Shown in pieces: positions 1 to 64,000 of a stretch of DNA of 64,000 nt. The stretch is from a virus, in the IMG/VR virus record IMGVR_UViG_3300026118_000001, positions 25,727-89,726 of that record. The stretch is one strand, 5' to 3'. Both the position numbers and the translations under genes were made by a program. The notes beneath the pieces were generated by a model that saw only the letters and a program-made list of their open reading frames with translations, did no database searches and had not been told where the DNA came from. Every line of letters starts with the position of its first letter. Within the stretch, counting starts at the first letter, position 1.

Positions 1-2
1 AA

Positions 3-1196
3 GCTTTACATGATTTAGGTTATTTACCTATTGAAATTAAAGCTTTAGAAGAAGGAACTATCATACAAGCAGGTATTCCATTATTTACAATTAAAAATAC
101 ATTACCAGAGTTTTTCTGGGTAACAAATTATTTGGAAACTTTAATTTCTACTTTAATTTGGAAACCAGTTCATTCAGCAAGTTTAGCTTATGGTTATAAA
201 AAACTATTAACTAAATATGCTTTAGAAACTGATAAAGATAATATAGGGTTTGTTGATTTTCAAGGTCATGATTTTAGCTTTAGAGGAATGCAATCTCCTG
301 AATCAGCAATTAGTTCAGCAATGGGCTTTTTAACTAGTTTTAAAGGTACAGATACAGTTCCAGCATTACAAGCTTTAAGTTATTATTATAAAGAAAATAA
401 TACAGCTTTTAGTGTTCCAGCTAGTGAACATTCAGTAATGTGTTCTCATGGTAAAGAGGGAGAGATAAATACATTAGAATATTTAATGGATCAATATCCA
501 AAAGGTATTTTAAGTGTTGTTTCTGATACTTGGGATTTGTGGAAACTTTTAACTGAATATTTACCTAAATTGAAAGATAGAATTATGTCTAGAGATGGTA
601 AATTAGTAATTAGACCTGATTCTGGAGATCCTGTTGATATTATTTGTGGAATTAATACAAGAAAAGATCCTGATAATAGATATGGTAAATTAAAAGACAC
701 ACCTGAATATAAAGGTGTAATTGAATTACTTTGGGATATTTTTGGTGGAACTATAAATGAACAAAGATATAAAGTCTTAGATAGTCATATAGGAGCTATT
801 TATGGTGATTCAATTACTTTAGAGAGGGCTCAACAGATTTGTGAAAGACTTAAAGCTAAAGGATTTGCTAGTACTAACATTGTTTTAGGTATTGGTAGTT
901 ATTCAATGGGATATGCAACTAGAGATAATCAAGGAGGAGCTGTTAAGTCTACTTATGTAGAAGTTAATGGTGAAGCTAGAGAAATCTTTAAAGATCCAAT
1001 AACTGATGATGGGACTAAAAAGTCTGCTAAAGGCTTGTTGAGAGTAAATATGAACGGTGATTATTCTTTATATTTAAAAGATCAATGTTCTTGGAAAGAA
1101 GAAGTTGGTGGTGGATTAACTACTATTTATAAAGATGGAGTATTAATCAAAGAAGTTACTTTATCTGAAATAAGAGAAAGAATAATAAAAGGTTGA
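3..1196 (+). CDS. nadV: Nicotinamide phosphoribosyltransferase (NAMPT/NadV), 5' end outside window
   Basis: NAMPT joins nicotinamide and PRPP to make NMN, the entry step of NAD+ salvage. The frame is open from base 3 and already reads family sequence there (LPIEIKALEEGT, then TNYLETLIS), so the gene starts upstream; 397 residues are present and roughly 90 N-terminal residues are missing. The TTG at 132 is inside the gene. Visible family blocks are DFQGHDFSFRGM, FKGTDTV, PASEHSV (carrying the His that family members autophosphorylate), RPDSGDP and GSYSMGYATRD near the end. It is the only + strand gene at this end and converges on the endonuclease gene across a shared terminator. Several phages are known to carry NAMPT, some next to a PRPP synthetase; any partner would lie left of the window. 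Confidence 0.95.
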   Translation, partial: ALHDLGYLPIEIKALEEGTIIQAGIPLFTIKNTLPEFFWVTNYLETLISTLIWKPVHSASLAYGYKKLLTKYALETDKDNIGFVDFQGHDFSFRGMQSPESAISSAMGFLTSFKGTDTVPALQALSYYYKENNTAFSVPASEHSVMCSHGKEGEINTLEYLMDQYPKGILSVVSDTWDLWKLLTEYLPKLKDRIMSRDGKLVIRPDSGDPVDIICGINTRKDPDNRYGKLKDTPEYKGVIELLWDIFGGTINEQRYKVLDSHIGAIYGDSITLERAQQICERLKAKGFASTNIVLGIGSYSMGYATRDNQGGAVKSTYVEVNGEAREIFKDPITDDGTKKSAKGLLRVNMNGDYSLYLKDQCSWKEEVGGGLTTIYKDGVLIKEVTLSEIRERIIKG

Positions 1197-1216
1197 TAAA
1201 GTGAAGTTGAAATTAA

Positions 1217-1256
1217 TACACTCTCTAGTTTATGGTGCTAGAGAGTGTATTTTTAT
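1217..1256. terminator. Bidirectional intrinsic terminator
   Basis: A perfect 12-bp inverted repeat (TACACTCTCTAG, 1217-1228, with its complement at 1238-1249) encloses a 9-nt loop and is followed by TTTTT on the + strand. It lies between two convergent genes and can end both transcripts. Confidence 0.85.
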
Positions 1257-1807
1257 TTGTTTAAATATTCTATTGCTTTTAATAATATGTTTTTATTTTC
1301 TCTTAATAATCCTATTCCAGTATTACAAGCCTGACATAATAATCCTCTTACTTTAAGAGTCTTATGACAATGATCTATTGATAATTCTTTTTCTTGGCTT
1401 TCTGGATTCTCACATATAGCACAACATCCTTTTTGAATGGAAAGAAATTTATTATATTGTTCTTCTGTTATTTTAAATTTTCTTAATTTATATTTAAGTC
1501 CTAAACATTTTCTACAGCGAGCTTTATATTTTTCTTTTTCTTTTGAAAACTCTTCTTTTGATTTAATCAAATTACAGTTTGTACATAGTTTAGTACCATT
1601 TTTATATTCAATTGATTTTAATTGATATGTTCCTTTTTTACCTTTATATGGAGTTCCATATTTTTTAATAGCTAAACAATTTTTACAAAATCCATCTAAC
1701 CCACATTTGTATAAAATATTTTTGCTGAATTCTGAAATTTCTTTATTTTCATTACATCTTATACAAAGTTTTTTGTTGTCTATTATTGATAATGATTTTC
1801 TTCCCAT
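1253..1807 (-). CDS. Recombination endonuclease VII-like HNH nuclease with N-terminal zinc ribbons
   Basis: The 184-residue protein ends in a typical endonuclease VII (His-Me finger) domain: CCAIC and CQAC zinc pairs about 30 residues apart bracket the SIDHCH active-site segment, followed by RGLLC and NTGIGLL. The N-terminal half has two CxxC...C-x2-C ribbon-like clusters (CIRCNENKEISEFS and CTNCNLIKSKEEFS) that look like an internal duplication. Family members cleave branched or otherwise structured DNA, or act as homing nucleases. The start codon overlaps the stop of the upstream 873-residue virion gene in a TAATG arrangement, so it is the last gene of the structural transcript. Packaging-related cleavage or a free-standing homing role are both possible. 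Confidence 0.85.
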   Translation of the reverse strand: MGRKSLSIIDNKKLCIRCNENKEISEFSKNILYKCGLDGFCKNCLAIKKYGTPYKGKKGTYQLKSIEYKNGTKLCTNCNLIKSKEEFSKEKEKYKARCRKCLGLKYKLRKFKITEEQYNKFLSIQKGCCAICENPESQEKELSIDHCHKTLKVRGLLCQACNTGIGLLRENKNILLKAIEYLNK

Positions 1808-4428
1808 TAATGTAATTCCTCCAATTGATTATCTGACAATACTCTTAACATATCATATATAGGTTTAACTAATGGAGTTACATCAGATAGTTCTTTTAAT
1901 ATTCTATTTTGACCTTTATGAGATCCTTTTTTAATTGTATAATCTCCTGTATATAATACTTTAGGAACTATTGTTGTAGCTTGAATAATATCTCCAATTG
2001 TTTTACTTAATGGAATTGCATTTTTAGCTAAATTATTAATTTGTGACGGAGAATAGAAGAATGTTAAATCTCCAGATGCTCTGTCTAATAAAGTTAATCC
2101 TACTTTAACTAATGGTAGTCTTCTAAACTTTTTATCTTCATCATCATCTCCACCATGTAAAGCTGCATAAAATAATATCATAGCAGAAGCTGTAATAATT
2201 TCAGCTACCATTCTACGCATATTATATATTTCAGTTTCAGTCATTTTACCTGATTCTAATAACTTCTTATAACCAAATAATGGTAATAGTAAATTTTCAA
2301 ATGCTTGTTGTGGATTTCTCCAATTTTTAATTACAAGTCTTCCGAATGTTAAATAAATACCTTCAACATCTGTTTGAAGTCTATTGTCCCATTGTGGTGT
2401 ACCTATTCTATTTTCAATTGCTGATGGAATCCATTTTCTAAATTGTGATACAAGTCTATAAACTACATTTTGTTGTGCAGCAGCAGCTTCTTTTTGTGTA
2501 TATCTACCATGAATTTTTTGATTAAGTCTTTGAATTTTATCAATTAACTGCTCTATTTCTTGTTCTGAGGCATTATTATATTTGTCTGTTAGCTCACCTT
2601 GTGAGGTCAAATATCCATCTTTAATCATAACTGCCATTCCAGTTCTTGATTGTAAGAATTTCTCACCAGCTTTTTGTAGAGAATACATATATTCTAATGC
2701 TTTCTCTGTTGAAAGTTTATTAGGTTTTCCAGTTTTAGATATTTTTTCAGCTATTTCATAATCATCTAATTCTTGTAGAAAGTTCATTCTAATAAGTAAT
2801 TTATTCATTACAGAATCTTTATCAAAGTTCTGTTTAAAGAATATATTACTAGCATCTTTTAAATTATTAACATTAAAATATCTTCCTCCAATACCTTCTA
2901 TTATATTACTTATATCACCAAATAACCAGTTAACTGTAGCACCAATTGGACTAAAACCTATTCTTAATAAAGAGTTATATCTTAACATTGTGTCAGCTAA
3001 ACCAACACCATCAATATATTTTTCAACTTTATTCCCATCTGCATCAAAAAAATCTTCAATTATATAATTTCCTTGGTCAGATTTCATTTTACCTTTAACC
3101 TGCATTTCAATTATATCATCAACAATTTTATAAATATTAGAATCTTCACCATTAATTGGTGTAGAAGGTTTAGAAGGATTGATGAATTTTCTTTTTTGAA
3201 TTTCTCCATCAACCATTTTAAACTTTAATTGCTCTTGTAGCACTCTAACTTGTGGAAGAATTTCAGACATTTGTCTATAATTTTCAGCAAATTTAGCAAA
3301 TTGAAATAATGATGTACCTAAATCATTTGATTTTTCAGATAGAGGAATTGGTTTATGATATTCCAATGGAACTATATCTAATAGATTTTCTTCTTCTATT
3401 GATCCTTTTAAAGTTCTAGTTTTAATTGGATTTAATCCTTTTAATTTAGATTTTAAATCAGATTTTCTAATATTAGGAACAAAATATTTACCTAATTTAA
3501 TAGGCATTCCATCTTCTGCTTCTTCAATAGTTTTCTGATAAAAATCATAAAATTCTTTTAACTCTTTTGTTTCTTGAATTTTAGTCCAATTTTTATTTTC
3601 TTCTCCATTTTGGAGATATTCTTTAGCTAATATTAATGTACCTTTATGTTCTTGAGTTAATATTGTATAAATATCATCAATAGTAGCCCCATTTTTTTTA
3701 GCATAATCATCTAATTTTGAAACTTGTTCTTGAATATTCTTTCCTAATTCCTTGGTTTTAGTTTCAACTTTATTTTGTGTCTTTCTAATAATAGAACCAA
3801 TTGTAGAACCAATATAATTTGGTAGATCACTTAATGATCCAGTCCATCTTTTAAATGTTCTAATATCTTCATCCTGTCTATTAATATCTTCTAATGTTGG
3901 AGCTATTTTAGTAGTAGAATGTTCTTTAACTTGTTCTACCATATTCTCATTATAAAAAGGAATAAGTCTATCAAATAAATCACTAGATTTGTCTCTTAAT
4001 CCTTTAAATTCTATCCAAGTACCAATAACTTCTAAAGCATGTTGAATATTCTTAGCTGTAGGTTCAAATTCTTTATTTTCTAAATCTTTAATAAAACTAT
4101 CTATTTTATCTAATGTATAATTACCTAATTCTAAATATACTTCTTTAGATTTATCTAATAGTTTAGCTTCTTGTGATTTAGAAGTTAAATATTCTAATTC
4201 TTCTAACTTAGCTGAATATTTAGGGTCTTTCTCTTTAAGTTGTTTTAATTCTCCTTCAAGTCTTTTAATTCTCCTGTCTACATATATTTTCTGTGTAGAA
4301 TATATTGGAGATTTGATTTCTTCTTGAGTTTGTTTATACCAAGCAGCATTAGCTAATACTTCACTTCCAAGTTCTTCTACAAGTTTTTTATAAGAAGGAT
4401 CTGATTTATTTGGGCACTGTAAAGCCAT
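1807..4428 (-). CDS. Large virion protein, crAss-like, next to virion RNA polymerase
   Basis: This 873-residue protein has a charged, helical N-terminal half (long Lys/Glu-rich coiled-coil-like stretches) and a more hydrophobic C-terminal third with one strong apolar segment (ITASAMILFYAAL) followed by an acidic GGDDDED patch. The segment FRKWIPSAIENRIGTPQWD and the C-terminal KGSHKGQNR motif resemble blocks in large crAss-like virion proteins encoded beside the RNA polymerase. It starts one base after the polymerase stop, so the two are translated together. I infer that it is packaged and possibly ejected with the polymerase; no enzymatic motif is visible. Confidence 0.75.
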   Translation of the reverse strand: MALQCPNKSDPSYKKLVEELGSEVLANAAWYKQTQEEIKSPIYSTQKIYVDRRIKRLEGELKQLKEKDPKYSAKLEELEYLTSKSQEAKLLDKSKEVYLELGNYTLDKIDSFIKDLENKEFEPTAKNIQHALEVIGTWIEFKGLRDKSSDLFDRLIPFYNENMVEQVKEHSTTKIAPTLEDINRQDEDIRTFKRWTGSLSDLPNYIGSTIGSIIRKTQNKVETKTKELGKNIQEQVSKLDDYAKKNGATIDDIYTILTQEHKGTLILAKEYLQNGEENKNWTKIQETKELKEFYDFYQKTIEEAEDGMPIKLGKYFVPNIRKSDLKSKLKGLNPIKTRTLKGSIEEENLLDIVPLEYHKPIPLSEKSNDLGTSLFQFAKFAENYRQMSEILPQVRVLQEQLKFKMVDGEIQKRKFINPSKPSTPINGEDSNIYKIVDDIIEMQVKGKMKSDQGNYIIEDFFDADGNKVEKYIDGVGLADTMLRYNSLLRIGFSPIGATVNWLFGDISNIIEGIGGRYFNVNNLKDASNIFFKQNFDKDSVMNKLLIRMNFLQELDDYEIAEKISKTGKPNKLSTEKALEYMYSLQKAGEKFLQSRTGMAVMIKDGYLTSQGELTDKYNNASEQEIEQLIDKIQRLNQKIHGRYTQKEAAAAQQNVVYRLVSQFRKWIPSAIENRIGTPQWDNRLQTDVEGIYLTFGRLVIKNWRNPQQAFENLLLPLFGYKKLLESGKMTETEIYNMRRMVAEIITASAMILFYAALHGGDDDEDKKFRRLPLVKVGLTLLDRASGDLTFFYSPSQINNLAKNAIPLSKTIGDIIQATTIVPKVLYTGDYTIKKGSHKGQNRILKELSDVTPLVKPIYDMLRVLSDNQLEELH

Positions 4429-4429
4429 A

Positions 4430-7400
4430 TTATTTACACTTTTTTTCTATTAATTTTCCTAAACTTTCATCATCATGAACTTCATTAAGTTCTTTTAAAA
4501 GTTCTTCTTTTAATTGTGGTTGAAATTCAAATAAAAATTCAATATCTGATTTTAGTTCATTGTATTGTTCTTTTGATAATTCAAATTTCTCTCCAATATT
4601 AGTTATTTTCTCTTGTATTGGCAACTTATTTTCTTCTTTATTTATTTCATTGGATAAATAGATATTTCTAGCTTCTTCATTCCAAATTCCATTAGTTTGA
4701 TTATAAGCATTAAACATTTTAATCATTTTAGATGATGTTAAAATAGCTACATTCTTATCATCTAATTTTTTAATAATATTCCATGCTTTTAATGCTCTTT
4801 CTCTAAATTGTTTAAATGACTCAGCTTTTGGATTTATTTTTTCTTCTTCATTAATTGGATTAGACCATAACTTTTCATCATATTCATTCTCTTTAACTTC
4901 ACCTTCCCAATTACCCATATTCATAGTTTTTAGATTTTCATCTGTATAATATGGAATATTTTGTTCTTTTTTAATAATTTCTGCTGTTTGAATCACTCTT
5001 TCAATTGGAGAAGTAATTAATGATGTAATTCCTTGTATTTTTAATTCTTTTCCTAAATTAGAAGCTTGTTCTTTTCCTTCTTTAGTGAGATTTGTATCAG
5101 ATTGTCCATTAATCACATCTTTAGATGAGGGAACATCTTCTCCATGTTCAAATACTATTAAATTACCAACTTTTACTGGTTCTACTTTTGGTGATATGTT
5201 TTCTATAGTTATTTTTAATGGAGTTGTAATAGGAATATATTTAACATTAAATCCTTTTGTAGCTTTATTTACATCATAGTCTTTACCATACATTCCATTA
5301 CCCAAAGCAGAAAGTTGTAGATTTTTAAATATAGTTGGTACAATTTTATTGTTATTTCTAATAAATAGTTCATTAAATTTTGGTAGTATTTCTGCCCCAT
5401 TTTTTTTATTAAATTCTTCAAATGAGTCTTTAACTAATTGATTATAATATTCAAATGGAATAATTCCTAAATAAGTTATAGGAGAATTATTAAGTCCTGA
5501 TTGTAATATTCCAACATGAATTAATTCATTTCCTAATGATAAATTAGAATTCTTTAGTTCTCTAAATGCTTCTGTTAATTGATTAGATGTAAATGTATCT
5601 AATTTTTTAGTAAATATTTTAACATTGTCATAATTTAAAGCTGCTTTATCAATTAATGGAAATAATTCTTTAATTAGAATATTATTTCTTAATTGCTTTT
5701 CATCTTCATTTAAATTTTCTTCTTTTTTATTCTTTAATTCTAATAGTTTCTTAGCAACTGAATTTTCTCCTTCAAATAATCTCTTTCTAATAGCATTAAT
5801 ATTCTTATATCCATAGTTTTGAATTACAAAATTAATAAAATCATTTTCAATTAGATTAATCATTTTTAATTTCTCTTTTCTTGATGATTTAAATGGATTT
5901 TCTAATTCATTGGCAAGACCTAATATATTATTGATTATTTCTTCTTTTTGTGTGTCATAGAACTGTTTATATGAAGATATAGCAAATTCATCTTGTTGAA
6001 ATGATTTAATAAATGTCTTATTAATAATTTCATTAACACCATTAATAAAATTGGTTTTTTGTACTTTATTTATTTCTTCTAATTTAAGTCTTGAACTATT
6101 AATATTTTGACCTAATCCAGCAGTATCAGAATTAGTAACTCTAACAGCATCATTAAATAAACTAGCTTGTTCTTTATATTTTAAGAAATCATTAAATACT
6201 TGTAATTGAAATAATTCAAATTCTTTAGTAGATTGATTCTCAATTAATTTAAAATCTTTTAATTCTTTTAAAGAAAGTATTTTATTTTCAATATCCTTTT
6301 CAGAAACTAAATTAGAATATTTTTTCTTTATTTGTTTAGTTATTTCTGTATTTCTTTGATTCTTTCCTGTAGATTTTAAAAATATAGATTTATTCTTATT
6401 AATTTCTTCTATATAATCTAAAATAATAGGTTGAGTCATGAAATTAGCAATGTGTTCAAACGGAACTCCTAATTTATTCAAATATAAATAAATAGGAAGT
6501 GTATCCATAGTCATGTTTAAATAACTTACCATTGGAATTTCATCTTTAGCAGCATCCACAATAATATTAATTAACTGATTGTTAATTTCAGATATATTAT
6601 GATTATTTTCTGCGTCTTTTAAAGCTCCTAAATTAAAAACATCTCTAATTTCATTGTGAATTAAATTAATATTCACTTTAATTTCTTCTCCAGCAGCATT
6701 AATATAAGATTTATTAGCTGTTAGTCCAGATAATTGAGAAAGTGGCCCATAAGCATTAGCAATAGCAGATAAACCTACTTCATCTTTAGCAAGCCATAAT
6801 TTATATCTAGCATTTATTTTATTTTGTAATTTTAATAAGGCTGTATAATTAATCTTTTTATCTTTTGAATTTTGAGCTTCAAAATATTCTTCTTTAGTTA
6901 ATATTTTTTTAGGTTCTCTTCCTTTAGAAATTAATTCATTATTAGCTTCTGTTTTATCATTTAAATAATCAATATATTTAATATCATCAACTATTGGTGA
7001 TATAATACTTGTTGAATTGGGTGTTATTAGTGATATAAAGTTATGAGGATTAGAAATAAAATCTTTGATTACTTGTATTGTTTTATTATCAATATTATCT
7101 TCAATATAATTACCATTTTCATCTAAATTTGGTCTATAAGTATATAATTTGTCATTGTCAAAGTCAGATCCAGCTTTAGCAACTATATCAGGATGAACTA
7201 TCATAGTAGTAGCTGCATCTTCTGGTAGAAACTCTTTAATAGTTAAATATTCATTGGAATTCATTCCTTGTCCTGGAATACGACATCCAACTAATTCTAA
7301 TACTTTATTAGGTATATCTCCATTTTTAATAGCTTCATTAACTGCTTTTAAACTACCAAATTTCTTTAATAATGGATAATAACTTTCAGATAGAGGAATC

Positions 7401-10400
7401 ATTACTTCTGCTGGTAATGTATTTCCAGATGTATCTTTTGTATATCCTCTTAGAGCATTATTAGATCCAATAGGTCTATTTCCAAGTTTCTCCATTCCAG
7501 CCACTGTACCTAATACATAAGCATCTCCATTATATTTTTGTTTAATGAGTCTGGCATCAATAATAGACATTAATACAGAATCTAGTTTGGTTTTATTAAC
7601 CATACTATCAATATTGTATTTTAATACCTTTTTACCTTCTTTTTCTTCAATATCTAATGAATTAATTATGTTATCTGTTAATTTCCTATTTTCAGAATAT
7701 TCTACTAACATATCAACCAATTTAGTAACATCTTCAGCTACATATGTATCAGGATTAATACCTAATTCTTTAATTAGCTTATCTTTTTCTATTTTAGTTT
7801 TTTCTTCAATTAAGTTAGAGAAAGTTGATAATAGTTTTTCTGCTCCTTCAAATGTTTCTTTACCATTTTCAAAAGCATTAATTAACATTGTTTTTCTAAA
7901 CTGTGTAGAAAATATATATTTATCTTTTGGTGGTGAAGGTTTAACTTGTAGTCCTAAATAATTATAAGATATTGATTGTATAACTAAATCTGCATTATTA
8001 ATTTCTCCATGATTATTATTTGTATAAAATGGATTTGCTTTACCATCTTTATTAAGAATAGTTCCAAATTTACTTGCTGATTTGAATAATGCAATACCTG
8101 ATTTATTAGATTTCATGTTCTCTAATAATTTAGATAGATTCTTTCCAGCTACCATTTGAGGAATCAAAGGCATTATAGTAAATTTATAACCTCCAGGAAC
8201 AAATAATTGCTGTGTACTTCCATGATTAATTGGTCCAGCATATTGTAGTTTAAGAGTTTGAAAATAAGTTAATTCATCTTTAGTTAATAATTTCCCCTCT
8301 ATTAAATTTCCTTCATTATCAAATTTTTGTTTTTGAATTATTTGATAAGCATTTTCCATTTTATTAGTCCAAGTACCAACTCTATTATGAAACTCTCTAA
8401 TAAAATCTAAAGATCCCCATCCTTGAGCATCTCCTTCATCTGCTTTACCATAAGCTGAAATCCCTTTAAATTCTTCAGATTCAGTTTTCTCATAACCTAA
8501 TATATTATATGCTGCTTCTTCTGAAACTCCAGATTTAATATAAGTATCAACTAATTCTTTAATATCTTTGGTTGTAGTTACATCATTATAAACTATTGAA
8601 TTTTCATTTCCATCAGCTAGTTTATTATCAGATCTAATAAAATTCTTATTTAAGAAATCATTAGTTTCTTCATCTACTCTAGGAATTAGTTTGGTTCCTG
8701 CAAACATCGCAGTTCTTTTATATAAATCCTTATAGAAAGCTAAATTTCCAATAAATAATTTAGTTTGTTCTATTGAATTTATAAAATCTGTAACAACTAT
8801 TGCTCTGATTAATTGTTCTTTTGGGTATTTATCTGTATATTCTTTTGGAATACCAAATTCATTTATATTATTTTCTTTTAATGAATTATTTAATTGTCTT
8901 GAATAAGATTCAAAGAAATCAATAACTAATTTATCTAAATCAGGTAATAGAGAATTTACTAATTCATCTAATTCTTCTTTAGATTCATTATATTTAACTT
9001 CCTTAAATTTTAAATCATCTAATTTAGATTTTAATATCTCTTTAATATTTACTTTACTAGATTTTAATAATATTTCATTAAATATAGTAAAATCACTACC
9101 ATTTTTAGAATATCCATCTACATTAGTGCCAATACCATCTAATTTGAATAAAGCAATTCCTTTAAATTCTGATTTAAAATAACCTCTAAATATTTCTTTT
9201 AATTTAATAGTATTAAATCCAGATTTTAATAATTCTATTGATACTGGAAGCTTATTACTAAGTCCTAATACAAATTCTTGTGATTTATCTGCTGATACAA
9301 TATAATTAGATTTGCCATTTAATATAGAAGCTATATTTTGAGTGAATAAATCTCCTTTAGTACCTTTTCTTGTAGATATTTTACTAACATCTTCTGATTC
9401 TTTAGAAGAAGCTACACCATCATGTAATTCTAAATTAAGTTTAATATTTTTATTTCTAAGTCCTGTTTTTGGATTGAATAATTCATTTAACCAAAATGAG
9501 TTTTCTGCTCCAACAGTATTTAAATGTGGAAGTTTTAAAAATAATTCTTCAATAGAATTAACATTATTAATTATATTTGTAGTGATTGATAAAGCATTAT
9601 TATCACTAACAGAATAAACTGTCTTACCTTCTGTAGACATATAACTTAGTTCATTAACTAAACTAGTATTATTAGCTTCTAAAGTTAATAGATAATTAAT
9701 TCTACCTGCTATACCATCTTCTTCTTTTCCAGAATTATATAAATTAGTAACATCCCCATTTTTTTTATCAATATATATCTTTATAGCAGCAACACTATCA
9801 TTTAGATCATTTAGATTAAAATCTTTATCATTAATAATCTTTTGTGTGTTTTTATCAAATATAATACCTAATTTATCTAAAAAAACAAATGGATCTTTTT
9901 CATTAATTACATCTTTATTTATAATTAATTTTCCTTTCTCATCTTGTTTAGTGTGTAATAATAAATTAGCTTCCCAAATAGTTTTTACTTTTTCAGCTTC
10001 ATTTTGTCTATTAGTATCAACAGGAATTATATTACCATTTGGTTCATATATAGTTACAATAGCATTATATCTATTTTTGTTAAAATCTTGTGTAAATTGA
10101 GTTTGAAATCTAAATTGTTCCACACTAATATCACTAGATGGTGCTCCAAGTCTATCAATTAATTCTTGAAATTCAGGTTTAAATTCAATTAAAGACTCTA
10201 TTTTATTATAAATATCAGAATAATTGTTTCCTGTTCCAGCTAAATTCTTCAATAAATAATTATATGTAGAAGTGAAATCAACTGGAATAGAAAATCCTAG
10301 ATCATTAGTGATATTAACTTGTTTTAAACTTCTAATTAATAGTCTTACGGGACTACTAATAGATTCTAGTGTAGAAGTTAAATTCCCTTCAGAATAATCT

Positions 10401-13400
10401 CCCTTACTAGAATGTTCATCTAATTGTTCATCTTTTGATAATTCTTCATCCTCATTTTTAATTTCTTCAATATTATTTTCTATTTTAGTAACTATCTCAA
10501 CACCATTGATGTTAATTCTAGTTTTCCACATATTAATAATATCATCCCAATTTTCTAATATGTATTCATAATCTTTTATTTGTTTCTCATCAACAGAATT
10601 TTGATATTTATCATCTATAATATCATGTATTTTATCTGTTATTTTATTTACATGACTATTTGCAATAACAGGAGTTCTCCCATTATCAAATATATAATCA
10701 AAAAATAAAATATCTATTCCATCTAAAACATCTTTAACAAATTTAGTGCCTTTTTCATTAGTTATTCTTTTTGTGTTCTCATCCCTGTTAAGTGATGAGA
10801 ATTCTTTTGTATTAACTAATTTCTTATTTGTATAATAGCCTTTATCAAGTCTTTCATATACTTGTTGAATATTTGTACTGCTAATACCTAATAAGTCTTT
10901 TAAAAAGCTTAAAATACGTCTAAAAATAGTATTTCTTTGTGGAGAGTTATTTAATACTTTACCTCCTAGTTTATAACTAACAAAATCTTCTGCTAATATT
11001 TCTTCTAATTCTTTTCTAGATTTATTTGAATATTTTTTAGAAGCCTCATTATATAGTTTATCTATTTCTTCTTTAGTAAGATATAATTGTGTTATAACAT
11101 GGAATGCTTCATGATGAAGAGTTCCAATAGTAGCTTCATCTGATAATAATACTTCACCAGATGATAGAAATTGACCTAAAGATTTTTGTTCAATTAATCC
11201 TTGAATAAAATTAATAGGAATATTAGGAAATCTCTCTTTAAACCAATTAATTTCTTCTTGAGATAATTTGTTTCTATCTTGATTTCTTTTTTTAAGTCTA
11301 TCTAATACTTTGTCACCACTTCTTTTTTTAAACTCTTTTTTAATTGGTTTAATTTCTTCTGTAATAATTGGAGATGTATTATCTTCTATTCTTTCAGAAG
11401 TTTCTAAATCAACTTTTTCTTTTAATTTATTTTCAATTAATTTATTATCATAAATAAAATAAGATTGAATAAATCTTCTATTTGGTCTTCCATTTAAATC
11501 AACTATTGGTTTTAAATCAGTTCCAAACATAGGAACTTCTCCTGATAATAAATATTCATTATAGTGCACATTTTCACCTCTACCATTAATATCTGGTTTA
11601 GTGAAGGATTCTCCCTTAATATATTTATTATTAACATTAACCTTTTTAGTTAATAAGAAATCAATAATTTTAGATCTATTTGATTCTATTTCTTCTTTAG
11701 TTAGTTCGTTATTATCAAATACAAGTCTTCCATCAGAATTGATATAAATATCTGAAGGTTTATTAGACTTAAAGAATGTAGTTATTTTCTTAATTTCATC
11801 TATTGGATCAAAATCTAAATCTTTTTCTTTAGTATTTAGTTTCTTATTAATTAAATCAATAATTAAACTAGCCTCATCTACATTAAGATTTCTTGGAATT
11901 AAATCAAATATTCTTCTATTACCATCTTTAGTATATAACTTTCCAGGCAACACTTTAATATTATTAAATATTAAATTAAATGTTGGAAGTGTTAATGGGA
12001 TTTCATCATATTTTATATTCTTGTCAAATATTCTTCCTAATAAATTATTAGATTGTCTTTCACCATTAATTTTATCTTCAAAAGCAGAATGAATAATGTT
12101 AGCATTTTCATCTGTTTCAATCATAAGTCCATTAGATTTACCTATAATTGGAAGATATTTAACATCATTATTTTTTAATAATAAGATTTCATCTCTTAAA
12201 GAATTTAAATCTTTAATTGCTTTCTCTTTAGCTTTTGATTTATCTTCTTTAGAAAGTCCTCTACCAATATCAATTTTATTATCAGAAATACGTTGAGCAG
12301 TTTCTAATGTAGATTGAATAAATTTATCCTCTTCTAATACTGGATTATTCTCTTTGTCAACTAATATAGTCCAAACTCCTTTAAAATCAGGATGTTTTTT
12401 CTCATATTCTTTAGCTGTAGGATCATTATCTAATATTTGAGAATATAATTCAGGATTTGTAGCTTTTGTTACTACTAATAATTTATGTTCATCTAAAACT
12501 ATTGTTTCTGTAGTTTTAAAATATCTATCTTCTGATGGTTTCTGTCCATTATCAATTCCTCCATTTGTTTTAAATGGTGTATTAGCTTTTCTACCAACAT
12601 CATTACTATCATCTAATATAAATTCTTTATTAATAAATAAAGGATCTTCATTAATAGTTGTAGGAGATTCTACATTAGAAATAATTGGTTCATTATCTAC
12701 TTTTGTTGATTGAGGAGTAGTTTGAAATTTTAATTCTTTTTCAATTTCTGCTTTATTATTCTCATAAAATTGTAAATCTTTTGGATCTGTAAGACTTTCA
12801 GTGTCCATTATTTTTTGAACAAAATCTTGAATTTCTTTAGAAGCTTTTGATTTAGAAATTAAGGGTTCATCAGTAACTTTTGGAAGTGGAATTTCTTCTA
12901 CAATATTTGATTCTTTAGATTCTTCTTCAGAAGTGTCAATAATATCATTAAGAGTTTTCTTTTGTGTTTTTGGATCTGCTAATAAGTTATAAGACTCAAT
13001 TAATTTGTCTTTATATAATTTAGCTAAATGTAAATCTTTATTTGCTTGATTAACTTGTTGAGCAACCATTGGATTACCATCAACAGTAAATGGAGATTCT
13101 GGTGTTCCTAATCCAGTGATTGTAGCATCATTTTCAGCAGCTATTTTATAAATATCACTATGAATTTGTTTAACTCTTTTATCAATATTACTTATTGATG
13201 TAGAATAATGCCATAAATTTGTTGTTAATGTATTATATTTTTCTGGAGATTCATAAACCTCTTGTTTATAAGGAAATAACTCATGAATAGAATTATTAGT
13301 TTTATCTAGAGTTTTAACTAATGAAATAGCATCATTAATTATTTGTTCTTTAGAATGCGGAAGAGGTTTTTCTATTGGATAACCAGCTACTTTTTTAAAT

Positions 13401-14932
13401 TCTTCTTCTGATAGTCCTTTTAAATCTTCATATTGAGAAATTAATAATTCTGTAGCATTATTATCAATGAATTGTTTAGCAATTGATTTATTTTGATTGA
13501 ATTCAGCATTCAAATAATCAAATTTACTATTATTAATTAATGCTTCAGTTTTTTCTTTCTCATAATTTGTTGCTCTAACAAAATTAGAAAATGTATTTAT
13601 AGTTTTTTTAACTTCAGGATTATTTAATAATTCTGCTGCTTTTTGTGTAGCTTGATTCTGTGCACTTATCTCTCCTTTAGCTTGGATAACACTAGTAGGC
13701 CCCCCCATTAATGCACCTAAGAAGAAATTTTCAAGTCCTTCTTCAGTTCCTAATGTTTGTTTAAATCCTTCAACTAAGGATTCAATCATTCCATGTTGAT
13801 CTTTTTTATCTTTAAATCCTTGAGAATAATAATCTGTTAATGTTTTTTGTGTTAATAATTGACCAAGTTCTTGAGATCCTTCTTCTAGTGAACCTTTAAG
13901 TCCTTCTGTAGAAACTTCTCTTAATATTCCTTTAGTTTCTGGAATATATTTTCCATTAACTAATTCAATATCATTTAGTTTTAATTTGTTAGCTTTAAAT
14001 CCTTGAGAAAGTAGTTTTGGAAATAATAAAGCATTTGTAGTTCCTGTAATAGCTAAATTAGAAGCATAACCCCAATTACCAGCAGCCTTAGAAGCATCAT
14101 CTATTTGTTTAAGTACTTCATCATTTGGCTCTTCACCATTATGTTTATCTTTATAATCTAATATTAATTGATCTTTTGTATCATTATAGATTTGTCTAGA
14201 TTCAATAGCAGATTCACCATGTGACATTAATGCAGCATTCTTACTAAAATCAACAGCATTAGCTATTTTAATTCCTCTTGAAGCATCATCTAGTGCTACT
14301 AGTCCTTCAGTTGCTAATGTAGTTTCATTTATTAATTTTCCAGATTTAGCTAATTTAGCTAAACTTGCATATTTATTTAATCCCCAACCAGTAGCAATTG
14401 CAGCACCCATATAAGCTGCTCCAGATAATGCTTGTTCAGACCAGAAATTAGCTGTTCCAAGTTTTTGAGCTAAATTATAATCTTCTTCTGCTTTAGTATG
14501 ATAATTAGGCATAGCTTTAGCTATGTAATCATTCATTTCATCTAAAGAATCAGTAAAATCATTTTTATATAATCTATTAATATCTTCATTATGAATAGCA
14601 GAACCAATACCATATAATAACCCTCCAGTATTTTCTAATATAGAACTTCCAGCAATTCCTGCTGCTTTAGTTATACCATTAGCCCATTTATCTGTTAATG
14701 GTTGTCTTTGTGCTCTAATTTCACCTAACTGACTTACATTTTCAGGTGTTACACCTTCATCATATTTAGATTCTCCAACACCATATTGACCTAATTGAAT
14801 ATCTCTACTTTGAGGAGTTTTTTGTAATTCCTCATTTATTAAACTATGTAAAGATAAATTTGATGTTTGTGTTAGTTGTTCTGTAGCTTTCTTATTTTCT
14901 TGTATTAATTTTCTTAAATCAAGTCTTCCCAT
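4430..14932 (-). CDS. Giant virion RNA polymerase polyprotein with zincin and histidine-phosphatase-like domains
   Basis: The 3500-residue protein carries the crAss-like virion RNA polymerase signature: RIPGQG at 2551-2556, then DFDND at 2590-2594 in GSDFDNDKLY, the metal-binding DxDxD of the two-barrel polymerase fold. In characterised relatives this enzyme is packaged, ejected with the DNA and transcribes early genes. An HEAFH zinc-protease motif lies at 1274-1278. The C-terminal 250 residues resemble the histidine phosphatase (phosphoglycerate mutase) fold: FEHGED at 3261-3266, TSPIER with Arg3312, and MGNWEG; but the RHG Arg is Glu3262 and the second catalytic His region reads LTSSK near 3400. 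The N terminus has small-residue apolar stretches (about residues 90-115 and 170-200) that could help membrane passage. Relatives often split the polymerase over several genes; here it is one chain. Confidence 0.9.
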   Translation of the reverse strand: MGRLDLRKLIQENKKATEQLTQTSNLSLHSLINEELQKTPQSRDIQLGQYGVGESKYDEGVTPENVSQLGEIRAQRQPLTDKWANGITKAAGIAGSSILENTGGLLYGIGSAIHNEDINRLYKNDFTDSLDEMNDYIAKAMPNYHTKAEEDYNLAQKLGTANFWSEQALSGAAYMGAAIATGWGLNKYASLAKLAKSGKLINETTLATEGLVALDDASRGIKIANAVDFSKNAALMSHGESAIESRQIYNDTKDQLILDYKDKHNGEEPNDEVLKQIDDASKAAGNWGYASNLAITGTTNALLFPKLLSQGFKANKLKLNDIELVNGKYIPETKGILREVSTEGLKGSLEEGSQELGQLLTQKTLTDYYSQGFKDKKDQHGMIESLVEGFKQTLGTEEGLENFFLGALMGGPTSVIQAKGEISAQNQATQKAAELLNNPEVKKTINTFSNFVRATNYEKEKTEALINNSKFDYLNAEFNQNKSIAKQFIDNNATELLISQYEDLKGLSEEEFKKVAGYPIEKPLPHSKEQIINDAISLVKTLDKTNNSIHELFPYKQEVYESPEKYNTLTTNLWHYSTSISNIDKRVKQIHSDIYKIAAENDATITGLGTPESPFTVDGNPMVAQQVNQANKDLHLAKLYKDKLIESYNLLADPKTQKKTLNDIIDTSEEESKESNIVEEIPLPKVTDEPLISKSKASKEIQDFVQKIMDTESLTDPKDLQFYENNKAEIEKELKFQTTPQSTKVDNEPIISNVESPTTINEDPLFINKEFILDDSNDVGRKANTPFKTNGGIDNGQKPSEDRYFKTTETIVLDEHKLLVVTKATNPELYSQILDNDPTAKEYEKKHPDFKGVWTILVDKENNPVLEEDKFIQSTLETAQRISDNKIDIGRGLSKEDKSKAKEKAIKDLNSLRDEILLLKNNDVKYLPIIGKSNGLMIETDENANIIHSAFEDKINGERQSNNLLGRIFDKNIKYDEIPLTLPTFNLIFNNIKVLPGKLYTKDGNRRIFDLIPRNLNVDEASLIIDLINKKLNTKEKDLDFDPIDEIKKITTFFKSNKPSDIYINSDGRLVFDNNELTKEEIESNRSKIIDFLLTKKVNVNNKYIKGESFTKPDINGRGENVHYNEYLLSGEVPMFGTDLKPIVDLNGRPNRRFIQSYFIYDNKLIENKLKEKVDLETSERIEDNTSPIITEEIKPIKKEFKKRSGDKVLDRLKKRNQDRNKLSQEEINWFKERFPNIPINFIQGLIEQKSLGQFLSSGEVLLSDEATIGTLHHEAFHVITQLYLTKEEIDKLYNEASKKYSNKSRKELEEILAEDFVSYKLGGKVLNNSPQRNTIFRRILSFLKDLLGISSTNIQQVYERLDKGYYTNKKLVNTKEFSSLNRDENTKRITNEKGTKFVKDVLDGIDILFFDYIFDNGRTPVIANSHVNKITDKIHDIIDDKYQNSVDEKQIKDYEYILENWDDIINMWKTRININGVEIVTKIENNIEEIKNEDEELSKDEQLDEHSSKGDYSEGNLTSTLESISSPVRLLIRSLKQVNITNDLGFSIPVDFTSTYNYLLKNLAGTGNNYSDIYNKIESLIEFKPEFQELIDRLGAPSSDISVEQFRFQTQFTQDFNKNRYNAIVTIYEPNGNIIPVDTNRQNEAEKVKTIWEANLLLHTKQDEKGKLIINKDVINEKDPFVFLDKLGIIFDKNTQKIINDKDFNLNDLNDSVAAIKIYIDKKNGDVTNLYNSGKEEDGIAGRINYLLTLEANNTSLVNELSYMSTEGKTVYSVSDNNALSITTNIINNVNSIEELFLKLPHLNTVGAENSFWLNELFNPKTGLRNKNIKLNLELHDGVASSKESEDVSKISTRKGTKGDLFTQNIASILNGKSNYIVSADKSQEFVLGLSNKLPVSIELLKSGFNTIKLKEIFRGYFKSEFKGIALFKLDGIGTNVDGYSKNGSDFTIFNEILLKSSKVNIKEILKSKLDDLKFKEVKYNESKEELDELVNSLLPDLDKLVIDFFESYSRQLNNSLKENNINEFGIPKEYTDKYPKEQLIRAIVVTDFINSIEQTKLFIGNLAFYKDLYKRTAMFAGTKLIPRVDEETNDFLNKNFIRSDNKLADGNENSIVYNDVTTTKDIKELVDTYIKSGVSEEAAYNILGYEKTESEEFKGISAYGKADEGDAQGWGSLDFIREFHNRVGTWTNKMENAYQIIQKQKFDNEGNLIEGKLLTKDELTYFQTLKLQYAGPINHGSTQQLFVPGGYKFTIMPLIPQMVAGKNLSKLLENMKSNKSGIALFKSASKFGTILNKDGKANPFYTNNNHGEINNADLVIQSISYNYLGLQVKPSPPKDKYIFSTQFRKTMLINAFENGKETFEGAEKLLSTFSNLIEEKTKIEKDKLIKELGINPDTYVAEDVTKLVDMLVEYSENRKLTDNIINSLDIEEKEGKKVLKYNIDSMVNKTKLDSVLMSIIDARLIKQKYNGDAYVLGTVAGMEKLGNRPIGSNNALRGYTKDTSGNTLPAEVMIPLSESYYPLLKKFGSLKAVNEAIKNGDIPNKVLELVGCRIPGQGMNSNEYLTIKEFLPEDAATTMIVHPDIVAKAGSDFDNDKLYTYRPNLDENGNYIEDNIDNKTIQVIKDFISNPHNFISLITPNSTSIISPIVDDIKYIDYLNDKTEANNELISKGREPKKILTKEEYFEAQNSKDKKINYTALLKLQNKINARYKLWLAKDEVGLSAIANAYGPLSQLSGLTANKSYINAAGEEIKVNINLIHNEIRDVFNLGALKDAENNHNISEINNQLINIIVDAAKDEIPMVSYLNMTMDTLPIYLYLNKLGVPFEHIANFMTQPIILDYIEEINKNKSIFLKSTGKNQRNTEITKQIKKKYSNLVSEKDIENKILSLKELKDFKLIENQSTKEFELFQLQVFNDFLKYKEQASLFNDAVRVTNSDTAGLGQNINSSRLKLEEINKVQKTNFINGVNEIINKTFIKSFQQDEFAISSYKQFYDTQKEEIINNILGLANELENPFKSSRKEKLKMINLIENDFINFVIQNYGYKNINAIRKRLFEGENSVAKKLLELKNKKEENLNEDEKQLRNNILIKELFPLIDKAALNYDNVKIFTKKLDTFTSNQLTEAFRELKNSNLSLGNELIHVGILQSGLNNSPITYLGIIPFEYYNQLVKDSFEEFNKKNGAEILPKFNELFIRNNNKIVPTIFKNLQLSALGNGMYGKDYDVNKATKGFNVKYIPITTPLKITIENISPKVEPVKVGNLIVFEHGEDVPSSKDVINGQSDTNLTKEGKEQASNLGKELKIQGITSLITSPIERVIQTAEIIKKEQNIPYYTDENLKTMNMGNWEGEVKENEYDEKLWSNPINEEEKINPKAESFKQFRERALKAWNIIKKLDDKNVAILTSSKMIKMFNAYNQTNGIWNEEARNIYLSNEINKEENKLPIQEKITNIGEKFELSKEQYNELKSDIEFLFEFQPQLKEELLKELNEVHDDESLGKLIEKKCK

Positions 14933-14933
14933 T

Positions 14934-16721
14934 CTATTGAGTTGTATGTGGTTTTAACACTGTTGTTTCACTACCTAAATAACCAGAATTTTTATAAACT
15001 TCTCTTTCTGCTTTTCTAATCTCATCTAAAGTTGTTTCTTCTGATTGTATAGGTTCTCCATTTTCATCTGCTATATATTTAACATATCTAGTGGATACTT
15101 TACCATCTTTTTTAATTTGTGGAATAACTGCAATCTTAACATCTGGTCTTGATTCAAATGGAGTTATTGTTGTAGGAGTAAATGATTTTCTAGCTTCATT
15201 GATTGCTTGAGAAGTTCTAAAAATTGTTTTAGCTTCTTCATCTGGAGAAATCATAACTCTTCTTGTTTCTCCATCACTATTTTTTACTTCAATATAATAA
15301 CTTCCAGCAACTGGTCCAGCTTGTGTATATCCACTTATTCCTTTTTCTAACTGTTTATCAAATTCTTCTTCTGGTATATCTAATTCTTCTAATACAGTTT
15401 TGAAAGTACCATCTAAAGTTTTACCTTTATCATCATATAAATAGAAGTTTCTTTGTAACTTATTATTTACAAGGGCTTCTCCTATATTCTTTTTAGCAAC
15501 ATTTGACATACTAATTAAAGGTATTGATTCTTCTGATTGAGATTTAATTGCTTTTCTATAAGCTTCAACTTTCTCTTTAGGTTTTAAATCTCTTAATTCT
15601 GGATGATTTTCATCTAAACTTTTAATGAAGTTTTCATTTTCTATTGTTTTATTAATATCAATTTTAGATTCTCCTTTTGGTGTAACTCTTACTCCAGGAC
15701 TCATTCCAGGAATTGAAGATCCATATGGAGTGGCTTCACTTGTATATGCAGTTGTTTTTACAGGTTTTAAATTACCTTTTTCATCAAATTGTATATCTTT
15801 AGATTTATCTTCAATAAGATCTCCAGTTAAAGCTTCAGATTGTGTTGATGTACCTAATATTTCAGCTTCAGATTTTTTATTTCCAATATATTCTGGAGCA
15901 TATTGAAAATCTTTTGCAGATTTAGTATTAGCAAATATTTGATTTTCTCCTTCTCTTTTTAAATTATCAAAAGCAGCCAAACTTAAATCTTGTTGTGTTG
16001 CATTTGGATGTGATGCTAAAAATTTATCTTTGAAATATTGAGAATCTTGATGCTGTAAAAATAATGGTACTTTAGCAGCAGCCACTCTATCTACATCTTG
16101 TCTTGCTACTTGTTCCCAACCAGCTTTTTTGCCAATAACATTACCACTTTCATCAATATCATACCATTCTTTACTAGTACCAGAAGGTTTTATTCCCTTC
16201 ATCATATCTTGAATAACAGGATAATGCTTTTGTACACCTTTCATTCCAGTATAACTAAAAGGTGTTACTCTATCTTCTTTTGGTTGAATATATTTATAAG
16301 GATCATATTCTTTAGAAAGAGGATCATATTCTCCTTTAGAATATCTTTCTTCTTTATCTTTCTGGTATTGTAAATAATTTTGATAATTTGATTCTAATTG
16401 TAATCTATTAGGATCATTAGCAAATTGTCTTTTTAAATTATGTACTTTATATTTTGTTTCAGGACTTCCTCCAGTTTTAATATATTCATCAGCTAATTGA
16501 CTAATTTGATTATTGTAATCTTGAATTAATTTATTTCTATGAGGAGTATGTAATGGATCAGCATTCACTTTTATTAGTGATTGTGCATCTTGTATATCTT
16601 CAATACCTTTATCATATTCATGTTGTTGTCTTCTATAGTTATTTTCTATATTTTCCAATGGTAATGGAACATAAGAACTTACTATAGGTCTTTCGTAGAC
16701 TCTAGACCAGCGATCAGCCAT
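14934..16721 (-). CDS. Virion cargo protein, crAss-like
   Basis: This 595-residue protein begins with a segment (WSRVYERP, YVPLPLENIEN, then a helical NNYRRQQHEYDKG stretch) like that of crAss-like proteins encoded just ahead of the virion polymerase. The rest is hydrophilic and Lys/Glu-rich, without membrane segments or catalytic motifs. It ends one base before the polymerase start region and follows the 610-residue cargo candidate by 6 bases, so all are co-translated. I infer a packaged internal protein; an exact function cannot be read from the sequence. Confidence 0.75.
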   Translation of the reverse strand: MADRWSRVYERPIVSSYVPLPLENIENNYRRQQHEYDKGIEDIQDAQSLIKVNADPLHTPHRNKLIQDYNNQISQLADEYIKTGGSPETKYKVHNLKRQFANDPNRLQLESNYQNYLQYQKDKEERYSKGEYDPLSKEYDPYKYIQPKEDRVTPFSYTGMKGVQKHYPVIQDMMKGIKPSGTSKEWYDIDESGNVIGKKAGWEQVARQDVDRVAAAKVPLFLQHQDSQYFKDKFLASHPNATQQDLSLAAFDNLKREGENQIFANTKSAKDFQYAPEYIGNKKSEAEILGTSTQSEALTGDLIEDKSKDIQFDEKGNLKPVKTTAYTSEATPYGSSIPGMSPGVRVTPKGESKIDINKTIENENFIKSLDENHPELRDLKPKEKVEAYRKAIKSQSEESIPLISMSNVAKKNIGEALVNNKLQRNFYLYDDKGKTLDGTFKTVLEELDIPEEEFDKQLEKGISGYTQAGPVAGSYYIEVKNSDGETRRVMISPDEEAKTIFRTSQAINEARKSFTPTTITPFESRPDVKIAVIPQIKKDGKVSTRYVKYIADENGEPIQSEETTLDEIRKAEREVYKNSGYLGSETTVLKPHTTQ

Positions 16722-16727
16722 ATTTAA

Positions 16728-18560
16728 TTATCTATTAGATGATGTATTATATTTATTTCTTAATACTGGATATTGTTGATTTAACCAATTTAAATAATCC
16801 ATATCTTGTTGTGTTGCTTTATTACCTAAAGCTCCTTGAGCAACAACAGTACCAATTTGTCCAACATTACCTGTTTTAAAATCTCTATTTGCTGTAACAT
16901 CATGCTGTCTATCAATATTTCTTTGAGTTTGCATTTGAGCAATTGGTAATTGTGCTTGATTATAAGTGGAGGTATTCATTTGGTCATATTGTTGTTGAAT
17001 ACCTGCTTTATTTCTAGTTAAATTTGATTGTAATCCAGCTAATGAACTCAAATAAGCACTAGAATTTCCACCAGAATTAACTCTTGCTTGTTCTCTCAAC
17101 ATTCTATTCTCCTGATCTGCTATTTGTAAAGCATTTGATGGATTATATTGTTTAAATTCAGGTTTAGCTATATCATAAGTTTCAGGTGCTTTATTAGTAG
17201 CTAAAGCATATGTAGGGCCTAATAAGTTTCCAGCCATTATAGCTGCATCTTGCCAACTTGGTTTTGCTCTCATACTTGGTTGTTGACTTGGTAATTTACT
17301 ATATTCTCTATCAAATCCTGATTGAATAATATCAGATGTTGTATCCACTTCATCTAATGGATAATCATCTATTATACCACCAGATGGATATTTCATTCCA
17401 CCATAAGCATATTGTATTTCTTCTGGATGATCTTCTGGTCTTTGATAATGAGAACCACTATCTTCATTATTAATATTTAGTTTAGATATATCAACTCCAA
17501 GTTTTTTTGCATATTCATTTACTTTTGATTTTTTTAATAATTCTTGTTTATTAAATATTTCACTAAGTTTTTGTTGTTTTAATTGCATATTTAATTCTGC
17601 TGTTGATCTTGCTAATGAAGAAGATTTTTTATTATCTAAAACTTTTTCTTCTTTATTCACTTTATATTTTTCTGCCAATTTAGCAAAAGTTTTCTTTGAT
17701 TCTGGATCTTTAAGTCTATCAGAATAAATTTGTGTACCATTTGGAATATTAACAGGAATACCTCCTTGTGCATGAGAATTTCCATCCACTTGCATTGTAG
17801 AACCATTTGGTGATCTCATTAATTCTTCATTTTCAATTTCAGCATTAGGATTTTCATTATCTATTGACATTCCTCCATTAGCATAAACTCCTTTTGGAAT
17901 ATGATAACCACCATAATTATATTTTTTAGAAGTTGGAGCTATTATTTGTTTCTTTATTGGAGGATAAAAATTATTTAAATTAGCTAATGGAGTTACATAT
18001 TTTTGTTTAGTTCCACCATTAGGAAAATAATCACTTGGAGTTAATGTAAATCCTTGAACTCCTCCATTATTATAATTATATACTTCAGCATCATTTAAAA
18101 AATCTTGATGTATTCCACCATCTTCATGTTTCCATTTAGCCGCATTCCTAGCAAAATTAGCCATTTGTCTTACATGAGGATTTTTAGAATGTAGTGCCTC
18201 TTCTGTAGTTTTACCTGTTCTTTGTTTATAAGCAGTAAATCTACCTTTATGTGAAGGTTTAATATGAATTCCACCATTTTTATAAGCTGCTTGTGGAGCA
18301 CCTTCAACTAATGGAGAATTTCTCATATTATTTATTTGTGTGCTATTTATTTTATTTAAATTTTGTTGATTTAAATAATCTTTATCCTGCTGGTTTTGTT
18401 TTTGTTCTTGTAAATAACCTAAACCAGCACCAATTCCAGCACCTGCTAATGCTCCCCAAGGTCCAAATTCCATTCCAATTCCAGCACCAGAGATTGCACC
18501 ATTTAATGCTCCTCCATATGGATAAATTTCTGTTTTTGCTTTTAACTTTGGTTTCTTCAT
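16728..18560 (-). CDS. Virion cargo/ejection protein with Gly-zipper N terminus
   Basis: The 610-residue protein has a glycine- and alanine-rich apolar stretch at about residues 15-50 (GAISGAGIGMEFGPWG) that could insert into membranes, a conserved crAss-like block with HIKPSHKGRFTAYKQRTG and HSKNPHVRQMANFARNA at about 97-140, repeated YGG/NGG-containing segments, and a Gln/Asn-rich C-terminal third. It opens a new transcription unit: promoter AAGTTG-N20-TATATTTA lies at 18605-18638, so it heads a cargo-polymerase operon running to 1253. A role in DNA or protein ejection is inferred from position and the glycine zipper. Confidence 0.75.
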   Translation of the reverse strand: MKKPKLKAKTEIYPYGGALNGAISGAGIGMEFGPWGALAGAGIGAGLGYLQEQKQNQQDKDYLNQQNLNKINSTQINNMRNSPLVEGAPQAAYKNGGIHIKPSHKGRFTAYKQRTGKTTEEALHSKNPHVRQMANFARNAAKWKHEDGGIHQDFLNDAEVYNYNNGGVQGFTLTPSDYFPNGGTKQKYVTPLANLNNFYPPIKKQIIAPTSKKYNYGGYHIPKGVYANGGMSIDNENPNAEIENEELMRSPNGSTMQVDGNSHAQGGIPVNIPNGTQIYSDRLKDPESKKTFAKLAEKYKVNKEEKVLDNKKSSSLARSTAELNMQLKQQKLSEIFNKQELLKKSKVNEYAKKLGVDISKLNINNEDSGSHYQRPEDHPEEIQYAYGGMKYPSGGIIDDYPLDEVDTTSDIIQSGFDREYSKLPSQQPSMRAKPSWQDAAIMAGNLLGPTYALATNKAPETYDIAKPEFKQYNPSNALQIADQENRMLREQARVNSGGNSSAYLSSLAGLQSNLTRNKAGIQQQYDQMNTSTYNQAQLPIAQMQTQRNIDRQHDVTANRDFKTGNVGQIGTVVAQGALGNKATQQDMDYLNWLNQQYPVLRNKYNTSSNR

Positions 18561-18604
18561 AATTTTAATTGTTATATGTTTTCTTTACATATATCTATCT
18601 ATTA

Positions 18605-18638
18605 TAAATATACGTTTAATTTTTGAATTTTGCAACTT
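18605..18638 (-). promoter_or_regulatory. Phage promoter, AAGTTG-N20-TATATTTA class
   Basis: On the - strand AAGTTG (18638-18633) is followed by exactly 20 bases and TATATTTA (18612-18605), 45 bases before the cargo gene start. It shares CAAA after the first element and G before the second with other copies. The form fits the Bacteroidota -33/-7 consensus. Confidence 0.85.
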
Positions 18639-18696
18639 AATTACATTATAAATTGTTATAATATAATTTATTTAATTATAAGTATAATTTTATTTA

Positions 18697-21600
18697 TTAT
18701 CTAGGAGATTGTCTAAATTCTGTTGTTATAAGACTTGTTTTTAATAAATTACTATTTGGATTATTATATTGTAATTCAATATTAATGTATTTATCTCTCA
18801 TTCTTTCACCAAATAATTTTCTTGTTGCTGATATATCTATCATAATATCAGGACTATTAGAAGTTGTATATAATACCCTATTTCTAGGAATATCTAACTT
18901 CCATATTCTTTCTGGTCTTCTAATATTATTATCTACTATTAAATCTATCCAATCAGTATTCTGATAGTCATTTGTAACTCTTATTTTCTTCCAAGTATCA
19001 TCATTATTGTTAATATTTGGATTATTTTCATTAACCGATTGTGTAATTATTTCAAGATTATCAAATACTTTAGTTTCATTTGGAGAATCATTAACTATAT
19101 ATTTTATAGTTGATGGTTGTTTTACTCCATAAAATTCATTATAATTTCCTTTCTCATTTACATAAATAGTTTGAATGTCATCAAATGTAAATACATTTGT
19201 ATAATCTGATATATATAGTTTTGGAACAAATGATTTGAAAGAAACAAATGTACCAGTTAAATTACTATAAGTAATAGTAAATGAACTTTGAATTCCATTT
19301 ACTAATCCATTATGTACTGTATAATAAATTTTATCTCTAAGTACATCATAAATTGCTGATATACCACTTAATCCATTAGGATTGACATCCCAACAAGCTT
19401 TATCTATTAAATCATGTTTAAAGTTCTTGATTAAATAAGCATATAATCCTTTAACATCTGATATAGGAGCCATTGAAGATCCATCTTTAGTATTTTGGAA
19501 ATTCATTAGTTTCTTTAGATTTGTATCCATCCAGAATAATCCAGATTTAGTATTTAAAATACTTCCTTGATGTCTAGTTCCACTAGTATTAGAAATATAA
19601 TCATGTCTTTGTAACTTATTACCAAATCCTAATTGAATTTGAGAGTCCACATCAGGATTATTTAAATCTCCAATGAACACTCTAGGATTAACTTGTAATA
19701 TACCAAATGCTCTATCTTGCCAGAAAAACATTTTACTATCATGATTTATAATTCCATTTATTTCTCCATATTGACCATCAGCATCCCATACATCTCCAAT
19801 AGGAAAAACACTCCAATTATCAACTAATTCTCCATTAATCTTGACATTTGAAGCAGCAAATCTATTAATCCATTTATCCACTTGAAAGAAAGTTGATGGG
19901 GGAGGAAAATAACTTCTAAGGTTATCTTCTGCTGAATATACAGTAAAATAATTTCCTGATTCTATAATATCAGCTTCATTGTTATTAGCATCTAATGTAT
20001 AAGTATTATTGGCTCTATCACCAGGTAATAAATCAATATTTATATCAGTTTCTAATGGTACTGTATGTATAATTCCTCTTATATATCCTGTTGAATTTCC
20101 CCAATTTTTTCTATAAGTGAGAGAATCATATAAACAAACAAATATATCTCCTCCAAATACTTCTGGAGTTTCTATTGGATCAGCAATTATACCTAATGGA
20201 ATTGGTCTAAAATGCCCACATGATATATATGTATTTTCAGATCTATCTGAATATGTTCTTCCTCCATATTGTCCAGGATTATCAATAACAATATTAGATA
20301 TTATAATTGAACTATTTCCAACACTTGCTAAACTATTTTGAGTTTCTATAAAATAAGCATATTGACCAAAATTATCTTGGGCAACATTTGGATCAGAATA
20401 ATTAATTGTTCTATTATTTATAGATAGACCACTTGATGTGTTTATTTCTGAATTTGGATAACTTTCTTGTCCTGATAAAAGAGTTGATTGAATTATTGGA
20501 TTTGCTATATTATAACTTGGTGGTGAAGATATACCATAATATTTAAATGTATATTGGTCACTACTACTTGGACCAGTATAATGTACAGAATTAGTTAAAC
20601 TTAATTGTTGTACAGTTTTTAATTTCATTGATGTATCAATAGTTTTTCCACTTCTTCCAACTCTTGGATAATGTATAAAAAATTTATTTATTGGAGAACC
20701 TGCTAAATTTTGTATATTTATTCCCAAATCAGCAACTAAACTGTTTGATCTTTGTATAGCAGAATTAATAAAACCTTGATTAATAATTGTTCTATCAGCA
20801 TATTTTCTCTGTACCCTTACTATTGAATATCCTCCAATACTATCAGAAATTTGATCTAGTCCTGATATAGAAAATAATATACCTAGTGTTCTTGTTTGTG
20901 CTTGTAATGCTCCAGTGCTACTTGTAGTTAATGTTAATGTTCTAAAATCTCCTGAAGGACTTGTTGGATTTGATTGAAAATGATCTGGAAATTTAATATC
21001 ACCTATCCATTTAACAAATAAAGGTTGCATAGATTTTGTAAAAAATTGAATACCAAATCTGTAAACTTCTCCTCTCATATATCCTTTTAATAATCCAGAA
21101 TATTGAGGATTTTTATAAGTACTATAAAATGTAGAACCATTACCATTTGAATAACGTTGATAATCTATTGGACTTTTTACTAATAAATTTTGAGAAACAT
21201 TTTCTGGATAGGCTATAAACCAAGGAGCAAATGCTGCTGAATTAGTTACACCTCCATCAACATTTATTTGTTCTGTTATAAATGTATATGATACATTTGG
21301 TCCAGCTCCTCCTAATACATTAGTGTTGGGTTTATAATAGCAAGCATTACCACTTGTATAATCATTAATACAATCAGAAGTTTGTGGTAATGCAGAAGCA
21401 GCAGCTAGTGTGTATGATGAATTTATATTATTATTTGTAAGTCTTATATCTTGAGAATTTGGAGAAAAAGATCTGAATGCTCTAGCATCAAAATTATCTA
21501 ATGTATTAACTAATTCATTCTTTAAGTTTGCAGCAATTAATAAATTATCTTTTTCAGCAATTGTCTTACAATGTGTAAATCCATTATATTGTTGTACAGA

Positions 21601-22824
21601 GGCTTGTGAATCTGTTATTATTATACCATTTACAATAGCTGATTGATCTACAGAAAAAGTGATTGAAGATTGATTATTTATGGACTTAGTATCTACTCTA
21701 ACAGATCTTCTATTTACACCAAAATCATCTGTTTCTCTTATAACAACATAAAATTCTATGTTATCAAAATTAATATCAATATTATCAACTTGCCATGTTA
21801 TTATTTTTGGTGTACTACTTGTATCTCCTACATAACCTTGAAAACTGGATGACATTGCTGTAGCTCCAACACTAACTAAATTACTTATTTCAGAATTAAC
21901 ACTATCTTTAGAAAGATTTTTAGTTAATTTATAATAAGATTGATATACACCACTATGTAAAGCATTTGTTCCACCATCTAATAAACTAACAAATATAGGT
22001 TTATAAATTAATACATTTGGAGAAATAGAAAGTATTTCTGGATTTTGTGTCATCACATTAGGATCAGCAACATTAATTGATCTTAAAGGATTATAAAAGT
22101 CAGTAAACCATATTTTTCTTATAGCATCAGTTTCATATCTTGTTACTATACCTGTTTGTGGAAAATTCCAATATGTTGACCAATTTAAATTAGCAGCATA
22201 TATTAATTGAAAAGATGCTGATAATGGATCAAAAGATTCAGTATCATATGAAAATCTCCATATAAATCCATAACCATTTCCTGTAGTTTTAGGATCAATA
22301 TCATCACATGATGTTGTAAATATATATATTTCTCTATTTATTATACCATAACCAATTGGTTTTTGTATGGTGGTTAATGGAATCTCTAAATTAGAATTTA
22401 TTCTTAATCCTGTACCACTTACAGTAGTTAATAATAATGCAGATTTTTCAACTATAACCACTCTATTATCATCATAAAAAACAGAAATTAAATTACTGGT
22501 AATTAATGAAGCATAATTAGTGATAATAAAAGTATATAGATCAAAATTAGTTGATCCAGTTGTACTAGGAAATATTGTAGATACATTATTTATAGTAATA
22601 GTGTTATTTGCATTTATCTTTATAACACTCCAATTATGAATTGGAAATGATGTAGGAATAGTTGATTGTAACTTATTTCCTTTAGAATTAGTTAATACAA
22701 TAGAACCATTAATTTCATCTAATATAATATCAACATTTAAAGCGTTAGTATATGTATTAGGTTTATTAACAAGTTGATTTCTATCAGCATCTAAACCTCC
22801 TAAAAAGTTTGTAGTAGATTTCAT
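18697..22824 (-). CDS. Tail nozzle/muzzle protein (beta-propeller type)
   Basis: This 1375-residue protein starts with the conserved nozzle signature FLGGLDADRNQLVNKPN followed by YTNALNVDII, seen at the N terminus of crAss-like muzzle proteins and related to the T7 gp12/P22 tail nozzle family. The body is a long run of beta-rich segments with many aromatic and Gly/Asn turns, as expected of a propeller-based tube at the tail tip. There are no membrane segments or enzyme motifs. It directly follows the connector genes at 22826-24715 and ends the operon before the next promoter, in the usual order connector then nozzle then cargo. Confidence 0.8.
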   Translation of the reverse strand: MKSTTNFLGGLDADRNQLVNKPNTYTNALNVDIILDEINGSIVLTNSKGNKLQSTIPTSFPIHNWSVIKINANNTITINNVSTIFPSTTGSTNFDLYTFIITNYASLITSNLISVFYDDNRVVIVEKSALLLTTVSGTGLRINSNLEIPLTTIQKPIGYGIINREIYIFTTSCDDIDPKTTGNGYGFIWRFSYDTESFDPLSASFQLIYAANLNWSTYWNFPQTGIVTRYETDAIRKIWFTDFYNPLRSINVADPNVMTQNPEILSISPNVLIYKPIFVSLLDGGTNALHSGVYQSYYKLTKNLSKDSVNSEISNLVSVGATAMSSSFQGYVGDTSSTPKIITWQVDNIDINFDNIEFYVVIRETDDFGVNRRSVRVDTKSINNQSSITFSVDQSAIVNGIIITDSQASVQQYNGFTHCKTIAEKDNLLIAANLKNELVNTLDNFDARAFRSFSPNSQDIRLTNNNINSSYTLAAASALPQTSDCINDYTSGNACYYKPNTNVLGGAGPNVSYTFITEQINVDGGVTNSAAFAPWFIAYPENVSQNLLVKSPIDYQRYSNGNGSTFYSTYKNPQYSGLLKGYMRGEVYRFGIQFFTKSMQPLFVKWIGDIKFPDHFQSNPTSPSGDFRTLTLTTSSTGALQAQTRTLGILFSISGLDQISDSIGGYSIVRVQRKYADRTIINQGFINSAIQRSNSLVADLGINIQNLAGSPINKFFIHYPRVGRSGKTIDTSMKLKTVQQLSLTNSVHYTGPSSSDQYTFKYYGISSPPSYNIANPIIQSTLLSGQESYPNSEINTSSGLSINNRTINYSDPNVAQDNFGQYAYFIETQNSLASVGNSSIIISNIVIDNPGQYGGRTYSDRSENTYISCGHFRPIPLGIIADPIETPEVFGGDIFVCLYDSLTYRKNWGNSTGYIRGIIHTVPLETDINIDLLPGDRANNTYTLDANNNEADIIESGNYFTVYSAEDNLRSYFPPPSTFFQVDKWINRFAASNVKINGELVDNWSVFPIGDVWDADGQYGEINGIINHDSKMFFWQDRAFGILQVNPRVFIGDLNNPDVDSQIQLGFGNKLQRHDYISNTSGTRHQGSILNTKSGLFWMDTNLKKLMNFQNTKDGSSMAPISDVKGLYAYLIKNFKHDLIDKACWDVNPNGLSGISAIYDVLRDKIYYTVHNGLVNGIQSSFTITYSNLTGTFVSFKSFVPKLYISDYTNVFTFDDIQTIYVNEKGNYNEFYGVKQPSTIKYIVNDSPNETKVFDNLEIITQSVNENNPNINNNDDTWKKIRVTNDYQNTDWIDLIVDNNIRRPERIWKLDIPRNRVLYTTSNSPDIMIDISATRKLFGERMRDKYINIELQYNNPNSNLLKTSLITTEFRQSPR

Positions 22825-22825
22825 A

Positions 22826-23560
22826 TTAAATATTTAAATTTTCTCTTCTTGGCATATTTCTAAAATTTTTAGAATATTCCCTACGCATAGGCATTAACCT
22901 AGTCATAATACTTGTAAGATTTTCTAATTGTGCTGTATTAGGCATATTACCACTACCTCTAGCACTATTAACATAAAATAACCAATTTGCTTCTGAAGCA
23001 TCTTTAACTTTATCTGTTATTTTTCCTTTTCTCCATTCTCTATAATCAATCATATGAATTATAAAAGATTCAATTGCTTTCTGATAATATATATCATCTG
23101 GGATCATTGGAAATCCATCTTCATCTAAATGTATTCCTAAATAATTAATACAAACACTTTTATCTTCATCTGGTAGATTACTATCAATTCCATTATTAAT
23201 ATTTGTTATTAAATAACTATCATTTAAATAAAATGTATTACCACAATTATCTCCTTTACAAATAGGAACTTGACATGAATGACAAGCATAATTATTTGCT
23301 GCACTTTGACTAGCCCAATATAAAGGTTGTTGTTTATAATTAATATCAATTAGTTTATGAAAACCACATGGTAATTTAGCTTTTCCATTAGCTAATGTAA
23401 TACAATCAGTTATTTCATCATATTGGCCATATACTCCAATTAACTCTAATGCTTCTGCTGCAAACTCAACCATATCATTAACAGGTATTTCATAGTTTAT
23501 ATCTAAACTGCGATATACTTTAGCTATTATTCTATTGATACTAATATATCCACTTATCAT
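22826..23560 (-). CDS. Putative head-tail connector (ring) protein
   Basis: The 244-residue protein starts MISGYISINRIIAKVYR and has a helical N-terminal third followed by a beta section with a Cys-rich loop (CHSCQVPICKGDNC, about residues 95-108) and a C-terminal helical region with MIDYREWRKGK. The layout matches crAss-like ring/adaptor proteins that stack between portal and nozzle. It lies one base after the preceding gene and immediately before the nozzle gene. Assignment rests on context and general layout. Confidence 0.6.
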   Translation of the reverse strand: MISGYISINRIIAKVYRSLDINYEIPVNDMVEFAAEALELIGVYGQYDEITDCITLANGKAKLPCGFHKLIDINYKQQPLYWASQSAANNYACHSCQVPICKGDNCGNTFYLNDSYLITNINNGIDSNLPDEDKSVCINYLGIHLDEDGFPMIPDDIYYQKAIESFIIHMIDYREWRKGKITDKVKDASEANWLFYVNSARGSGNMPNTAQLENLTSIMTRLMPMRREYSKNFRNMPRRENLNI

Positions 23561-23561
23561 T

Positions 23562-24011
23562 TTATTTAAGTTTAAAAAAATCTACTTTTTTAATATTTAT
23601 TGCTGGAGCAATTGTTCTTTTAGCTTTTCTACAAGGAATAAATTTATATCTTGTTTTGCCTATTATAATTGCATTCCTCTTATTCCAATACCATTGATAT
23701 GTATATTTCTGGTCAAAATATATTACAAATCCATTTTCTTTTGTTCTTTTATAATCAACAGCCCAATATTTCTTTTGTTTATTATAAGACATTTCATTTT
23801 TAATTATTTGTAACATTCCCAATCTATAAGGAATTTCAAATTCATTAGAATTATTAACTACTTGATCTAATATTTCTAAATTACATTCTTTAATTATTTT
23901 GGAATATTCTTTATAAGAAATTGGTTTTTCTTTATGTTTAGCTTTATAATAATTGTAAAAATCTCTTAAATTAATATCACTTGGCTTTTTTCCTTTTGTT
24001 CTCTTTCTCAT
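23562..24011 (-). CDS. Putative connector/tail-completion protein
   Basis: The 149-residue basic protein opens MRKRTKGKKPSDINLRDFYN, then KHKEKPISYKEYSKIIKEC, and has a central beta segment rich in Tyr/Trp (KKYWAVDYKRTKENG). Proteins with this N-terminal pattern are common in the tail modules of Bacteroidota phages. Its start overlaps the stop of the upstream ring-protein gene at 24011, so translation is coupled. Function is inferred from position between two connector-type genes. Confidence 0.55.
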   Translation of the reverse strand: MRKRTKGKKPSDINLRDFYNYYKAKHKEKPISYKEYSKIIKECNLEILDQVVNNSNEFEIPYRLGMLQIIKNEMSYNKQKKYWAVDYKRTKENGFVIYFDQKYTYQWYWNKRNAIIIGKTRYKFIPCRKAKRTIAPAINIKKVDFFKLK

Positions 24012-24715
24012 TAAGAATTAGCTTGTTTTTCCTCTGCTTTTTGCTTATTTGTAGATCCATCTAGATTATTAGTATTTTTCATGTCAAATGTCATAAATGG
24101 AGCAACTTTTGTCTTTAATATAATATCAGTTATTTGTGTAGCTAATGTTAATGAAACTGGATATGGACTGTCATCTGTAAAGCATAAATTACCAGAACAA
24201 TCTGCAAATCTTTTTAAATCTGAAGGAGTTTCAAATAATCCAGCAACTTCTACTACTTCTAAAAATTGGTCATTTGAAATATACAAATAATCATTTTTAA
24301 CATACCAGCCTCTTTTATTTCCTGTATATTTATTATATTGTTGATATTTAGATTTAATTGGATTTGATTTAGAAATCATATTTCCGTCAATTGTACTAAC
24401 AGAAACTAACCAATTATCTCTCCAAGAATCTATAGTTGAGGGAAGTCTCAGTTTAGATTTTAATAAATAACAACCACTATCTACCGTGCAACATTCTGAA
24501 GCATCTACTTGCTCTAATTCTACACATGGGATATAAGAAATCCAAGAATCATTAATATCATCATGTTTGTTTAAACTTTGAGATATTAATATTGATCTTG
24601 TTTGCTCAACCCAATAGGCAATTTGTTGAGTTGGTATTTTGAATTCAGAAGGTAATCCTCCAGAAGAAGCAATCTCCAAAATATCATATACCATATGATT
24701 TAATGTAATACTCAT
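24011..24715 (-). CDS. Putative head-tail connector (ring) protein
   Basis: The 234-residue protein has a helical N terminus (LNHMVYDILEIASSGG, IPTQQIAYWVEQTRS) followed by a beta-rich middle with ECCTVDSGCY, and ends with the helical TDIILKTKVAPF region. The N-terminal pattern is typical of crAss-like adaptor proteins. It is the first gene after promoter 24759-24792 and so heads the connector-nozzle operon. Confidence 0.6.
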   Translation of the reverse strand: MSITLNHMVYDILEIASSGGLPSEFKIPTQQIAYWVEQTRSILISQSLNKHDDINDSWISYIPCVELEQVDASECCTVDSGCYLLKSKLRLPSTIDSWRDNWLVSVSTIDGNMISKSNPIKSKYQQYNKYTGNKRGWYVKNDYLYISNDQFLEVVEVAGLFETPSDLKRFADCSGNLCFTDDSPYPVSLTLATQITDIILKTKVAPFMTFDMKNTNNLDGSTNKQKAEEKQANS

Positions 24716-24730
24716 TTTAGTTTAGTTTTA

Positions 24731-24759
24731 AATAAAAAAAGGTCATAAATTTGACCTTT
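24731..24759 (-). terminator. Intrinsic terminator ending the lysis/tail-fibre transcript
   Basis: AAAGGTCA (24738-24745) pairs with TGACCTTT (24752-24759); on the - strand the hairpin is followed by a run of T. The hairpin shares its upstream edge with the -7 element of the next promoter, so stop and restart occupy about 60 bases. Confidence 0.85.
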
Positions 24760-24792
24760 AAATATACTCATTATTTTTGTAATTTACAACTT
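24759..24792 (-). promoter_or_regulatory. Phage promoter, AAGTTG-N20-TATATTTA class
   Basis: AAGTTG (24792-24787), 20 bases, then TATATTTA (24766-24759) on the - strand, 44 bases upstream of the first connector gene. The spacer starts TAAATTACAAAAAT, close to the copy at 18605. Confidence 0.85.
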
Positions 24793-24795
24793 ATT

Positions 24796-25209
24796 TTAAA
24801 TTATTATATTAAATAATATTATTCCTATAATAATAAATGTTTCTGTTATAATTAATTTTGTTTTTATTTTATTCTTCTTTTCTAAATTTCTTATTTCTCT
24901 TACATTTGATTTTAAAAATTCATCTTGATCCTTAATAAATACTGATTGAGAATCAATAATAATATTTTGATCTCTAATTATTAGGGTGTCATTGGATAGT
25001 TGCTTTTGACAAATATTATAATTAATAGTAATTAAAGAATCTTCAGTTTCAAAAAAATGTTCTTTTGTATCTTGTAATATGAAATATTGTATCTCATTAA
25101 GAGTTAATGAAATACTATTATTATCTAATACCTTTTGAGCGTAAGATGGAATCCACAATATAATTAGCAGATTTAATACTATTAATGTTCTTATCCTTTT
25201 TAAGTTCAT
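24796..25209 (-). CDS. Spanin-like envelope protein with signal peptide and C-terminal anchor
   Basis: The 137-residue protein has an N-terminal signal sequence (RTLIVLNLLIILWIPSYAQ, cleavage likely after SYA), a helical periplasmic region with repeated short polar heptads, and a C-terminal membrane segment (LIITETFIIIGIILFNIII). It overlaps the upstream spanin-like gene by 89 bases in another frame, the overlapped layout typical of Rz/Rz1 pairs. There is no lipobox, so it is not a standard outer-membrane o-spanin. Disruption of the outer membrane at lysis is inferred from neighbours: lysozyme and holin candidates lie just upstream. Confidence 0.6.
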   Translation of the reverse strand: MNLKRIRTLIVLNLLIILWIPSYAQKVLDNNSISLTLNEIQYFILQDTKEHFFETEDSLITINYNICQKQLSNDTLIIRDQNIIIDSQSVFIKDQDEFLKSNVREIRNLEKKNKIKTKLIITETFIIIGIILFNIII

Positions 25210-25495
25210 TTTGATACTTATTATAATTTAATTTTATTTTTTTATTATTATCTACCATTTGTAGTGATAAAGAATCATTTAGTCTATTTAATTCAACTAT
25301 TTCCTGTTGTTTTAATCTAATACTATCATTCAATACTGATTCTCTTTTTTTAAATTCATTATATTGATTTTCAATACAATTTGATTTATCTGTAGAATCA
25401 GAAAATTCATTATACCACCCACAAGTGGTTATCCCTGTTATTATAACTAGTCCTATTATAGATAGTATAATATAATCATTAAATGTGAATCCTTT
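25121..25495 (-). CDS. Inner-membrane spanin-like protein (Rz type)
   Basis: The start MKGFTFNDY at 25495 is preferred because AAAGGAAAAA precedes it; an in-frame start lies upstream at 25549. The 124-residue product has one N-terminal membrane segment (YIILSIIGLVIITGITT) and then a long charged coiled coil (KKRESVLNDSIRLKQQEIVE) facing the periplasm, as in i-spanins. It overlaps both neighbours, the holin candidate by 17 bases and the next envelope protein by 89 bases. Confidence 0.65.
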   Translation of the reverse strand, partial: KGFTFNDYIILSIIGLVIITGITTCGWYNEFSDSTDKSNCIENQYNEFKKRESVLNDSIRLKQQEIVELNRLNDSLSLQMVDNNKKIKLNYNKYQNELKKDKNINSIKSANYIVDSILRSKGIR

Positions 25496-25727
25496 CATTT
25501 TTTCCTTTTTTAAATTTTCCATATTCATTAATACCAAAAAGAGTTGCAATAAAAGTATAATCTATAGTGAGTATCATTTCTAATTGAGAAAAATTTCCTA
25601 GAGATAACCATTTAATATGAATTGCAATTACACATAATATTATAGTAAATGCAGATAGTTTTTTAGAACTAAATCCAATAGATTTATTATCAAATGAATT
25701 AATTAATTTGGTAATAATTTGTTTCAT
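25479..25727 (-). CDS. Holin candidate, two membrane segments
   Basis: The 82-residue protein has two hydrophobic helices (SAFTIILCVIAIHIKWLSLG and MILTIDYTFIATLFGI) joined by a short turn and a basic C-terminal tail (KFKKGKNERIHI), the layout of small class II holins. It starts at the last base of the lysozyme stop codon and is followed by spanin-like genes. Assignment is by topology and context only. Confidence 0.6.
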   Translation of the reverse strand: MKQIITKLINSFDNKSIGFSSKKLSAFTIILCVIAIHIKWLSLGNFSQLEMILTIDYTFIATLFGINEYGKFKKGKNERIHI

Positions 25728-26182
25728 TATTTTTTGAAATATAAATCTGCTTCTTTTTGTCGTCTCAAAGTTAATCCATTTAATACTTTTCTACAACTTT
25801 TATTCCATTTTTTAAATTCTTCTTTAATAGAAATATCATTTGGATTTAAGTTTACCTTTTTTAGTAAAGTAGAGGATTTTAAATTTTGTATTCCAACATT
25901 ATATGCAAAACATACTAATGCTGAAAATTGATTTTCTGTGATATCATCTCTGGTTATAGAGTCAACTCCTAATTCAAAAGGAGTTAATGTATTTAAAAGT
26001 AATTCTGTAGCTCTTTCTTCTGTAATTATATCTCCTAATTTAAATTTATTACCTTTTTCATCATGTGTACTTCCAAATCCAATTGTTATTGGTAGATTTC
26101 CACTTCCAGGATCTACATAAGCTTTTAAACTTAATCCTTCAGAAGATTTAATCAATGTAAGTCCATCTTTATTTATCTTCAT
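25727..26182 (-). CDS. Endolysin, GH24 lysozyme (T4/P22 type)
   Basis: This 151-residue muramidase would hydrolyse peptidoglycan between MurNAc and GlcNAc at lysis. The GH24 triad is visible: Glu15 in KSSEGLSL, Asp24 in AYVDPGSG and Thr33 in PITIGFGST, followed by TENQFSALVCFAYNVG, the family's second conserved block, and GLTLRRQKEADLY at the C terminus. I chose MKINKDG at 26182 rather than the longer frame from 26224, since the family begins here and AAGAAG precedes it. There is no signal peptide, so export depends on a holin. Confidence 0.92.
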   Translation of the reverse strand: MKINKDGLTLIKSSEGLSLKAYVDPGSGNLPITIGFGSTHDEKGNKFKLGDIITEERATELLLNTLTPFELGVDSITRDDITENQFSALVCFAYNVGIQNLKSSTLLKKVNLNPNDISIKEEFKKWNKSCRKVLNGLTLRRQKEADLYFKK

Positions 26183-26435
26183 TATCTTCTTTAAATTTAG
26201 GTTTCCTTTTTTTAATCCATCCATTATCTTGTAGGAATTTAATAAATGTTATAAATCCTACTACCATAGCTGTTCCCCAAGCACCCCATTGAAATATAGT
26301 ACTAATAGCATCAACTTCATCTGAATGTGTTTTAAAAAAAGAAATCCATTCTCCTGTTAAAGCAAGTAAAATAGAAGTTGCCAAACATTTAGTGTTTGTT
26401 GTGTTTGGATCTGAACAAATTAATTCCATATTCAT
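26169..26435 (-). CDS. Small membrane protein, possible holin
   Basis: The 88-residue protein has two apolar segments (CLATSILLALTGEW and GAWGTAMVVGFITFIKFL) and a highly charged C-terminal tail (KKRKPKFKEDNEDK). It overlaps the lysozyme start by 14 bases and the upstream membrane-protein gene by 47 bases. Two holin candidates therefore flank the lysozyme; one may act as antiholin. Confidence 0.6.
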   Translation of the reverse strand: MNMELICSDPNTTNTKCLATSILLALTGEWISFFKTHSDEVDAISTIFQWGAWGTAMVVGFITFIKFLQDNGWIKKRKPKFKEDNEDK

Positions 26436-26778
26436 CTTTAATTATAAAAAGTATAACAACTAGTGTTGCTATAGTTAATCCTGTTAATTTAAATAATTCT
26501 ATATACCTATTATATTCTATTAAATTCATTTTTATTATTATATTTACTATACAACAAAACATTAATCCAAAAACACTAGCAAAATAATATGTACATCTTC
26601 TTTTTAAATAGCCTTCAAATAGCCAATATAAACATACAAAAATACTATAACCAAATAATTGATCTATTATATTATAGGTTATAGTATATAATCTGTTATA
26701 TGCCAATAATGATAAAAGTGATATTAAAAATAATAAGAAAGGACATCCATATTTGTATAGAAGTCTTAATTTTCTCAT
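26389..26778 (-). CDS. Polytopic membrane protein in lysis block
   Basis: The 129-residue protein has about four hydrophobic helices (FLLFLISLLSLLAYN, IFVCLYWLF, FASVFGLMFCCIVNIII, TIATLVVILFIIKD). It overlaps the tiny upstream gene by ATGA and the holin candidate downstream. I do not recognise a family; the position suggests a lysis-timing role. Confidence 0.6.
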   Translation of the reverse strand: MRKLRLLYKYGCPFLLFLISLLSLLAYNRLYTITYNIIDQLFGYSIFVCLYWLFEGYLKRRCTYYFASVFGLMFCCIVNIIIKMNLIEYNRYIELFKLTGLTIATLVVILFIIKDEYGINLFRSKHNKH

Positions 26779-26903
26779 TTATTTTTTCTTGGAGAATCAA
26801 CTTTTATTTTTGTTTTTGATGGAGGAACTGGAATTCCCCCATCAAATGGTTTAGTTGGATTTAAAAATTCTTGTAAAAATAATTGATATTGTTTTTCGTT
26901 CAT
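26775..26903 (-). CDS. 42-residue hypothetical protein
   Basis: This short frame encodes a hydrophilic, Pro-rich peptide (MNEKQYQLFLQEFLNP ... GGIPVPPSKTKIKVD). Its TGA stop overlaps the ATG of the following membrane-protein gene (ATGA), a typical coupled junction, which is the main reason to believe it. Confidence 0.5.
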   Translation of the reverse strand: MNEKQYQLFLQEFLNPTKPFDGGIPVPPSKTKIKVDSPRKNK

Positions 26904-26930
26904 TTATTAAATTAAGTATTAAAGAAATAA

Positions 26931-27281
26931 TTATAGTAAATTCTCATAAACTTTAATATGAACCCAAAATCTATGTTCATCAGTTAAAACATTATAATAA
27001 TCTGCGAAGATAAAATAAATTTTATCAGGCATTTCATCAATAAAAGCATTAGTCTTTATAATTCCAGCATTTGCTCCTTCAGATTGATAAGCAGATTCAA
27101 ATCTGATTATTGTATTATCAATAGAAAAAGCTCCAGTACATTGGATAGAATAATTACCAGCAGCAGAATATGCCCATACTGGTGAAAATGGTAATGTATT
27201 TTTTACTAATAATTTTTCTACTGGTGCTCCTGTTCCTGTTTGTTCTAAATAAGCTTCATATTCATACTTTAGTGTTGCCAT
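26931..27281 (-). CDS. Tail-fibre-associated protein, paralogue A
   Basis: The 116-residue beta-rich protein contains YEAYLEQTGTGAPV, NTLPFSPVW and SAAGNYSIQCTGAF. The gene at 27323-27727 repeats this pattern (QTGTNAPV, NTLGFTPVWF, SAGNYELRQTGGF), so the two arose by duplication. Domains of this type sit at the ends of tail-fibre modules in Bacteroidota phages. A receptor-binding or fibre-tip role is inferred from position. Confidence 0.6.
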   Translation of the reverse strand: MATLKYEYEAYLEQTGTGAPVEKLLVKNTLPFSPVWAYSAAGNYSIQCTGAFSIDNTIIRFESAYQSEGANAGIIKTNAFIDEMPDKIYFIFADYYNVLTDEHRFWVHIKVYENLL

Positions 27282-27322
27282 GTTGTTTGATTTTTATATT
27301 TGTTTTTAGTTATTATTAATTA

Positions 27323-27727
27323 TTAAGGATAAACTCTTATATTCATCCACCATGTATTATCATCTATTGCAGTTCCACTGCCAATAAAATTTGATGTTAA
27401 AATAGTTACTTTATCAGGTAGATGTGGGTGATATATTAAAGAATATACTCCACCAAATGTATTATTATAAGCCATATTAATAAATACTGCTGTTTTTCCA
27501 ACTGGAAATCCTCCAGTTTGTCTTAATTCATAATTTCCTGCTGAAGCTCTAAACCATACTGGAGTAAATCCTAAAGTATTCTGAAAAATTGTAGAAACTG
27601 GAGCATTTGTTCCTGTTTGTGTTACAATTGCATCATAGACAGTATAAGGAGTAGATCCTCCTCCACCCCCACCTCCTGTTGAAGATGTAGGAATTTCATA
27701 TATTTTTTTTCTAACTATAACACTCAT
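27323..27727 (-). CDS. Tail-fibre-associated protein, paralogue B with Gly-rich hinge
   Basis: The 134-residue protein has a short N terminus (MSVIVRKKIYEIPTSS), a seven-glycine hinge, and then the QTGT.APV...NTL.F.PVW...SAGNY...TG.F domain shared with the gene at 26931-27281. The hinge suggests a flexible link between an anchor peptide and a tip domain. Confidence 0.6.
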   Translation of the reverse strand: MSVIVRKKIYEIPTSSTGGGGGGGSTPYTVYDAIVTQTGTNAPVSTIFQNTLGFTPVWFRASAGNYELRQTGGFPVGKTAVFINMAYNNTFGGVYSLIYHPHLPDKVTILTSNFIGSGTAIDDNTWWMNIRVYP

Positions 27728-27738
27728 ATTTATGTATA

Positions 27739-28080
27739 TTATTTATAATAAGTTATATTTAATTGAGTAGTTCCACTGGTCCCTTGAATCACTTTAAAAT
27801 TTCTTAAATTTTCACTTGTTGTTATTTCAAATACTGCTGTACTTCCTTGAAACCAACCTACACTTGATGTTGGAATACTTCCATCTTCCCAATATCTAAT
27901 GGCATAATCTGTCACTGTTGATTCTACTTGAATTAAAGCTGATTTTGCTTCTGATGGAATAGTGAGTCCTTGAGCAGCAGTTGTAACTGTTAAAGTTTGT
28001 TTACTAATAGCATTTTTTTCATTTGTTAATGCTTGTAATATTTTGGTTAAATAACCAACTTCCGTTTGTATAATTGACAT
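27739..28080 (-). CDS. Small tail/fibre protein
   Basis: The 113-residue protein has an N-terminal helix (LTKILQALTNEKNAIS) and a beta sandwich-like remainder (QTLTVTTAAQGLTIPSEAK, AIRYWEDGSIPTSS, GWFQGSTAVFEI). The pattern of a small ligand- or particle-coating domain is common in phage tails. It lies in the fibre block, 12 bases from its neighbour. Exact role unknown. Confidence 0.55.
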   Translation of the reverse strand: MSIIQTEVGYLTKILQALTNEKNAISKQTLTVTTAAQGLTIPSEAKSALIQVESTVTDYAIRYWEDGSIPTSSVGWFQGSTAVFEITTSENLRNFKVIQGTSGTTQLNITYYK

Positions 28081-28103
28081 TTTATTATATTTTAATTAGT
28101 TTA

Positions 28104-28637
28104 TTATCCTGTAACATCAATTTCTAAAATTGCTGTAGTATTTCCTGTTCCAACTTTTGTATATACTATATCAAATGAACTACTTGTAAAATTATTAGTA
28201 ATAATTGTCCAACCATTACCACTACTATCAGTTCCAGCAGCACACATTAAATTTGATGAAAAAGGTTCAAATACAGTACTGAAAATATTTCTGTAACAAG
28301 AATGATGTGTTCCATCCGATCTTCCAAATGAACCAGCACTATAAACCGGAATTCCAGAAAATACTAATGTTATGTGAAGTAATTTTGGGGCAAATGTTGT
28401 ACTTACAGTAACTGTTCCACTTCCTGCTACTGTTGTTCTTGTTGCTTGTATGTGTTGATGATTAAATCCACTTAGAATACTAGGATTAACTGTAGCAACA
28501 TTATTTAAATCAATTGTTACATCACCAGTAATTAAATTATTACTTGTACTATCAATTAAATCTGCAAATTGAGATTGTGTTGGGTAATCACCAGTTTCAA
28601 AAAATGTTTTTAATGTTGTTGCATTTCTTATTGCCAT
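28104..28637 (-). CDS. Tail fibre protein with conserved N-terminal anchor
   Basis: The 177-residue protein begins with LKTFFETGDYPTQSQFADLI, an anchor motif frequent at the N terminus of tail proteins in Bacteroidota phages, followed by a beta-rich domain with HHSC and Ser/Thr-rich strands. Role as a fibre or baseplate appendage is inferred. Confidence 0.65.
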   Translation of the reverse strand: MAIRNATTLKTFFETGDYPTQSQFADLIDSTSNNLITGDVTIDLNNVATVNPSILSGFNHQHIQATRTTVAGSGTVTVSTTFAPKLLHITLVFSGIPVYSAGSFGRSDGTHHSCYRNIFSTVFEPFSSNLMCAAGTDSSGNGWTIITNNFTSSSFDIVYTKVGTGNTTAILEIDVTG

Positions 28638-28658
28638 TTTATTATATTATTAATGTTA

Positions 28659-29024
28659 TTAGGATACAATAAAATTACATCCTATTTGCATACTTCCTAT
28701 TCCTTGTGAATTTTCACTTCCTATATATTTATATCCATAAGGTTGAAAACATATTCCTGTTAATTTTGATAATTTATCAAACACTGATTCTATTTCTGTT
28801 TCAGTGAGACAATTATTTGTATTACTATAAGTAGTTGGATCACATTGATAAATCTTATAATCTAACATCATATCAATATAAACACTTAATATAAATAGTT
28901 TATTTTGTATTTCAATTGTGGTTTTTTTACCATATCTTAGAGCATTAATATAATCATTTAACCATTCTGAATATTTTTGTCCAGATAATTGAAGTCTTAC
29001 GTTTAAATCTAATTGTGAAAACAT
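28659..29024 (-). CDS. Hypothetical tail-module protein
   Basis: The 121-residue mostly helical protein (LNVRLQLSGQKYSEWLNDYI, KLFILSVYIDMMLDY) has four Cys residues and ends in GIGSMQIGCNFIVS. Part of it resembles the C-terminal Cys-containing helical section of the gene at 30999-31565. It probably supports fibre assembly; no family recognised. Confidence 0.5.
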   Translation of the reverse strand: MFSQLDLNVRLQLSGQKYSEWLNDYINALRYGKKTTIEIQNKLFILSVYIDMMLDYKIYQCDPTTYSNTNNCLTETEIESVFDKLSKLTGICFQPYGYKYIGSENSQGIGSMQIGCNFIVS

Positions 29025-29035
29025 TTTTCTTAATT

Positions 29036-30055
29036 TTATGTTCTTACTATTCTTAATGTTACTAGAACTTTTCCTCCTGCTGTTGTTTTAGCAGTATTTA
29101 TTGTTATTGTTTCAAAAACTGCAAATGAATTATTAGCAGTTACTGCACTTGCATAAACTGTTCCAAAAATATCAGAAGGAGCAAAAACAATTGGTGTTGT
29201 TACAGTCATAGTAGTTCCTGATCCATCTTTTAATATAATTGTTCCACTATCTGTAGCAGCAATAGGTTTTATAGCTGATGTATATATCTCTATTATAGTT
29301 CCTGGGTAAGGCATTCTTATTTTATAAGGCCCTTGTTCATTTGCTTCAAATGATACTGGAACTACTAATAATTCGGTTTGTAGAATAGTTGATAATTTAT
29401 CTGTAGTTACATTATTATTAGCAATCATTGTAGTTAATACTTTATTTGCTCCAATTGTTGTAACTCCACTTCCATTTATTGTAATATCTCCAGACATTGC
29501 TGTAGAATTTATCGTAGTTCCATTTCCAAGTAATAAATTACCAGAAGTCTTTGCACTAAATTCTTCTATATTATTAGAAGCATCACTTCTAAGCATATAC
29601 CCTTGACTAGTAAGTTGTTCTATTTTAGGAAGAGTAATTTCATTATCTCCTATTTTTGATGTACTAATTGAACCGCCCAATAAAGATGCTGGTATAATTA
29701 AATTTGTTTGTTGTTCAGAAAAATCTGGTCTAACAGATACATTCCATGTTCCAGCAGCAGTATAATATGCTGTTATATCACATCTTGAATTAGCTTGAGC
29801 ATCTGTTAAATCTACACCAAAGAATGATACTGTTATTCCTCCACTATAATTAGAAACTATATTTCCTATATATTCTATGTAAAAAGTACAACCTTGATTT
29901 GGTGTTCCTGTATGGATAAATTCTTGATCTGCTAATAACACAACAGAAGTTGTAGAACCAATTACATATTTACTATATGGTGCTCTTACATCCAAAGAAA
30001 CTGTTCCTCCAGCAGCAAGAATTGAATAATTATATATTGAGTTTTGTACTGGCAT
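29036..30055 (-). CDS. Tail fibre protein, trimeric fibre repeats
   Basis: The 339-residue protein contains SISTSKIGDNEITLPKIEQL and NKVLTTMIANNNVTTDKLST, which are copies of the degenerate 'aKIgdneIT..KI' repeat found in trimeric fibre shafts, set between beta-rich N- and C-terminal domains. It shares operon and spacing (one base) with the collagen-like gene upstream. Confidence 0.7.
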   Translation of the reverse strand: MPVQNSIYNYSILAAGGTVSLDVRAPYSKYVIGSTTSVVLLADQEFIHTGTPNQGCTFYIEYIGNIVSNYSGGITVSFFGVDLTDAQANSRCDITAYYTAAGTWNVSVRPDFSEQQTNLIIPASLLGGSISTSKIGDNEITLPKIEQLTSQGYMLRSDASNNIEEFSAKTSGNLLLGNGTTINSTAMSGDITINGSGVTTIGANKVLTTMIANNNVTTDKLSTILQTELLVVPVSFEANEQGPYKIRMPYPGTIIEIYTSAIKPIAATDSGTIILKDGSGTTMTVTTPIVFAPSDIFGTVYASAVTANNSFAVFETITINTAKTTAGGKVLVTLRIVRT

Positions 30056-30056
30056 T

Positions 30057-30989
30057 TTATTTATTTAAAAATATTACACTTAATTGTTTTGATGTTGCTG
30101 TTCCAGATCCACTTACTCTTTGCATTTTAATGTCAATTGGAATTGCATTTGCAAATGTTAATGCTCCAGAACCATAAGTATTTCCTGATGCTCCCCAAGT
30201 AAAAAATCCACCAGAAGTTGCATCAAATGATGTCATTATTGATTCAAAGAAATAAGTTGTTGCGCTTTCTCTTGTTATTGTTGCTCTAAGTCTTGCACAT
30301 TTAGTTCCATTTGGTAATGTATATGTTCCAAATATCACACTATTTATTACTAGTGTTAATGTAAATTCATCTGTTATTACAGATTTTTCAAGCCAAGATG
30401 TTATTAATAAAGCATCTTGATTTGTATTACATTGTCCAGCAGTTACTGTATATGATAATAATGTTGTAAGAGTTGTTCCACTAGTTGTAGCACTTCCTGT
30501 TGTAACATTATTTAATACAGATACTCCATCAGTACCATTAGTTCCATTTAATCCATTAGCACTAAAAGTTAGAACTAAATTATCAGAAGCTGTATAAATA
30601 TTTGTAGGTATTGTAGCATTTGAAGCAACAGTATATGTTACTGTTAATGTATGATAGGTTCCACTATCAGTGACACCTGTTATAAGACCAGTCCAAAATT
30701 TAGTACTATCAAATTCTTTATATATAGTTATTGATCCATAACTTCCAGAATTTGAAAAACTATCTAGTAATAAGTCATAATCTATACTATTTAATCCAGT
30801 ATCAGATACATAGATTGATGTTACTAAACTTGAAGATGTATTATTAAATCTTATTTCTCCAGAACTTGGGGAAATCACTGTTGATGTAGAAAAACTCCAT
30901 CTTCCATTAATTCCTCCATGATTTCCATTTGATCCTGGAAGTCCATTATTTCCTGCCGGTATTGCTGTACTATTGTTGTTGCAACTCAT
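30057..30989 (-). CDS. Tail fibre protein with collagen-like segment
   Basis: The 310-residue protein has a short collagen-like run near its start (GLPGSNGNHGGING) and another Gly-X-Y-like patch (GLNGTNGTDG) at about residue 145, separated by beta-rich domains. Such Gly-X-Y segments act as trimerising rods in phage fibres. Cys near the N terminus (MSCNNN) may form disulphides. Receptor-binding role inferred from context. Confidence 0.7.
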   Translation of the reverse strand: MSCNNNSTAIPAGNNGLPGSNGNHGGINGRWSFSTSTVISPSSGEIRFNNTSSSLVTSIYVSDTGLNSIDYDLLLDSFSNSGSYGSITIYKEFDSTKFWTGLITGVTDSGTYHTLTVTYTVASNATIPTNIYTASDNLVLTFSANGLNGTNGTDGVSVLNNVTTGSATTSGTTLTTLLSYTVTAGQCNTNQDALLITSWLEKSVITDEFTLTLVINSVIFGTYTLPNGTKCARLRATITRESATTYFFESIMTSFDATSGGFFTWGASGNTYGSGALTFANAIPIDIKMQRVSGSGTATSKQLSVIFLNK

Positions 30990-30998
30990 TTTATTTTA

Positions 30999-31565
30999 TT
31001 ATCTACAAGTGGTACATTCTTGATTTCTACACAACTTATTCAATTGTGTTAATGTATTGTTAAAAGTTGTGGTGTCATTACAGTTTAATGTGTATTCCAG
31101 TCCTTTTAACATTAAATATGCTTTTATAGAATTACTTTCTATAGATTTTATACAATCAGAGCATTCAGTATCAATATCTAAAAACATTGATTTTACACAA
31201 CAAGCTACATTACAATAAAGTCCTTGTGTTATTGTCTGTGTTATTATTGTTCCTAATGTTGTTGTAACAGTGTATATAAATGTGTATAATCCATCAGTGA
31301 TAGTTCCACTTGAATATCCTATATCTTCTCCAAGAATTGTAAATTCTAATGTTTTATCTGTTGTTGGAAATCCTGTTAATGTAATAACTGTTTCAACATC
31401 AGTGGGTGATGTTATTGTTAATGTAGCAGTGGCATTTGTTATACTTTCATTTGGTGAATTATAACCATTTAAATTATCTAATGAATAAGCTCCTGTGTTA
31501 TCATTGAATATCAATGAAGAACATCCGTTTACTTGACAGATAGAGAATTGTGTAGTAATTGCCAT
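30999..31565 (-). CDS. Cys-rich tail-module protein
   Basis: MAITTQFSICQVNG at 31565 is preferred over the longer frame from 31613, since the latter would reach into the terminator. The 188-residue product has an Ig-like beta domain (SPTDVETVITLTGFPTTD) and a C-terminal helical region with many cysteines (CCVKSMFLDIDTECSDCIKS, ending CRNQECTTCR). Proteins of this pattern are common in Bacteroidota phage tail operons. It is the first gene downstream of the strong hairpin at 31580-31665. Confidence 0.6.
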   Translation of the reverse strand: MAITTQFSICQVNGCSSLIFNDNTGAYSLDNLNGYNSPNESITNATATLTITSPTDVETVITLTGFPTTDKTLEFTILGEDIGYSSGTITDGLYTFIYTVTTTLGTIITQTITQGLYCNVACCVKSMFLDIDTECSDCIKSIESNSIKAYLMLKGLEYTLNCNDTTTFNNTLTQLNKLCRNQECTTCR

Positions 31566-31579
31566 TGTATTTATATATT

Positions 31580-31665
31580 TTAAACTAAAAAAGACACTTA
31601 ACCCCCTAGACAAGAGAAAGGAAGAAAACTAGATCTAGGGGGTGTGTCAATAATAATAGTGTCTT
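31580..31665 (-). terminator. Compound hairpin between head and fibre operons
   Basis: Two nested stems: AAGACACT (31591-31598) pairs with AGTGTCTT (31658-31665), and ACCCCCTAGA (31601-31610) pairs with TCTAGGGGGT (31634-31643). On the - strand the outer stem is followed by TTTTT and AGTTTAAAA. It should end or attenuate transcription after the 439-residue gene. No copy of the AAGTTG promoter follows, so the fibre genes depend on read-through or an unrecognised promoter. Confidence 0.8.
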
Positions 31666-31687
31666 CCTTCACTATTCAATCAATTTA

Positions 31688-33007
31688 TTAAATAGCTATA
31701 TCTGCTGGTGATAGAGGTGTTGTAACCATCCAACCATTCAATATATCCATCCAATCTTGACTTTCTGCTGATGCAGTAGTCATTGCTGAGTTACCTGTTT
31801 GACCAGATATAATAGCTGGGGATGCTATGACAATGTTTTTTCTTGAAAGTTGACCTACACCAGAACCATCTTGTAATGTTACATCTTGTACAGTGATATT
31901 AATTATATCATACCAAGCTTTAACTAAAACAACTCCTGTTGCATTTGTAGTGGTGGCTACTGCTGTTAAAATTGCTACAGTTGTAGATGCCATATATTTT
32001 ACTTCATAGAATACACCATCAAGTGATACAATTGATCCTGGTTGTATTTGAGGGCCTGTTGCTACAGAAGCACTAAATGTTACTGAATCAACTCCAATAG
32101 TTGTTGCTGATGTAATTGTGTATGCTCCAGTTGTATAACCTGCTGAACTAGCCAAAAATGATTGTGTTGGAATAGGCCAAGTTGTTCTGTTAAGCAATCC
32201 ATAGTATTTATTTTCTAAGTTATAAACTTGATTATAAGTACCAGTACCATATTTCATTGTTTGAATTTGTGAACAAGTTGTTGCACCAAATCCACTTGAA
32301 TCATCTACATGACAAGAGAAATTAACTAATTCTTCTTGATATTGTGTATTTTGAAATTGATTAATTGTTAATCCAGTTACTTCAACACCATGATTAGTAG
32401 CTCCAGTTAATCCATAAGCTCCAGTACCATCACCAACTACTACTGCAATGATTTCTTTTACCCCAGAAACAGATGAACCAAATGCTGAACTATTAATAGC
32501 AGCAGCTAATTGAGTTGCAATACTTAATTGAGTTGCACTTGCAGAAGATGTAAATGAAATTGAAAGTCTTTCTGGTCTAACTGAATAGAAAGATTTATCA
32601 TTTTTAAATATAATACTTGCAGTGTATTCAGTAGAAGCATTTACTTCAATTGAACCAGTGGCAGCAGTTGCTGTTGAACTTGATGTATCAGGATTTGTTA
32701 AATGTGCTCTAGTATAACCAAATCCCCAAACACAACGTCTTGAAGGTTGATAACTTTCACCTTTAAATCCTACAACAGAGGTTCCTCTTATTGGATTACT
32801 TTTTTTGAAATCACCATTAGCTAGTTTATTAACTATTTGTATATAAGGTTGTGTCCTTATTGTATCATTACCTGCTGGATCTAATGTCAGCATATCTGAA
32901 CCAACAACACCTGTTTGAACAGCAATTGCATTTAGTGCTGTATTATTTGCACTTAGAGCAGCACCTGCACCTATAAAAATTTCTGTTACATTTCTTTGAA
33001 TACTCAT
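31688..33007 (-). CDS. Abundant structural protein candidate (head or tail)
   Basis: The 439-residue protein is rich in Ala, Ser and Thr and beta-rich throughout (e.g. GSIEVNASTEYTASI, TYNQVYNLENKYYGLLNR). It lacks enzyme motifs and membrane segments. The gene stands alone between 58-base and 75-base gaps and is followed by a strong hairpin, suggesting controlled high expression. A capsid-auxiliary or fibre-shell role is plausible but not shown. Confidence 0.6.
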   Translation of the reverse strand: MSIQRNVTEIFIGAGAALSANNTALNAIAVQTGVVGSDMLTLDPAGNDTIRTQPYIQIVNKLANGDFKKSNPIRGTSVVGFKGESYQPSRRCVWGFGYTRAHLTNPDTSSSTATAATGSIEVNASTEYTASIIFKNDKSFYSVRPERLSISFTSSASATQLSIATQLAAAINSSAFGSSVSGVKEIIAVVVGDGTGAYGLTGATNHGVEVTGLTINQFQNTQYQEELVNFSCHVDDSSGFGATTCSQIQTMKYGTGTYNQVYNLENKYYGLLNRTTWPIPTQSFLASSAGYTTGAYTITSATTIGVDSVTFSASVATGPQIQPGSIVSLDGVFYEVKYMASTTVAILTAVATTTNATGVVLVKAWYDIINITVQDVTLQDGSGVGQLSRKNIVIASPAIISGQTGNSAMTTASAESQDWMDILNGWMVTTPLSPADIAI

Positions 33008-33064
33008 TTTAATTTTTTATTAATTTGAAATTATTATTTATTTTGTTTTGTTTATTGTTTATTA

Positions 33065-33730
33065 TTATCCTGCAAATGGTGTTGCTACACTACCTGTTGC
33101 TGTTTGTGTTCCATTTACTAACCAAGCATTTAATCCTGTACAAACTACAGTGTATTGATCTCCAATTATTCCACCTGTTGTACTTCCATTTCCGCTCACT
33201 TTATAATTACTAGAACCATTTGGTGCATATTTTGCAAATGCTGGTGTAGCTGTAACTTGTTGCATAATTGAACTTCCAGCTATAAATAAGTCAGAAGATG
33301 AAGCTCCTTGAATAATTGCAGCATTACTTGTAACTGTTGCAGTTTGAATAAATTTAAATGTTACACCTACATTAGCAGCAGTTGCAGCAGGTAATGTAAA
33401 TACATTTCCAGCAGCAGCATTCAATAAACATATTGCTCCTGATTGACTAGCAGTTAAAACTGTAGGAGAAGCATATGCAGTTCCAGCTATTACTGGAGAT
33501 TGAATTGAAGTTCCACTACCAGCAGTTCCTGGAGAAATTATAGGAGTTGTTAGAGAGGTTGTTGCAGTTAATGTTGCTGCTGATGCTGAAGTGAATGATA
33601 ATACACCAGAAGCTGATGAAATTGAGTTCAATCTATCAATAATAGATTTTATAACAGCATATTGTGCTCTTGGAAATTGTTGAATTATAGCACCTGTTGA
33701 TGGCTGTAATGGTAATGATATTAGTGTCAT
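33065..33730 (-). CDS. Head fibre/decoration-like protein
   Basis: The 221-residue protein has an N-terminal helix (PRAQYAVIKSIIDRLNSI) and an Ala/Ser/Thr-rich beta domain with ICLLNAAAGNVFTLPAATA and VGVTFKFIQTATVTSNAAI, a pattern shared by many phage head-fibre or decoration proteins. It lies between connector-type and major structural genes. No catalytic motif. Confidence 0.65.
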   Translation of the reverse strand: MTLISLPLQPSTGAIIQQFPRAQYAVIKSIIDRLNSISSASGVLSFTSASAATLTATTSLTTPIISPGTAGSGTSIQSPVIAGTAYASPTVLTASQSGAICLLNAAAGNVFTLPAATAANVGVTFKFIQTATVTSNAAIIQGASSSDLFIAGSSIMQQVTATPAFAKYAPNGSSNYKVSGNGSTTGGIIGDQYTVVCTGLNAWLVNGTQTATGSVATPFAG

Positions 33731-33750
33731 TTAATTAATATTAAATTTGT

Positions 33751-34440
33751 TTATTCTGTTTTATTTAGTACTATTTGTGAATAAGTATTAATTCTATTAG
33801 TTTCAATATTTTCAAGAGCAATCATAATAGCTGTATTTACTATTTCCTGATGTGTGTGTTCAGATAATTCACAATCTACATTTGGTAAATTACTACTATC
33901 TATTCTAACTGGTCTTTTTATATATCTTATTTTATAAGAATTGATTGTTGATGTTGGACTATGTAGTAATTCTACACCTTCTTTTGTCATTAATCTTAAT
34001 ACTTTTTCATCAGTGGGTTTAGCAAATGGATTACTGATTATTTTACTATAATCATTATGTTGTATTCCAAGAGTGAAGACATCTTCTGTTTTACTTACTC
34101 CACAATCAGTAAATGTAAGATTTGTTAATTCTTGTATTGTTATCCAATGATCTGCTGGTAATGTTATAAAGTTTGCATTAGAGTTAATATTATCACTTGT
34201 ATTTGCTAAAGGTGTAATATTTTGTGTAACTATTAATGCTTTTAAATCTTCTGTTCTTTTTTGAGTTTCTTCAAAAGATTCTTTCTTTATATTATTATAT
34301 CCATATCTCTGCTTAACAAAAGCATCTTGAGCTTGATTTAATACTAAATCTATTTCCTCTGGTTCAAGATTTGGATAATTTTTGCTATCAAATTTATCTA
34401 ATCCTTGTTTAAAGGATATGACCATTTCTGAAGCTGTCAT
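33751..34440 (-). CDS. Putative portal-proximal ring/adaptor protein
   Basis: The 229-residue protein has a helical N-terminal half (TASEMVISFKQGLDKFDS, PEEIDLVLNQAQDAFVKQRY) and a beta C-terminal half ending SEHTHQEIVNTAIMIALENI. This N-terminal pattern is widely conserved in crAss-like phages near the capsid genes. Start and upstream stop overlap at 34440. Confidence 0.65.
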   Translation of the reverse strand: MTASEMVISFKQGLDKFDSKNYPNLEPEEIDLVLNQAQDAFVKQRYGYNNIKKESFEETQKRTEDLKALIVTQNITPLANTSDNINSNANFITLPADHWITIQELTNLTFTDCGVSKTEDVFTLGIQHNDYSKIISNPFAKPTDEKVLRLMTKEGVELLHSPTSTINSYKIRYIKRPVRIDSSNLPNVDCELSEHTHQEIVNTAIMIALENIETNRINTYSQIVLNKTE

Positions 34441-35234
34441 TATTTTTTAGTTTTAGTTGCTGCTGTAGCTGCTAGTTTAACTGATTGATTTCTTAAATCT
34501 TTAAAATAAGCAATTACTGATTCTACAGAACTTCCAATAGTTTCATTTTGAAATGTGTAATAATTACCTTTTTTAATTAAAACACCACCTTCAAGCATTT
34601 CTTCAATTTCAATTCTTAATTTAATATCAGGATTCTCATAAAGTTCTAAGAATTTCTTTGGATTAGCATCTACTTCTTTAAATAAAGAGGTATTTACAAA
34701 AGCTTCACTCACTGTATCTAATCCACGTTTACCATATAGCTTCAAATAACCTTTTTTCTCTTCTAAAGAAAGTGTTCTTAGAGCATCTAAGGCATTCATC
34801 TTATAATTGATAATAACTTCTTCAACTTTAGCTTTAGCCTCTTTATCATCAATAAAAAACTCTGCAAATGGTTTATTTTTTATATCAGTTTCATTAATTG
34901 CAATATTACTACGTTGCATTAATACACCAAGTTTTATTTCATCTAATAGAGTTTCAACACTAAAAATAAATGGTTTATCTGTTGGTAGTCTTAAATTCAA
35001 CAATGGTCCCCAATATTCTGCATTATTTCTTGATAAAGTTCCTTTTGGAAGACCTAATTCTTCACAATAAAGAGTTTCTTGTTCTTTTGTTAAACCAGTT
35101 TTATATAAACCAGTTTTCATTTCCAATTGAGCACCCTCAATTGCTATCCCTGTTCCTGAATAATTAGATATTCCAGAAAATTTACTTCTTGGAATTGCTT
35201 TAATTACTACTTTCTTTGGTGTTATTTCTATCAT
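34440..35234 (-). CDS. Capsid-region structural protein
   Basis: The 264-residue protein has a short basic beta N terminus (KKVVIKAIPRSKFSGI), a middle section with NAEYWGPLLNLRLPTD, and a helical C-terminal half with EEKKGYLKLYGKRGLDT, the latter typical of the gene following the major capsid gene in crAss-like genomes. It heads a new transcript from promoter 35277-35310. Confidence 0.65.
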   Translation of the reverse strand: MIEITPKKVVIKAIPRSKFSGISNYSGTGIAIEGAQLEMKTGLYKTGLTKEQETLYCEELGLPKGTLSRNNAEYWGPLLNLRLPTDKPFIFSVETLLDEIKLGVLMQRSNIAINETDIKNKPFAEFFIDDKEAKAKVEEVIINYKMNALDALRTLSLEEKKGYLKLYGKRGLDTVSEAFVNTSLFKEVDANPKKFLELYENPDIKLRIEIEEMLEGGVLIKKGNYYTFQNETIGSSVESVIAYFKDLRNQSVKLAATAATKTKK

Positions 35235-35276
35235 TTTAATTTTTCCTTTATTAATTTTCTGTAATGTTCTCTATTT

Positions 35277-35310
35277 TAAATATAGTTAAAATAAATGATA
35301 TTATCAACTT
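35277..35310 (-). promoter_or_regulatory. Phage promoter, AAGTTG-N20-TATATTTA class
   Basis: AAGTTG (35310-35305), 20 bases, TATATTTA (35284-35277) on the - strand, 43 bases before the 264-residue gene. It lies directly after the terminator that follows the major capsid gene. Confidence 0.85.
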
Positions 35311-35332
35311 ATTATTTAACTATTTATAATTT

Positions 35333-35375
35333 AATAAGAGATGATAAAAGTTTTTAGTTTCTACCATCTCTTATT
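35333..35375 (-). terminator. Hairpin terminator after major capsid gene
   Basis: A perfect 11-bp stem, AATAAGAGATG (35333-35343) with CATCTCTTATT (35365-35375), lies 11 bases after the capsid gene. The tail on the - strand is AT-rich rather than a pure T run, so read-through is likely. Confidence 0.65.
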
Positions 35376-35385
35376 TAATCTTATA

Positions 35386-36840
35386 TTAACTAATATTATC
35401 AATATCCAAAATTAATTGGGCTGCATCAGTTGGATTTCTCAACATGATTCCCTGTTCAGACATTGCAATGAAATCATATCCATCTTTACCTGTTGCAGAA
35501 CTACCATTCCTTTTAGGACCAGTTGGGCCATATAAACCTTCAACATAAGTAGTAACCATTTCCCTACCTTTTGTATAAACCTTTTGAATATTAGGTTCTC
35601 CACCTGAATATGATTTAAAGTTTAAGAAAGTTGCTTTATATGATTCTGCTGGTCTTCCTGTTTGAGGATGTAAAGCTCTATTTCTCCAAGTGTTATTATA
35701 TGGAGCATATTGTTTCAATGTAATTTTATCTCCATTTAAACCAACATATGTTTTAAATTGATTTCCAAATTTCAAATCTTGATCTCCACCTTGAATAAAA
35801 TGACTATCAACAAGTGTATAATTGGAAGCAGAACGTTTCATTGCTTGGTCAAATAGATCCATGAAATTTCTACCACATAATGCAATATATTCACGTTCAC
35901 CATCTTCAGTACCATTGAATGCTAAATCATTCATGAAATTCCTAATAGTATTTTCTGTTAGTGAAGTGTAATAACGTTTGTTAGATGGAGCAATTTGTTG
36001 TTCTAAACCTGCTGACAAATAAACTGGATGACCACTAGCACCTTTCATATCAGTGGTACCATCTGCTTTAATATTTGATTTACCATACATTAAAAGTAAT
36101 TCAATTTCATCCATCCATTGACACCAGAATTCCCATTCTGCATATTTAACCCATGTAGAAGCTAATTCAGTTCCATCAGGATTCATCAATTTCATTTCTA
36201 ACACTTTATCATGTACAGCACCTGTAATAGAATATTTCTTTCTAACAGTTGACATATAATTTTGCATTAACACTGGTGTAGTAAAATGAGTTTCACCTGA
36301 AGTTTCAGAAGCATCATTTTCAACAGCATTAAAATCTTTAGATAATTCTTTACCTACAGCAAGTAATGATGCTGGAATATAATCTGCTTGGTTATTTGAT
36401 ACTAGTTGTAATGTTAAGATCATATCAGTACCATCATCATATGGACTTCCCATTACTCTCATTGAATAACGTCCATCATCTGGAATTAAAATATCACCTT
36501 CTGCAAACCAACGTTCTCCAACACCTACTTTAAATGTGGTTGAAGCAATACCAGGAGTTGCTGTTACAGCATCAAATACACCCCTTGTAATAGGAATAGC
36601 TTTTCTACTATCACCCATAATAGACCAACGATAAATAATATCATTCATCTCTTTAGCTTTACCCATACCACTGGTTAAATAGGATAGAGCATTTTTATAG
36701 TTATTTTGTTTATTGTAAACTCGTGTAACAATCAAACTAGCCATTTCTGGTTTAGTTAAAAAGAATGTACGCAAGTGGTTGGCATCAGTTAAACCTGCGT
36801 GCCAGTTCTGTTTGCTAATCTGTAAATCGCTTATTTGCAT
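35386..36840 (-). CDS. Major capsid protein (HK97-fold, crAss-like)
   Basis: The 484-residue protein matches the crAss-like major capsid protein in length, position after portal and scaffold genes, and general sequence: N-terminal ISKQNWHAGLTDANHLRTFF, middle EWEFWCQWMDEIELLLMYG, YYTSLTENTIRNFMNDL, and a C-terminal region with GPTGPKRNGSSATGKDGYDF. No protease or cleavage site is obvious. A 26-base gap separates it from the scaffold-like gene, so both share promoter 38037-38070. Confidence 0.85.
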   Translation of the reverse strand: MQISDLQISKQNWHAGLTDANHLRTFFLTKPEMASLIVTRVYNKQNNYKNALSYLTSGMGKAKEMNDIIYRWSIMGDSRKAIPITRGVFDAVTATPGIASTTFKVGVGERWFAEGDILIPDDGRYSMRVMGSPYDDGTDMILTLQLVSNNQADYIPASLLAVGKELSKDFNAVENDASETSGETHFTTPVLMQNYMSTVRKKYSITGAVHDKVLEMKLMNPDGTELASTWVKYAEWEFWCQWMDEIELLLMYGKSNIKADGTTDMKGASGHPVYLSAGLEQQIAPSNKRYYTSLTENTIRNFMNDLAFNGTEDGEREYIALCGRNFMDLFDQAMKRSASNYTLVDSHFIQGGDQDLKFGNQFKTYVGLNGDKITLKQYAPYNNTWRNRALHPQTGRPAESYKATFLNFKSYSGGEPNIQKVYTKGREMVTTYVEGLYGPTGPKRNGSSATGKDGYDFIAMSEQGIMLRNPTDAAQLILDIDNIS

Positions 36841-36866
36841 TTTTATTGTTGTTTATTGTTTAATCT

Positions 36867-38006
36867 TTATATTTTTAGTTTAGCAAATCCAGCAAATGGA
36901 TCTGAATCTATATCATCTTTTGTAATTTTGCTTTGAGGAGATTTTTGTTTTTGTCTTGTATCTGTAAAATTACCAAGTTTACCTCTTAGTTCACTTACTT
37001 TTTTTGTTTCAAGTGATTTTTCAAGACTACTAACATCCCATTTATTTTTAAGAAGGTATGCAAAAATATATCTGGAGTCTTCATTTTCTTTCATATCTTT
37101 TTGATATGCTGTCTCTTGAGATTTTTTATCAACAACTTTAGTCATATAATCCCAAAGATCATTTTTTGTTTTGGGAGTCATTGGAAAACTACCAATTTTT
37201 TCCTTATCAAAAAGTCCTTTTTTAAAACTATCCCATTCAGCTTGTCTTTTTTCTTCCTCTTGTTTAGCATATTGCTTTTGAGATTCAAGAAAAATATTCT
37301 TTTGTTCTTTTTCTACTTTTTGTAGTTTCTTTAAATGTGTAGCAGCTTTAGTTGCTAGTTTCTCTGTATCTTTATATAGATTTATTTGATCTTCGATTTC
37401 AGCTTCATCATAATCTTCAAGTTTTAAAGCCTCTCTAATTACATATTCCTGATTTTCCTCATTATCTATATTGAATTCTTCAAAACTACCATCTTCATAA
37501 TAATACTTATGAAAATCTGCTGGTTTACCACCTTGTTCAATGAACTCTAAGAACTTTTTACCATCTTCTGGTATAGTTTCTTTATATTTAGTAATACCTT
37601 TTTTAATTGTATTATCTGTAACTCTTAATAGATCCTTTTCAGATTCTATTTTTTCACCTTCTTCTAAATCAATAACACCTTCTTCTTCTAAGAATTTAGC
37701 AAATCCTAAGAATGGATTTGAATCTTCTGTTTCTTTCTGTTCAATAGAAGTTTCTTTAATATCATCCTCAACAACCTTTTTTGTTGTTTTTCCTTTATCA
37801 GGTTTAGATGCAGCTTCAAGAGCAGCCAACTCATCTTCAGATAAGTCATCATCTTCTACTTCTTTTAGAATTGGTTCTTTCTCTTTAGGTTCCTCTTTCT
37901 TAGAAACTTTAAGTTTTGGTGCTGGGTTATTTAAATTTTGATTTAAAATATCAAATCCACCAAATGGATCAATAACTTCTTCTGGTACTTCTTTAATTTT
38001 TGTCAT
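36867..38006 (-). CDS. Scaffold-like acidic coiled-coil protein
   Basis: The 379-residue protein is highly charged, with an acidic disordered N-terminal third (ILKEVEDDDLSEDELAALEA), a long central coiled coil (LATKAATHLKKLQKVEKEQK) and a C-terminal DSDPFAGFAKLKI block that echoes VIDPFGGFDIL near the N terminus and NPFLGFAKFLEE at about 97. These three related DPFxGF(A/D) motifs may be repeated capsid-docking peptides. Composition, length and place between portal and capsid genes fit an internal scaffold. Confidence 0.65.
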   Translation of the reverse strand: MTKIKEVPEEVIDPFGGFDILNQNLNNPAPKLKVSKKEEPKEKEPILKEVEDDDLSEDELAALEAASKPDKGKTTKKVVEDDIKETSIEQKETEDSNPFLGFAKFLEEEGVIDLEEGEKIESEKDLLRVTDNTIKKGITKYKETIPEDGKKFLEFIEQGGKPADFHKYYYEDGSFEEFNIDNEENQEYVIREALKLEDYDEAEIEDQINLYKDTEKLATKAATHLKKLQKVEKEQKNIFLESQKQYAKQEEEKRQAEWDSFKKGLFDKEKIGSFPMTPKTKNDLWDYMTKVVDKKSQETAYQKDMKENEDSRYIFAYLLKNKWDVSSLEKSLETKKVSELRGKLGNFTDTRQKQKSPQSKITKDDIDSDPFAGFAKLKI

Positions 38007-38036
38007 TTTATAATTTCCTTTATTATATCCTTTAAT

Positions 38037-38070
38037 TGAATATACATTTTTTTAACTAATTATGCAACTT
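38037..38070 (-). promoter_or_regulatory. Phage promoter, AAGTTG-N20-TATATTCA
   Basis: AAGTTG (38070-38065), 20 bases, TATATTCA (38044-38037) on the - strand, 31 bases upstream of the scaffold-like gene. It would give extra transcription of scaffold and capsid genes. Confidence 0.82.
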
Positions 38071-38090
38071 ATTTGTTAATTATTTTTATA

Positions 38091-38480
38091 TTATTTTAAA
38101 TTTTCTAGTTTATATATTGTTGAATAAACTAATTTGGTTATTTCATCAATTTGATTTTGCATATAAGTTTCTTTAAATTTTGAATAAATATCTCCATCAT
38201 CTATTGATTTAACAAATGCTTTTAATACCGTTAATTCATTAGTTGAAGAATTTGAACTTGGTATTATAATAGATTGTATTCCGTATTTTCCTTGATAACT
38301 TTCAATTAATCCATCAATTAAATCTAATAATTCATCATAGAATGAACCTAGTGCCATATGTATAGCATATGATTTAGCTGCTAAATGACATAAATGTGTT
38401 TGATCTCTTAATTGAAATAGTTTACCAAAGAAATTTGGAATTGATATTGTATTACTTGTTGTAAACTTTAACTCTTTCAT
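38091..38480 (-). CDS. Conserved capsid-region protein
   Basis: The 129-residue helical protein contains RDQTHLCHLAAKSYAIHMAL and FYDELLDLIDGLIESYQGKY, a pattern found in a small crAss-like protein encoded next to the portal; it looks ferritin- or Dps-like in its helical layout. Its start overlaps the portal stop at 38480. Function unknown. Confidence 0.65.
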   Translation of the reverse strand: MKELKFTTSNTISIPNFFGKLFQLRDQTHLCHLAAKSYAIHMALGSFYDELLDLIDGLIESYQGKYGIQSIIIPSSNSSTNELTVLKAFVKSIDDGDIYSKFKETYMQNQIDEITKLVYSTIYKLENLK

Positions 38481-41062
38481 TATTTCTTTTTAATTGTTGG
38501 TTTATTTCTAGCAGCTATTTTTTTAACTGCTATTTCTTTTTCTTTTAATTTAAGTTGTTTGTCTTGCATTTTTTCTTGAGATTTATTTTGAACTTCTGTT
38601 TGTTTTATTTTTAGTTTCTCAACCATTTCTCTAGATTTAAGTTTATCTTTTTCAAGTGATACTTTATCATTGTGTTGTTTCTCTTTATTTTTTTCAACTA
38701 AAGTTTTATGAAATACATCACTTTCATGTTTTTGTCTTTCTAGAGCTACTTTATTTAATTCAAGAACATCTGGTATTTGATTTTGATTAACATCTGTTTC
38801 TTTAGCAAAACCTAATGCGGATATTGTGGCTGTTTCTATTTTAGTATTATTAGTTGTATCGGCTATATAAATATCTTTATCTCTATCTTTTTGTTTTTCA
38901 TCAGAATTGTAGTTTTGTAAATCTTGTTCATGTTGTTGTTGATACATTAATACTTGTTTCTCATGATCTTGCTGTTGTTTAGAAGTATCTTGTTGTCTTT
39001 GATAGAATTCCGCTTCTGCTCTTTTTAATATATTAACTATATCTTTAGGACTATCATTTAATACTGTGTCTATAATTTGTGATAAATCAACTTTTTGTTG
39101 TTCCATTGCTACTTGAGCTAATTGATCTAGTTTTGATTTTATTAATTTATCCTTATCTAAGTTAGATACAAATACAGCAAATTCAGAATTTTCAAATTCA
39201 AATTCTTCTAGGTGTAACATTTCTAATGTTAAGTCATCATTAACATATTGTGTAACCATTCCATTTCTATAACATATTTTTGCTATTTCAATTAATGATT
39301 CATATATTCTTCTTCTAACTTCCTGATGACTATCAAATAGATATTGTGTAATTGTTTCAGATTGATTAATAGTTTGTTGTACATTTCCAACAGCTTCATC
39401 CTGATGTATTTTACCCATTCTTTGTTGTGATACTCCAGATACAGTATAAATCTGTTGTTCTAGAAATGATAAATAATTCATGTATTGTTGAACAGAGTTT
39501 GTTAAACTCATATCCAATGTAGTAAATTGGTTAAAATGATTACCTGCTAATTTACCTAATGCTTGACCTTTTTTACCTTCTTCAAATGAATTTATGAATG
39601 CTATTTTATTTTCTTTTAAATAATACATCCAATCATCTAAACTAATTCCTTCACTTTTAGGAATTTGAGCTAAATCCATTAGCATGATTTTACCTAAATC
39701 ACTAGCAAATACTAATTGTAATTTCCAAGAAATAATATCATATAAATATTGATAACTCTTTAATCTGTCAATTAAACTCACTGATTTAGAATTAGTTGCC
39801 TCATATAAAAATCCTGTATATCCTAATTTAGTGTAATAGGGATTATCCATTCTCACTCTTTGATTTGGTTTACTTCTAATACCAATATATATATCTGCTC
39901 CAATTCTTACACCTTCCCAAGCATCATTTTTCCAAAACCAATCTACATTGGCATCTGGATATACTTCTTTAAATTCTTTAAATAGTTTTTTAAATGATTC
40001 ATCTACTAGTTTTTTAACTACTTCTCCTGTTTCAGTGTCTGTATATTCTAATGTTCCAACTAGTTTCATACCCATCCATTCTACTCTATCAACTCTCAAT
40101 GAGAAATTACTTGAGTTATTATTAGTTGAACTACTAGAAGGTGTTACTCCTCCTAGTACATTTGTTCCTTGTACTACTTCAAATACAGGTGTAAATCCTC
40201 CAGTAGAGTTAAATGTTCCAAATATACCATTAGAATATGATTGAAGTTTATCTAGATCATCTTTGGATAATTCATCACCATATTCATCTATAATTGATGG
40301 AATTGTTAAAAGTCTTTCTTCAATTACAGCTATAGCATCATCAATGAACATATCACTATCATCTAGTATAACTGTCATATTTAGTGGATTACATCTTCTT
40401 AATGCTGGTTCTCCATTTAATATACCTGTCCAATAGATCTCTTCTCCTGCTATTAAAGCATCTTTAAATCCTTGATTTATTAATAACTTTGTTTGAAGTT
40501 TCTTTTTTAATATTTTTAATAACTTATTAGATTTAGATTCTAATAAATCTGATGGACTGGCTCTTTCTATTTTAAGAATTTCTTCTGGTGTTGGAGGAGG
40601 ATTATTAGGATCAATTGTTGATGGGTCTATTTCTCCTAATAATGATCTTTGTAAACTTTCAGTTATTCTTTCTTTTAATTTGGTAGTTTTTCTAGATATA
40701 TCTTGTGATGATTCTGAATAAACTAAAGCATTATCTGGTTTAACAGATTCTTCTCCTAATAGTTCATGTATAATTGGAGATATTTTATCATGATGAATAA
40801 ATGAATCTGCAAATGTTCCTGATTCATTCATTGGATCACATATTTTTCTAATATCTGTTATATCAACTCTACCATTAGCTAAATCATAATTAGTTATTTT
40901 CTTAGCTCTATCTGTTCTTAGATTAGTACCATTAGTATAACGAAAGTTAATATAATAATTAACTGATGCCTTCTTCCATTCTTCTGTTCTTTCTCTTTCT
41001 GTTACTCTTTGATTTGGTAGAGCAGAAGAACCACCAAGATTTTGTTCATTTGTAGAAGCCAT
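38480..41062 (-). CDS. Portal protein
   Basis: The 860-residue protein lies directly after terminase and before scaffold and capsid genes, as in other crAss-like phages. Visible portal-like features are the central wing/stem region with LSFLEQQIYTVSGVSQQRMG followed by DEAVGNVQQTINQSETITQY, and a long Gln/Lys-rich C-terminal coiled coil (from about residue 690) that would form the barrel or crown inside the head. It forms the dodecameric DNA gate and binds terminase. Confidence 0.85.
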   Translation of the reverse strand: MASTNEQNLGGSSALPNQRVTERERTEEWKKASVNYYINFRYTNGTNLRTDRAKKITNYDLANGRVDITDIRKICDPMNESGTFADSFIHHDKISPIIHELLGEESVKPDNALVYSESSQDISRKTTKLKERITESLQRSLLGEIDPSTIDPNNPPPTPEEILKIERASPSDLLESKSNKLLKILKKKLQTKLLINQGFKDALIAGEEIYWTGILNGEPALRRCNPLNMTVILDDSDMFIDDAIAVIEERLLTIPSIIDEYGDELSKDDLDKLQSYSNGIFGTFNSTGGFTPVFEVVQGTNVLGGVTPSSSSTNNNSSNFSLRVDRVEWMGMKLVGTLEYTDTETGEVVKKLVDESFKKLFKEFKEVYPDANVDWFWKNDAWEGVRIGADIYIGIRSKPNQRVRMDNPYYTKLGYTGFLYEATNSKSVSLIDRLKSYQYLYDIISWKLQLVFASDLGKIMLMDLAQIPKSEGISLDDWMYYLKENKIAFINSFEEGKKGQALGKLAGNHFNQFTTLDMSLTNSVQQYMNYLSFLEQQIYTVSGVSQQRMGKIHQDEAVGNVQQTINQSETITQYLFDSHQEVRRRIYESLIEIAKICYRNGMVTQYVNDDLTLEMLHLEEFEFENSEFAVFVSNLDKDKLIKSKLDQLAQVAMEQQKVDLSQIIDTVLNDSPKDIVNILKRAEAEFYQRQQDTSKQQQDHEKQVLMYQQQHEQDLQNYNSDEKQKDRDKDIYIADTTNNTKIETATISALGFAKETDVNQNQIPDVLELNKVALERQKHESDVFHKTLVEKNKEKQHNDKVSLEKDKLKSREMVEKLKIKQTEVQNKSQEKMQDKQLKLKEKEIAVKKIAARNKPTIKKK

Positions 41063-41063
41063 T

Positions 41064-43145
41064 TTATGTATTATATGTTATGTTTAAATTCTTAAATTTA
41101 CTATTTGTAATTTGTCTTTTATCTAAATACTTTTTTAAATAAGGATCTTGTCCCCAAGTTGAAGCATTTTGTGTCATATTATCTACATGAATTTTATGTA
41201 GTTCTTTTGTTTGAAGAATACATAACATAAATGCAATAACTCTATCATAGTTACCTTCAACATCATAAGCTATTAATTCTTTTAATAGTCCTATAGACTT
41301 AATTGTATGAAAGTTAAATATCTTCTTTCCATCAATATCATCTCTTTCTGTATATAACCAATCTTTCAAATATAACTCACACATATCCTTAATTCCACTA
41401 CTTCCTCCATTTCCTCTATTCATATGACATCCATATCCCCTTTGTACTTTAGAGTCCTTAATAATGTCTTTAATCATATGATCTGGTTGTTCCCACATTA
41501 AGTATAATGAGTTTTTATTTGAAAAATAATTCTTCATTCCTTTTAATTGATTTTCATATAATACTTTAGCATTATAATAAATACAAAGTCTTCTACATTG
41601 TTCATAAAAATCATCTGCAAATTTAGGTCTACCTGTAAATTCAGCTACAATTATATCATGAGTTTTACCTTGTTGTATAAATCTCTTATAAACATAAAAA
41701 GAACCTAATGATCCACTTCCTGATTTATCCATATCATAAGGGTCACATCCAGCTATATATAAACTATAAGGAATATCTTTAGATTTAAATTCTGGTCTTT
41801 CCCAAATAGCAATGCAACCAGTATTATCTTCATCTGGTTTTAATGGGAATGATGTTATATAAGTTAAATCTGAATTTGGTTGAAATTCTAACTCTTCACC
41901 CTTCCAAACTAATTCTCCTTTTTCAACTTGATCTCTTAATGATGGTGTTGTTTCTAATTCTCCTAAATGTTCTAATAATTCTGGAGATGCAAATATAGCT
42001 CCTTTGTTTCTTAAAAATGCTTCTTGCCAAGTTAATGGAAATTGTGTAACTGCTCCATGTTGTGCTCTTGGATCAAGTCCACCTTTTGCTTTTTCTCTTT
42101 GATAAAGAATATCATCAATAGCTGCTTCTTCGTTTGAATTACCATCACTATCAATCATTGGTTGTCTATACCATTTAGATAGTTTATTCATACAAAGTCC
42201 TTCTCTGCCTCTAGCTGCTGTACTAAAATAAGCAATTCTTTTCATTGGATTTTCTGGATCTGGAAAATCTAACATATTATATTTTTCAGGAGTGACAAAC
42301 ATTTCATAAAAATATTTACTTCCTGTATCCATGTCTCCAGAAGATCCAAATATAATTGCTACACCTGAATACATTGAACCTGTTTTAATAAGAGGTTCTG
42401 TAAATGAATACATATCTGTAATATTAGGAAATACACCACCTTCATCTAATATTAATTTTCCAGCAGATTTACCTACTGCTGCTGTAGGATTATCTTTAAA
42501 ACTAATAGCCCTTACAGAACTATTATAACCTTTCCATACTTTAACTCCTCCAACATCTGATTGATACCTAGCTACTATATTATCTTTTAAATCAGGATTT
42601 CTTTGTTTTCTAAATTCTGTATTTATATTAATAAAGTTTAAATTATCAATAACCATTTGCATAGTTGTTAAAGCATAACTACTTAGAAAAGCTCCAATAA
42701 TAGAATTAGATTTTGGAAAAAATGTAAATTCCCAGGCACAAATTGCTGCTGCTTTATATGACCATCCTTGCCTTCTTCCTTTTACTGCTAATAGACATTT
42801 TTGATATTTCTCACAATATTCAATCATGTGGAAATAATCATAATCTAAATCCATAAACATTGGAAACATTTCTGTTTTTTTACCAATAGCATAATTATAT
42901 CCAGATATTCTACAGAAATTTAAATAGAAAAAATGATGTCCTGTAATTCTAATTCCTTTAGAATTGATGAAACCATATAAACATTTTTCTCTAACATCTT
43001 TCCAAAATTTTATATAATCATCAGTACCTTCTATAGAAAGAGTGTAGAATCCATATTTAATAAAATGGTCAGCAAGATAACTAAATTCTTTAGAATTTGT
43101 AAATAATTCAACTTGCGGAACATATGGATTACCAATACTACTCAT
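41064..43145 (-). CDS. terL: Terminase large subunit
   Basis: The 693-residue protein is the DNA-packaging motor and headful nuclease. The ATPase Walker A-like segment VKGRRQGWSYK is at 121-131 and Walker B LILDEG at 231-236, followed by the coupling region IIFGSSGD. The RNase H-like nuclease domain begins with the first metal-binding Asp in YIAGCDPYDMD (about 463-473), and VLYENQLKG supplies a later conserved block. Length and motifs match crAss-like TerL. It starts at the last base of the preceding stop. Confidence 0.92.
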   Translation of the reverse strand: MSSIGNPYVPQVELFTNSKEFSYLADHFIKYGFYTLSIEGTDDYIKFWKDVREKCLYGFINSKGIRITGHHFFYLNFCRISGYNYAIGKKTEMFPMFMDLDYDYFHMIEYCEKYQKCLLAVKGRRQGWSYKAAAICAWEFTFFPKSNSIIGAFLSSYALTTMQMVIDNLNFININTEFRKQRNPDLKDNIVARYQSDVGGVKVWKGYNSSVRAISFKDNPTAAVGKSAGKLILDEGGVFPNITDMYSFTEPLIKTGSMYSGVAIIFGSSGDMDTGSKYFYEMFVTPEKYNMLDFPDPENPMKRIAYFSTAARGREGLCMNKLSKWYRQPMIDSDGNSNEEAAIDDILYQREKAKGGLDPRAQHGAVTQFPLTWQEAFLRNKGAIFASPELLEHLGELETTPSLRDQVEKGELVWKGEELEFQPNSDLTYITSFPLKPDEDNTGCIAIWERPEFKSKDIPYSLYIAGCDPYDMDKSGSGSLGSFYVYKRFIQQGKTHDIIVAEFTGRPKFADDFYEQCRRLCIYYNAKVLYENQLKGMKNYFSNKNSLYLMWEQPDHMIKDIIKDSKVQRGYGCHMNRGNGGSSGIKDMCELYLKDWLYTERDDIDGKKIFNFHTIKSIGLLKELIAYDVEGNYDRVIAFMLCILQTKELHKIHVDNMTQNASTWGQDPYLKKYLDKRQITNSKFKNLNITYNT

Positions 43146-43444
43146 TAATTTTCCTCCTGTTCAAATAAACCTAATTTTGCACCACCTCTAACTTTTGTAT
43201 TTGATTGTTCTTCTTGTTGTACTTTTTTTTCTAGTATAGCAAGAGTTTCAAAAGCTTTTCCCATTTTTTCAATTACACTCATCATAGTAGTTGCTTTCTT
43301 TTCACTATTAGCATCATCATCTGTAAAATCTATATCATCTAAATAATCTTTTAATTTATATAATGCCTTTCTCACAGAAGTTAGTAAATCTTCACTTACT
43401 GTTTTATTTTTAGTCTTATTGGTATTTTCTTCCTTTTTAGCCAC
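43145..43444 (-). CDS. Small charged coiled-coil protein, small-terminase candidate
   Basis: The 99-residue protein has a basic Lys/Asn N terminus, a helical middle (LLTSVRKALYKLKDYLDDID, MMSVIEKMGKAFETLAILEK) and an acidic end. It overlaps the TerL start, the usual position of a small terminase subunit. No DNA-binding fold is clear, so this is a positional guess. Confidence 0.5.
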   Translation of the reverse strand: MAKKEENTNKTKNKTVSEDLLTSVRKALYKLKDYLDDIDFTDDDANSEKKATTMMSVIEKMGKAFETLAILEKKVQQEEQSNTKVRGGAKLGLFEQEEN

Positions 43445-43713
43445 TATCCTCTTAATATAATTTTAGCTTGATCTTGAGAAACTACTTCAATTGTTTTCTT
43501 CCCTTCTAATTCACATACTCTTTTATCTAGTTCAATTGCAAATCCACCGTAATCACCCATACCTTCATAAAGATTCTTAATTTCATTTTGAGCAGATTTA
43601 ATTCTGCTGTATAATTCAATTATAGCACCAACAGCATCTATATAAGGTTTACCCTCATGTTGCTTTGTATATTTTTCAATAAATTCACTTGCTTTTTCTT
43701 GTTCCTTATTCAT
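43444..43713 (-). CDS. Small helical protein upstream of terminase
   Basis: The 89-residue protein (KASEFIEKYTKQHEGKPYID, AIIELYSRIKSAQNEIKNL) is mostly helical, with a Gly-Asp turn (GMGDYGGF). It overlaps its upstream neighbour by 8 bases and abuts the next gene. No family recognised. Confidence 0.5.
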   Translation of the reverse strand: MNKEQEKASEFIEKYTKQHEGKPYIDAVGAIIELYSRIKSAQNEIKNLYEGMGDYGGFAIELDKRVCELEGKKTIEVVSQDQAKIILRG

Positions 43714-44002
43714 TTGTTGTTATAAATTGATGTATTAAATTACTAAAACTATTTACAAATTTTTCATCTTCACTCAACTCAGTATAACCTAGATGGTCTA
43801 AGCAGGCATGAGTAACCTCATGCAAAAATGTCTGATCTAATTGCTCTGTGGTTAGTTTATACTTTCTTGTAGATTGTTGTAATGTTATTTTATTTTTACT
43901 AAATTCCCATAAACCATATGCTTGTTTTTTATCTAGAAGTGTTCTAGAGTATTTAACTTTTATTGTTTGGTTAAATAATTTGAATTCCCTTGGTATTACC
44001 AT
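43706..44002 (-). CDS. Small zinc metalloprotease (HExxH, ImmA/SprT-like)
   Basis: The 98-residue protein has a beta N-terminal half and a zincin helix FLHEVTHACLDHLGY with the HEVTH motif at residues 61-65; Glu79 or Glu80 in LSEDEKF is in place to be the third ligand. Proteins of this size and pattern occur in many phages of Bacteroidota. Substrate unknown; a virion maturation or repressor-cleaving role is possible. It sits in a chain of overlapping genes leading to terminase. Confidence 0.75.
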   Translation of the reverse strand: MVIPREFKLFNQTIKVKYSRTLLDKKQAYGLWEFSKNKITLQQSTRKYKLTTEQLDQTFLHEVTHACLDHLGYTELSEDEKFVNSFSNLIHQFITTNE

Positions 44003-44274
44003 CTCTTCAGTCCTGTTATAAAGACAGGTTTTATTAGTTTCTCTATTTCCTCAAATTTATGATTTAATCTAAAATATCTATCATCGCCGTTAGGTTCCTT
44101 TACTATACACCATTTTTTACTAGGAACTCCTTTAGCATTTAAATAATGTTCTACTAATAATCCATTAGTTTCAAACATCTTTTTATATTCTACATTCCTT
44201 TTTATTAACTTTTGTATTCCTTTTTTGTCTGTTTTATAAACATCTGTTAAAACTTTAAACACTTGTATTGGCAT
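43996..44274 (-). CDS. Hypothetical protein, basic
   Basis: MPIQVFKVLTDVY at 44274 is the likely start; upstream in-frame residues to 44340 are apolar and fall inside the preceding gene. The 92-residue product (GIQKLIKRNVEYKKMFETNG, KGVPSKKWCIVKEPNGDDRY) resembles small phage proteins that pair a helix with a beta hairpin. Function unknown. Confidence 0.55.
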   Translation of the reverse strand: MPIQVFKVLTDVYKTDKKGIQKLIKRNVEYKKMFETNGLLVEHYLNAKGVPSKKWCIVKEPNGDDRYFRLNHKFEEIEKLIKPVFITGLKRW

Positions 44275-44524
44275 AATTTGAATTATTATATTCTGAAGTT
44301 TTAATATACATAACTGATACTGGATCAATAAGACTTTCAAATGATTCTACTTTTACATATTCATATTTATCATCTATTCTCTTTATTAGAGATTTAGCAA
44401 TATTAAAAATTTCTATTGCTAATGAAGGATTAAACTTTAAAAAGTTTGAAAACGTATAATCATAATTAACTTCTAGTTTTGATACTCCAGTTACTCTTAA
44501 TTTAGTTTCCATATATGTTACCAT
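44255..44524 (-). CDS. Hypothetical protein
   Basis: The start MVTYMETK at 44524 overlaps the upstream stop; METKLRV at 44512 is an alternative. The product of about 89 residues (KLEVNYDYTFSNFLKFNPSL, SLIDPVSVMYIKTSEY) has no recognisable domain. It overlaps both neighbours in the small-gene chain. Confidence 0.5.
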   Translation of the reverse strand: MVTYMETKLRVTGVSKLEVNYDYTFSNFLKFNPSLAIEIFNIAKSLIKRIDDKYEYVKVESFESLIDPVSVMYIKTSEYNNSNYANTSV

Positions 44525-44751
44525 TTTTTTAAAGGACATTCAGATCCTGATCTTGCTTTTAATTTAAGAGCACATCCACAACCCTTAATTCCATTATGTT
44601 CTTTCTTTTTACTACAAACTCCTTCATCTCTTAAAGGACAATTAAAACATTTATTAAGTCTTTCTTTTGCTTTAATTTCTATTTGTTCATCTTTAAATAT
44701 AAAATTAACAAATCCTTCAAAGATTTCCTGTGACTGTTTTATTAGACTCAT
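44518..44751 (-). CDS. Cys-rich zinc-binding-like protein
   Basis: The 77-residue protein has a helical N terminus and a cysteine cluster CFNCPLRDEGVC followed by GIKGCGCALKLKARSGSECP, enough ligands for one or two zinc ions. Similar Cys-cluster proteins are conserved near terminase in crAss-like phages. It overlaps the IHF-like gene by 35 bases. Confidence 0.65.
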   Translation of the reverse strand: MSLIKQSQEIFEGFVNFIFKDEQIEIKAKERLNKCFNCPLRDEGVCSKKKEHNGIKGCGCALKLKARSGSECPLKKW

Positions 44752-44971
44752 TTAACATCTTCCTTTTAATTTCATATTCAGCTTTTGTTGGTGGTTTCTT
44801 CTTTCTAGCAAACTTACCTAAATATATAATTTTTATTGTTTTATTACTATAATCTTGTAATTCATCTTTTATTAGGTTCCATTGTGATCTTGAAACTTCT
44901 TCTATTATATTTTTATCTATTCCTAACTTATTTGAAACTGTTTTAGATATATCATCTATTTTAACTTTCAT
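44717..44971 (-). CDS. IHF/HU-like DNA-binding protein, crAss type
   Basis: The 84-residue basic protein follows the IHF/HU layout: N-terminal helices (DDISKTVSNKLGIDKNIIEE, VSRSQWNLIKDELQ) then a beta segment ending IKIIYLGKFARKKKPPTKAE, where LGKF followed by a basic arm resembles the HU beta arm start. crAss-like phages encode such IHF-like subunits near the structural genes. It may bend DNA for packaging or transcription. A winged-helix alternative cannot be excluded. Confidence 0.6.
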   Translation of the reverse strand: MKVKIDDISKTVSNKLGIDKNIIEEVSRSQWNLIKDELQDYSNKTIKIIYLGKFARKKKPPTKAEYEIKRKMLNESNKTVTGNL

Positions 44972-45190
44972 TTAATTTTTCTGTTCCTTTAAATTTAAAG
45001 TTTTAACTTTTAATTCTTTCATTTCCACATCTTTAACTATTTTATAACTAAACTCTGGGTGAATCTCTGATAGTCTATTTAGATTAAAATTTAATTCTTC
45101 TTCTAATAGATCTAAATCTTCTAGGTCATTTAATACTATAATTGATTCTCTTAAACTAATTGACATTAAATTTAAAGTGTAATTCACCAT
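44972..45190 (-). CDS. Hypothetical small protein
   Basis: The 72-residue acidic-basic protein (LEDLDLLEEELNFNLNRLSE, EIHPEFSYKIVKDVEMKELK) abuts the IHF-like gene and overlaps the upstream gene by 35 bases. No family recognised. Confidence 0.5.
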   Translation of the reverse strand: MVNYTLNLMSISLRESIIVLNDLEDLDLLEEELNFNLNRLSEIHPEFSYKIVKDVEMKELKVKTLNLKEQKN

Positions 45191-45482
45191 CTTCTACCAC
45201 TTTTAATATTTGATTATTAATAGTGAGTTCATTGTGAGAGTTAAGTATTAGTATATTTTTATCTTTTAACTTCTTAATATAGTTATTGGTGTTAGCTATT
45301 GACTTATCTCCAATTAAATCTCTAATTTGCTTTCTAGTTTCTTTTGTTATTGATTTTATATCATTATCTAACATTTTAACTATTATATCTAATTCAAAAT
45401 TAGACATCTTTAAAAAACAATTAACTACTTTCAATATACCTAAGTGATAATTTTCCTTTTTTGTATTTATATTATATTCCAT
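45156..45482 (-). CDS. Winged-helix-like protein
   Basis: The 108-residue protein has a helix-turn-helix-like centre: FELDIIVKMLDND, then TKETRKQIRDLIGDKSIAN, NTNNYIKKLKDKNILI and a short beta wing (NSHNELTINNQIL). This is the layout of small wHTH proteins in crAss-like phages. DNA binding is inferred; targets unknown. Confidence 0.6.
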   Translation of the reverse strand: MEYNINTKKENYHLGILKVVNCFLKMSNFELDIIVKMLDNDIKSITKETRKQIRDLIGDKSIANTNNYIKKLKDKNILILNSHNELTINNQILKVVEDGELHFKFNVN

Positions 45483-45666
45483 TTTCTTGTAATTCTTCTA
45501 AATTTATCCAAGAATCTAAATCTACTCCACCTATTTTTAATTTATATTGATCTAGAATTAATTCTTTATCTAATTCATTAAAGTTCATATTATTATATAT
45601 ATGATGTGGTGTACTTTCAACATATTTTTTAATAATCTCCAATTCCTTGTTCTTCATCTCTTTCAA
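45472..45666 (-). CDS. Hypothetical small protein
   Basis: The 64-residue acidic protein (KNKELEIIKKYVESTPHHIY, ELILDQYKLKIGGVDLDSWI) overlaps neighbours by 11 and 38 bases. It has no recognisable domain. Confidence 0.5.
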   Translation of the reverse strand: MKEMKNKELEIIKKYVESTPHHIYNNMNFNELDKELILDQYKLKIGGVDLDSWINLEELQENGI

Positions 45667-45871
45667 TTCCTAGTTTCTTTCTTATTTTTTCTAATCTTTT
45701 AACATTTAAATCATCATAGTTGATATATGATTCTTCTAAGAATGGATCTATATCTAATTTATATTTAAGTCTTTTAACTCCTTCTTTTAATATAATATCA
45801 CCATTAGTATGAATAGCTTCTATTTCATCGTTAAAATAATGTTTACTTAATGTTTTTAATCTTTCTTGCAT
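45629..45871 (-). CDS. Hypothetical small protein
   Basis: The 80-residue protein (MQERLKTLSKHYFND, LKYKLDIDPFLEESYINYDD) is charged and probably helical. It overlaps the next gene by 38 bases. Function unknown. Confidence 0.5.
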   Translation of the reverse strand: MQERLKTLSKHYFNDEIEAIHTNGDIILKEGVKRLKYKLDIDPFLEESYINYDDLNVKRLEKIRKKLGIERDEEQGIGDY

Positions 45872-46053
45872 TCTTTTTTATTTTTAATTCTTTCTACTAT
45901 TGAGTTAGCAACTCTCCATTCTCTTTCATTCATCATATCATTCCAAAATTCAGGTCTTTCACTTGGATAATTCCATTTATTCTCAAAGTTTTCTCTTGAA
46001 TTAGATTCTCCTTCTAAGAATTCATTATTATTTTGTGCTGTGTCCATGTTCAA
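45856..46053 (-). CDS. Hypothetical small protein
   Basis: The 65-residue protein (ENFENKWNYPSERPEFWNDM, EREWRVANSIVERIKNKKEC) has an aromatic centre and a basic end. Two start codons lie two codons apart at 46053 and 46047. It overlaps the gene upstream by 26 bases. Confidence 0.5.
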   Translation of the reverse strand: MNMDTAQNNNEFLEGESNSRENFENKWNYPSERPEFWNDMMNEREWRVANSIVERIKNKKECKKD

Positions 46054-46189
46054 TTATACTTCCTGTTACTTTATAACTCTTTCTCATAATGCTTAATTCA
46101 TTACTTAGTAATATCTGTGACTCATGAATTTTATTTGAATGATTTGCATATTTAGATATGAATCTTCCTTTTTTATCTCTTAATTTCAT
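46028..46189 (-). CDS. 53-residue basic protein, possibly leaderless
   Basis: The frame starts MKLRDKKGRFISKYANHSNK and runs to GHSTK. The RDKKGRF block resembles RDSKGRY in the gene at 46568-46768, so the two may share a small DNA/RNA-binding motif. The ATG lies only 4 bases after the -7 element of promoter 46194-46227, so its transcript would have almost no leader. Confidence 0.5.
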   Translation of the reverse strand: MKLRDKKGRFISKYANHSNKIHESQILLSNELSIMRKSYKVTGSIIEHGHSTK

Positions 46190-46193
46190 GATA

Positions 46194-46227
46194 CAAATAT
46201 CTGAAGATTAATTTATTTCTACAACTT
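46194..46227 (-). promoter_or_regulatory. Phage promoter, AAGTTG-N20-GATATTTG
   Basis: AAGTTG (46227-46222), 20 bases, GATATTTG (46201-46194) on the - strand. It is the first promoter of the long structural gene array. The last base G matches the Bacteroidota TAnnTTTG consensus. Confidence 0.78.
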
Positions 46228-46249
46228 ATTATTAATATATTATTAAAAG

Positions 46250-46515
46250 AAAGAAAATAAAAAGTTTAAGCTACAAGAAATATGTAACTCTTTAAGTTTT
46301 AAAAATGGTTATAATCGCTATTATGTTAGTTTACTGGTTATATTAGTTTCCATGTATTTTTAAATATTTAGGAAATCTAATAACATTCAACAGATGATCT
46401 TCGCCTTACACTCTGGTGTCATCTCTAAACTTATTTTAATAACTTCTTTGGAAATCCTACAACTTTCTAATTTCTTAGTTTTAAACTTGGGCCAAAGAAG
46501 GGTTAATCAAATTAT
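46250..46515 (-). ncRNA. Candidate structured small RNA of about 265 nt
   Basis: This stretch of - strand has its own AAGTTG-N20-TATCTTTA promoter at 46522-46555, no credible frame, and a T-rich end (46245-46264 on the + strand is a run of A with few G). Seen helices: CTTCTTTGG (46443-46451) with CCAAAGAAG (46492-46500), perfect; TTAG-TTTCC (46343-46351) with GGAAA-T-CTAA (46371-46380), one bulge; GATGA/TCATC (46393-46397/46419-46423) enclosing ACAC-TCTG-GTGT; ATAAT-CGCT-ATTAT (46311-46324). I know no family with this outline. Confidence 0.6.
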
Positions 46516-46521
46516 AATATG

Positions 46522-46555
46522 TAAAGATACAAAATATATTTCACATTTACAACTT
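46522..46555 (-). promoter_or_regulatory. Phage promoter, AAGTTG-N20-TATCTTTA, no gene downstream
   Basis: AAGTTG (46555-46550), 20 bases, TATCTTTA (46529-46522) on the - strand. The next gene start in that direction is 330 bases away, beyond a T-rich stop and a second promoter, which points to a non-coding transcript. Confidence 0.8.
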
Positions 46556-46567
46556 ATATTTGATTTA

Positions 46568-46768
46568 TTATATTCTTCCTTCTGTATCTACTTGAATATT
46601 AAAGTGTTTCCTCTTATCCAAACATACTATTATTTCTTCAAATTCTTTAAGAGTTATATTAATAAGTGACTTAGGTTTACAATATCTACCTTTAGAGTCT
46701 CTAAATTTATTAGATTCTCTAATGTGGTGCATTAAACCTTTTCCTAATTTTAGTTCATTATTTTCCAT
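46568..46768 (-). CDS. 66-residue basic protein
   Basis: The protein reads MENNELKLGKGLMHHIRESN, then FRDSKGRYCKPKSLINITLK and ends DTEGRI. The KGRY block resembles KGRF in the gene at 46028-46189. A variant promoter (AAGTTT) lies just upstream at 46789-46822. Function unknown; a small regulator is plausible because it stands first at the strand switch. Confidence 0.55.
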   Translation of the reverse strand: MENNELKLGKGLMHHIRESNKFRDSKGRYCKPKSLINITLKEFEEIIVCLDKRKHFNIQVDTEGRI

Positions 46769-46788
46769 TTTTATTATTTATTAGACTG

Positions 46789-46822
46789 TAAATATAATAT
46801 AAATTATTATAATATGAAACTT
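46789..46822 (-). promoter_or_regulatory. Phage promoter variant, AAGTTT-N20-TATATTTA
   Basis: AAGTTT (46822-46817), 20 bases, TATATTTA (46796-46789) on the - strand, 21 bases before the 66-residue gene. The spacer length and second element agree with the other copies; one base of the first differs. Confidence 0.7.
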
Positions 46823-46884
46823 ATTTTATAAAATTTTAAAAATTTTATAGATTTCTAAAACTTATTTTTTATAATTTTTTAAAA

Positions 46885-46995
46885 ATCTTAGTGTAAGTAG
46901 GGACTTGAACCACCTCTAATCCAACCCCCCATTAGTTTTAGGAAGGAAAATGGTTTTCTTTCTATCTGAATAGTGATTGACTATTTCAAAGATAT
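46885..46995 (+). other. Structured stretch at the strand switch, with tRNA-like T-loop remnant
   Basis: A gene-free stretch with several helices: CTAAT/ATTAG (46916-46920/46931-46935), AGGAAGGAAA with TTTCTTTCT across 46940-46964 (two G.U pairs on the + strand, mismatches on the other), and AATAGT-GATTG-ACTATT (46970-46986). ATCTT near 46886 can pair with AAGAT near 46990 to close it. On the - strand, GGTTCAAGTCC (46901-46911) looks like a tRNA T-loop, but no acceptor partner exists. It may be the leader of the + strand genes. Confidence 0.4.
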
Positions 46996-47016
46996 TTATT
47001 CTTAATCTTATAAATT

Positions 47017-47274
47017 ATGAAAACTTTTATTATAGCATCTTCTAATCCTAATTCTAAAGAAGGATTTGTTACTAAGCTACAGTGTGAAACAACCATTAAA
47101 ACTCCTTTTGGAGATAAGGTTAAGAAAGAAACATATTATGTGTCTGGTTCTAAACAAATGACTGTTGATTCATCTGTTGATGTTGATATGTCTATGTTTA
47201 CTATTGGAATGCATGAGATGGTTAATCCTTCTACATCTGAAGTATTTATGGCTAAGTGGTTACATTTAGCTTAA
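47017..47274 (+). CDS. Hypothetical protein, first + strand gene
   Basis: The 85-residue protein is beta-rich (KTFIIASSNPNSKEGFVTKL, TPFGDKVKKETYYVSGSKQM) and ends MAKWLHLA. It stands alone between the structured switch region and a terminator, suggesting its own transcript. Similar small beta proteins occur early in related phages, but I cannot name a function. Confidence 0.6.
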   Translation: MKTFIIASSNPNSKEGFVTKLQCETTIKTPFGDKVKKETYYVSGSKQMTVDSSVDVDMSMFTIGMHEMVNPSTSEVFMAKWLHLA

Positions 47275-47280
47275 TTTATT

Positions 47281-47312
47281 GGACTAATCCTTAATTGGGT
47301 TAGTCCTTATTA
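47281..47312 (+). terminator. Hairpin terminator
   Basis: GGACTAATCC (47281-47290) pairs with GGGTTAGTCC (47297-47306), 10 bp with one G.U, 6-nt loop, then TTATTATT. It follows the 85-residue gene by 6 bases. Confidence 0.7.
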
Positions 47313-47331
47313 TTAATCTTAATTCTATTTA

Positions 47332-47475
47332 ATGACTAAAAAAGAGTTAATGCAATTAATTAGAGATAATCTTGATTTATTGCAATCAGTTGATAATCTA
47401 TCTGAAGTAAAAGATTATATTGATAATCATCCATCTAATGAAGGATATATTATTATTGTTCCACCAAAATCTTAA
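47332..47475 (+). CDS. 47-residue hypothetical protein
   Basis: The frame reads MTKKELMQLIRDNLDLLQSV and ends GYIIIVPPKS. It fills the gap between the terminator and the next short frame. Acidic helical start, apolar beta end; no family. Confidence 0.5.
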   Translation: MTKKELMQLIRDNLDLLQSVDNLSEVKDYIDNHPSNEGYIIIVPPKS

Positions 47476-47479
47476 TATT

Positions 47480-47560
47480 ATGAGATTCACAGATCAAACA
47501 GGACATTTAGTTGTTCTTATTTTAGCAGCCTTATTTATGGCATTAATCATTGTAATTTAA
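47480..47560 (+). CDS. 26-residue membrane peptide
   Basis: The frame encodes MRFTDQTGHLVVLILAALFM and ends ALIIVI, a single membrane span. It begins 4 bases after the previous stop. Size makes it uncertain. Confidence 0.4.
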   Translation: MRFTDQTGHLVVLILAALFMALIIVI

Positions 47561-47576
47561 TCCTTAATAACAAATA

Positions 47577-47885
47577 ATGAATAAACACAACAATAATACT
47601 TATGTTGATCCAAGATTAACAGGTAGAGTACAAAACAGTGAACCATCAATAGTTAAATTAATGGAATCTACTGGTTTAGGTAGAGATGAAATCTTAAACA
47701 AATTAGGACTTGTTCAACCACCTATAACACCATCAAATGAACCATTCAGAAGTTCTAGAGCATCTATTAAACAAATAAAGAGAATTACAACTATTGTTGA
47801 TGATAGTTTAATTCAAGCATTTGCCAATTGGTCTAATTATAAACCTAATTGGGGTGGATTTATATTTAATGGTGTTAAAATCTAA
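47577..47885 (+). CDS. Hypothetical protein
   Basis: The 102-residue protein contains a small helical section (PSIVKLMESTGLGRDEILNK, LGL) that resembles a UBA- or HTH-like three-helix unit, then a basic linker (RSSRASIKQIKRITT) and an aromatic C terminus (FANWSNYKPNWGGFIF). No named family. Confidence 0.55.
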   Translation: MNKHNNNTYVDPRLTGRVQNSEPSIVKLMESTGLGRDEILNKLGLVQPPITPSNEPFRSSRASIKQIKRITTIVDDSLIQAFANWSNYKPNWGGFIFNGVKI

Positions 47886-48001
47886 TGACTATCATCAAGA
47901 TAGTTCCATGTGATTACTATATTAGTAGCATTTGGAGGCACTGTGAAGTGCTTAGAAATATCAGAAATAACAATACATACACTATTCTGTCATTAAATTA
48001 A
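47885..48001 (+). CDS. 38-residue frame, may instead be RNA leader
   Basis: The ATG overlaps the previous stop and the frame ends at the next start (TAATG), which favours a gene. Against it, the DNA holds two hairpins: ACTATC-ATCAA-GATAGT and GCACT-GTGA-AGTGC with a GNRA loop, and the peptide (MTIIKIVPCDYYISSIWRHC) has no pattern. Confidence 0.3.
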   Translation: MTIIKIVPCDYYISSIWRHCEVLRNIRNNNTYTILSLN

Positions 48002-48102
48002 TGTTTGAGCAAGAGATATTGTCTTTACTAGAACTAGGTTTTACTAGAGAACAAGCAATTCAAGAGCTAAATCTTGAACTCAATGAATTAATTGAATGTT
48101 AA
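48001..48102 (+). CDS. 33-residue hypothetical peptide
   Basis: The frame reads MFEQEILSLLELGFTREQAI and ends NELIEC. The LLELGFTREQAIQEL core looks like a two-helix UBA-type unit. Coupled to its neighbours. Confidence 0.4.
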   Translation: MFEQEILSLLELGFTREQAIQELNLELNELIEC

Positions 48103-48214
48103 ACTTATTGAGAATATATTATTTAAAGATGGTTTTTGGGTTGTGATTGACTCTATATGTTTTCAACTTTATTTAATATATTCTCATTCTTATTCTCCAA
48201 CAAATCAATTTATT

Positions 48215-48499
48215 ATGAAAGAAATAACAAATGAACAGAAAATAGCTATTCTTCAAGCTGCTTTAGAATTGATTAAAAGTCATAACAAGTATAATCTCTG
48301 TGAAACAATTAGAATGTTAACAGAGAATAAAACTGGATTGATATATGATTCTACAGAAATTAGAGTTATATTCAATTTAAATGATTATAAACCAGTTGAT
48401 AGAGTTAGAATGGAAGAATGGTGGTCTTTAGATGCTGAAGGTCAGCAACAAAGAATTAATGTAATTGAATTATTAATCTTTAAACTTAAAAATCTATGA
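48215..48499 (+). CDS. Hypothetical helical protein
   Basis: MKEITNEQKIAILQAALELI at 48215 is the likely start, since the frame upstream (from 48092) has unrelated apolar sequence and overlaps the previous gene. The 94-residue product has KYNLCETIRMLTE and MEEWWSLDAEGQQQRINVIE. Its stop overlaps the next start (ATGA). Function unknown. Confidence 0.55.
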   Translation: MKEITNEQKIAILQAALELIKSHNKYNLCETIRMLTENKTGLIYDSTEIRVIFNLNDYKPVDRVRMEEWWSLDAEGQQQRINVIELLIFKLKNL

Positions 48500-48813
48500 A
48501 AAAACTATGGATTATAATAGCAGGAATAGACTTAATTATCAGTTTGATAGTTTTAGCCTTTAGTGAGTTATATGTTTATAACCCTAAGAAATCTAATAAA
48601 TATATTCCATTAAAAGTTGAATATCATTTAATTAATCATGATGTTAATGATCCTAATACTGTTTCAGGTAGGCTTAATTTACATTATGGTATTAAAGTTA
48701 ATGATTTGTTAGAATTAAAATATATTAATGATACTTTATGTTTAAGTGGAATTAATCTATTTAAATCAGATTCTAATGCAACTATTTGTAAAGTAATAGA
48801 ATATAGAGAATAA
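48496..48813 (+). CDS. Membrane-anchored hypothetical protein
   Basis: The 105-residue protein has an N-terminal apolar segment (LWIIIAGIDLIISLIVLAFS) acting as anchor or signal, and a beta-rich outer part with YHLINHDVNDPNT and INDTLCLSGINLF. Coupled to the upstream gene by ATGA. Confidence 0.55.
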   Translation: MKKLWIIIAGIDLIISLIVLAFSELYVYNPKKSNKYIPLKVEYHLINHDVNDPNTVSGRLNLHYGIKVNDLLELKYINDTLCLSGINLFKSDSNATICKVIEYRE

Positions 48814-48897
48814 ATAATACTTGGTGTGGGGAGTGAACATTAGACTAGTAATGGAGGATTGAACGAGATTCTAACCATTATTAGTCTAATTAGTATT
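48813..48897 (+). other. Nested stem-loop RNA element
   Basis: An outer stem TAATACT / AGTATTA surrounds a 16-bp inner stem ATTAGACTAGTAATGG / CCATTATTAGTCTAAT; the only irregular pair is a G.U on the + strand RNA. The 20-nt apical loop carries GGATTGAACGAGATT. It separates two genes and ends with TATTAATCT, as other leaders here do. Confidence 0.65.
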
Positions 48898-48918
48898 AAT
48901 CTATAAAAACTAAAACAT

Positions 48919-49113
48919 ATGAATGTAGAACAACTAATAATAGGTAAACATTATATCTATACAAATCATAATAATGAAGAAGTTCATGTTGAATATATTG
49001 GTGTAGTATCTGATGGATTAACATTCTATAAGTTTAGATGTTATGAAACTGATAGTATTACAACATATTCTCTATTTGATTTTGAAGTTGTAAATTGTAT
49101 TAAAGAATTATAA
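48919..49113 (+). CDS. Small beta protein, tail-less relative of the QIY-tail family
   Basis: The 64-residue protein opens MNVEQLIIGKHYIY, like MNADQMIKGEYYSL in the gene at 50104-50367, and has a compact beta pattern (NEEVHVEYIGVVSDGLTFYK). It ends FEVVNCIKEL and lacks the QIY tail. This pair shows the tail can be gained or lost. Confidence 0.55.
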   Translation: MNVEQLIIGKHYIYTNHNNEEVHVEYIGVVSDGLTFYKFRCYETDSITTYSLFDFEVVNCIKEL

Positions 49114-49122
49114 TTAATTATG

Positions 49123-49152
49123 TTGTACTGTCACTTAAATGTGCTGTTCTCA
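49123..49152 (+). repeat. Dispersed repeat copy A (ACTTAAATGT..TGTTCTCA)
   Basis: TTGTACTGTC followed by ACTTAAATGT, GC and TGTTCTCA; a near copy with one deletion lies at 55551-55579. Both are intergenic, on the + strand, upstream of a terminator-like hairpin and a start codon. Confidence 0.6.
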
Positions 49153-49153
49153 C

Positions 49154-49180
49154 AATAGCTACTTAAAGGCTATTATTTTA
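49154..49180 (+). terminator. Hairpin before 49201 gene
   Basis: AATAGC (49154-49159) pairs with GCTATT (49169-49174) around a 9-nt loop and is followed by ATTTTATT, then ATTAATCT. Weak terminator or leader hairpin. Confidence 0.5.
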
Positions 49181-49200
49181 TTAATCTAATATTTAAACAA

Positions 49201-49458
49201 ATGGCAACAAAACAAACAATAATTAATTCTTTAACACCAGTGATAGTTATATTATTTCTATTTACTAGTGTAGTTTTATTAATTAATAGTAAGGCTGATA
49301 AGCCTAAATTAAAGACATTATCATTACCAGAAGAATTTATGGAAATAACTAAAGGTGATACTTTAGGTGTTTATGAATCTAATGATACTGTTTATTTAGA
49401 GTTTTATAGAGGAGATATAAGATCTAATAGTAAATATAAACTTCTAATAGCTAATTAA
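49201..49458 (+). CDS. Membrane-anchored hypothetical protein
   Basis: The 85-residue protein has one N-terminal membrane segment (LTPVIVILFLFTSVVLLI) and an extra-cytoplasmic beta part (TLGVYESNDTVYLEFYRGDI). It may be exported but tethered. The next gene follows after one base. Confidence 0.55.
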   Translation: MATKQTIINSLTPVIVILFLFTSVVLLINSKADKPKLKTLSLPEEFMEITKGDTLGVYESNDTVYLEFYRGDIRSNSKYKLLIAN

Positions 49459-49459
49459 T

Positions 49460-49864
49460 ATGTGCTTTTATATAAGAAATAACATAGAATCAGCTACATT
49501 ATGGGTAGCTAAACAAGATATAACTTGTTATAAAATATTAGATAGAGAATTAATTTCTCCTTATCAAAGATTTAAATATGAATATAATAAGTTATACAAA
49601 GTTAAAATAGGAAGATTAGTTCATATGTCTAGTGCAAATAATACTAAAAATGGAATAATATTACATCCTTTCTATGGTAGTAGCATGTCAATATTTTATA
49701 TTAATAAAGGATTACATTCTTATTCATCTAAAGATGAAGCCAAATCATATGAAAGTGATTTTGTATATAAAGCTATTATTCCTAAAGGATCAGAGTTTTA
49801 TTATGATAATTTTTGTAAGGAATATGTTTCTAATCAATTAATAATTAAAAAACTAATTAAATGA
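49460..49864 (+). CDS. Conserved hypothetical protein of Bacteroidota phages
   Basis: The 134-residue protein starts MCFYIRNNIESATLWVAKQD with ITCYKIL, then has GLHSYSSKDEAKSYE and the block KAIIPKGSEFYYDNF, a pattern I associate with a widespread uncharacterised family in gut Bacteroidota phages and their hosts. Function is unknown. Its stop overlaps the next start (ATGA). Confidence 0.6.
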   Translation: MCFYIRNNIESATLWVAKQDITCYKILDRELISPYQRFKYEYNKLYKVKIGRLVHMSSANNTKNGIILHPFYGSSMSIFYINKGLHSYSSKDEAKSYESDFVYKAIIPKGSEFYYDNFCKEYVSNQLIIKKLIK

Positions 49865-50028
49865 ACACATTTAAAATAATAACAGCTTCATTTATATTGA
49901 CATTATTTGATGTAATTAATTGGTTTAAAACTAATTGGTTTCTAATAGTGTTATGGACTATGTTTCTAATTATTGTTATATTTAATATTATTTACATTTA
50001 TATTAGAATATATGGTAATATTAGATAA
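49861..50028 (+). CDS. 55-residue membrane protein
   Basis: The frame encodes MNTFKIITASFILTLFDVIN, then a strong span WFLIVLWTMFLIIVIFNIIY. It overlaps the previous stop by ATGA and the next start by 17 bases. No family. Confidence 0.5.
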   Translation: MNTFKIITASFILTLFDVINWFKTNWFLIVLWTMFLIIVIFNIIYIYIRIYGNIR

Positions 50029-50107
50029 TATATTAGTAGACTTAGTTACAATTCTATTTGTATTATGTCTAATACATGAATTAATCTTTAAATTTTATAA
50101 CAAATGA
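50012..50107 (+). CDS. 31-residue membrane peptide
   Basis: The frame encodes MVILDNILVDLVTILFVLCL and ends HELIFKFYNK, one membrane span with a basic end. Its TGA overlaps the ATG of the following gene. Confidence 0.45.
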   Translation: MVILDNILVDLVTILFVLCLIHELIFKFYNK

Positions 50108-50367
50108 ATGCAGATCAAATGATTAAAGGTGAATATTATTCATTAAACGATGGAGAATATATTTTTAGATTTAAATATATTAATGATAAATATGTTTTTA
50201 TTATGGATGATTATTTGTGGAGAAATAATTTACAAACAAATCAAACTTTAAATAATGAATTATGTTTATGTGATTTTAATAATAAAGATATTAGAAAAGC
50301 TACATTAGATGAAATTAAATTATTAAATTTTAATTATAGTATTAAAAGAGTTATTCAAATTTATTAA
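50104..50367 (+). CDS. QIY-tail small protein 1
   Basis: The 87-residue protein has a compact beta body (MIKGEYYSLNDGEYIFRFKY) and ends SIKRVIQIY. The last six residues recur at the C terminus of seven other small proteins in this window. The body is related to the tail-less protein at 48919-49113. Function unknown; the shared end suggests a common binding partner. Confidence 0.65.
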   Translation: MNADQMIKGEYYSLNDGEYIFRFKYINDKYVFIMDDYLWRNNLQTNQTLNNELCLCDFNNKDIRKATLDEIKLLNFNYSIKRVIQIY

Positions 50368-50396
50368 ATGATACCAAGTGTGTTGGTGAATGATTG

Positions 50397-50576
50397 ATAA
50401 TCAAATAGTTATATGATTAAAGGAGGACATTAGTTGTTTTATTAAGTGACTTATAACCTGAGATGTTAATATATAATTGTTTGATTATTAAGTTAATTAG
50501 TTGATAATGAGTGATTTAATAAAGATTTTAACTTCTATTTTAGTCATAAGTTAAGTTATTCATTATCAATTAGTTA
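50397..50576 (+). other. Two long stem-loops in a gene-free region (50368-50772)
   Basis: Stem 1 pairs 50397-50414 with 50471-50488 (18 bp, two G.U). Stem 2 pairs 50494-50510 with 50560-50576 (17 bp, two G.U) and contains a 7-bp inner stem, TTAACTT/AAGTTAA. All irregular pairs are G.U on the + strand and would be A-C on the other strand, so a + strand RNA is implied. The rest of the 400-base gap holds TTTTCTCTA twice (around 50657-50682) and a small hairpin TATAATAA-TCC-TTATTATA; I see no frame. Confidence 0.6.
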
Positions 50577-50772
50577 TATTTTAATATAATTTTAGAGATT
50601 TGTCACAGAATTGTCATGTTCTTAGTTAGACTAGTGATGTAGGTCATATAATCTATTTTCTCTATTAGCGAAATTTTCTCTAAATTTATAATAATTATCC
50701 AAAACTATAGCTTTTTATTCATTACAATTATAATAATCCTTATTATATTATTAACTTAATATATAAACTAAC

Positions 50773-51171
50773 ATGTCAATTATATTAGAATTAACAGATA
50801 AAATACCATTTGGTAAATTTAAAGGTTTATCAATTGAAGCATTATTAGATGATAATGTATATTTTATATCATCTCAACATAAATATTTAAATTGGTTTAA
50901 TAAAACAGTTACAACTCATCAGTTTTCAGATGAAGTTAAACTATTATTAAAACTTAAATTAAAAGAAATAGCTGATGAAGCAATAGAAGCTGAAAGAGCT
51001 TGGAATCAAAGACAATGGGAATTATCTCAACCACCTTATTCTAATAAATCATCAAACAAAAGATCATCCTCATATACTAATGAAAATTCATGGCAATCTG
51101 GAATAAATGAAAGCTATCAAGAAGTTGGAATGAATTTGGGTGATATGGGTTATGATGGTGATGGGTGGTAA
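50773..51171 (+). CDS. DUF3820-like protein (PFGKFKG motif)
   Basis: The 132-residue protein starts with KIPFGKFKGLSIEALLDD followed by YLNWFNKTV and FSDEVKLLLKLKL, the signature of a small domain found alone in phages and at the C terminus of ExoX-type exonucleases (putative quorum-sensing-regulated virulence factor family). The remainder is a Ser/Asn/Trp-rich disordered tail ending DMGYDGDGW. It probably binds nucleic acid; no nuclease residues are present. Confidence 0.7.
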   Translation: MSIILELTDKIPFGKFKGLSIEALLDDNVYFISSQHKYLNWFNKTVTTHQFSDEVKLLLKLKLKEIADEAIEAERAWNQRQWELSQPPYSNKSSNKRSSSYTNENSWQSGINESYQEVGMNLGDMGYDGDGW

Positions 51172-51221
51172 TTGAAGCTTCAGATGAATTAGTAATTAAT
51201 AATATTAATAATTAAAAATAA

Positions 51222-51518
51222 ATGAAGAAAATTATATTTATGTTCATGATTGCATTAGTTGTAACATCATGTCAAGAACCAACAATAATAAAACAAGATA
51301 AATTACCTATTTTAGTAGATAAAATAAAAGATGAAGCTAAATTTGATACAGTATTAACAATATCTGATAATAACAAAGTATATTTGTTTGAAACTAAACA
51401 AAATGAATATATTGGTGAATATTATAAAGAAACTGATGATATTGGTTTTGGTATATTTATTGGTATAGTAATAGGATTATTTATTGTATTACTATTATTT
51501 GCTGCATTTTATGATTAA
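51222..51518 (+). CDS. Lipoprotein with C-terminal membrane segment
   Basis: The 98-residue protein has a signal peptide with lipobox (MFMIALVVTSC, Cys about residue 17), a short outer domain (DTVLTISDNNKVYLFETKQN) and a C-terminal apolar helix (GIFIGIVIGLFIVLLLFAAF). A lipid anchor plus a C-terminal span could bridge membranes (u-spanin layout), or mark a superinfection-exclusion protein. Confidence 0.6.
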   Translation: MKKIIFMFMIALVVTSCQEPTIIKQDKLPILVDKIKDEAKFDTVLTISDNNKVYLFETKQNEYIGEYYKETDDIGFGIFIGIVIGLFIVLLLFAAFYD

Positions 51519-51532
51519 ATAAACTAAAACAA

Positions 51533-51733
51533 ATGATAAAATCAATAATATCAACAATAATAACATTTTTGTTATTTCAATTTTCTCCGTTATATTGTAG
51601 ATGGATACAAAAAACTTTTAATTATGATAGAGATGAAATGTTTTTAATTTTTATATCTTTAGCAATAATAATTATAGGTTCTATAATAAATACAATAGTT
51701 TCATGGGCCTTTTATATAGATAAAAAATTATAA
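51533..51733 (+). CDS. Two-span membrane protein
   Basis: The 66-residue protein has apolar segments SIISTIITFLLFQFSPLY and FLIFISLAIIIIGSIINTIV joined by a basic aromatic loop. It follows the lipoprotein gene by 14 bases. No family. Confidence 0.5.
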   Translation: MIKSIISTIITFLLFQFSPLYCRWIQKTFNYDRDEMFLIFISLAIIIIGSIINTIVSWAFYIDKKL

Positions 51734-51734
51734 T

Positions 51735-51824
51735 ATGAAAATCAAACAAACAATTTATCCAGATTTAATATTTACTTGTTTCAATGATTGGATGAGATAT
51801 ATTAGATTAACTAATAGAAAATAA
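51735..51824 (+). CDS. 29-residue frame
   Basis: MKIKQTIYPDLIFTCFNDWM followed by RYIRLTNRK. It may be a real peptide or the N-terminal remnant of a gene interrupted by the homing-endonuclease insertion that follows. Confidence 0.3.
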   Translation: MKIKQTIYPDLIFTCFNDWMRYIRLTNRK

Positions 51825-51831
51825 AGAAATT

Positions 51832-52561
51832 AGACTATCTGCTGAAGATATTTTTGCAACCTTTTTGATGTTTTCTGCATCTTATATATATGAAAAAAAT
51901 ATACATTTATTGTTTAAAAGACCCAAATGGGTTAATTAGATATATTGGTAAAACAACCAATATAAAAAGAAGATTATATGGGCACATATATGAAGCAAAA
52001 AAATCAAAAGGAAAAAGATATGTTTTAAATTGGATAATCAATTTAATAAATTCTGGATTACTTCCAATTATAGAAGTTATAGAAATTTGTAATGAAAGTA
52101 ATTGGCAAGAAAAAGAAATTTATTGGATTGATTTTTACAGAAAAATTATTCCTAATCTTTGTAATAATTCTGATGGTGGATTAGGAGGAAGTGGAATAAA
52201 AAATTATTCTAAAGAAGAAATTATTAGAAGAAAATCATTAATGAGTAGGCAGTTTTCTAAATTTTCAAATGAAGAAAAGTTAAATATTTGGAAATTAATA
52301 AAAGAAAATAAATCCACTGAAGATATTAAATTATTCTATCCAACCTATAGTAGACAAATTCATTTTGGTGTTAAAAATGGAAGACAATGGAATGAAATAA
52401 CTAATTTGATTAAAGTTAAAGGGAAATCAAAAAGAAAGGGTTATACTTATAATAAAGGATTGTTTATAATTAGAAAAAAGACAAATGGAAAAAGTAATGT
52501 TTTATTTTCTTCAAAAGTTGAAGAAGAAGTATTAAAATACTTAGAAATGGACAGATAGTCT
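51832..52561 (+). repeat. 10-nt perfect inverted repeat flanking GIY-YIG gene
   Basis: AGACTATCTG (51832-51841) and CAGATAGTCT (52552-52561) bracket the endonuclease gene. The core AGACTAT/ATAGTC(T) equals the P7 pairing of the group I intron at 61968-63109, but no 5' half of a group I intron is recognisable before it. Confidence 0.5.
51890..52558 (+). CDS. GIY-YIG homing endonuclease
   Basis: The 222-residue protein has the GIY-YIG fold at its N terminus: IYIYCLKDP (GIY strand), RYIGKTTNIKRRLYGH (YIG strand, Arg and His/Tyr helix), IIEVIE with the metal-binding Glu (about 60-65) and NNSDGGLGG. The C-terminal half is basic with TYSRQIHFGVKNGRQWNEI, a DNA-binding repeat of phage GIY-YIG enzymes. 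It cleaves a specific site to spread itself. Codon use is like its neighbours. The gene is bracketed by an inverted repeat and followed by a gene-free structured stretch. Confidence 0.88.
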   Translation: MKKIYIYCLKDPNGLIRYIGKTTNIKRRLYGHIYEAKKSKGKRYVLNWIINLINSGLLPIIEVIEICNESNWQEKEIYWIDFYRKIIPNLCNNSDGGLGGSGIKNYSKEEIIRRKSLMSRQFSKFSNEEKLNIWKLIKENKSTEDIKLFYPTYSRQIHFGVKNGRQWNEITNLIKVKGKSKRKGYTYNKGLFIIRKKTNGKSNVLFSSKVEEEVLKYLEMDR

Positions 52562-53000
52562 ATACTTACATACCAAGGCTCATAACACTTTAAGGTGGTA
52601 ACTCTGGAGTAATAGATATACGCTTAAAAATACTAGTTTGGATAAGTGTACATTATTACGAGATAGAGAAAAATAAACTTTACAACTTTGAGCCGCGGTG
52701 CCATATTACAGGCTAAACATTGATCCTGATGTAAATTAATCTGGGACAATCAGATAGAGGTGCTAGAATAATTTCTCTTAATTGAGGCTTATAAAAGCTT
52801 AAAACTGCCAGTAGTGATACTGAATAAAGAATTGATTATATATCAATAGAATAACTCTAATTTACATAAAGATACTAATAGAAATATTAGATGTGTTGTT
52901 CCCTTGAGAAAGGGATTATTAACCCAAGAGAGAGAAGGTTATGCTCTACAACACAAATGAGCTCACTACTTACCTGTAAGGTGGAGTAGTTTTTATTTAA
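52562..53000 (+). ncRNA. Candidate large structured RNA between two homing endonuclease genes
   Basis: About 440 bases without a frame. Helices seen: GGCTCA/TGAGCC (52577-52582/52689-52694); TACGCTT/AAGTGTA (52619-52625/52644-52650); ATCTG-GGACAAT-CAGAT (52739-52755); AGGCTT-ATAA-AAGCTT (52785-52800); CAGTA-GTGA-TACTG (52809-52822, GNRA loop); ATTGAT/ATCAAT (52831-52847); and a three-way unit GTGTTGT/ACAACAC (52893-52899/52948-52954) holding CCCTT-GAGA-AAGGG (GNRA loop) and AACC/GGTT. This density of hairpins fits an ornate non-coding RNA or an intron core; neither is proven. Confidence 0.55.
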
Positions 53001-53011
53001 AAAAGTAAAAA

Positions 53012-53419
53012 ATGGAACAATGGAAAGATGTCCCAAACTATGAAAACTTATATCAAATAAGCAATTTTGGCAATGCAAGAAGTTTAGACAGATGTTCTAA
53101 AAACAAGGTTTTATTAAAAGGCAAACCAATTAAATTAAACGCAGATAAATTTGGATATTTTAGATTTACAGTAACTAAAGGAAATTCAAGTAAAACATTA
53201 AGAATACATAGGTTAGTTGGAGAATTATTCATACCTAACCCTTTTAATTTGCCTCAATTAAATCATAAAAATGGGAATAAAGAAGATAATTGTAAAGATA
53301 ATTTAGAATGGTGTTCTGATTCAGATAACAAGAAACATGCTTATAGTATTGGTTTAATGAAATCAGGTAATCAATATAGTAAAAATAAAACTAGAGCTAA
53401 TTTGCCTAGATATTGTTAA
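53012..53419 (+). CDS. NUMOD4-HNH homing endonuclease
   Basis: The 135-residue protein starts with a NUMOD4 unit (EQWKDVPNYENLYQISNFGN, ARSLDR) and continues with an HNH domain: IHRLVGELFIPNP, LNHKNGNKEDN, NLEWCSDSDNKKHAYSIG. Members cut DNA site-specifically and move themselves. It ends soon after the HNH part (NLPRYC) and lacks the C-terminal DNA-binding repeats many relatives have, so it may be trimmed. Confidence 0.88.
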   Translation: MEQWKDVPNYENLYQISNFGNARSLDRCSKNKVLLKGKPIKLNADKFGYFRFTVTKGNSSKTLRIHRLVGELFIPNPFNLPQLNHKNGNKEDNCKDNLEWCSDSDNKKHAYSIGLMKSGNQYSKNKTRANLPRYC

Positions 53420-53426
53420 TTATTTC

Positions 53427-53468
53427 TAGCTTTTCAAAGAAGCAGCTTATAATTAATCTGAAAAGCTA
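53427..53468 (+). terminator. Stem-loop after HNH gene
   Basis: TAGCTTTTC (53427-53435) pairs perfectly with GAAAAGCTA (53460-53468) around 24 bases. No T run follows, so it may be an RNA-stability element rather than a terminator. Confidence 0.45.
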
Positions 53469-53544
53469 CAACTATTAAAGTTAAGTATTTATACTAAACA
53501 ATGTGATTTAGAGGAAAATAGTAGCATTATAAGTAGATTTGATG

Positions 53545-53608
53545 ACACTGGTAGTTAAGTTAGAACAAAATATACAGTGAAGTTGAAAGTCTTGTTCTAC
53601 ACCAGTGT
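53545..53608 (+). other. Two stacked stems upstream of 53633 gene
   Basis: ACACTGGT/ACCAGTGT (53545-53552/53601-53608) encloses TAGAACAA/TTGTTCTA (53561-53568/53592-53599), both perfect 8-bp helices, 25 bases before a start codon. Likely a structured leader. Confidence 0.6.
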
Positions 53609-53632
53609 AAAAACCATAGAAATGATAAACAA

Positions 53633-53788
53633 ATGAAAACAATTAAAAACTTATTAAATTGTATATTTATATTATTATTTGTTATAATAGCTTCATTTTT
53701 AATTACTTCTGATATTAACAAAGAACAAGCTAAATCAAAAATAATAGAAATACCTTTTATAAAATGTTACAAATATGGATATAACTAA
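53633..53788 (+). CDS. 51-residue membrane protein
   Basis: The frame encodes a basic start (MKTIKNLLN) and one span (CIFILLFVIIASFLITS), then NKEQAKSKIIEIPFIKCYKY. Its stop lies 14 bases inside the next gene. Confidence 0.5.
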   Translation: MKTIKNLLNCIFILLFVIIASFLITSDINKEQAKSKIIEIPFIKCYKYGYN

Positions 53789-54014
53789 AATAAGATATTT
53801 AAAAGCAATAGAAAATTATAATGGTTATATTATGAAGAATGTTATATATCAATCTTATAATATTGGTATAGTAATTAATAATTCATTAGGTAATCTTAAT
53901 TATAGAATTAATCAGAATCTTTACTTTATCAATGAAAGGGAAGAAGAATATTTTATTGAAGTTACTGAAAAAGAATATAAAAATCAATTTAAGAAAATAA
54001 TACAAATCTATTAA
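53775..54014 (+). CDS. QIY-tail small protein 2
   Basis: The 79-residue protein is Asn/Ile/Tyr-rich and beta-like (YNGYIMKNVIYQSYNIGIVI) and ends YKNQFKKIIQIY. The tail is written ATA-ATA-CAA-ATC-TAT, with codons unlike the other copies, so the match is at protein level. Body family unknown. Confidence 0.65.
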   Translation: MDITKIRYLKAIENYNGYIMKNVIYQSYNIGIVINNSLGNLNYRINQNLYFINEREEEYFIEVTEKEYKNQFKKIIQIY

Positions 54015-54025
54015 AACTAAAAACT

Positions 54026-54187
54026 ATGACACTAATCACATCAAAAAGACCTAGAATTATTGTTCAAAACAAGGTTCTATTAGCTTCTTCTACAGGATAT
54101 AGAGGAAATACAATTAATCAAAATAGAGCATTTAATAGAGCTAATAACTTAGCTATTGGAGTTATTAATGCTTTTAATAAGAAGTAA
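54026..54187 (+). CDS. 53-residue basic protein
   Basis: The frame reads MTLITSKRPRIIVQNKVLLA, then SSTGYRGNTINQNRAFNRAN and ends NAFNKK. Very basic and Asn-rich, suggesting nucleic-acid binding. No acidic residues at all. Confidence 0.5.
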   Translation: MTLITSKRPRIIVQNKVLLASSTGYRGNTINQNRAFNRANNLAIGVINAFNKK

Positions 54188-54189
54188 AA

Positions 54190-54489
54190 ATGAAAACAAA
54201 TAAATTATTAATTATAATAGCAATAGGTATATGGGCTTGGTTTATGCCATTCTTATTTAAAAATCTAGATTTAATAGACCAAATATTATTGTTTATTGGT
54301 GGGAGTTATATAATAGGATTAGGTTTATTTGGTTTAATATTAAATTATAAAAAACAAATAATAAAGTTTATTGGTGATATTATTTATATTAGATATTATC
54401 AAGAAACTAATTTGGCCAATAAATTATTAGTAATTGGATTTCTAAGAGGTATATTTGGATTTAAACTATTTTATTATATAGATTTATGA
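54190..54489 (+). CDS. Membrane protein, two or three spans
   Basis: The 99-residue protein has apolar segments LLIIIAIGIWAWFMPFLF, LLFIGGSYIIGLGLFGLIL and a weaker LLVIGFLRGIFGFKLFYY. Its stop overlaps the next start (ATGA). No family. Confidence 0.5.
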   Translation: MKTNKLLIIIAIGIWAWFMPFLFKNLDLIDQILLFIGGSYIIGLGLFGLILNYKKQIIKFIGDIIYIRYYQETNLANKLLVIGFLRGIFGFKLFYYIDL

Positions 54490-54719
54490 AGTTATATGCT
54501 AAATGTATAAACAAAGATAATAAAGATTTAACTATTGGTAAAACATATGAATATTTTATTAAAGAAAATAATAATTATAGTTGGATAGAAAACGATGGAA
54601 TAGAAAATGGGTATTCAAATAGTGGTAATAGTTTGGGTTTTTCTAAGATGAAATTTTTAGAATTTTTTAAACCAATTAAATCAATTAAACCAATTAAAAG
54701 AGTAATACAAATTTATTAA
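54486..54719 (+). CDS. QIY-tail small protein 3
   Basis: The 77-residue protein starts MKLYAKCINKDNKDLTIGKT with YEYFI, a compact beta pattern also seen without tail in the gene at 57527-57838. A Lys/Pro linker (KPIKSIKPIKR) precedes the end VIQIY. The linker-plus-tail layout is the clearest of the set. Confidence 0.65.
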   Translation: MKLYAKCINKDNKDLTIGKTYEYFIKENNNYSWIENDGIENGYSNSGNSLGFSKMKFLEFFKPIKSIKPIKRVIQIY

Positions 54720-54762
54720 GAATTTTAAATTAAATAATAACAATTAAAAACAAAAAACAATT

Positions 54763-55251
54763 ATGGCAAAAACAGTAAAAGCAACAAATGAAGTAGCATT
54801 ATCAGGACAATTTAATATTACTGAAGAAGGAATTCCAGCAATGTTAAAACAAATTACTGAAAGAATTTCTCAATTAACAGGCAGTAAAGAGAAAAAATCA
54901 AGACTTAGTGGTCAATTAATGGGAGAAACTCTTTCAGAAGTTAAAGATGTTAATAAACTTCAAGAATTATATGCTTATATTACAAAAAAAGGTGCAGCAA
55001 TTGAAGAAAATAGAGATAAATTTCTTGCTGTATCTCCAATACAATTGAAAGAGTATATAGAAGAAGGTGGAACTGTTGCTGAATGGCAAGAAGCTATTTT
55101 AGAACAATATGCTAATGTAACTCATGAAGAAGAATTACAGAAATTAAAGAAAACTAAAATAGCTTTAGAAGAATGTCTTTCTGAAGAAGCTAAAAAGAAA
55201 GCAAGATTAGAAAGTATTGGTGTTACATTAAAAGAAATTTTAAATAAATAG
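54763..55251 (+). CDS. Conserved helical protein, replication-region
   Basis: The 162-residue protein is mostly helical, with NITEEGIPAMLKQITERISQ, LSEVKDVNKLQELYAYITKK and a C-terminal coiled coil (EELQKLKKTKIALEECLSEE). Leader is A-rich without Shine-Dalgarno. A clean hairpin terminator follows. Size and isolation suggest strong expression; no function recognised. Confidence 0.6.
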   Translation: MAKTVKATNEVALSGQFNITEEGIPAMLKQITERISQLTGSKEKKSRLSGQLMGETLSEVKDVNKLQELYAYITKKGAAIEENRDKFLAVSPIQLKEYIEEGGTVAEWQEAILEQYANVTHEEELQKLKKTKIALEECLSEEAKKKARLESIGVTLKEILNK

Positions 55252-55261
55252 TTACTAATTA

Positions 55262-55300
55262 ATATAAGAGAATGTAGAAATATGTTCTCTTATATTTTAT
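55262..55300 (+). terminator. Intrinsic terminator
   Basis: ATATAAGAGAA (55262-55272) pairs perfectly over 11 bp with TTCTCTTATAT (55285-55295), 12-nt loop, followed by TTTATATT. It lies 11 bases after the 162-residue gene. Confidence 0.8.
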
Positions 55301-55309
55301 ATTATTATA

Positions 55310-55540
55310 ATGACAAATGAAAAATTATTAATTAAAGCTAGAAGAGATTATCCTATTGGTATTAAATTTATTAGTCCTGAAAATAATAGAACTTATATTA
55401 TAAAAAATGATAGATATTGGATTGGTACTAGTGAATCTATTTTAGCTTCAATTAATGGACATTCTGGAGAATATATTTATTATAATGATAAATGGGCTAA
55501 AATAGTATCAAAACCAAAGAAAATAATTCAGATTTACTAA
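55310..55540 (+). CDS. QIY-tail small protein 4
   Basis: The 76-residue protein (RDYPIGIKFISPENNRTYII, SGEYIYYNDKWAKIV) ends SKPKKIIQIY. The tail codons are ATA-ATT-CAG-ATT-TAC, again different from other copies. Beta-type body with a 'PIGIKF' turn; family unknown. Confidence 0.65.
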   Translation: MTNEKLLIKARRDYPIGIKFISPENNRTYIIKNDRYWIGTSESILASINGHSGEYIYYNDKWAKIVSKPKKIIQIY

Positions 55541-55550
55541 TTTAAACGTC

Positions 55551-55579
55551 TTGTGCTCAACTTAAATGTTGTGTTCTCA
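55551..55579 (+). repeat. Dispersed repeat copy B
   Basis: TTGTGCTCA, then ACTTAAATGT, TG and TGTTCTCA; aligns with 49123-49152 with one gap and a few changes. Intergenic, upstream of the hairpin at 55606-55666. Confidence 0.6.
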
Positions 55580-55605
55580 AAATCAATAGGTAAAGTTGAT
55601 TTATA

Positions 55606-55666
55606 TACAATAACCTTAATAATATTACAATTTAATTTGATATATTGTTTTGGTTATTGTATTTTT
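55606..55666 (+). terminator. Hairpin terminator with long loop
   Basis: TACAATAACC (55606-55615) pairs perfectly with GGTTATTGTA (55652-55661) and is followed by TTTTT. The 36-nt loop is AT-rich with minor inner pairing. Confidence 0.7.
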
Positions 55667-55688
55667 ATTAATATTTAATAATTAATTA

Positions 55689-55982
55689 ATGAAATATAAA
55701 ATAGGAGATATTGTTAAATTTATCAATTTAGATGTAGATTATCGTATAGGAGGTGAATGGGAACATGTTTTTAAAAGAAATAATAAAGAATTAACTATTG
55801 GAGGAAGTTTAATAATAAATAAAGAATATTATAATAAATATTTTGCTAAAATAATTGATATACAAAAAGATGATTATTTAGTAGAATATAAAGATAATTC
55901 TAATAAATTTGTTAGACTTTCATTTAAAGAAAATAGATTTACTTTAGTTAAGCAATATAAACAAATAATTCAAATATATTAA
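55689..55982 (+). CDS. QIY-tail small protein 5 (SH3-like start)
   Basis: The 97-residue protein begins MKYKIGDIVKFINLDVDYRI, a KOW/SH3-barrel-like start, with KIIDIQKDDYLVEYKDN as later strands, and ends VKQYKQIIQIY. The closest parallel here is the gene at 59183-59434 (KFKIGDIVVIDK). The barrel may be a nucleic-acid or protein binding module. Confidence 0.65.
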   Translation: MKYKIGDIVKFINLDVDYRIGGEWEHVFKRNNKELTIGGSLIINKEYYNKYFAKIIDIQKDDYLVEYKDNSNKFVRLSFKENRFTLVKQYKQIIQIY

Positions 55983-55984
55983 CT

Positions 55985-56347
55985 ATGAGTGAAGAAATAA
56001 TAACATTGAATGGTGTCAATTTCAAAATTGATGAAAATAGTAATTTAATAGCTTTCAAAGAATCTAAGAAATCAAAATTATTAAAAAGAAGACAAGAATT
56101 ATATTCTTGGAATTGGTTTTATATGAATTCTAAAGAAAGTTTATATGCTACTAGGTATCATCAAATAGAAGTTATGAAAGATGGAGAAAAATTCATTGAT
56201 GGTGTGTATATAAATGATAATTTAAATTCTCATTATGGTAAAGCTATTTATTATTCTCAAAGATATAAAGATGATAGAGATAAAATAGCAAAAGTAAATT
56301 TAGAAATAGAGAAAAATTGGAATGAATCTAAACCTGTAGAAAAATGA
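55985..56347 (+). CDS. Hypothetical protein
   Basis: The 120-residue protein has a small beta start (IITLNGVNFKIDENSNLIAF), a basic helix (KKSKLLKRRQELYSW) and a helical end (DDRDKIAKVNLEIEKNWNES). Its stop overlaps the lipoprotein start (ATGA). No family. Confidence 0.5.
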   Translation: MSEEIITLNGVNFKIDENSNLIAFKESKKSKLLKRRQELYSWNWFYMNSKESLYATRYHQIEVMKDGEKFIDGVYINDNLNSHYGKAIYYSQRYKDDRDKIAKVNLEIEKNWNESKPVEK

Positions 56348-56553
56348 AAACAAAAATATTAGTGGTATTATTAGCAATATTTTTATGTTCTTGTGAAAGT
56401 TTTATGTTAAGTCCATTGGTGATTACAGGAATTGAGACTAATAATAAAACTAATAATTCTGTTTATAGTGGCTATAGATACATAGTTCATTTAGAAGGAG
56501 GATTAAATTACTTCACAAACAAAAAATATTATATAGGAGATACAATTAAATGA
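56344..56553 (+). CDS. Small lipoprotein
   Basis: The 69-residue protein has a signal peptide and lipobox (VVLLAIFLCSC, modified Cys about 17) and a short beta outer part (YSGYRYIVHLEGGLNYF). A surface-directed early lipoprotein suggests superinfection exclusion, but this is inference. The stop overlaps the next start. Confidence 0.6.
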   Translation: MKTKILVVLLAIFLCSCESFMLSPLVITGIETNNKTNNSVYSGYRYIVHLEGGLNYFTNKKYYIGDTIK

Positions 56554-56639
56554 CAAATGAAGTAATTATAGAAATAGTAGAAACATTTTGTTTAACAATA
56601 GTCTGTATTGCATTTTTTTGGTTTTTAACCAAATTATAA
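56550..56639 (+). CDS. 29-residue membrane peptide
   Basis: The frame encodes MTNEVIIEIVETFCLTIVCI and ends AFFWFLTKL, one span. It is coupled to the lipoprotein gene by ATGA. Confidence 0.4.
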   Translation: MTNEVIIEIVETFCLTIVCIAFFWFLTKL

Positions 56640-56838
56640 AAGTATTAAATAATATATAAATTCTCTATATAGATGGGACAAACCACAGAGATAGTTGTAA
56701 TTGTATATTATTAATAGATATTAGTCTATATCTTTAAAATAAGGACAAATGTGAAACTTATGGCATTATAAATATAAGTGTAAATGATAATAAATTATCA
56801 TAAAAAATAATAAAATATAACAAAAAAACAAAAACATT

Positions 56839-57252
56839 ATGGAAACAGTAAAACCAATTAGAATGTCTGAAATTAAAACAGAAAAAAGAATTAAAGACAC
56901 AAAGAAAAACCGTCAATTTTATACACTTTATTTTATGGATCCAAATAATCCTTTAGCTGAAATGCGTCAAAGGAATGTGTTTCAATCTCATGTAAATGAT
57001 GCTGGAACAGATTGTATTTGGAAATCAGGGGATCCTTCAATAATGAAACAATTTATTGCTGAAAACAGGGAAATTCCTGGTCAATTTTTAAATGTAAAAG
57101 TAGTTCCTTATCAAGTTGGAGAGAGAATGGTAGATAGTTATTCTCTAATATTACTTAGAGGAGAGAAACTAGAAACTATTCTTAAACAACAAGGTCATGT
57201 ATTGGCTACAACTGTTGTTAAAAAACAAGAAGAAGTTCTTAGTTTAAACTAA
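56839..57252 (+). CDS. Hypothetical protein, possibly nucleic-acid binding
   Basis: The 137-residue beta-rich protein contains KNRQFYTLYFMDPNN, EMRQRNVFQSHVND and GQFLNVKVVPYQVGERMV, a pattern compatible with an OB-type fold, and a disordered end with KKQEEVLSLN. A 200-base leader with small hairpins (TCTCT/AGAGA and ACTTAT/ATAAGT) precedes it. A single-strand binding role is a guess from fold and position before polymerase. Confidence 0.5.
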   Translation: METVKPIRMSEIKTEKRIKDTKKNRQFYTLYFMDPNNPLAEMRQRNVFQSHVNDAGTDCIWKSGDPSIMKQFIAENREIPGQFLNVKVVPYQVGERMVDSYSLILLRGEKLETILKQQGHVLATTVVKKQEEVLSLN

Positions 57253-57264
57253 TATAAAATGGTC

Positions 57265-57332
57265 TGTCTAGTAGCTAGCTGGAAAAAGCACGTAGGAATA
57301 TAGATGTATTGGTTCGAGTCCAATCTAGACAG
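57265..57332 (+). tRNA. tRNA-like element with defective anticodon arm
   Basis: TGTCTAG (57265-57271) pairs with CTAGACA (57325-57331) as acceptor stem; TA then GCT-AGCTGGAAAA-AGC resembles a D arm with the GG pair; ATTGG-TTCGAGT-CCAAT (57308-57324) is a perfect T arm. Only 18 bases remain for anticodon arm and variable loop, where about 23 are needed, and no 5-bp stem with T33 can be drawn. It may be a decayed tRNA or a tRNA mimic. Confidence 0.45.
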
Positions 57333-57365
57333 CTTAATTAAATTATTAATTTAAAAATTATAATA

Positions 57366-57530
57366 ATGTTTAAAAAGAATTATAATATAAAACATAGATT
57401 TGATAAAATATATGGTAAATGTTCTTGTGGTAATACTTGGATATTAAGAAAGAATAACAATACAAATATAGATTTTCTTGGATGTTCTAATTATCCTAAA
57501 TGTAAAAATACTAAAAATATAAGTAAATGA
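57366..57530 (+). CDS. Topoisomerase-type zinc-ribbon miniprotein
   Basis: The 54-residue protein has KCSCGNTWILRKNN followed by FLGCSNYPKCKNT, the CxC...GCSNYPxC pattern of the C4 zinc ribbons at the end of type IA topoisomerases, here as a free-standing protein. It likely binds single-stranded nucleic acid. Its stop overlaps the next start (ATGA). Confidence 0.65.
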   Translation: MFKKNYNIKHRFDKIYGKCSCGNTWILRKNNNTNIDFLGCSNYPKCKNTKNISK

Positions 57531-57838
57531 TAGTTAAATGTATAAATGATAAATTTGATGAAGAGAATAAAATTTTAAAAGCTATTAAATTAGTTGGAGA
57601 TGATTACTTAATTCCTAAATTAGATCAAGAATATGAAGTAATTGGTTATGGAGATTTTAAAAAGAGAAAAGGATATTTATTAAAAGAAATTGATACATCA
57701 ATATATGGTGCGCGATTATTTTTTAATGAAGATAATTTTATGATTATAGATGACAGTTTTATGCCTAATATTATATTAGAAGATGGTCATTTAGCAAGAG
57801 AAGTATTATTATATATGGAAATTAATATTAATAAATAA
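57527..57838 (+). CDS. Small beta protein, tail-less relative of the QIY-tail family
   Basis: The 103-residue protein opens MIVKCINDKFDEENKI and has PKLDQEYEVIGYGDFKKRKG, similar in layout to MKLYAKCINKDNKD in the gene at 54486-54719. It ends MEININK without the QIY tail. Function unknown. Confidence 0.5.
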   Translation: MIVKCINDKFDEENKILKAIKLVGDDYLIPKLDQEYEVIGYGDFKKRKGYLLKEIDTSIYGARLFFNEDNFMIIDDSFMPNIILEDGHLAREVLLYMEININK

Positions 57839-57849
57839 AAACTAAAATT

Positions 57850-58023
57850 ATGTTAGAAATAGACTATAAACAAGTAAAAGCTAAAGATTTAAAGAAGTAT
57901 GGAAAATTTATTAAAAAAGAATTGTATTTAAAAGAAGGAATTCATTGTTTACCTAGATTTGAAATTAATTCAGATAAAGTTTTTGTAGTTAATAATAATC
58001 AAACATTAAAAGAAAATGAATGA
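57850..58023 (+). CDS. 57-residue hypothetical protein
   Basis: The frame reads MLEIDYKQVKAKDLKKYGKF, then LKEGIHCLPRFEINS and ends QTLKENE. Its stop overlaps the next start by 8 bases. No family. Confidence 0.45.
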   Translation: MLEIDYKQVKAKDLKKYGKFIKKELYLKEGIHCLPRFEINSDKVFVVNNNQTLKENE

Positions 58024-58219
58024 TATAATTAAAGAAGGTTCTATTATTTTAATAGATAAAGATAAATATTTATATGATCCTGATAAAAAGTTTAAAACTA
58101 CTAAATATAAAATTTTTAGTGGTTGGAATCAACAAGCAATTCAAAGGAATATTAATAATGGAAGCTGGATATATAAAGGAAATTTAAATGAATCTAATAA
58201 AATAATACAAATTTATTAA
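58016..58219 (+). CDS. QIY-tail small protein 6
   Basis: The 67-residue protein (NDIIKEGSIILIDKDKYLYD, NNGSWIYKGNL) ends NESNKIIQIY. It abuts the next tail protein, the only adjacent pair, with stop and start sharing the base at 58219. Compact beta body; family unknown. Confidence 0.65.
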   Translation: MNDIIKEGSIILIDKDKYLYDPDKKFKTTKYKIFSGWNQQAIQRNINNGSWIYKGNLNESNKIIQIY

Positions 58220-58512
58220 TGAATAAAATAAAAGAAAATGATTTTATAGTTAGAACTTGGCCTAGTGGTAAAAAGACTATGGGAAAAGCTATATCCTTAC
58301 ATGGTAAGTTTAGTACTCCTGTGTTATATTTTGAATCATTAGAAACTTATTTTTCTGAAGGTGGTGTTTTAATTAATAATACTTATGGAGAGGTTAAAAA
58401 TAATTATTGTGGAATACCACAAAGACTTGCTGCAAAAAAAGAAATTAATTGGTTTAATAAATATAAAACATTAACTAATTATAAAGAAAAAGAGATAATA
58501 CAGATATATTAA
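58219..58512 (+). CDS. QIY-tail small protein 7
   Basis: The 97-residue protein (KENDFIVRTWPSGKKTMGKA, LYFESLETYFSEGGVLINNT) ends NYKEKEIIQIY. The body has a 'PSGKK' turn and Cys in NNYCGIPQR. It shares only the tail with its neighbour. Confidence 0.65.
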   Translation: MNKIKENDFIVRTWPSGKKTMGKAISLHGKFSTPVLYFESLETYFSEGGVLINNTYGEVKNNYCGIPQRLAAKKEINWFNKYKTLTNYKEKEIIQIY

Positions 58513-58781
58513 TGAATGAAAATTTAATAAAAAATCATTATGAAATAGCATTAAATTTAATTAATTTAAAAGAAATTAAGAAAGCTAAACTTGAATTATA
58601 TAATAAAATGCCAATTGAATTATATGATGAAAGTTTAGATATTCTTAATAATAGAAATTTAAAGTTTAAGAATAGAAAGCTTAAACAATTAATTGAAAAT
58701 GTACACAGTTTAATTAATGATTATAATGAACAAGAGAAAGAATCAAATATTAACGATAATAATATAAACTTTTTAATATGA
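58512..58781 (+). CDS. Helical hypothetical protein
   Basis: The 89-residue protein is helical and charged (HYEIALNLINLKEIKKAKLE, RKLKQLIENVHSLINDYNEQ). Start and stop overlap neighbours. No family. Confidence 0.5.
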   Translation: MNENLIKNHYEIALNLINLKEIKKAKLELYNKMPIELYDESLDILNNRNLKFKNRKLKQLIENVHSLINDYNEQEKESNINDNNINFLI

Positions 58782-59008
58782 TGGAAGTATTAGTTAAGCA
58801 TCCATCTGGTAATCAAATGAAAGCTTGTGATGAGTGTAAATATAGAACTTTAAATTGTAATGGTCCTCATAGGAAGATAAATATTATGACTTGTCCTGCA
58901 AATAATGGAGAATATTATGAACCAGATAATATAAAACAAAATCCAAAAGAAGTTAATAATGATTATACATATTTAATTAAAATATTAAAAAAATATAATA
59001 TAAAATGA
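58778..59008 (+). CDS. Cys-cluster hypothetical protein
   Basis: The 76-residue protein has CDECKYRTLNCNGPHR and MTCPANNGEYY, four to five Cys plus His that could bind zinc, and a helical end (YTYLIKILKKYNIK). Coupled to both neighbours by ATGA overlaps. Confidence 0.55.
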   Translation: MMEVLVKHPSGNQMKACDECKYRTLNCNGPHRKINIMTCPANNGEYYEPDNIKQNPKEVNNDYTYLIKILKKYNIK

Positions 59009-59196
59009 AATATATAACAAGAATAATAGTATTACCATTTGTATTTGCAATAATATTTACAGCTTATGTAGTTCATGCTTTTAATAATACTAGATTATTT
59101 CTATTATATGGTGGAGAATGGAATACATATACTAAAGATGATAAGGTTACAATGCAAAAGATTTATTTAAAATTAAAAGAAAATGAACAAATTTAA
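59005..59196 (+). CDS. Membrane-anchored hypothetical protein
   Basis: The 63-residue protein has an N-terminal span (IIVLPFVFAIIFTAYVVHAF) followed by a polar segment (YTKDDKVTMQKIYLKLKE). Overlaps the next gene by 14 bases. Confidence 0.5.
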   Translation: MKYITRIIVLPFVFAIIFTAYVVHAFNNTRLFLLYGGEWNTYTKDDKVTMQKIYLKLKENEQI

Positions 59197-59434
59197 AATT
59201 GGTGATATAGTAGTTATTGATAAGTCTTTATTTGATAAATCATTTTATAAAGAAGTAAAAATGTATTCTTCTCCTTTCTTAGAAGAACATTGGAAATATA
59301 CTATATCTGACATAAATAGTAATGGAAATGGGATGAAAAATGGATTTGTAAGATTAGAAGAAGATAATAGTTGTAATAATCATCCTTATGATATATTTAA
59401 ATTAGTTAAACCAAGAATATGTCAAATATATTAA
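59183..59434 (+). CDS. QIY-tail small protein 8 (SH3-like start, CQIY end)
   Basis: The 83-residue protein begins MNKFKIGDIVVIDKSLFDKS, like the gene at 55689-55982, has HWKYTISDINSNGNGMKNG, and ends FKLVKPRICQIY. This is the only tail with Cys in place of Ile. The tail coding sequence also contains the start codon of DNA polymerase (59419) in another frame, so both are constrained. Confidence 0.65.
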   Translation: MNKFKIGDIVVIDKSLFDKSFYKEVKMYSSPFLEEHWKYTISDINSNGNGMKNGFVRLEEDNSCNNHPYDIFKLVKPRICQIY

Positions 59435-61416
59435 ATAGAAATTGTTGGGTATATGATATTGAAACTCTCAAAAATTGTTTCACATATTCTGCTTTAAGTA
59501 TTGATACTAAAGAGATAGTTCAATTTGTAATACATAAGTCAAGAAATGATATTAAAGATCTTAAAACTCATTTAAATAGTATTAAAGGGCATATTGGATA
59601 TAATAATATTAATTTTGATGGACAGGTTATTCAATGGATGTTAGAAAATTCTATTTTTTTAACAAAATTAGTATTTGGTGATAGAATATCAGAAGAAATT
59701 TATAATTATGCTCAAAAAGTAATTGATAATTCTAATAAAGGTGGTTGGGGAGATTATCCTGAATGGAAAATGAATATTAAAGAATTAGATTTATTTAAAA
59801 TTTGGCATTTTGATAATAAAGCTAAAATGACCAGTTTAAAATGGGTTGAATATTCTATGAATTTTCATAATATAGAAGAAATGCCAATTCATCATGAAGA
59901 TGAAATAGAAGAACATCAAATTCAATCTATTTTAGATTATAATTTAAATGATGTATATGCTACATATGAATTTTATAAAATAACTATTGGTGAAACAGAT
60001 CATCCTTTATATAAAGGAATTGATAAAATTCAATTAAGAAAAGATATTATAAAAGAATTTGGTATTAAATGTATTAATTTTAATGATGTTAAAATAGGTG
60101 ATGAAATTAATAAATTTAAATATTGTAGATTATCTGGTGTAGATAAAAGAAAATTACCTAAACCAAATAAAATTATACAACCTTTTAAATTTAAAGATTG
60201 TTTTCCAGAATATATGGAATTCAAAACCAGTGAGTTTAAAAACTTTGTTAATGCTTTTGCAAATATAGAGGTGAGATTAAAAAAAGAGACAGATAATTCT
60301 AAACAAGAATTTAAATTTACTTTTAATGAAACAACTTATGTGATAGCAAGAGGAGGAATTCATTCTGAAGATAAACCTAGACTAGTTAAACCTCTTGATA
60401 ATGAAATCCTTAGAGATGCAGACATTGGTTCACAATATCCTAATAGTATTAGAAAGAGGGAATTATTTCCTCAACATTTAGGAAAGGAATGGTTGGTTGG
60501 TTATACATCTATTATTCAAGATAGAATATCTGCTAAAAAGAAATATAAAGAAACTAAAGAAGGAAAATATCAAGCTATTCAAGAAGCTTATAAATTGGCT
60601 TTAAATGGTGGTGGATATGGTAAGTTAGGAGAAGAAAATTCTTGGCAATATTCACCATTTTCAGTTATGTGTGTAACAATTGGAAATCAAATAGAGATTT
60701 TAATGTTAATAGAATCTCTTGAAATTAATGATATTCATGTAATATCAGCTAATACAGATGGTATTGTTAGTTTATTTGATAAATCTAAAGAAGAATTATA
60801 TTATAAAATATGTAAAGAGTGGGAAATTAAAATTGGTAATAATATTTTAGGTCAATTAGAATATCAAGATTATAAATTATTAGCTCAAACCAGTGTTAAT
60901 TCTTATTTAGCTATTAAAACTAATGGTGAAGTTAAAACTAAATCTGAGTTTACTACAGATTTTGAAATTCATAAAAATAGATCTGCTAGAATTATACCAT
61001 TGGCTTTACAAGAATATTTTGTTAATAAAACTCCAGTGAAAGAGACAATTGAAAATCATAAAAATATATATGATTTTTGTTTAGGAACTAAATCTATAGG
61101 AACTAATAGATTAATTCATTTAGAACCTATTAAAGGGAATGAAATTAAGCTTCAAAAGATAAATAGATATTATATATCAAATAATGGTTGGCATCTTATA
61201 AAACGCTTAAAACCTCTTGAAAATAAGAAAATTTCTAGACAATTAGATATATTTGGAAATGAAAATGATGGAACTAGAGAATCTGAAATTGAAGCTGGGT
61301 GGTTATCAACAATATTTAATAAATATATTGAAAAAGATATTAATGATTATAATATATGTTATAAATATTATATTGATAGAGCTATGAAGATTATTAATAA
61401 AATAGAAAATGAGTAA
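59419..61416 (+). CDS. DNA polymerase, family B
   Basis: This compact 665-residue replicative polymerase has a proofreading exonuclease (ExoI VYDIETL with Asp13 and Glu15; ExoII GYNNINFDGQ with Asp67; ExoIII DYNLNDVYATY near 180) and a polymerase domain: motif A DADIGSQYP with Asp335, motif B ALNGGGYGKLG, motif C SANTDGI with Asp447, and a KKY-like SVNSYLAIKTNG. Motif C lacks the first Asp of the classic DTD (Asn445 here). No terminal-protein insertions are obvious. It begins inside the tail protein gene and overlaps the next gene by 8 bases. Confidence 0.9.
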   Translation: MSNILNRNCWVYDIETLKNCFTYSALSIDTKEIVQFVIHKSRNDIKDLKTHLNSIKGHIGYNNINFDGQVIQWMLENSIFLTKLVFGDRISEEIYNYAQKVIDNSNKGGWGDYPEWKMNIKELDLFKIWHFDNKAKMTSLKWVEYSMNFHNIEEMPIHHEDEIEEHQIQSILDYNLNDVYATYEFYKITIGETDHPLYKGIDKIQLRKDIIKEFGIKCINFNDVKIGDEINKFKYCRLSGVDKRKLPKPNKIIQPFKFKDCFPEYMEFKTSEFKNFVNAFANIEVRLKKETDNSKQEFKFTFNETTYVIARGGIHSEDKPRLVKPLDNEILRDADIGSQYPNSIRKRELFPQHLGKEWLVGYTSIIQDRISAKKKYKETKEGKYQAIQEAYKLALNGGGYGKLGEENSWQYSPFSVMCVTIGNQIEILMLIESLEINDIHVISANTDGIVSLFDKSKEELYYKICKEWEIKIGNNILGQLEYQDYKLLAQTSVNSYLAIKTNGEVKTKSEFTTDFEIHKNRSARIIPLALQEYFVNKTPVKETIENHKNIYDFCLGTKSIGTNRLIHLEPIKGNEIKLQKINRYYISNNGWHLIKRLKPLENKKISRQLDIFGNENDGTRESEIEAGWLSTIFNKYIEKDINDYNICYKYYIDRAMKIINKIENE

Positions 61417-61768
61417 AAAGAAAGAATATAATAATATATTTGCTAAAATAGCAAATATACATAACGATGATATTGTTCCTTTATTAAAAAATCTTGATTT
61501 AATGTCTTTTAAAATAAGGAATAGAAGAATACTTAAATTAAGAATGACATTAGAAAGTTCTGAAGATGTTTTAATATCTAGTGATTTATTAAGTGAATAT
61601 ATTATTATAAATAGTTTTGTTTTAAACTTTATAAATAAAAATGAACTTAATAATTGCTATGATTTATTAAAAACTAAAGACAAAGATAACTTTTTAATTG
61701 GAACTCATATGATTTATAGTTTAATAGAAGAAAAGAAATTAAAATTAATAGAATGCAACAAGATTTAA
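61409..61768 (+). CDS. Hypothetical protein between polymerase and metallopeptidase
   Basis: The 119-residue helical protein (NNIFAKIANIHNDDIVPLLK, NNCYDLLKTKDKDNFLIGTH) overlaps both neighbours, by 8 and 16 bases. It may assist the polymerase or the VWA protein. No family recognised. Confidence 0.5.
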   Translation: MSKKKEYNNIFAKIANIHNDDIVPLLKNLDLMSFKIRNRRILKLRMTLESSEDVLISSDLLSEYIIINSFVLNFINKNELNNCYDLLKTKDKDNFLIGTHMIYSLIEEKKLKLIECNKI

Positions 61769-61967
61769 TACAAGATATTAGTAAAATATCTAAAAAACTT
61801 TTAATAAATGATATTTTCTATGGATTATTCATGAGTACCATTGAAAAAAAAGAATGTAAGGATATTCCTGTAGCTGCTGTAGCTATTAATAAGAGTACAA
61901 TGGACTTTAGTTTATTAATTAATCCAGAAGAATGGTTTAAATTTAGTGATGAAGTGAAGTTTGGGGT
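61753..61967 (+). CDS. VWA-type metallopeptidase, exon 1
   Basis: These 71 codons plus two bases encode the start of a DUF2201/VWA-like metallopeptidase: NDIFYGLFMSTIE, VAAVAINKSTMDF, NPEEWFKFSDEVKFG. Without splicing the frame stops three codons later at 61972, just before the expected HExxH helix. Joining 61967 to 63110 restores GTC (Val72) and continues LSHEAKHLCLFH. Proteins of this class combine a zincin with a VWA domain; a neighbouring AAA ATPase would be expected outside the window. Confidence 0.85.
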
Positions 61968-62162
61968 TGACTAGAGAGCTCCAATATATAGTAATATATA
62001 TTTAAAATGTGTTAAATTGACTGGAAACTCCTTAGAGTTTTATCTACTAACTATATATAGAAATATAATATAGGGCTGAATTAATTACTCAGGTATAGTA
62101 AAAAAGATAAAAATTGGACAATCAGCAGCGAAAGTGGTAAATATAAAATAAATTTTAGTAAT

Positions 62163-62196
62163 AAGTTGTAAATGTTATAAATAAATGGTATATTAA
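62163..62196 (+). promoter_or_regulatory. Phage promoter copy inside intron, AAGTTG-N20-TATATTAA
   Basis: AAGTTG (62163-62168), exactly 20 bases, TATATTAA (62189-62196), 34 bases before the LAGLIDADG start. It is the only copy found on the + strand and would express the endonuclease separately from the unspliced message. Confidence 0.75.
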
Positions 62197-62230
62197 GTTA
62201 TGATTATATACACCTAATAACTATTACATT

Positions 62231-63067
62231 ATGAAATTTAAGAATATTACAAATTTAGAAGAATTTAAACGGGATTATGATAATTTGACTATTAATCAAA
62301 TTACAAGTAAATATAAATTAAATAATAAGACAATATGGTCTTATGCCAAAAAATTAAATATAAGTAGAAAAGTTGGAGAAAAAAAGATTTATAAAGTAAA
62401 TGATAATTACTTTTCTAAATCAAATGACTCTTCAAATAAATATTATATTTTAGGTTTAATTTATACAGATGGAAATTTACCAACTAAAGATAAAAGATCT
62501 TTTATAATTTCTAATATTGATTTACAAATATTAGAAGATATTAAAAAGGAGTTTAATTTTACTGGTATAATTAATAAAGAACATCATAAAAAATATAATA
62601 AATATATTTATAAATTAAAAATAAGTTCTCATCAAATGAGAAAAGATTTAGAATCTTTTGGATTAACTCCTAATAAAACCATGAATTTAAAATTTCCAAT
62701 TATTCCAAAAGAATATATTGGGGATTTTTGTAGAGGTTTATGGGATGGTGATGGTAGTGTATCTAATCCTTTAAGTAGACAAAAAACAAGAACTTTGTTA
62801 GGTTCAACTTTTGTATGTGCTAATAAAGAATTTATAAAACAATTATTAATATTTTTACCTGTAAAATTAAAATCTTTTCATGAAGTAACAAAAAATAGAA
62901 AAAATCCATTATATACAATTAATTTTAGAGGTTTCGACTCTATTAGATTAAGGGATTTTTTCTATTATGATAATTGTTTATGTATGGAAAGAAAGAAAAT
63001 TAAATTTTTTAATTATATACCAAGACGTTCAGAGACTATAATACACAATCCTACAAATGAGGATTAA
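62231..63067 (+). CDS. LAGLIDADG homing endonuclease, intron-encoded
   Basis: The 278-residue protein has an N-terminal HTH-like part (LTINQITSKYKLNNKTIWSY) and two LAGLIDADG helices, LGLIYTDGN at 74-82 and RGLWDGDGS at about 168-176, so it is a single-chain two-motif enzyme. It cleaves intron-less alleles to spread the intron. Its last codons (RRSETIIHNPTNED) overlap intron helices P7 and P8, so RNA fold and protein end evolve together. Confidence 0.92.
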   Translation: MKFKNITNLEEFKRDYDNLTINQITSKYKLNNKTIWSYAKKLNISRKVGEKKIYKVNDNYFSKSNDSSNKYYILGLIYTDGNLPTKDKRSFIISNIDLQILEDIKKEFNFTGIINKEHHKKYNKYIYKLKISSHQMRKDLESFGLTPNKTMNLKFPIIPKEYIGDFCRGLWDGDGSVSNPLSRQKTRTLLGSTFVCANKEFIKQLLIFLPVKLKSFHEVTKNRKNPLYTINFRGFDSIRLRDFFYYDNCLCMERKKIKFFNYIPRRSETIIHNPTNED

Positions 63068-63109
63068 GGGATAGTCCGATCTTATATGAGAATATAAGTT
63101 AACAAAATG

Positions 63110-64000
63110 CCTCAGTCATGAAGCAAAGCATCTTTGTTTGTTTCATTTAATTACAATGGATATGTATTCTAATTCTAAAATGGATAATATAGCTTGTGAT
63201 TTAGAGATTAATCAAACAATTAATAAGAGTCAATTACCAAGTTGGGGAATATTTATAGATGATTTTAAAACTAAATATCCAGATTTAGATTGGAAAGCAA
63301 ATGCTGGAAGAGATCATTATTATAAAGAATTAGGTAAACTTTCAGATGAACAAAAGGAAGAAATAGGAATTGATGAAAAAGCTGAACATCATTGGATAGT
63401 AGTTGATGGAGAAGGAAATATATCAAATGATCCATTATCAGATAGTCAAAAGGATGCTATAAGAGTTCAGGTTGAACATACAATTGAAAGTATAGTAGAA
63501 GAGATAGAAAAATCTCAAGGACATATTCCTGCTGAAATAAGTAGTTTAATTAAAGGCTTTAAAAAGCCTAAACCAAAATTTAATTATAAGAAGTACATAA
63601 GAAATTTTGTTGGTAATTCAACGCAATATTTTATTAAAACAACTAAATTAAGAGAAAATCAAAGATTTCCTGGATCTCCCAAGATAGTTTTAAGACCTAA
63701 AAATAAAGTGCTAGTTCTTATTGATGAGTCTGGTTCTGTTAGTGAACCTGAATTATTGGACTTTCTGAATGAGATTGCGCATTTAAGTAAAACAACCGAT
63801 TTAGAGATTAGAGCATTTGATACAGAAGTAGGACCAATAGTTAAATATAAAGCTAATTCAAATATTTTTATAAGAAGTAGATGTGGAGGAACTTATTTTA
63901 CTCCTTGTATTGAATTTTATAATAAACAAAAACAATATGAAACTTGTTTAATATTTACTGATGGTCATGCAGAAGTTCCTGAAATTAAAACAAATAAAAC
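63110..64000 (+). CDS. VWA-type metallopeptidase, exon 2, runs off window
   Basis: The exon begins CCTCAGTCATGAA and, spliced to exon 1, gives LSHEAKHLCLFHLI with the zinc motif HEAKH at residues 75-79, then NIACDLEINQTI, a charged linker, KYIRNFVGNS, and a VWA domain with the MIDAS motif LIDESGSVSEPE and IFTDGHAEV. The frame is open to the right edge. Metal-dependent proteolysis or a chaperone-like role with an ATPase partner is inferred from the family (DUF2201 N-terminal plus VWA). Confidence 0.85.

Follow-up and report, generated by a model that had tools for sequence, protein, structure and literature searches.

Few known phages are as abundant as the crAss-like phages, and in one of them a promoter at the border between the late and early genes points into a stretch lacking a gene on the sense strand. 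We asked whether this locus encodes a structured RNA and, if so, whether the RNA would act on its own or as the 5' part of the mRNA of the genes lying behind it. The DNA comes from an 89.7-kb IMG/VR virus record, of which the window, i.e., the whole stretch of 64,000 nucleotides analyzed here, is a part. The terminase and portal of the window match head-and-packaging families, and the closest annotated relatives of the terminase are Crassvirales (ca. 35% identity).

Setting of the locus

According to the ORF table, the late genes occupy the minus strand up to ca. 46.8 kb and the early genes the plus strand from 47.0 kb, and the RNA site lies at this strand switch, as a preliminary description made from the sequence had placed it. 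That description had also called the region free of reading frames, and indeed no sense-strand ORF of at least 50 aa was present between the promoter and the ATG at 46189. The sole listed ORF there (91 aa, 46394-46669, plus strand) is antisense to the RNA and also to the 66-aa gene, and gave no PHROG match. A protein-coding reading of the RNA site was rejected because no sense ORF was consistent across the members of the family. In the window three small genes separate the RNA from a 108-aa gene. In most relatives the latter gene is found behind the RNA, adjoining it or separated from it by a few small genes, and the gene immediately downstream of the RNA varies.

Relatives were sought with four queries, namely, the terminase, the 66-aa and the early 85-aa proteins, and the 108-aa gene located near the RNA. 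They gave more than 100 loci (L numbers below), some of which are overlapping parts of one and the same contig. One, L006, is 99.6% identical to the window around the RNA. The small genes 3' of the RNA showed mosaic differences between near-identical phages: compared with 45.8 to 46.2 kb of the window, L007 carries a 151-aa gene (3123-3578, minus strand) that has no window counterpart. It also has an extra 74-aa ORF (4604-4828, minus strand), absent in the window and L006, between the 66-aa gene and the equivalent of the window promoter at 46822. The DNA of L004 (1-10562) is 96 to 98% identical to that of the window (33882-43145) from the second half of the large terminase gene (TerL) onward; the nucleotide match ends inside TerL near window position 42023, the whole TerL protein is ca. 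55% identical, and a recombination breakpoint is apparent within the terminase gene. Between the two strands, at 46880-47016, the window holds a second noncoding element with a hairpin-like string, GGAAACCATTTTCCT, common to the distant relative L008; its minus strand reads GGTTCAAGTCCCTAC, resembling a tRNA T arm, and no tRNA was found there.

Table 1. Features of the RNA locus (window coordinates)
Feature	Positions	Strand	Sequence and remarks	Basis
RNA promoter, Bacteroidetes sigma-A type	46522-46555	-	AAGTTG (46555-46550), 20-nt spacer, TATCTTTA (46529-46522)	Motif scan and shuffles
Structured noncoding RNA, type R2	46256-46517	-	ca. 262 nt	R2 covariance model built without the window
Helix PI, 5' arm	46492-46500	-	CTTCTTTGG; pairs with 46451-46443	
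Helix PI, 3' arm	46443-46451	-	CCAAAGAAG; pairs with 46500-46492	
Helix PIb	46467-46478	-	CTAA-GAAA-TTAG; GNRA-loop hairpin within PI	
Helix PII	46392-46424	-	AGATGA/TCATCT; inner hairpin ACAC-CAGA-GTGT	Registered by hand; placed by R2 covariance model
Helix PIII (hairpin)	46343-46380	-	TTAG..TTCC/GGAA..CTAA; conserved loop TAAAT...AATACA	Registered by hand; R2 covariance model
3' hairpin and T-rich tract	46245-46288	-	GTTACA/TGTAGC; putative intrinsic terminator	
Second promoter	46194-46227	-	AAGTTG-N20-GATATTTG; ends 4 nt before the ATG at 46189	Motif scan
53-aa gene	46028-46189	-	MKLRDKKGRF...; directly downstream of the RNA; homolog at the same place in L007	
108-aa gene	45156-45482	-	Weakly winged-helix-like; identical protein in L007	

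The RNA of the window and type R2

The minimum folding energy of the minus strand was only mildly unusual (z of -1.71, 10 of 200 shuffles being as good; z of -0.90 for the plus strand), and the structure was therefore unconvincing from the single sequence. The predicted structure becomes convincing once relatives are compared. The type to which the RNA was assigned, R2, is represented by four further loci, L061, L097, L098, and L101, in which the site is likewise followed by the 108-aa gene. The covariance model made from these four, excluding the window, matched the window RNA over its full length (minus strand, positions 46517-46256, 56.6 bits, E of 6.8e-12, model positions 1-277 of 277), and this was its sole match in the 89.7-kb record. 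The length agrees with the structured RNA of about 265 nt in the preliminary description. A profile HMM made from three R2 relatives, also without the window, found the latter at an E of 4.9e-6 in 3.16 Mb, and a 25-base R2 pattern occurred in only five contigs of a 2.9-million-contig viral collection, every one of them an R2 carrier. The genomic context was likewise that of the type, with a promoter at the 5' end, a second promoter behind, and a position upstream of the 108-aa gene.

In the automatic alignment, 96.9% of the cells of PI and PIb were paired, compared with 26 to 46% when the partners were slid, and both sides had changed in 6 of the 13 pairs. These comprised four of the nine pairs of PI (five sequences) and two of the four of PIb, which reads CAAG-GAAA-CTTG in the relatives. 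PII, in a hand-made register, takes the forms AUGUGA/UCACAU, GAAUGG/CCAUUC, and UUGUGA/UCACAA in the relatives, and its core, CCAGAGTGTAA.GGCGAA, is near-identical in L101. When PII and PIII are included, pairing is found in 107 of 108 cells and a double change relative to the window in 16 of 27 pairs, counts that lean toward structure because the register was chosen by hand. At the 3' end the R2 relatives have a 9-bp hairpin (GAGUUUNAG/CUUAAACUC) followed by UUUAUUG; in the window its 5' arm is altered, and the GTTACA/TGTAGC hairpin with the T-rich tract remains. The features first noticed in the single sequence can be assigned to this model: the perfect 9-bp stem is formed by the two arms of PI, the bulged 9-bp stem is most likely the PIII hairpin, and the T-rich end belongs to the 3' hairpin and tract.

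A second RNA type, R1, at the same site

Dozens of environmental crAss-like contigs carry at the same site an element of a second type, R1. An iterated profile found it in 43 loci at an E of <1e-15, a few kilobases upstream of TerL and usually near the 108-aa gene. The alignment, A6 (plain MAFFT, 15 diverse members), comprises the helices P1, P2, and P3a to P3e. Of its pair cells, 98.0% were paired, against 36 to 44% with the partners slid by one to three columns; 22 of the 37 pairs were changed on both sides, and in 500 shuffles neither the observed pairing percentage, nor the number of doubly changed pairs, nor the covariation score was reached even once. Since the structure was derived from the same sequences, the comparison favors the real over the slid pairing, and the double changes are not accounted for thereby. 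P1, for instance, occurs as ACCAGG/CCUGGU, AUCCCU/AGGGAU, ACCCAC/GUGGGU, and AGCAAG/CUUGCU. In P2, G-U pairs are found in 12 of the 15 sequences at one pair and in 6 of the 15 at another; on the opposite strand they would be A-C mismatches, which indicates an RNA and fixes its sense strand. The P3 domain has the form of a three-way junction, and R1 is multibranched. We considered a pseudoknot at the 3' end (CCCC/GGGG) but did not include it, as its letters show hardly any variation. The R1 RNAs of L036, L042, L035, and L060 (e.g., 7645-8004 of L060) have an extra insert of ca. 45 nt in the P2 region, a block common to close relatives.

The compensating changes in both types, together with the independent R2 match, bear out the structure by the covariation check that the preliminary description had named. 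The comparison thereby establishes the existence, conservation, and structure of the predicted RNAs.

The R1 model (built on A6) gave no match in the window or in its 90-kb record. It detected L007 with 51.9 bits when the whole record was searched and missed it in the pooled searches with default filters, so that the E values are rough and the pooled negatives weak. In L007, the DNA that follows the promoter, up to the next gene, resembles segments of L014 and L046.

The absence of R1 from the window and the modest folding energy would suit a far simpler explanation, namely, that there is no RNA gene at all and that a promoter copy is followed by an AT-rich spacer with helices formed by chance. 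We give this hardly any credence, given the full-length match of the independent R2 model and the compensating changes seen against the slid-partner controls.

Promoters and the predicted transcription unit

The consensus of the Bacteroidetes primary promoter is TTTG at about -33 and TAnnTTTG at -7 (as quoted in PMC7366714). The core of the RNA promoter has the form TTG-N20-TATCTTTA (46552-46522, minus strand), and the full promoter copy reported earlier is thus present there. The strict motif, AAGTTG-N19/20/21-TANNTTTR, occurred five times in the window, always on the minus strand, against 0.3 expected from Markov shuffles, so the RNA promoter is not a lone copy. Instead of the "orphan" that it had been called, it belongs to a promoter set and appears to start a unit of its own that stands at the head of the late strand and has a second promoter behind it. 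Further copies or near-copies of AAGTTG-N20-TATATTTA are located at 18638, 24792, 35310, 38070, and 46822 (minus strand) and at 62163 (plus strand), mostly in gaps before genes, and trace late transcription units of the phage.

Among 32 members, 26 had a promoter scoring at least 8/9 where the RNA begins, the spacer being mostly 20 nt long, and 23 had a second one, also scoring at least 8/9, within 160 nt of the RNA end, mostly 45 to 97 nt behind it; the means for shuffled sequences were ca. 6.5 to 7.7. The 53-aa gene downstream of the RNA is thus predicted to have its own start site. In the window and likewise in L007 the -7 element ends four bases ahead of its start codon; with so short a distance, translation of this gene may start on a transcript that has no leader or almost none.

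No clear strong intrinsic terminator is present in the R1 members, and therefore read-through into the operon is possible. In R2, the flanking promoters and the terminator-like end make the element look like a free-standing transcription unit. The promoter motif, the covariation, and the independent R2 match all support the earlier description of a promoter that would drive a structured RNA.

In the mechanism that we propose, the promoter at 46552-46522 would be read by the RNA polymerase of the host carrying its primary sigma factor, and the transcript would fold into PI/PIb, PII, and PIII, with its end near 46256 at the 3' hairpin and T-rich tract. The second promoter would then give the late operon a start of its own. 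With a promoter and an end of its own and a separate promoter for the operon, the RNA most likely acts in trans; it would do so as a folded RNA or an RNA-protein particle rather than as a leader. From these transcription signals, which are present in the sequence, we infer a separate RNA molecule acting in trans on a target, and we think it likely that the element is an independent, trans-acting noncoding RNA gene of a crAss-like phage.

Exchange of RNA types behind one promoter

The R1 and R2 models do not cross-hit. When 14 records were searched whole, 12 turned out to contain exactly one R1, the record of the window and that of L061 exactly one R2, and none contained both. The clearest pair is that of the window and L007, whose flanks are ca. 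97% identical and whose 108-aa proteins are 100% identical, while what lies between the promoter and the following gene has been replaced, being of type R1 in L007 and R2 in the window. A homology of these two RNAs, suspected from short shared strings, was not clearly supported, since their similarity was near the shuffled level (3 of 200 shuffles as high); that of the window RNA to L101 and of the L007 RNA to L014 was far above every shuffle. L021 is a second case of exchange: its 108-aa-type protein is 91.5% identical to that of L023 and 31.1% to that of L029, and its RNA is much closer to that of L029 than to that of L023 (z of 21.2 versus 8.3). In L012 and L018 the downstream gene is present and no recognizable RNA was found at the site in searches that included the weak pooled ones, L012 having just a promoter ahead of the 108-aa-type gene; the RNA is therefore not universal. 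A tree of the 108-aa gene was not used as evidence because it was poorly supported near the window.

The RNA is thus found in single copy at a fixed locus, and the site is a cassette for at least two RNA types, in which the unrelated-looking R1 and R2, and divergent alleles, are swapped behind the same promoter and before the same downstream genes. The exchange could be a neutral replacement or a recombination at the repeated promoters.

These data bear on the main rival to a trans-acting RNA, a cis-acting leader of the late operon, in which the RNA would form the 5' part of the operon mRNA and control it as a riboswitch, an attenuator, or a protein-binding leader. Such a role would fit the invariable strand of the RNA, its constant place immediately before the late genes and usually near the 108-aa gene, and the lack of a strong terminator in R1. 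However, a second promoter lies between the RNA and the genes in the window and in most relatives, and R2 ends with a hairpin and a T-rich tract. Moreover, the RNA type changes between the window and L007 with the neighboring genes largely unchanged, and the gene immediately downstream is not constant among the relatives. We consider a leader unlikely.

Searches beyond the family

Rfam 15 gave nothing above the gathering threshold for the RNA (only tRNAs elsewhere), and permissive scans with six members gave chance-level matches or none. The Rfam check proposed in the preliminary description, which had not recognized the family, thus left it without a match. No tRNA or tmRNA was recognized in the RNA by ARAGORN or Rfam. 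A partial Pistol ribozyme match at 46322-46265, obtained in a permissive scan, was rejected (12.8 bits versus a gathering score of 34.5, E of 8.4); it was not seen in L007, L014, L046, L032, or L101. Nucleotide searches of annotated phages found no match to the window region and only promoter-like or chance matches to R1 members. No convincing R1 or R2 match was present in the stretches around TerL of the gut crAss phages cr10_1, cr1_1, and crAss001, an Azobacteroides phage, the Flavobacterium phage FpV4, and the Cellulophaga phage phi14:2. Among bacterial genomes, no relative was obtained with the terminase and no match with the R1 pattern. An array of 23 tRNAs (1196-5320) lies upstream of TerL in crAss001 (L092), a cultured gut phage, in the general area that holds the RNA in the environmental phages. 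The open-access papers searched contained no report of a structured RNA of crAss-like phages, and an earlier description in subscription journals or preprints is possible. R1 and R2 thus represent, as judged from their strong covariation, two new RNA types lacking an Rfam family.

Two readings modeled on known RNAs can be weighed here. A 6S RNA-like molecule that inhibits or redirects the host RNA polymerase would agree with the host-type promoter and a broadly similar size. It is nevertheless quite improbable, as no Rfam match was found and 6S RNA forms a single long rod that opens into a central bubble, unlike the separate helices PI, PII, and PIII of R2 and the multibranched R1. A packaging or virion RNA like the pRNA of phi29 is brought to mind by the fixed position a few kilobases upstream of the large terminase gene and by the three-way junction of P3. 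We deem it very improbable: no Rfam pRNA match was obtained, the R1 and R2 models show no cross-match, and the RNA is missing at the site in at least two relatives and gave no convincing match around TerL in gut crAss phages.

Possible role and comparison with known systems

Returning to an RNA acting in trans, an exchange of RNA types between near-identical phages fits a partner that varies between hosts. It suggests that the target differs from host to host, and for this reason we prefer, tentatively, a role in antagonizing the host, either as counter-defense or in the takeover of a host machine. It is possible, in a similarly tentative vein, that this clade of crAss-like phages maintains a dedicated locus for a folded trans-acting RNA at which structurally unrelated classes and divergent alleles are exchanged while the promoter and neighbors stay fixed, an RNA counterpart of the swappable genes for counter-defense proteins in other phages. 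Such an exchange at one locus with little change in the surroundings is unusual for a structured RNA. With the R1 and R2 models and the exact place in the genome at hand, the question of the RNA can be directly tested in any cultured relative.

Among known systems, the closest in kind are GOLLD and ROOL, large ornate RNAs of phages and prophages that are conserved, highly structured, and of unresolved function (PMC12286853). They share with R1 and R2 their phage origin, conservation, and high degree of structure, with no relatedness by any test made. GOLLD and ROOL measure ca. 600 to 800 nt or more, are often neighbors of tRNA islands, and are covered by Rfam models, whereas R1 and R2 have 260 to 360 nt, lie at the late/early switch, and have no Rfam match; the window RNA, with its 262 nt, falls outside both families on size and on Rfam. 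The phi29 pRNA (Rfam Phage_pRNA) is likewise a phage RNA, and the RNA studied here is encoded a few kilobases from the packaging genes and has, in R1, a three-way junction; it differs in giving no model match, in the phage order and terminase, and in occurring as two exchangeable types. With 6S RNA it has in common that it is noncoding, broadly similar in size, and could act at a transcription switch, and the one likeness to the Pistol ribozyme is the weak partial match below the cutoff. For the role that we favor, the nearest analogy is phage PhiTE, in which an RNA mimic is reported to evade the ToxIN defense (PMC3475682). It serves only as an analogy for how R1 and R2 could work, with a phage directing an RNA at a host system.
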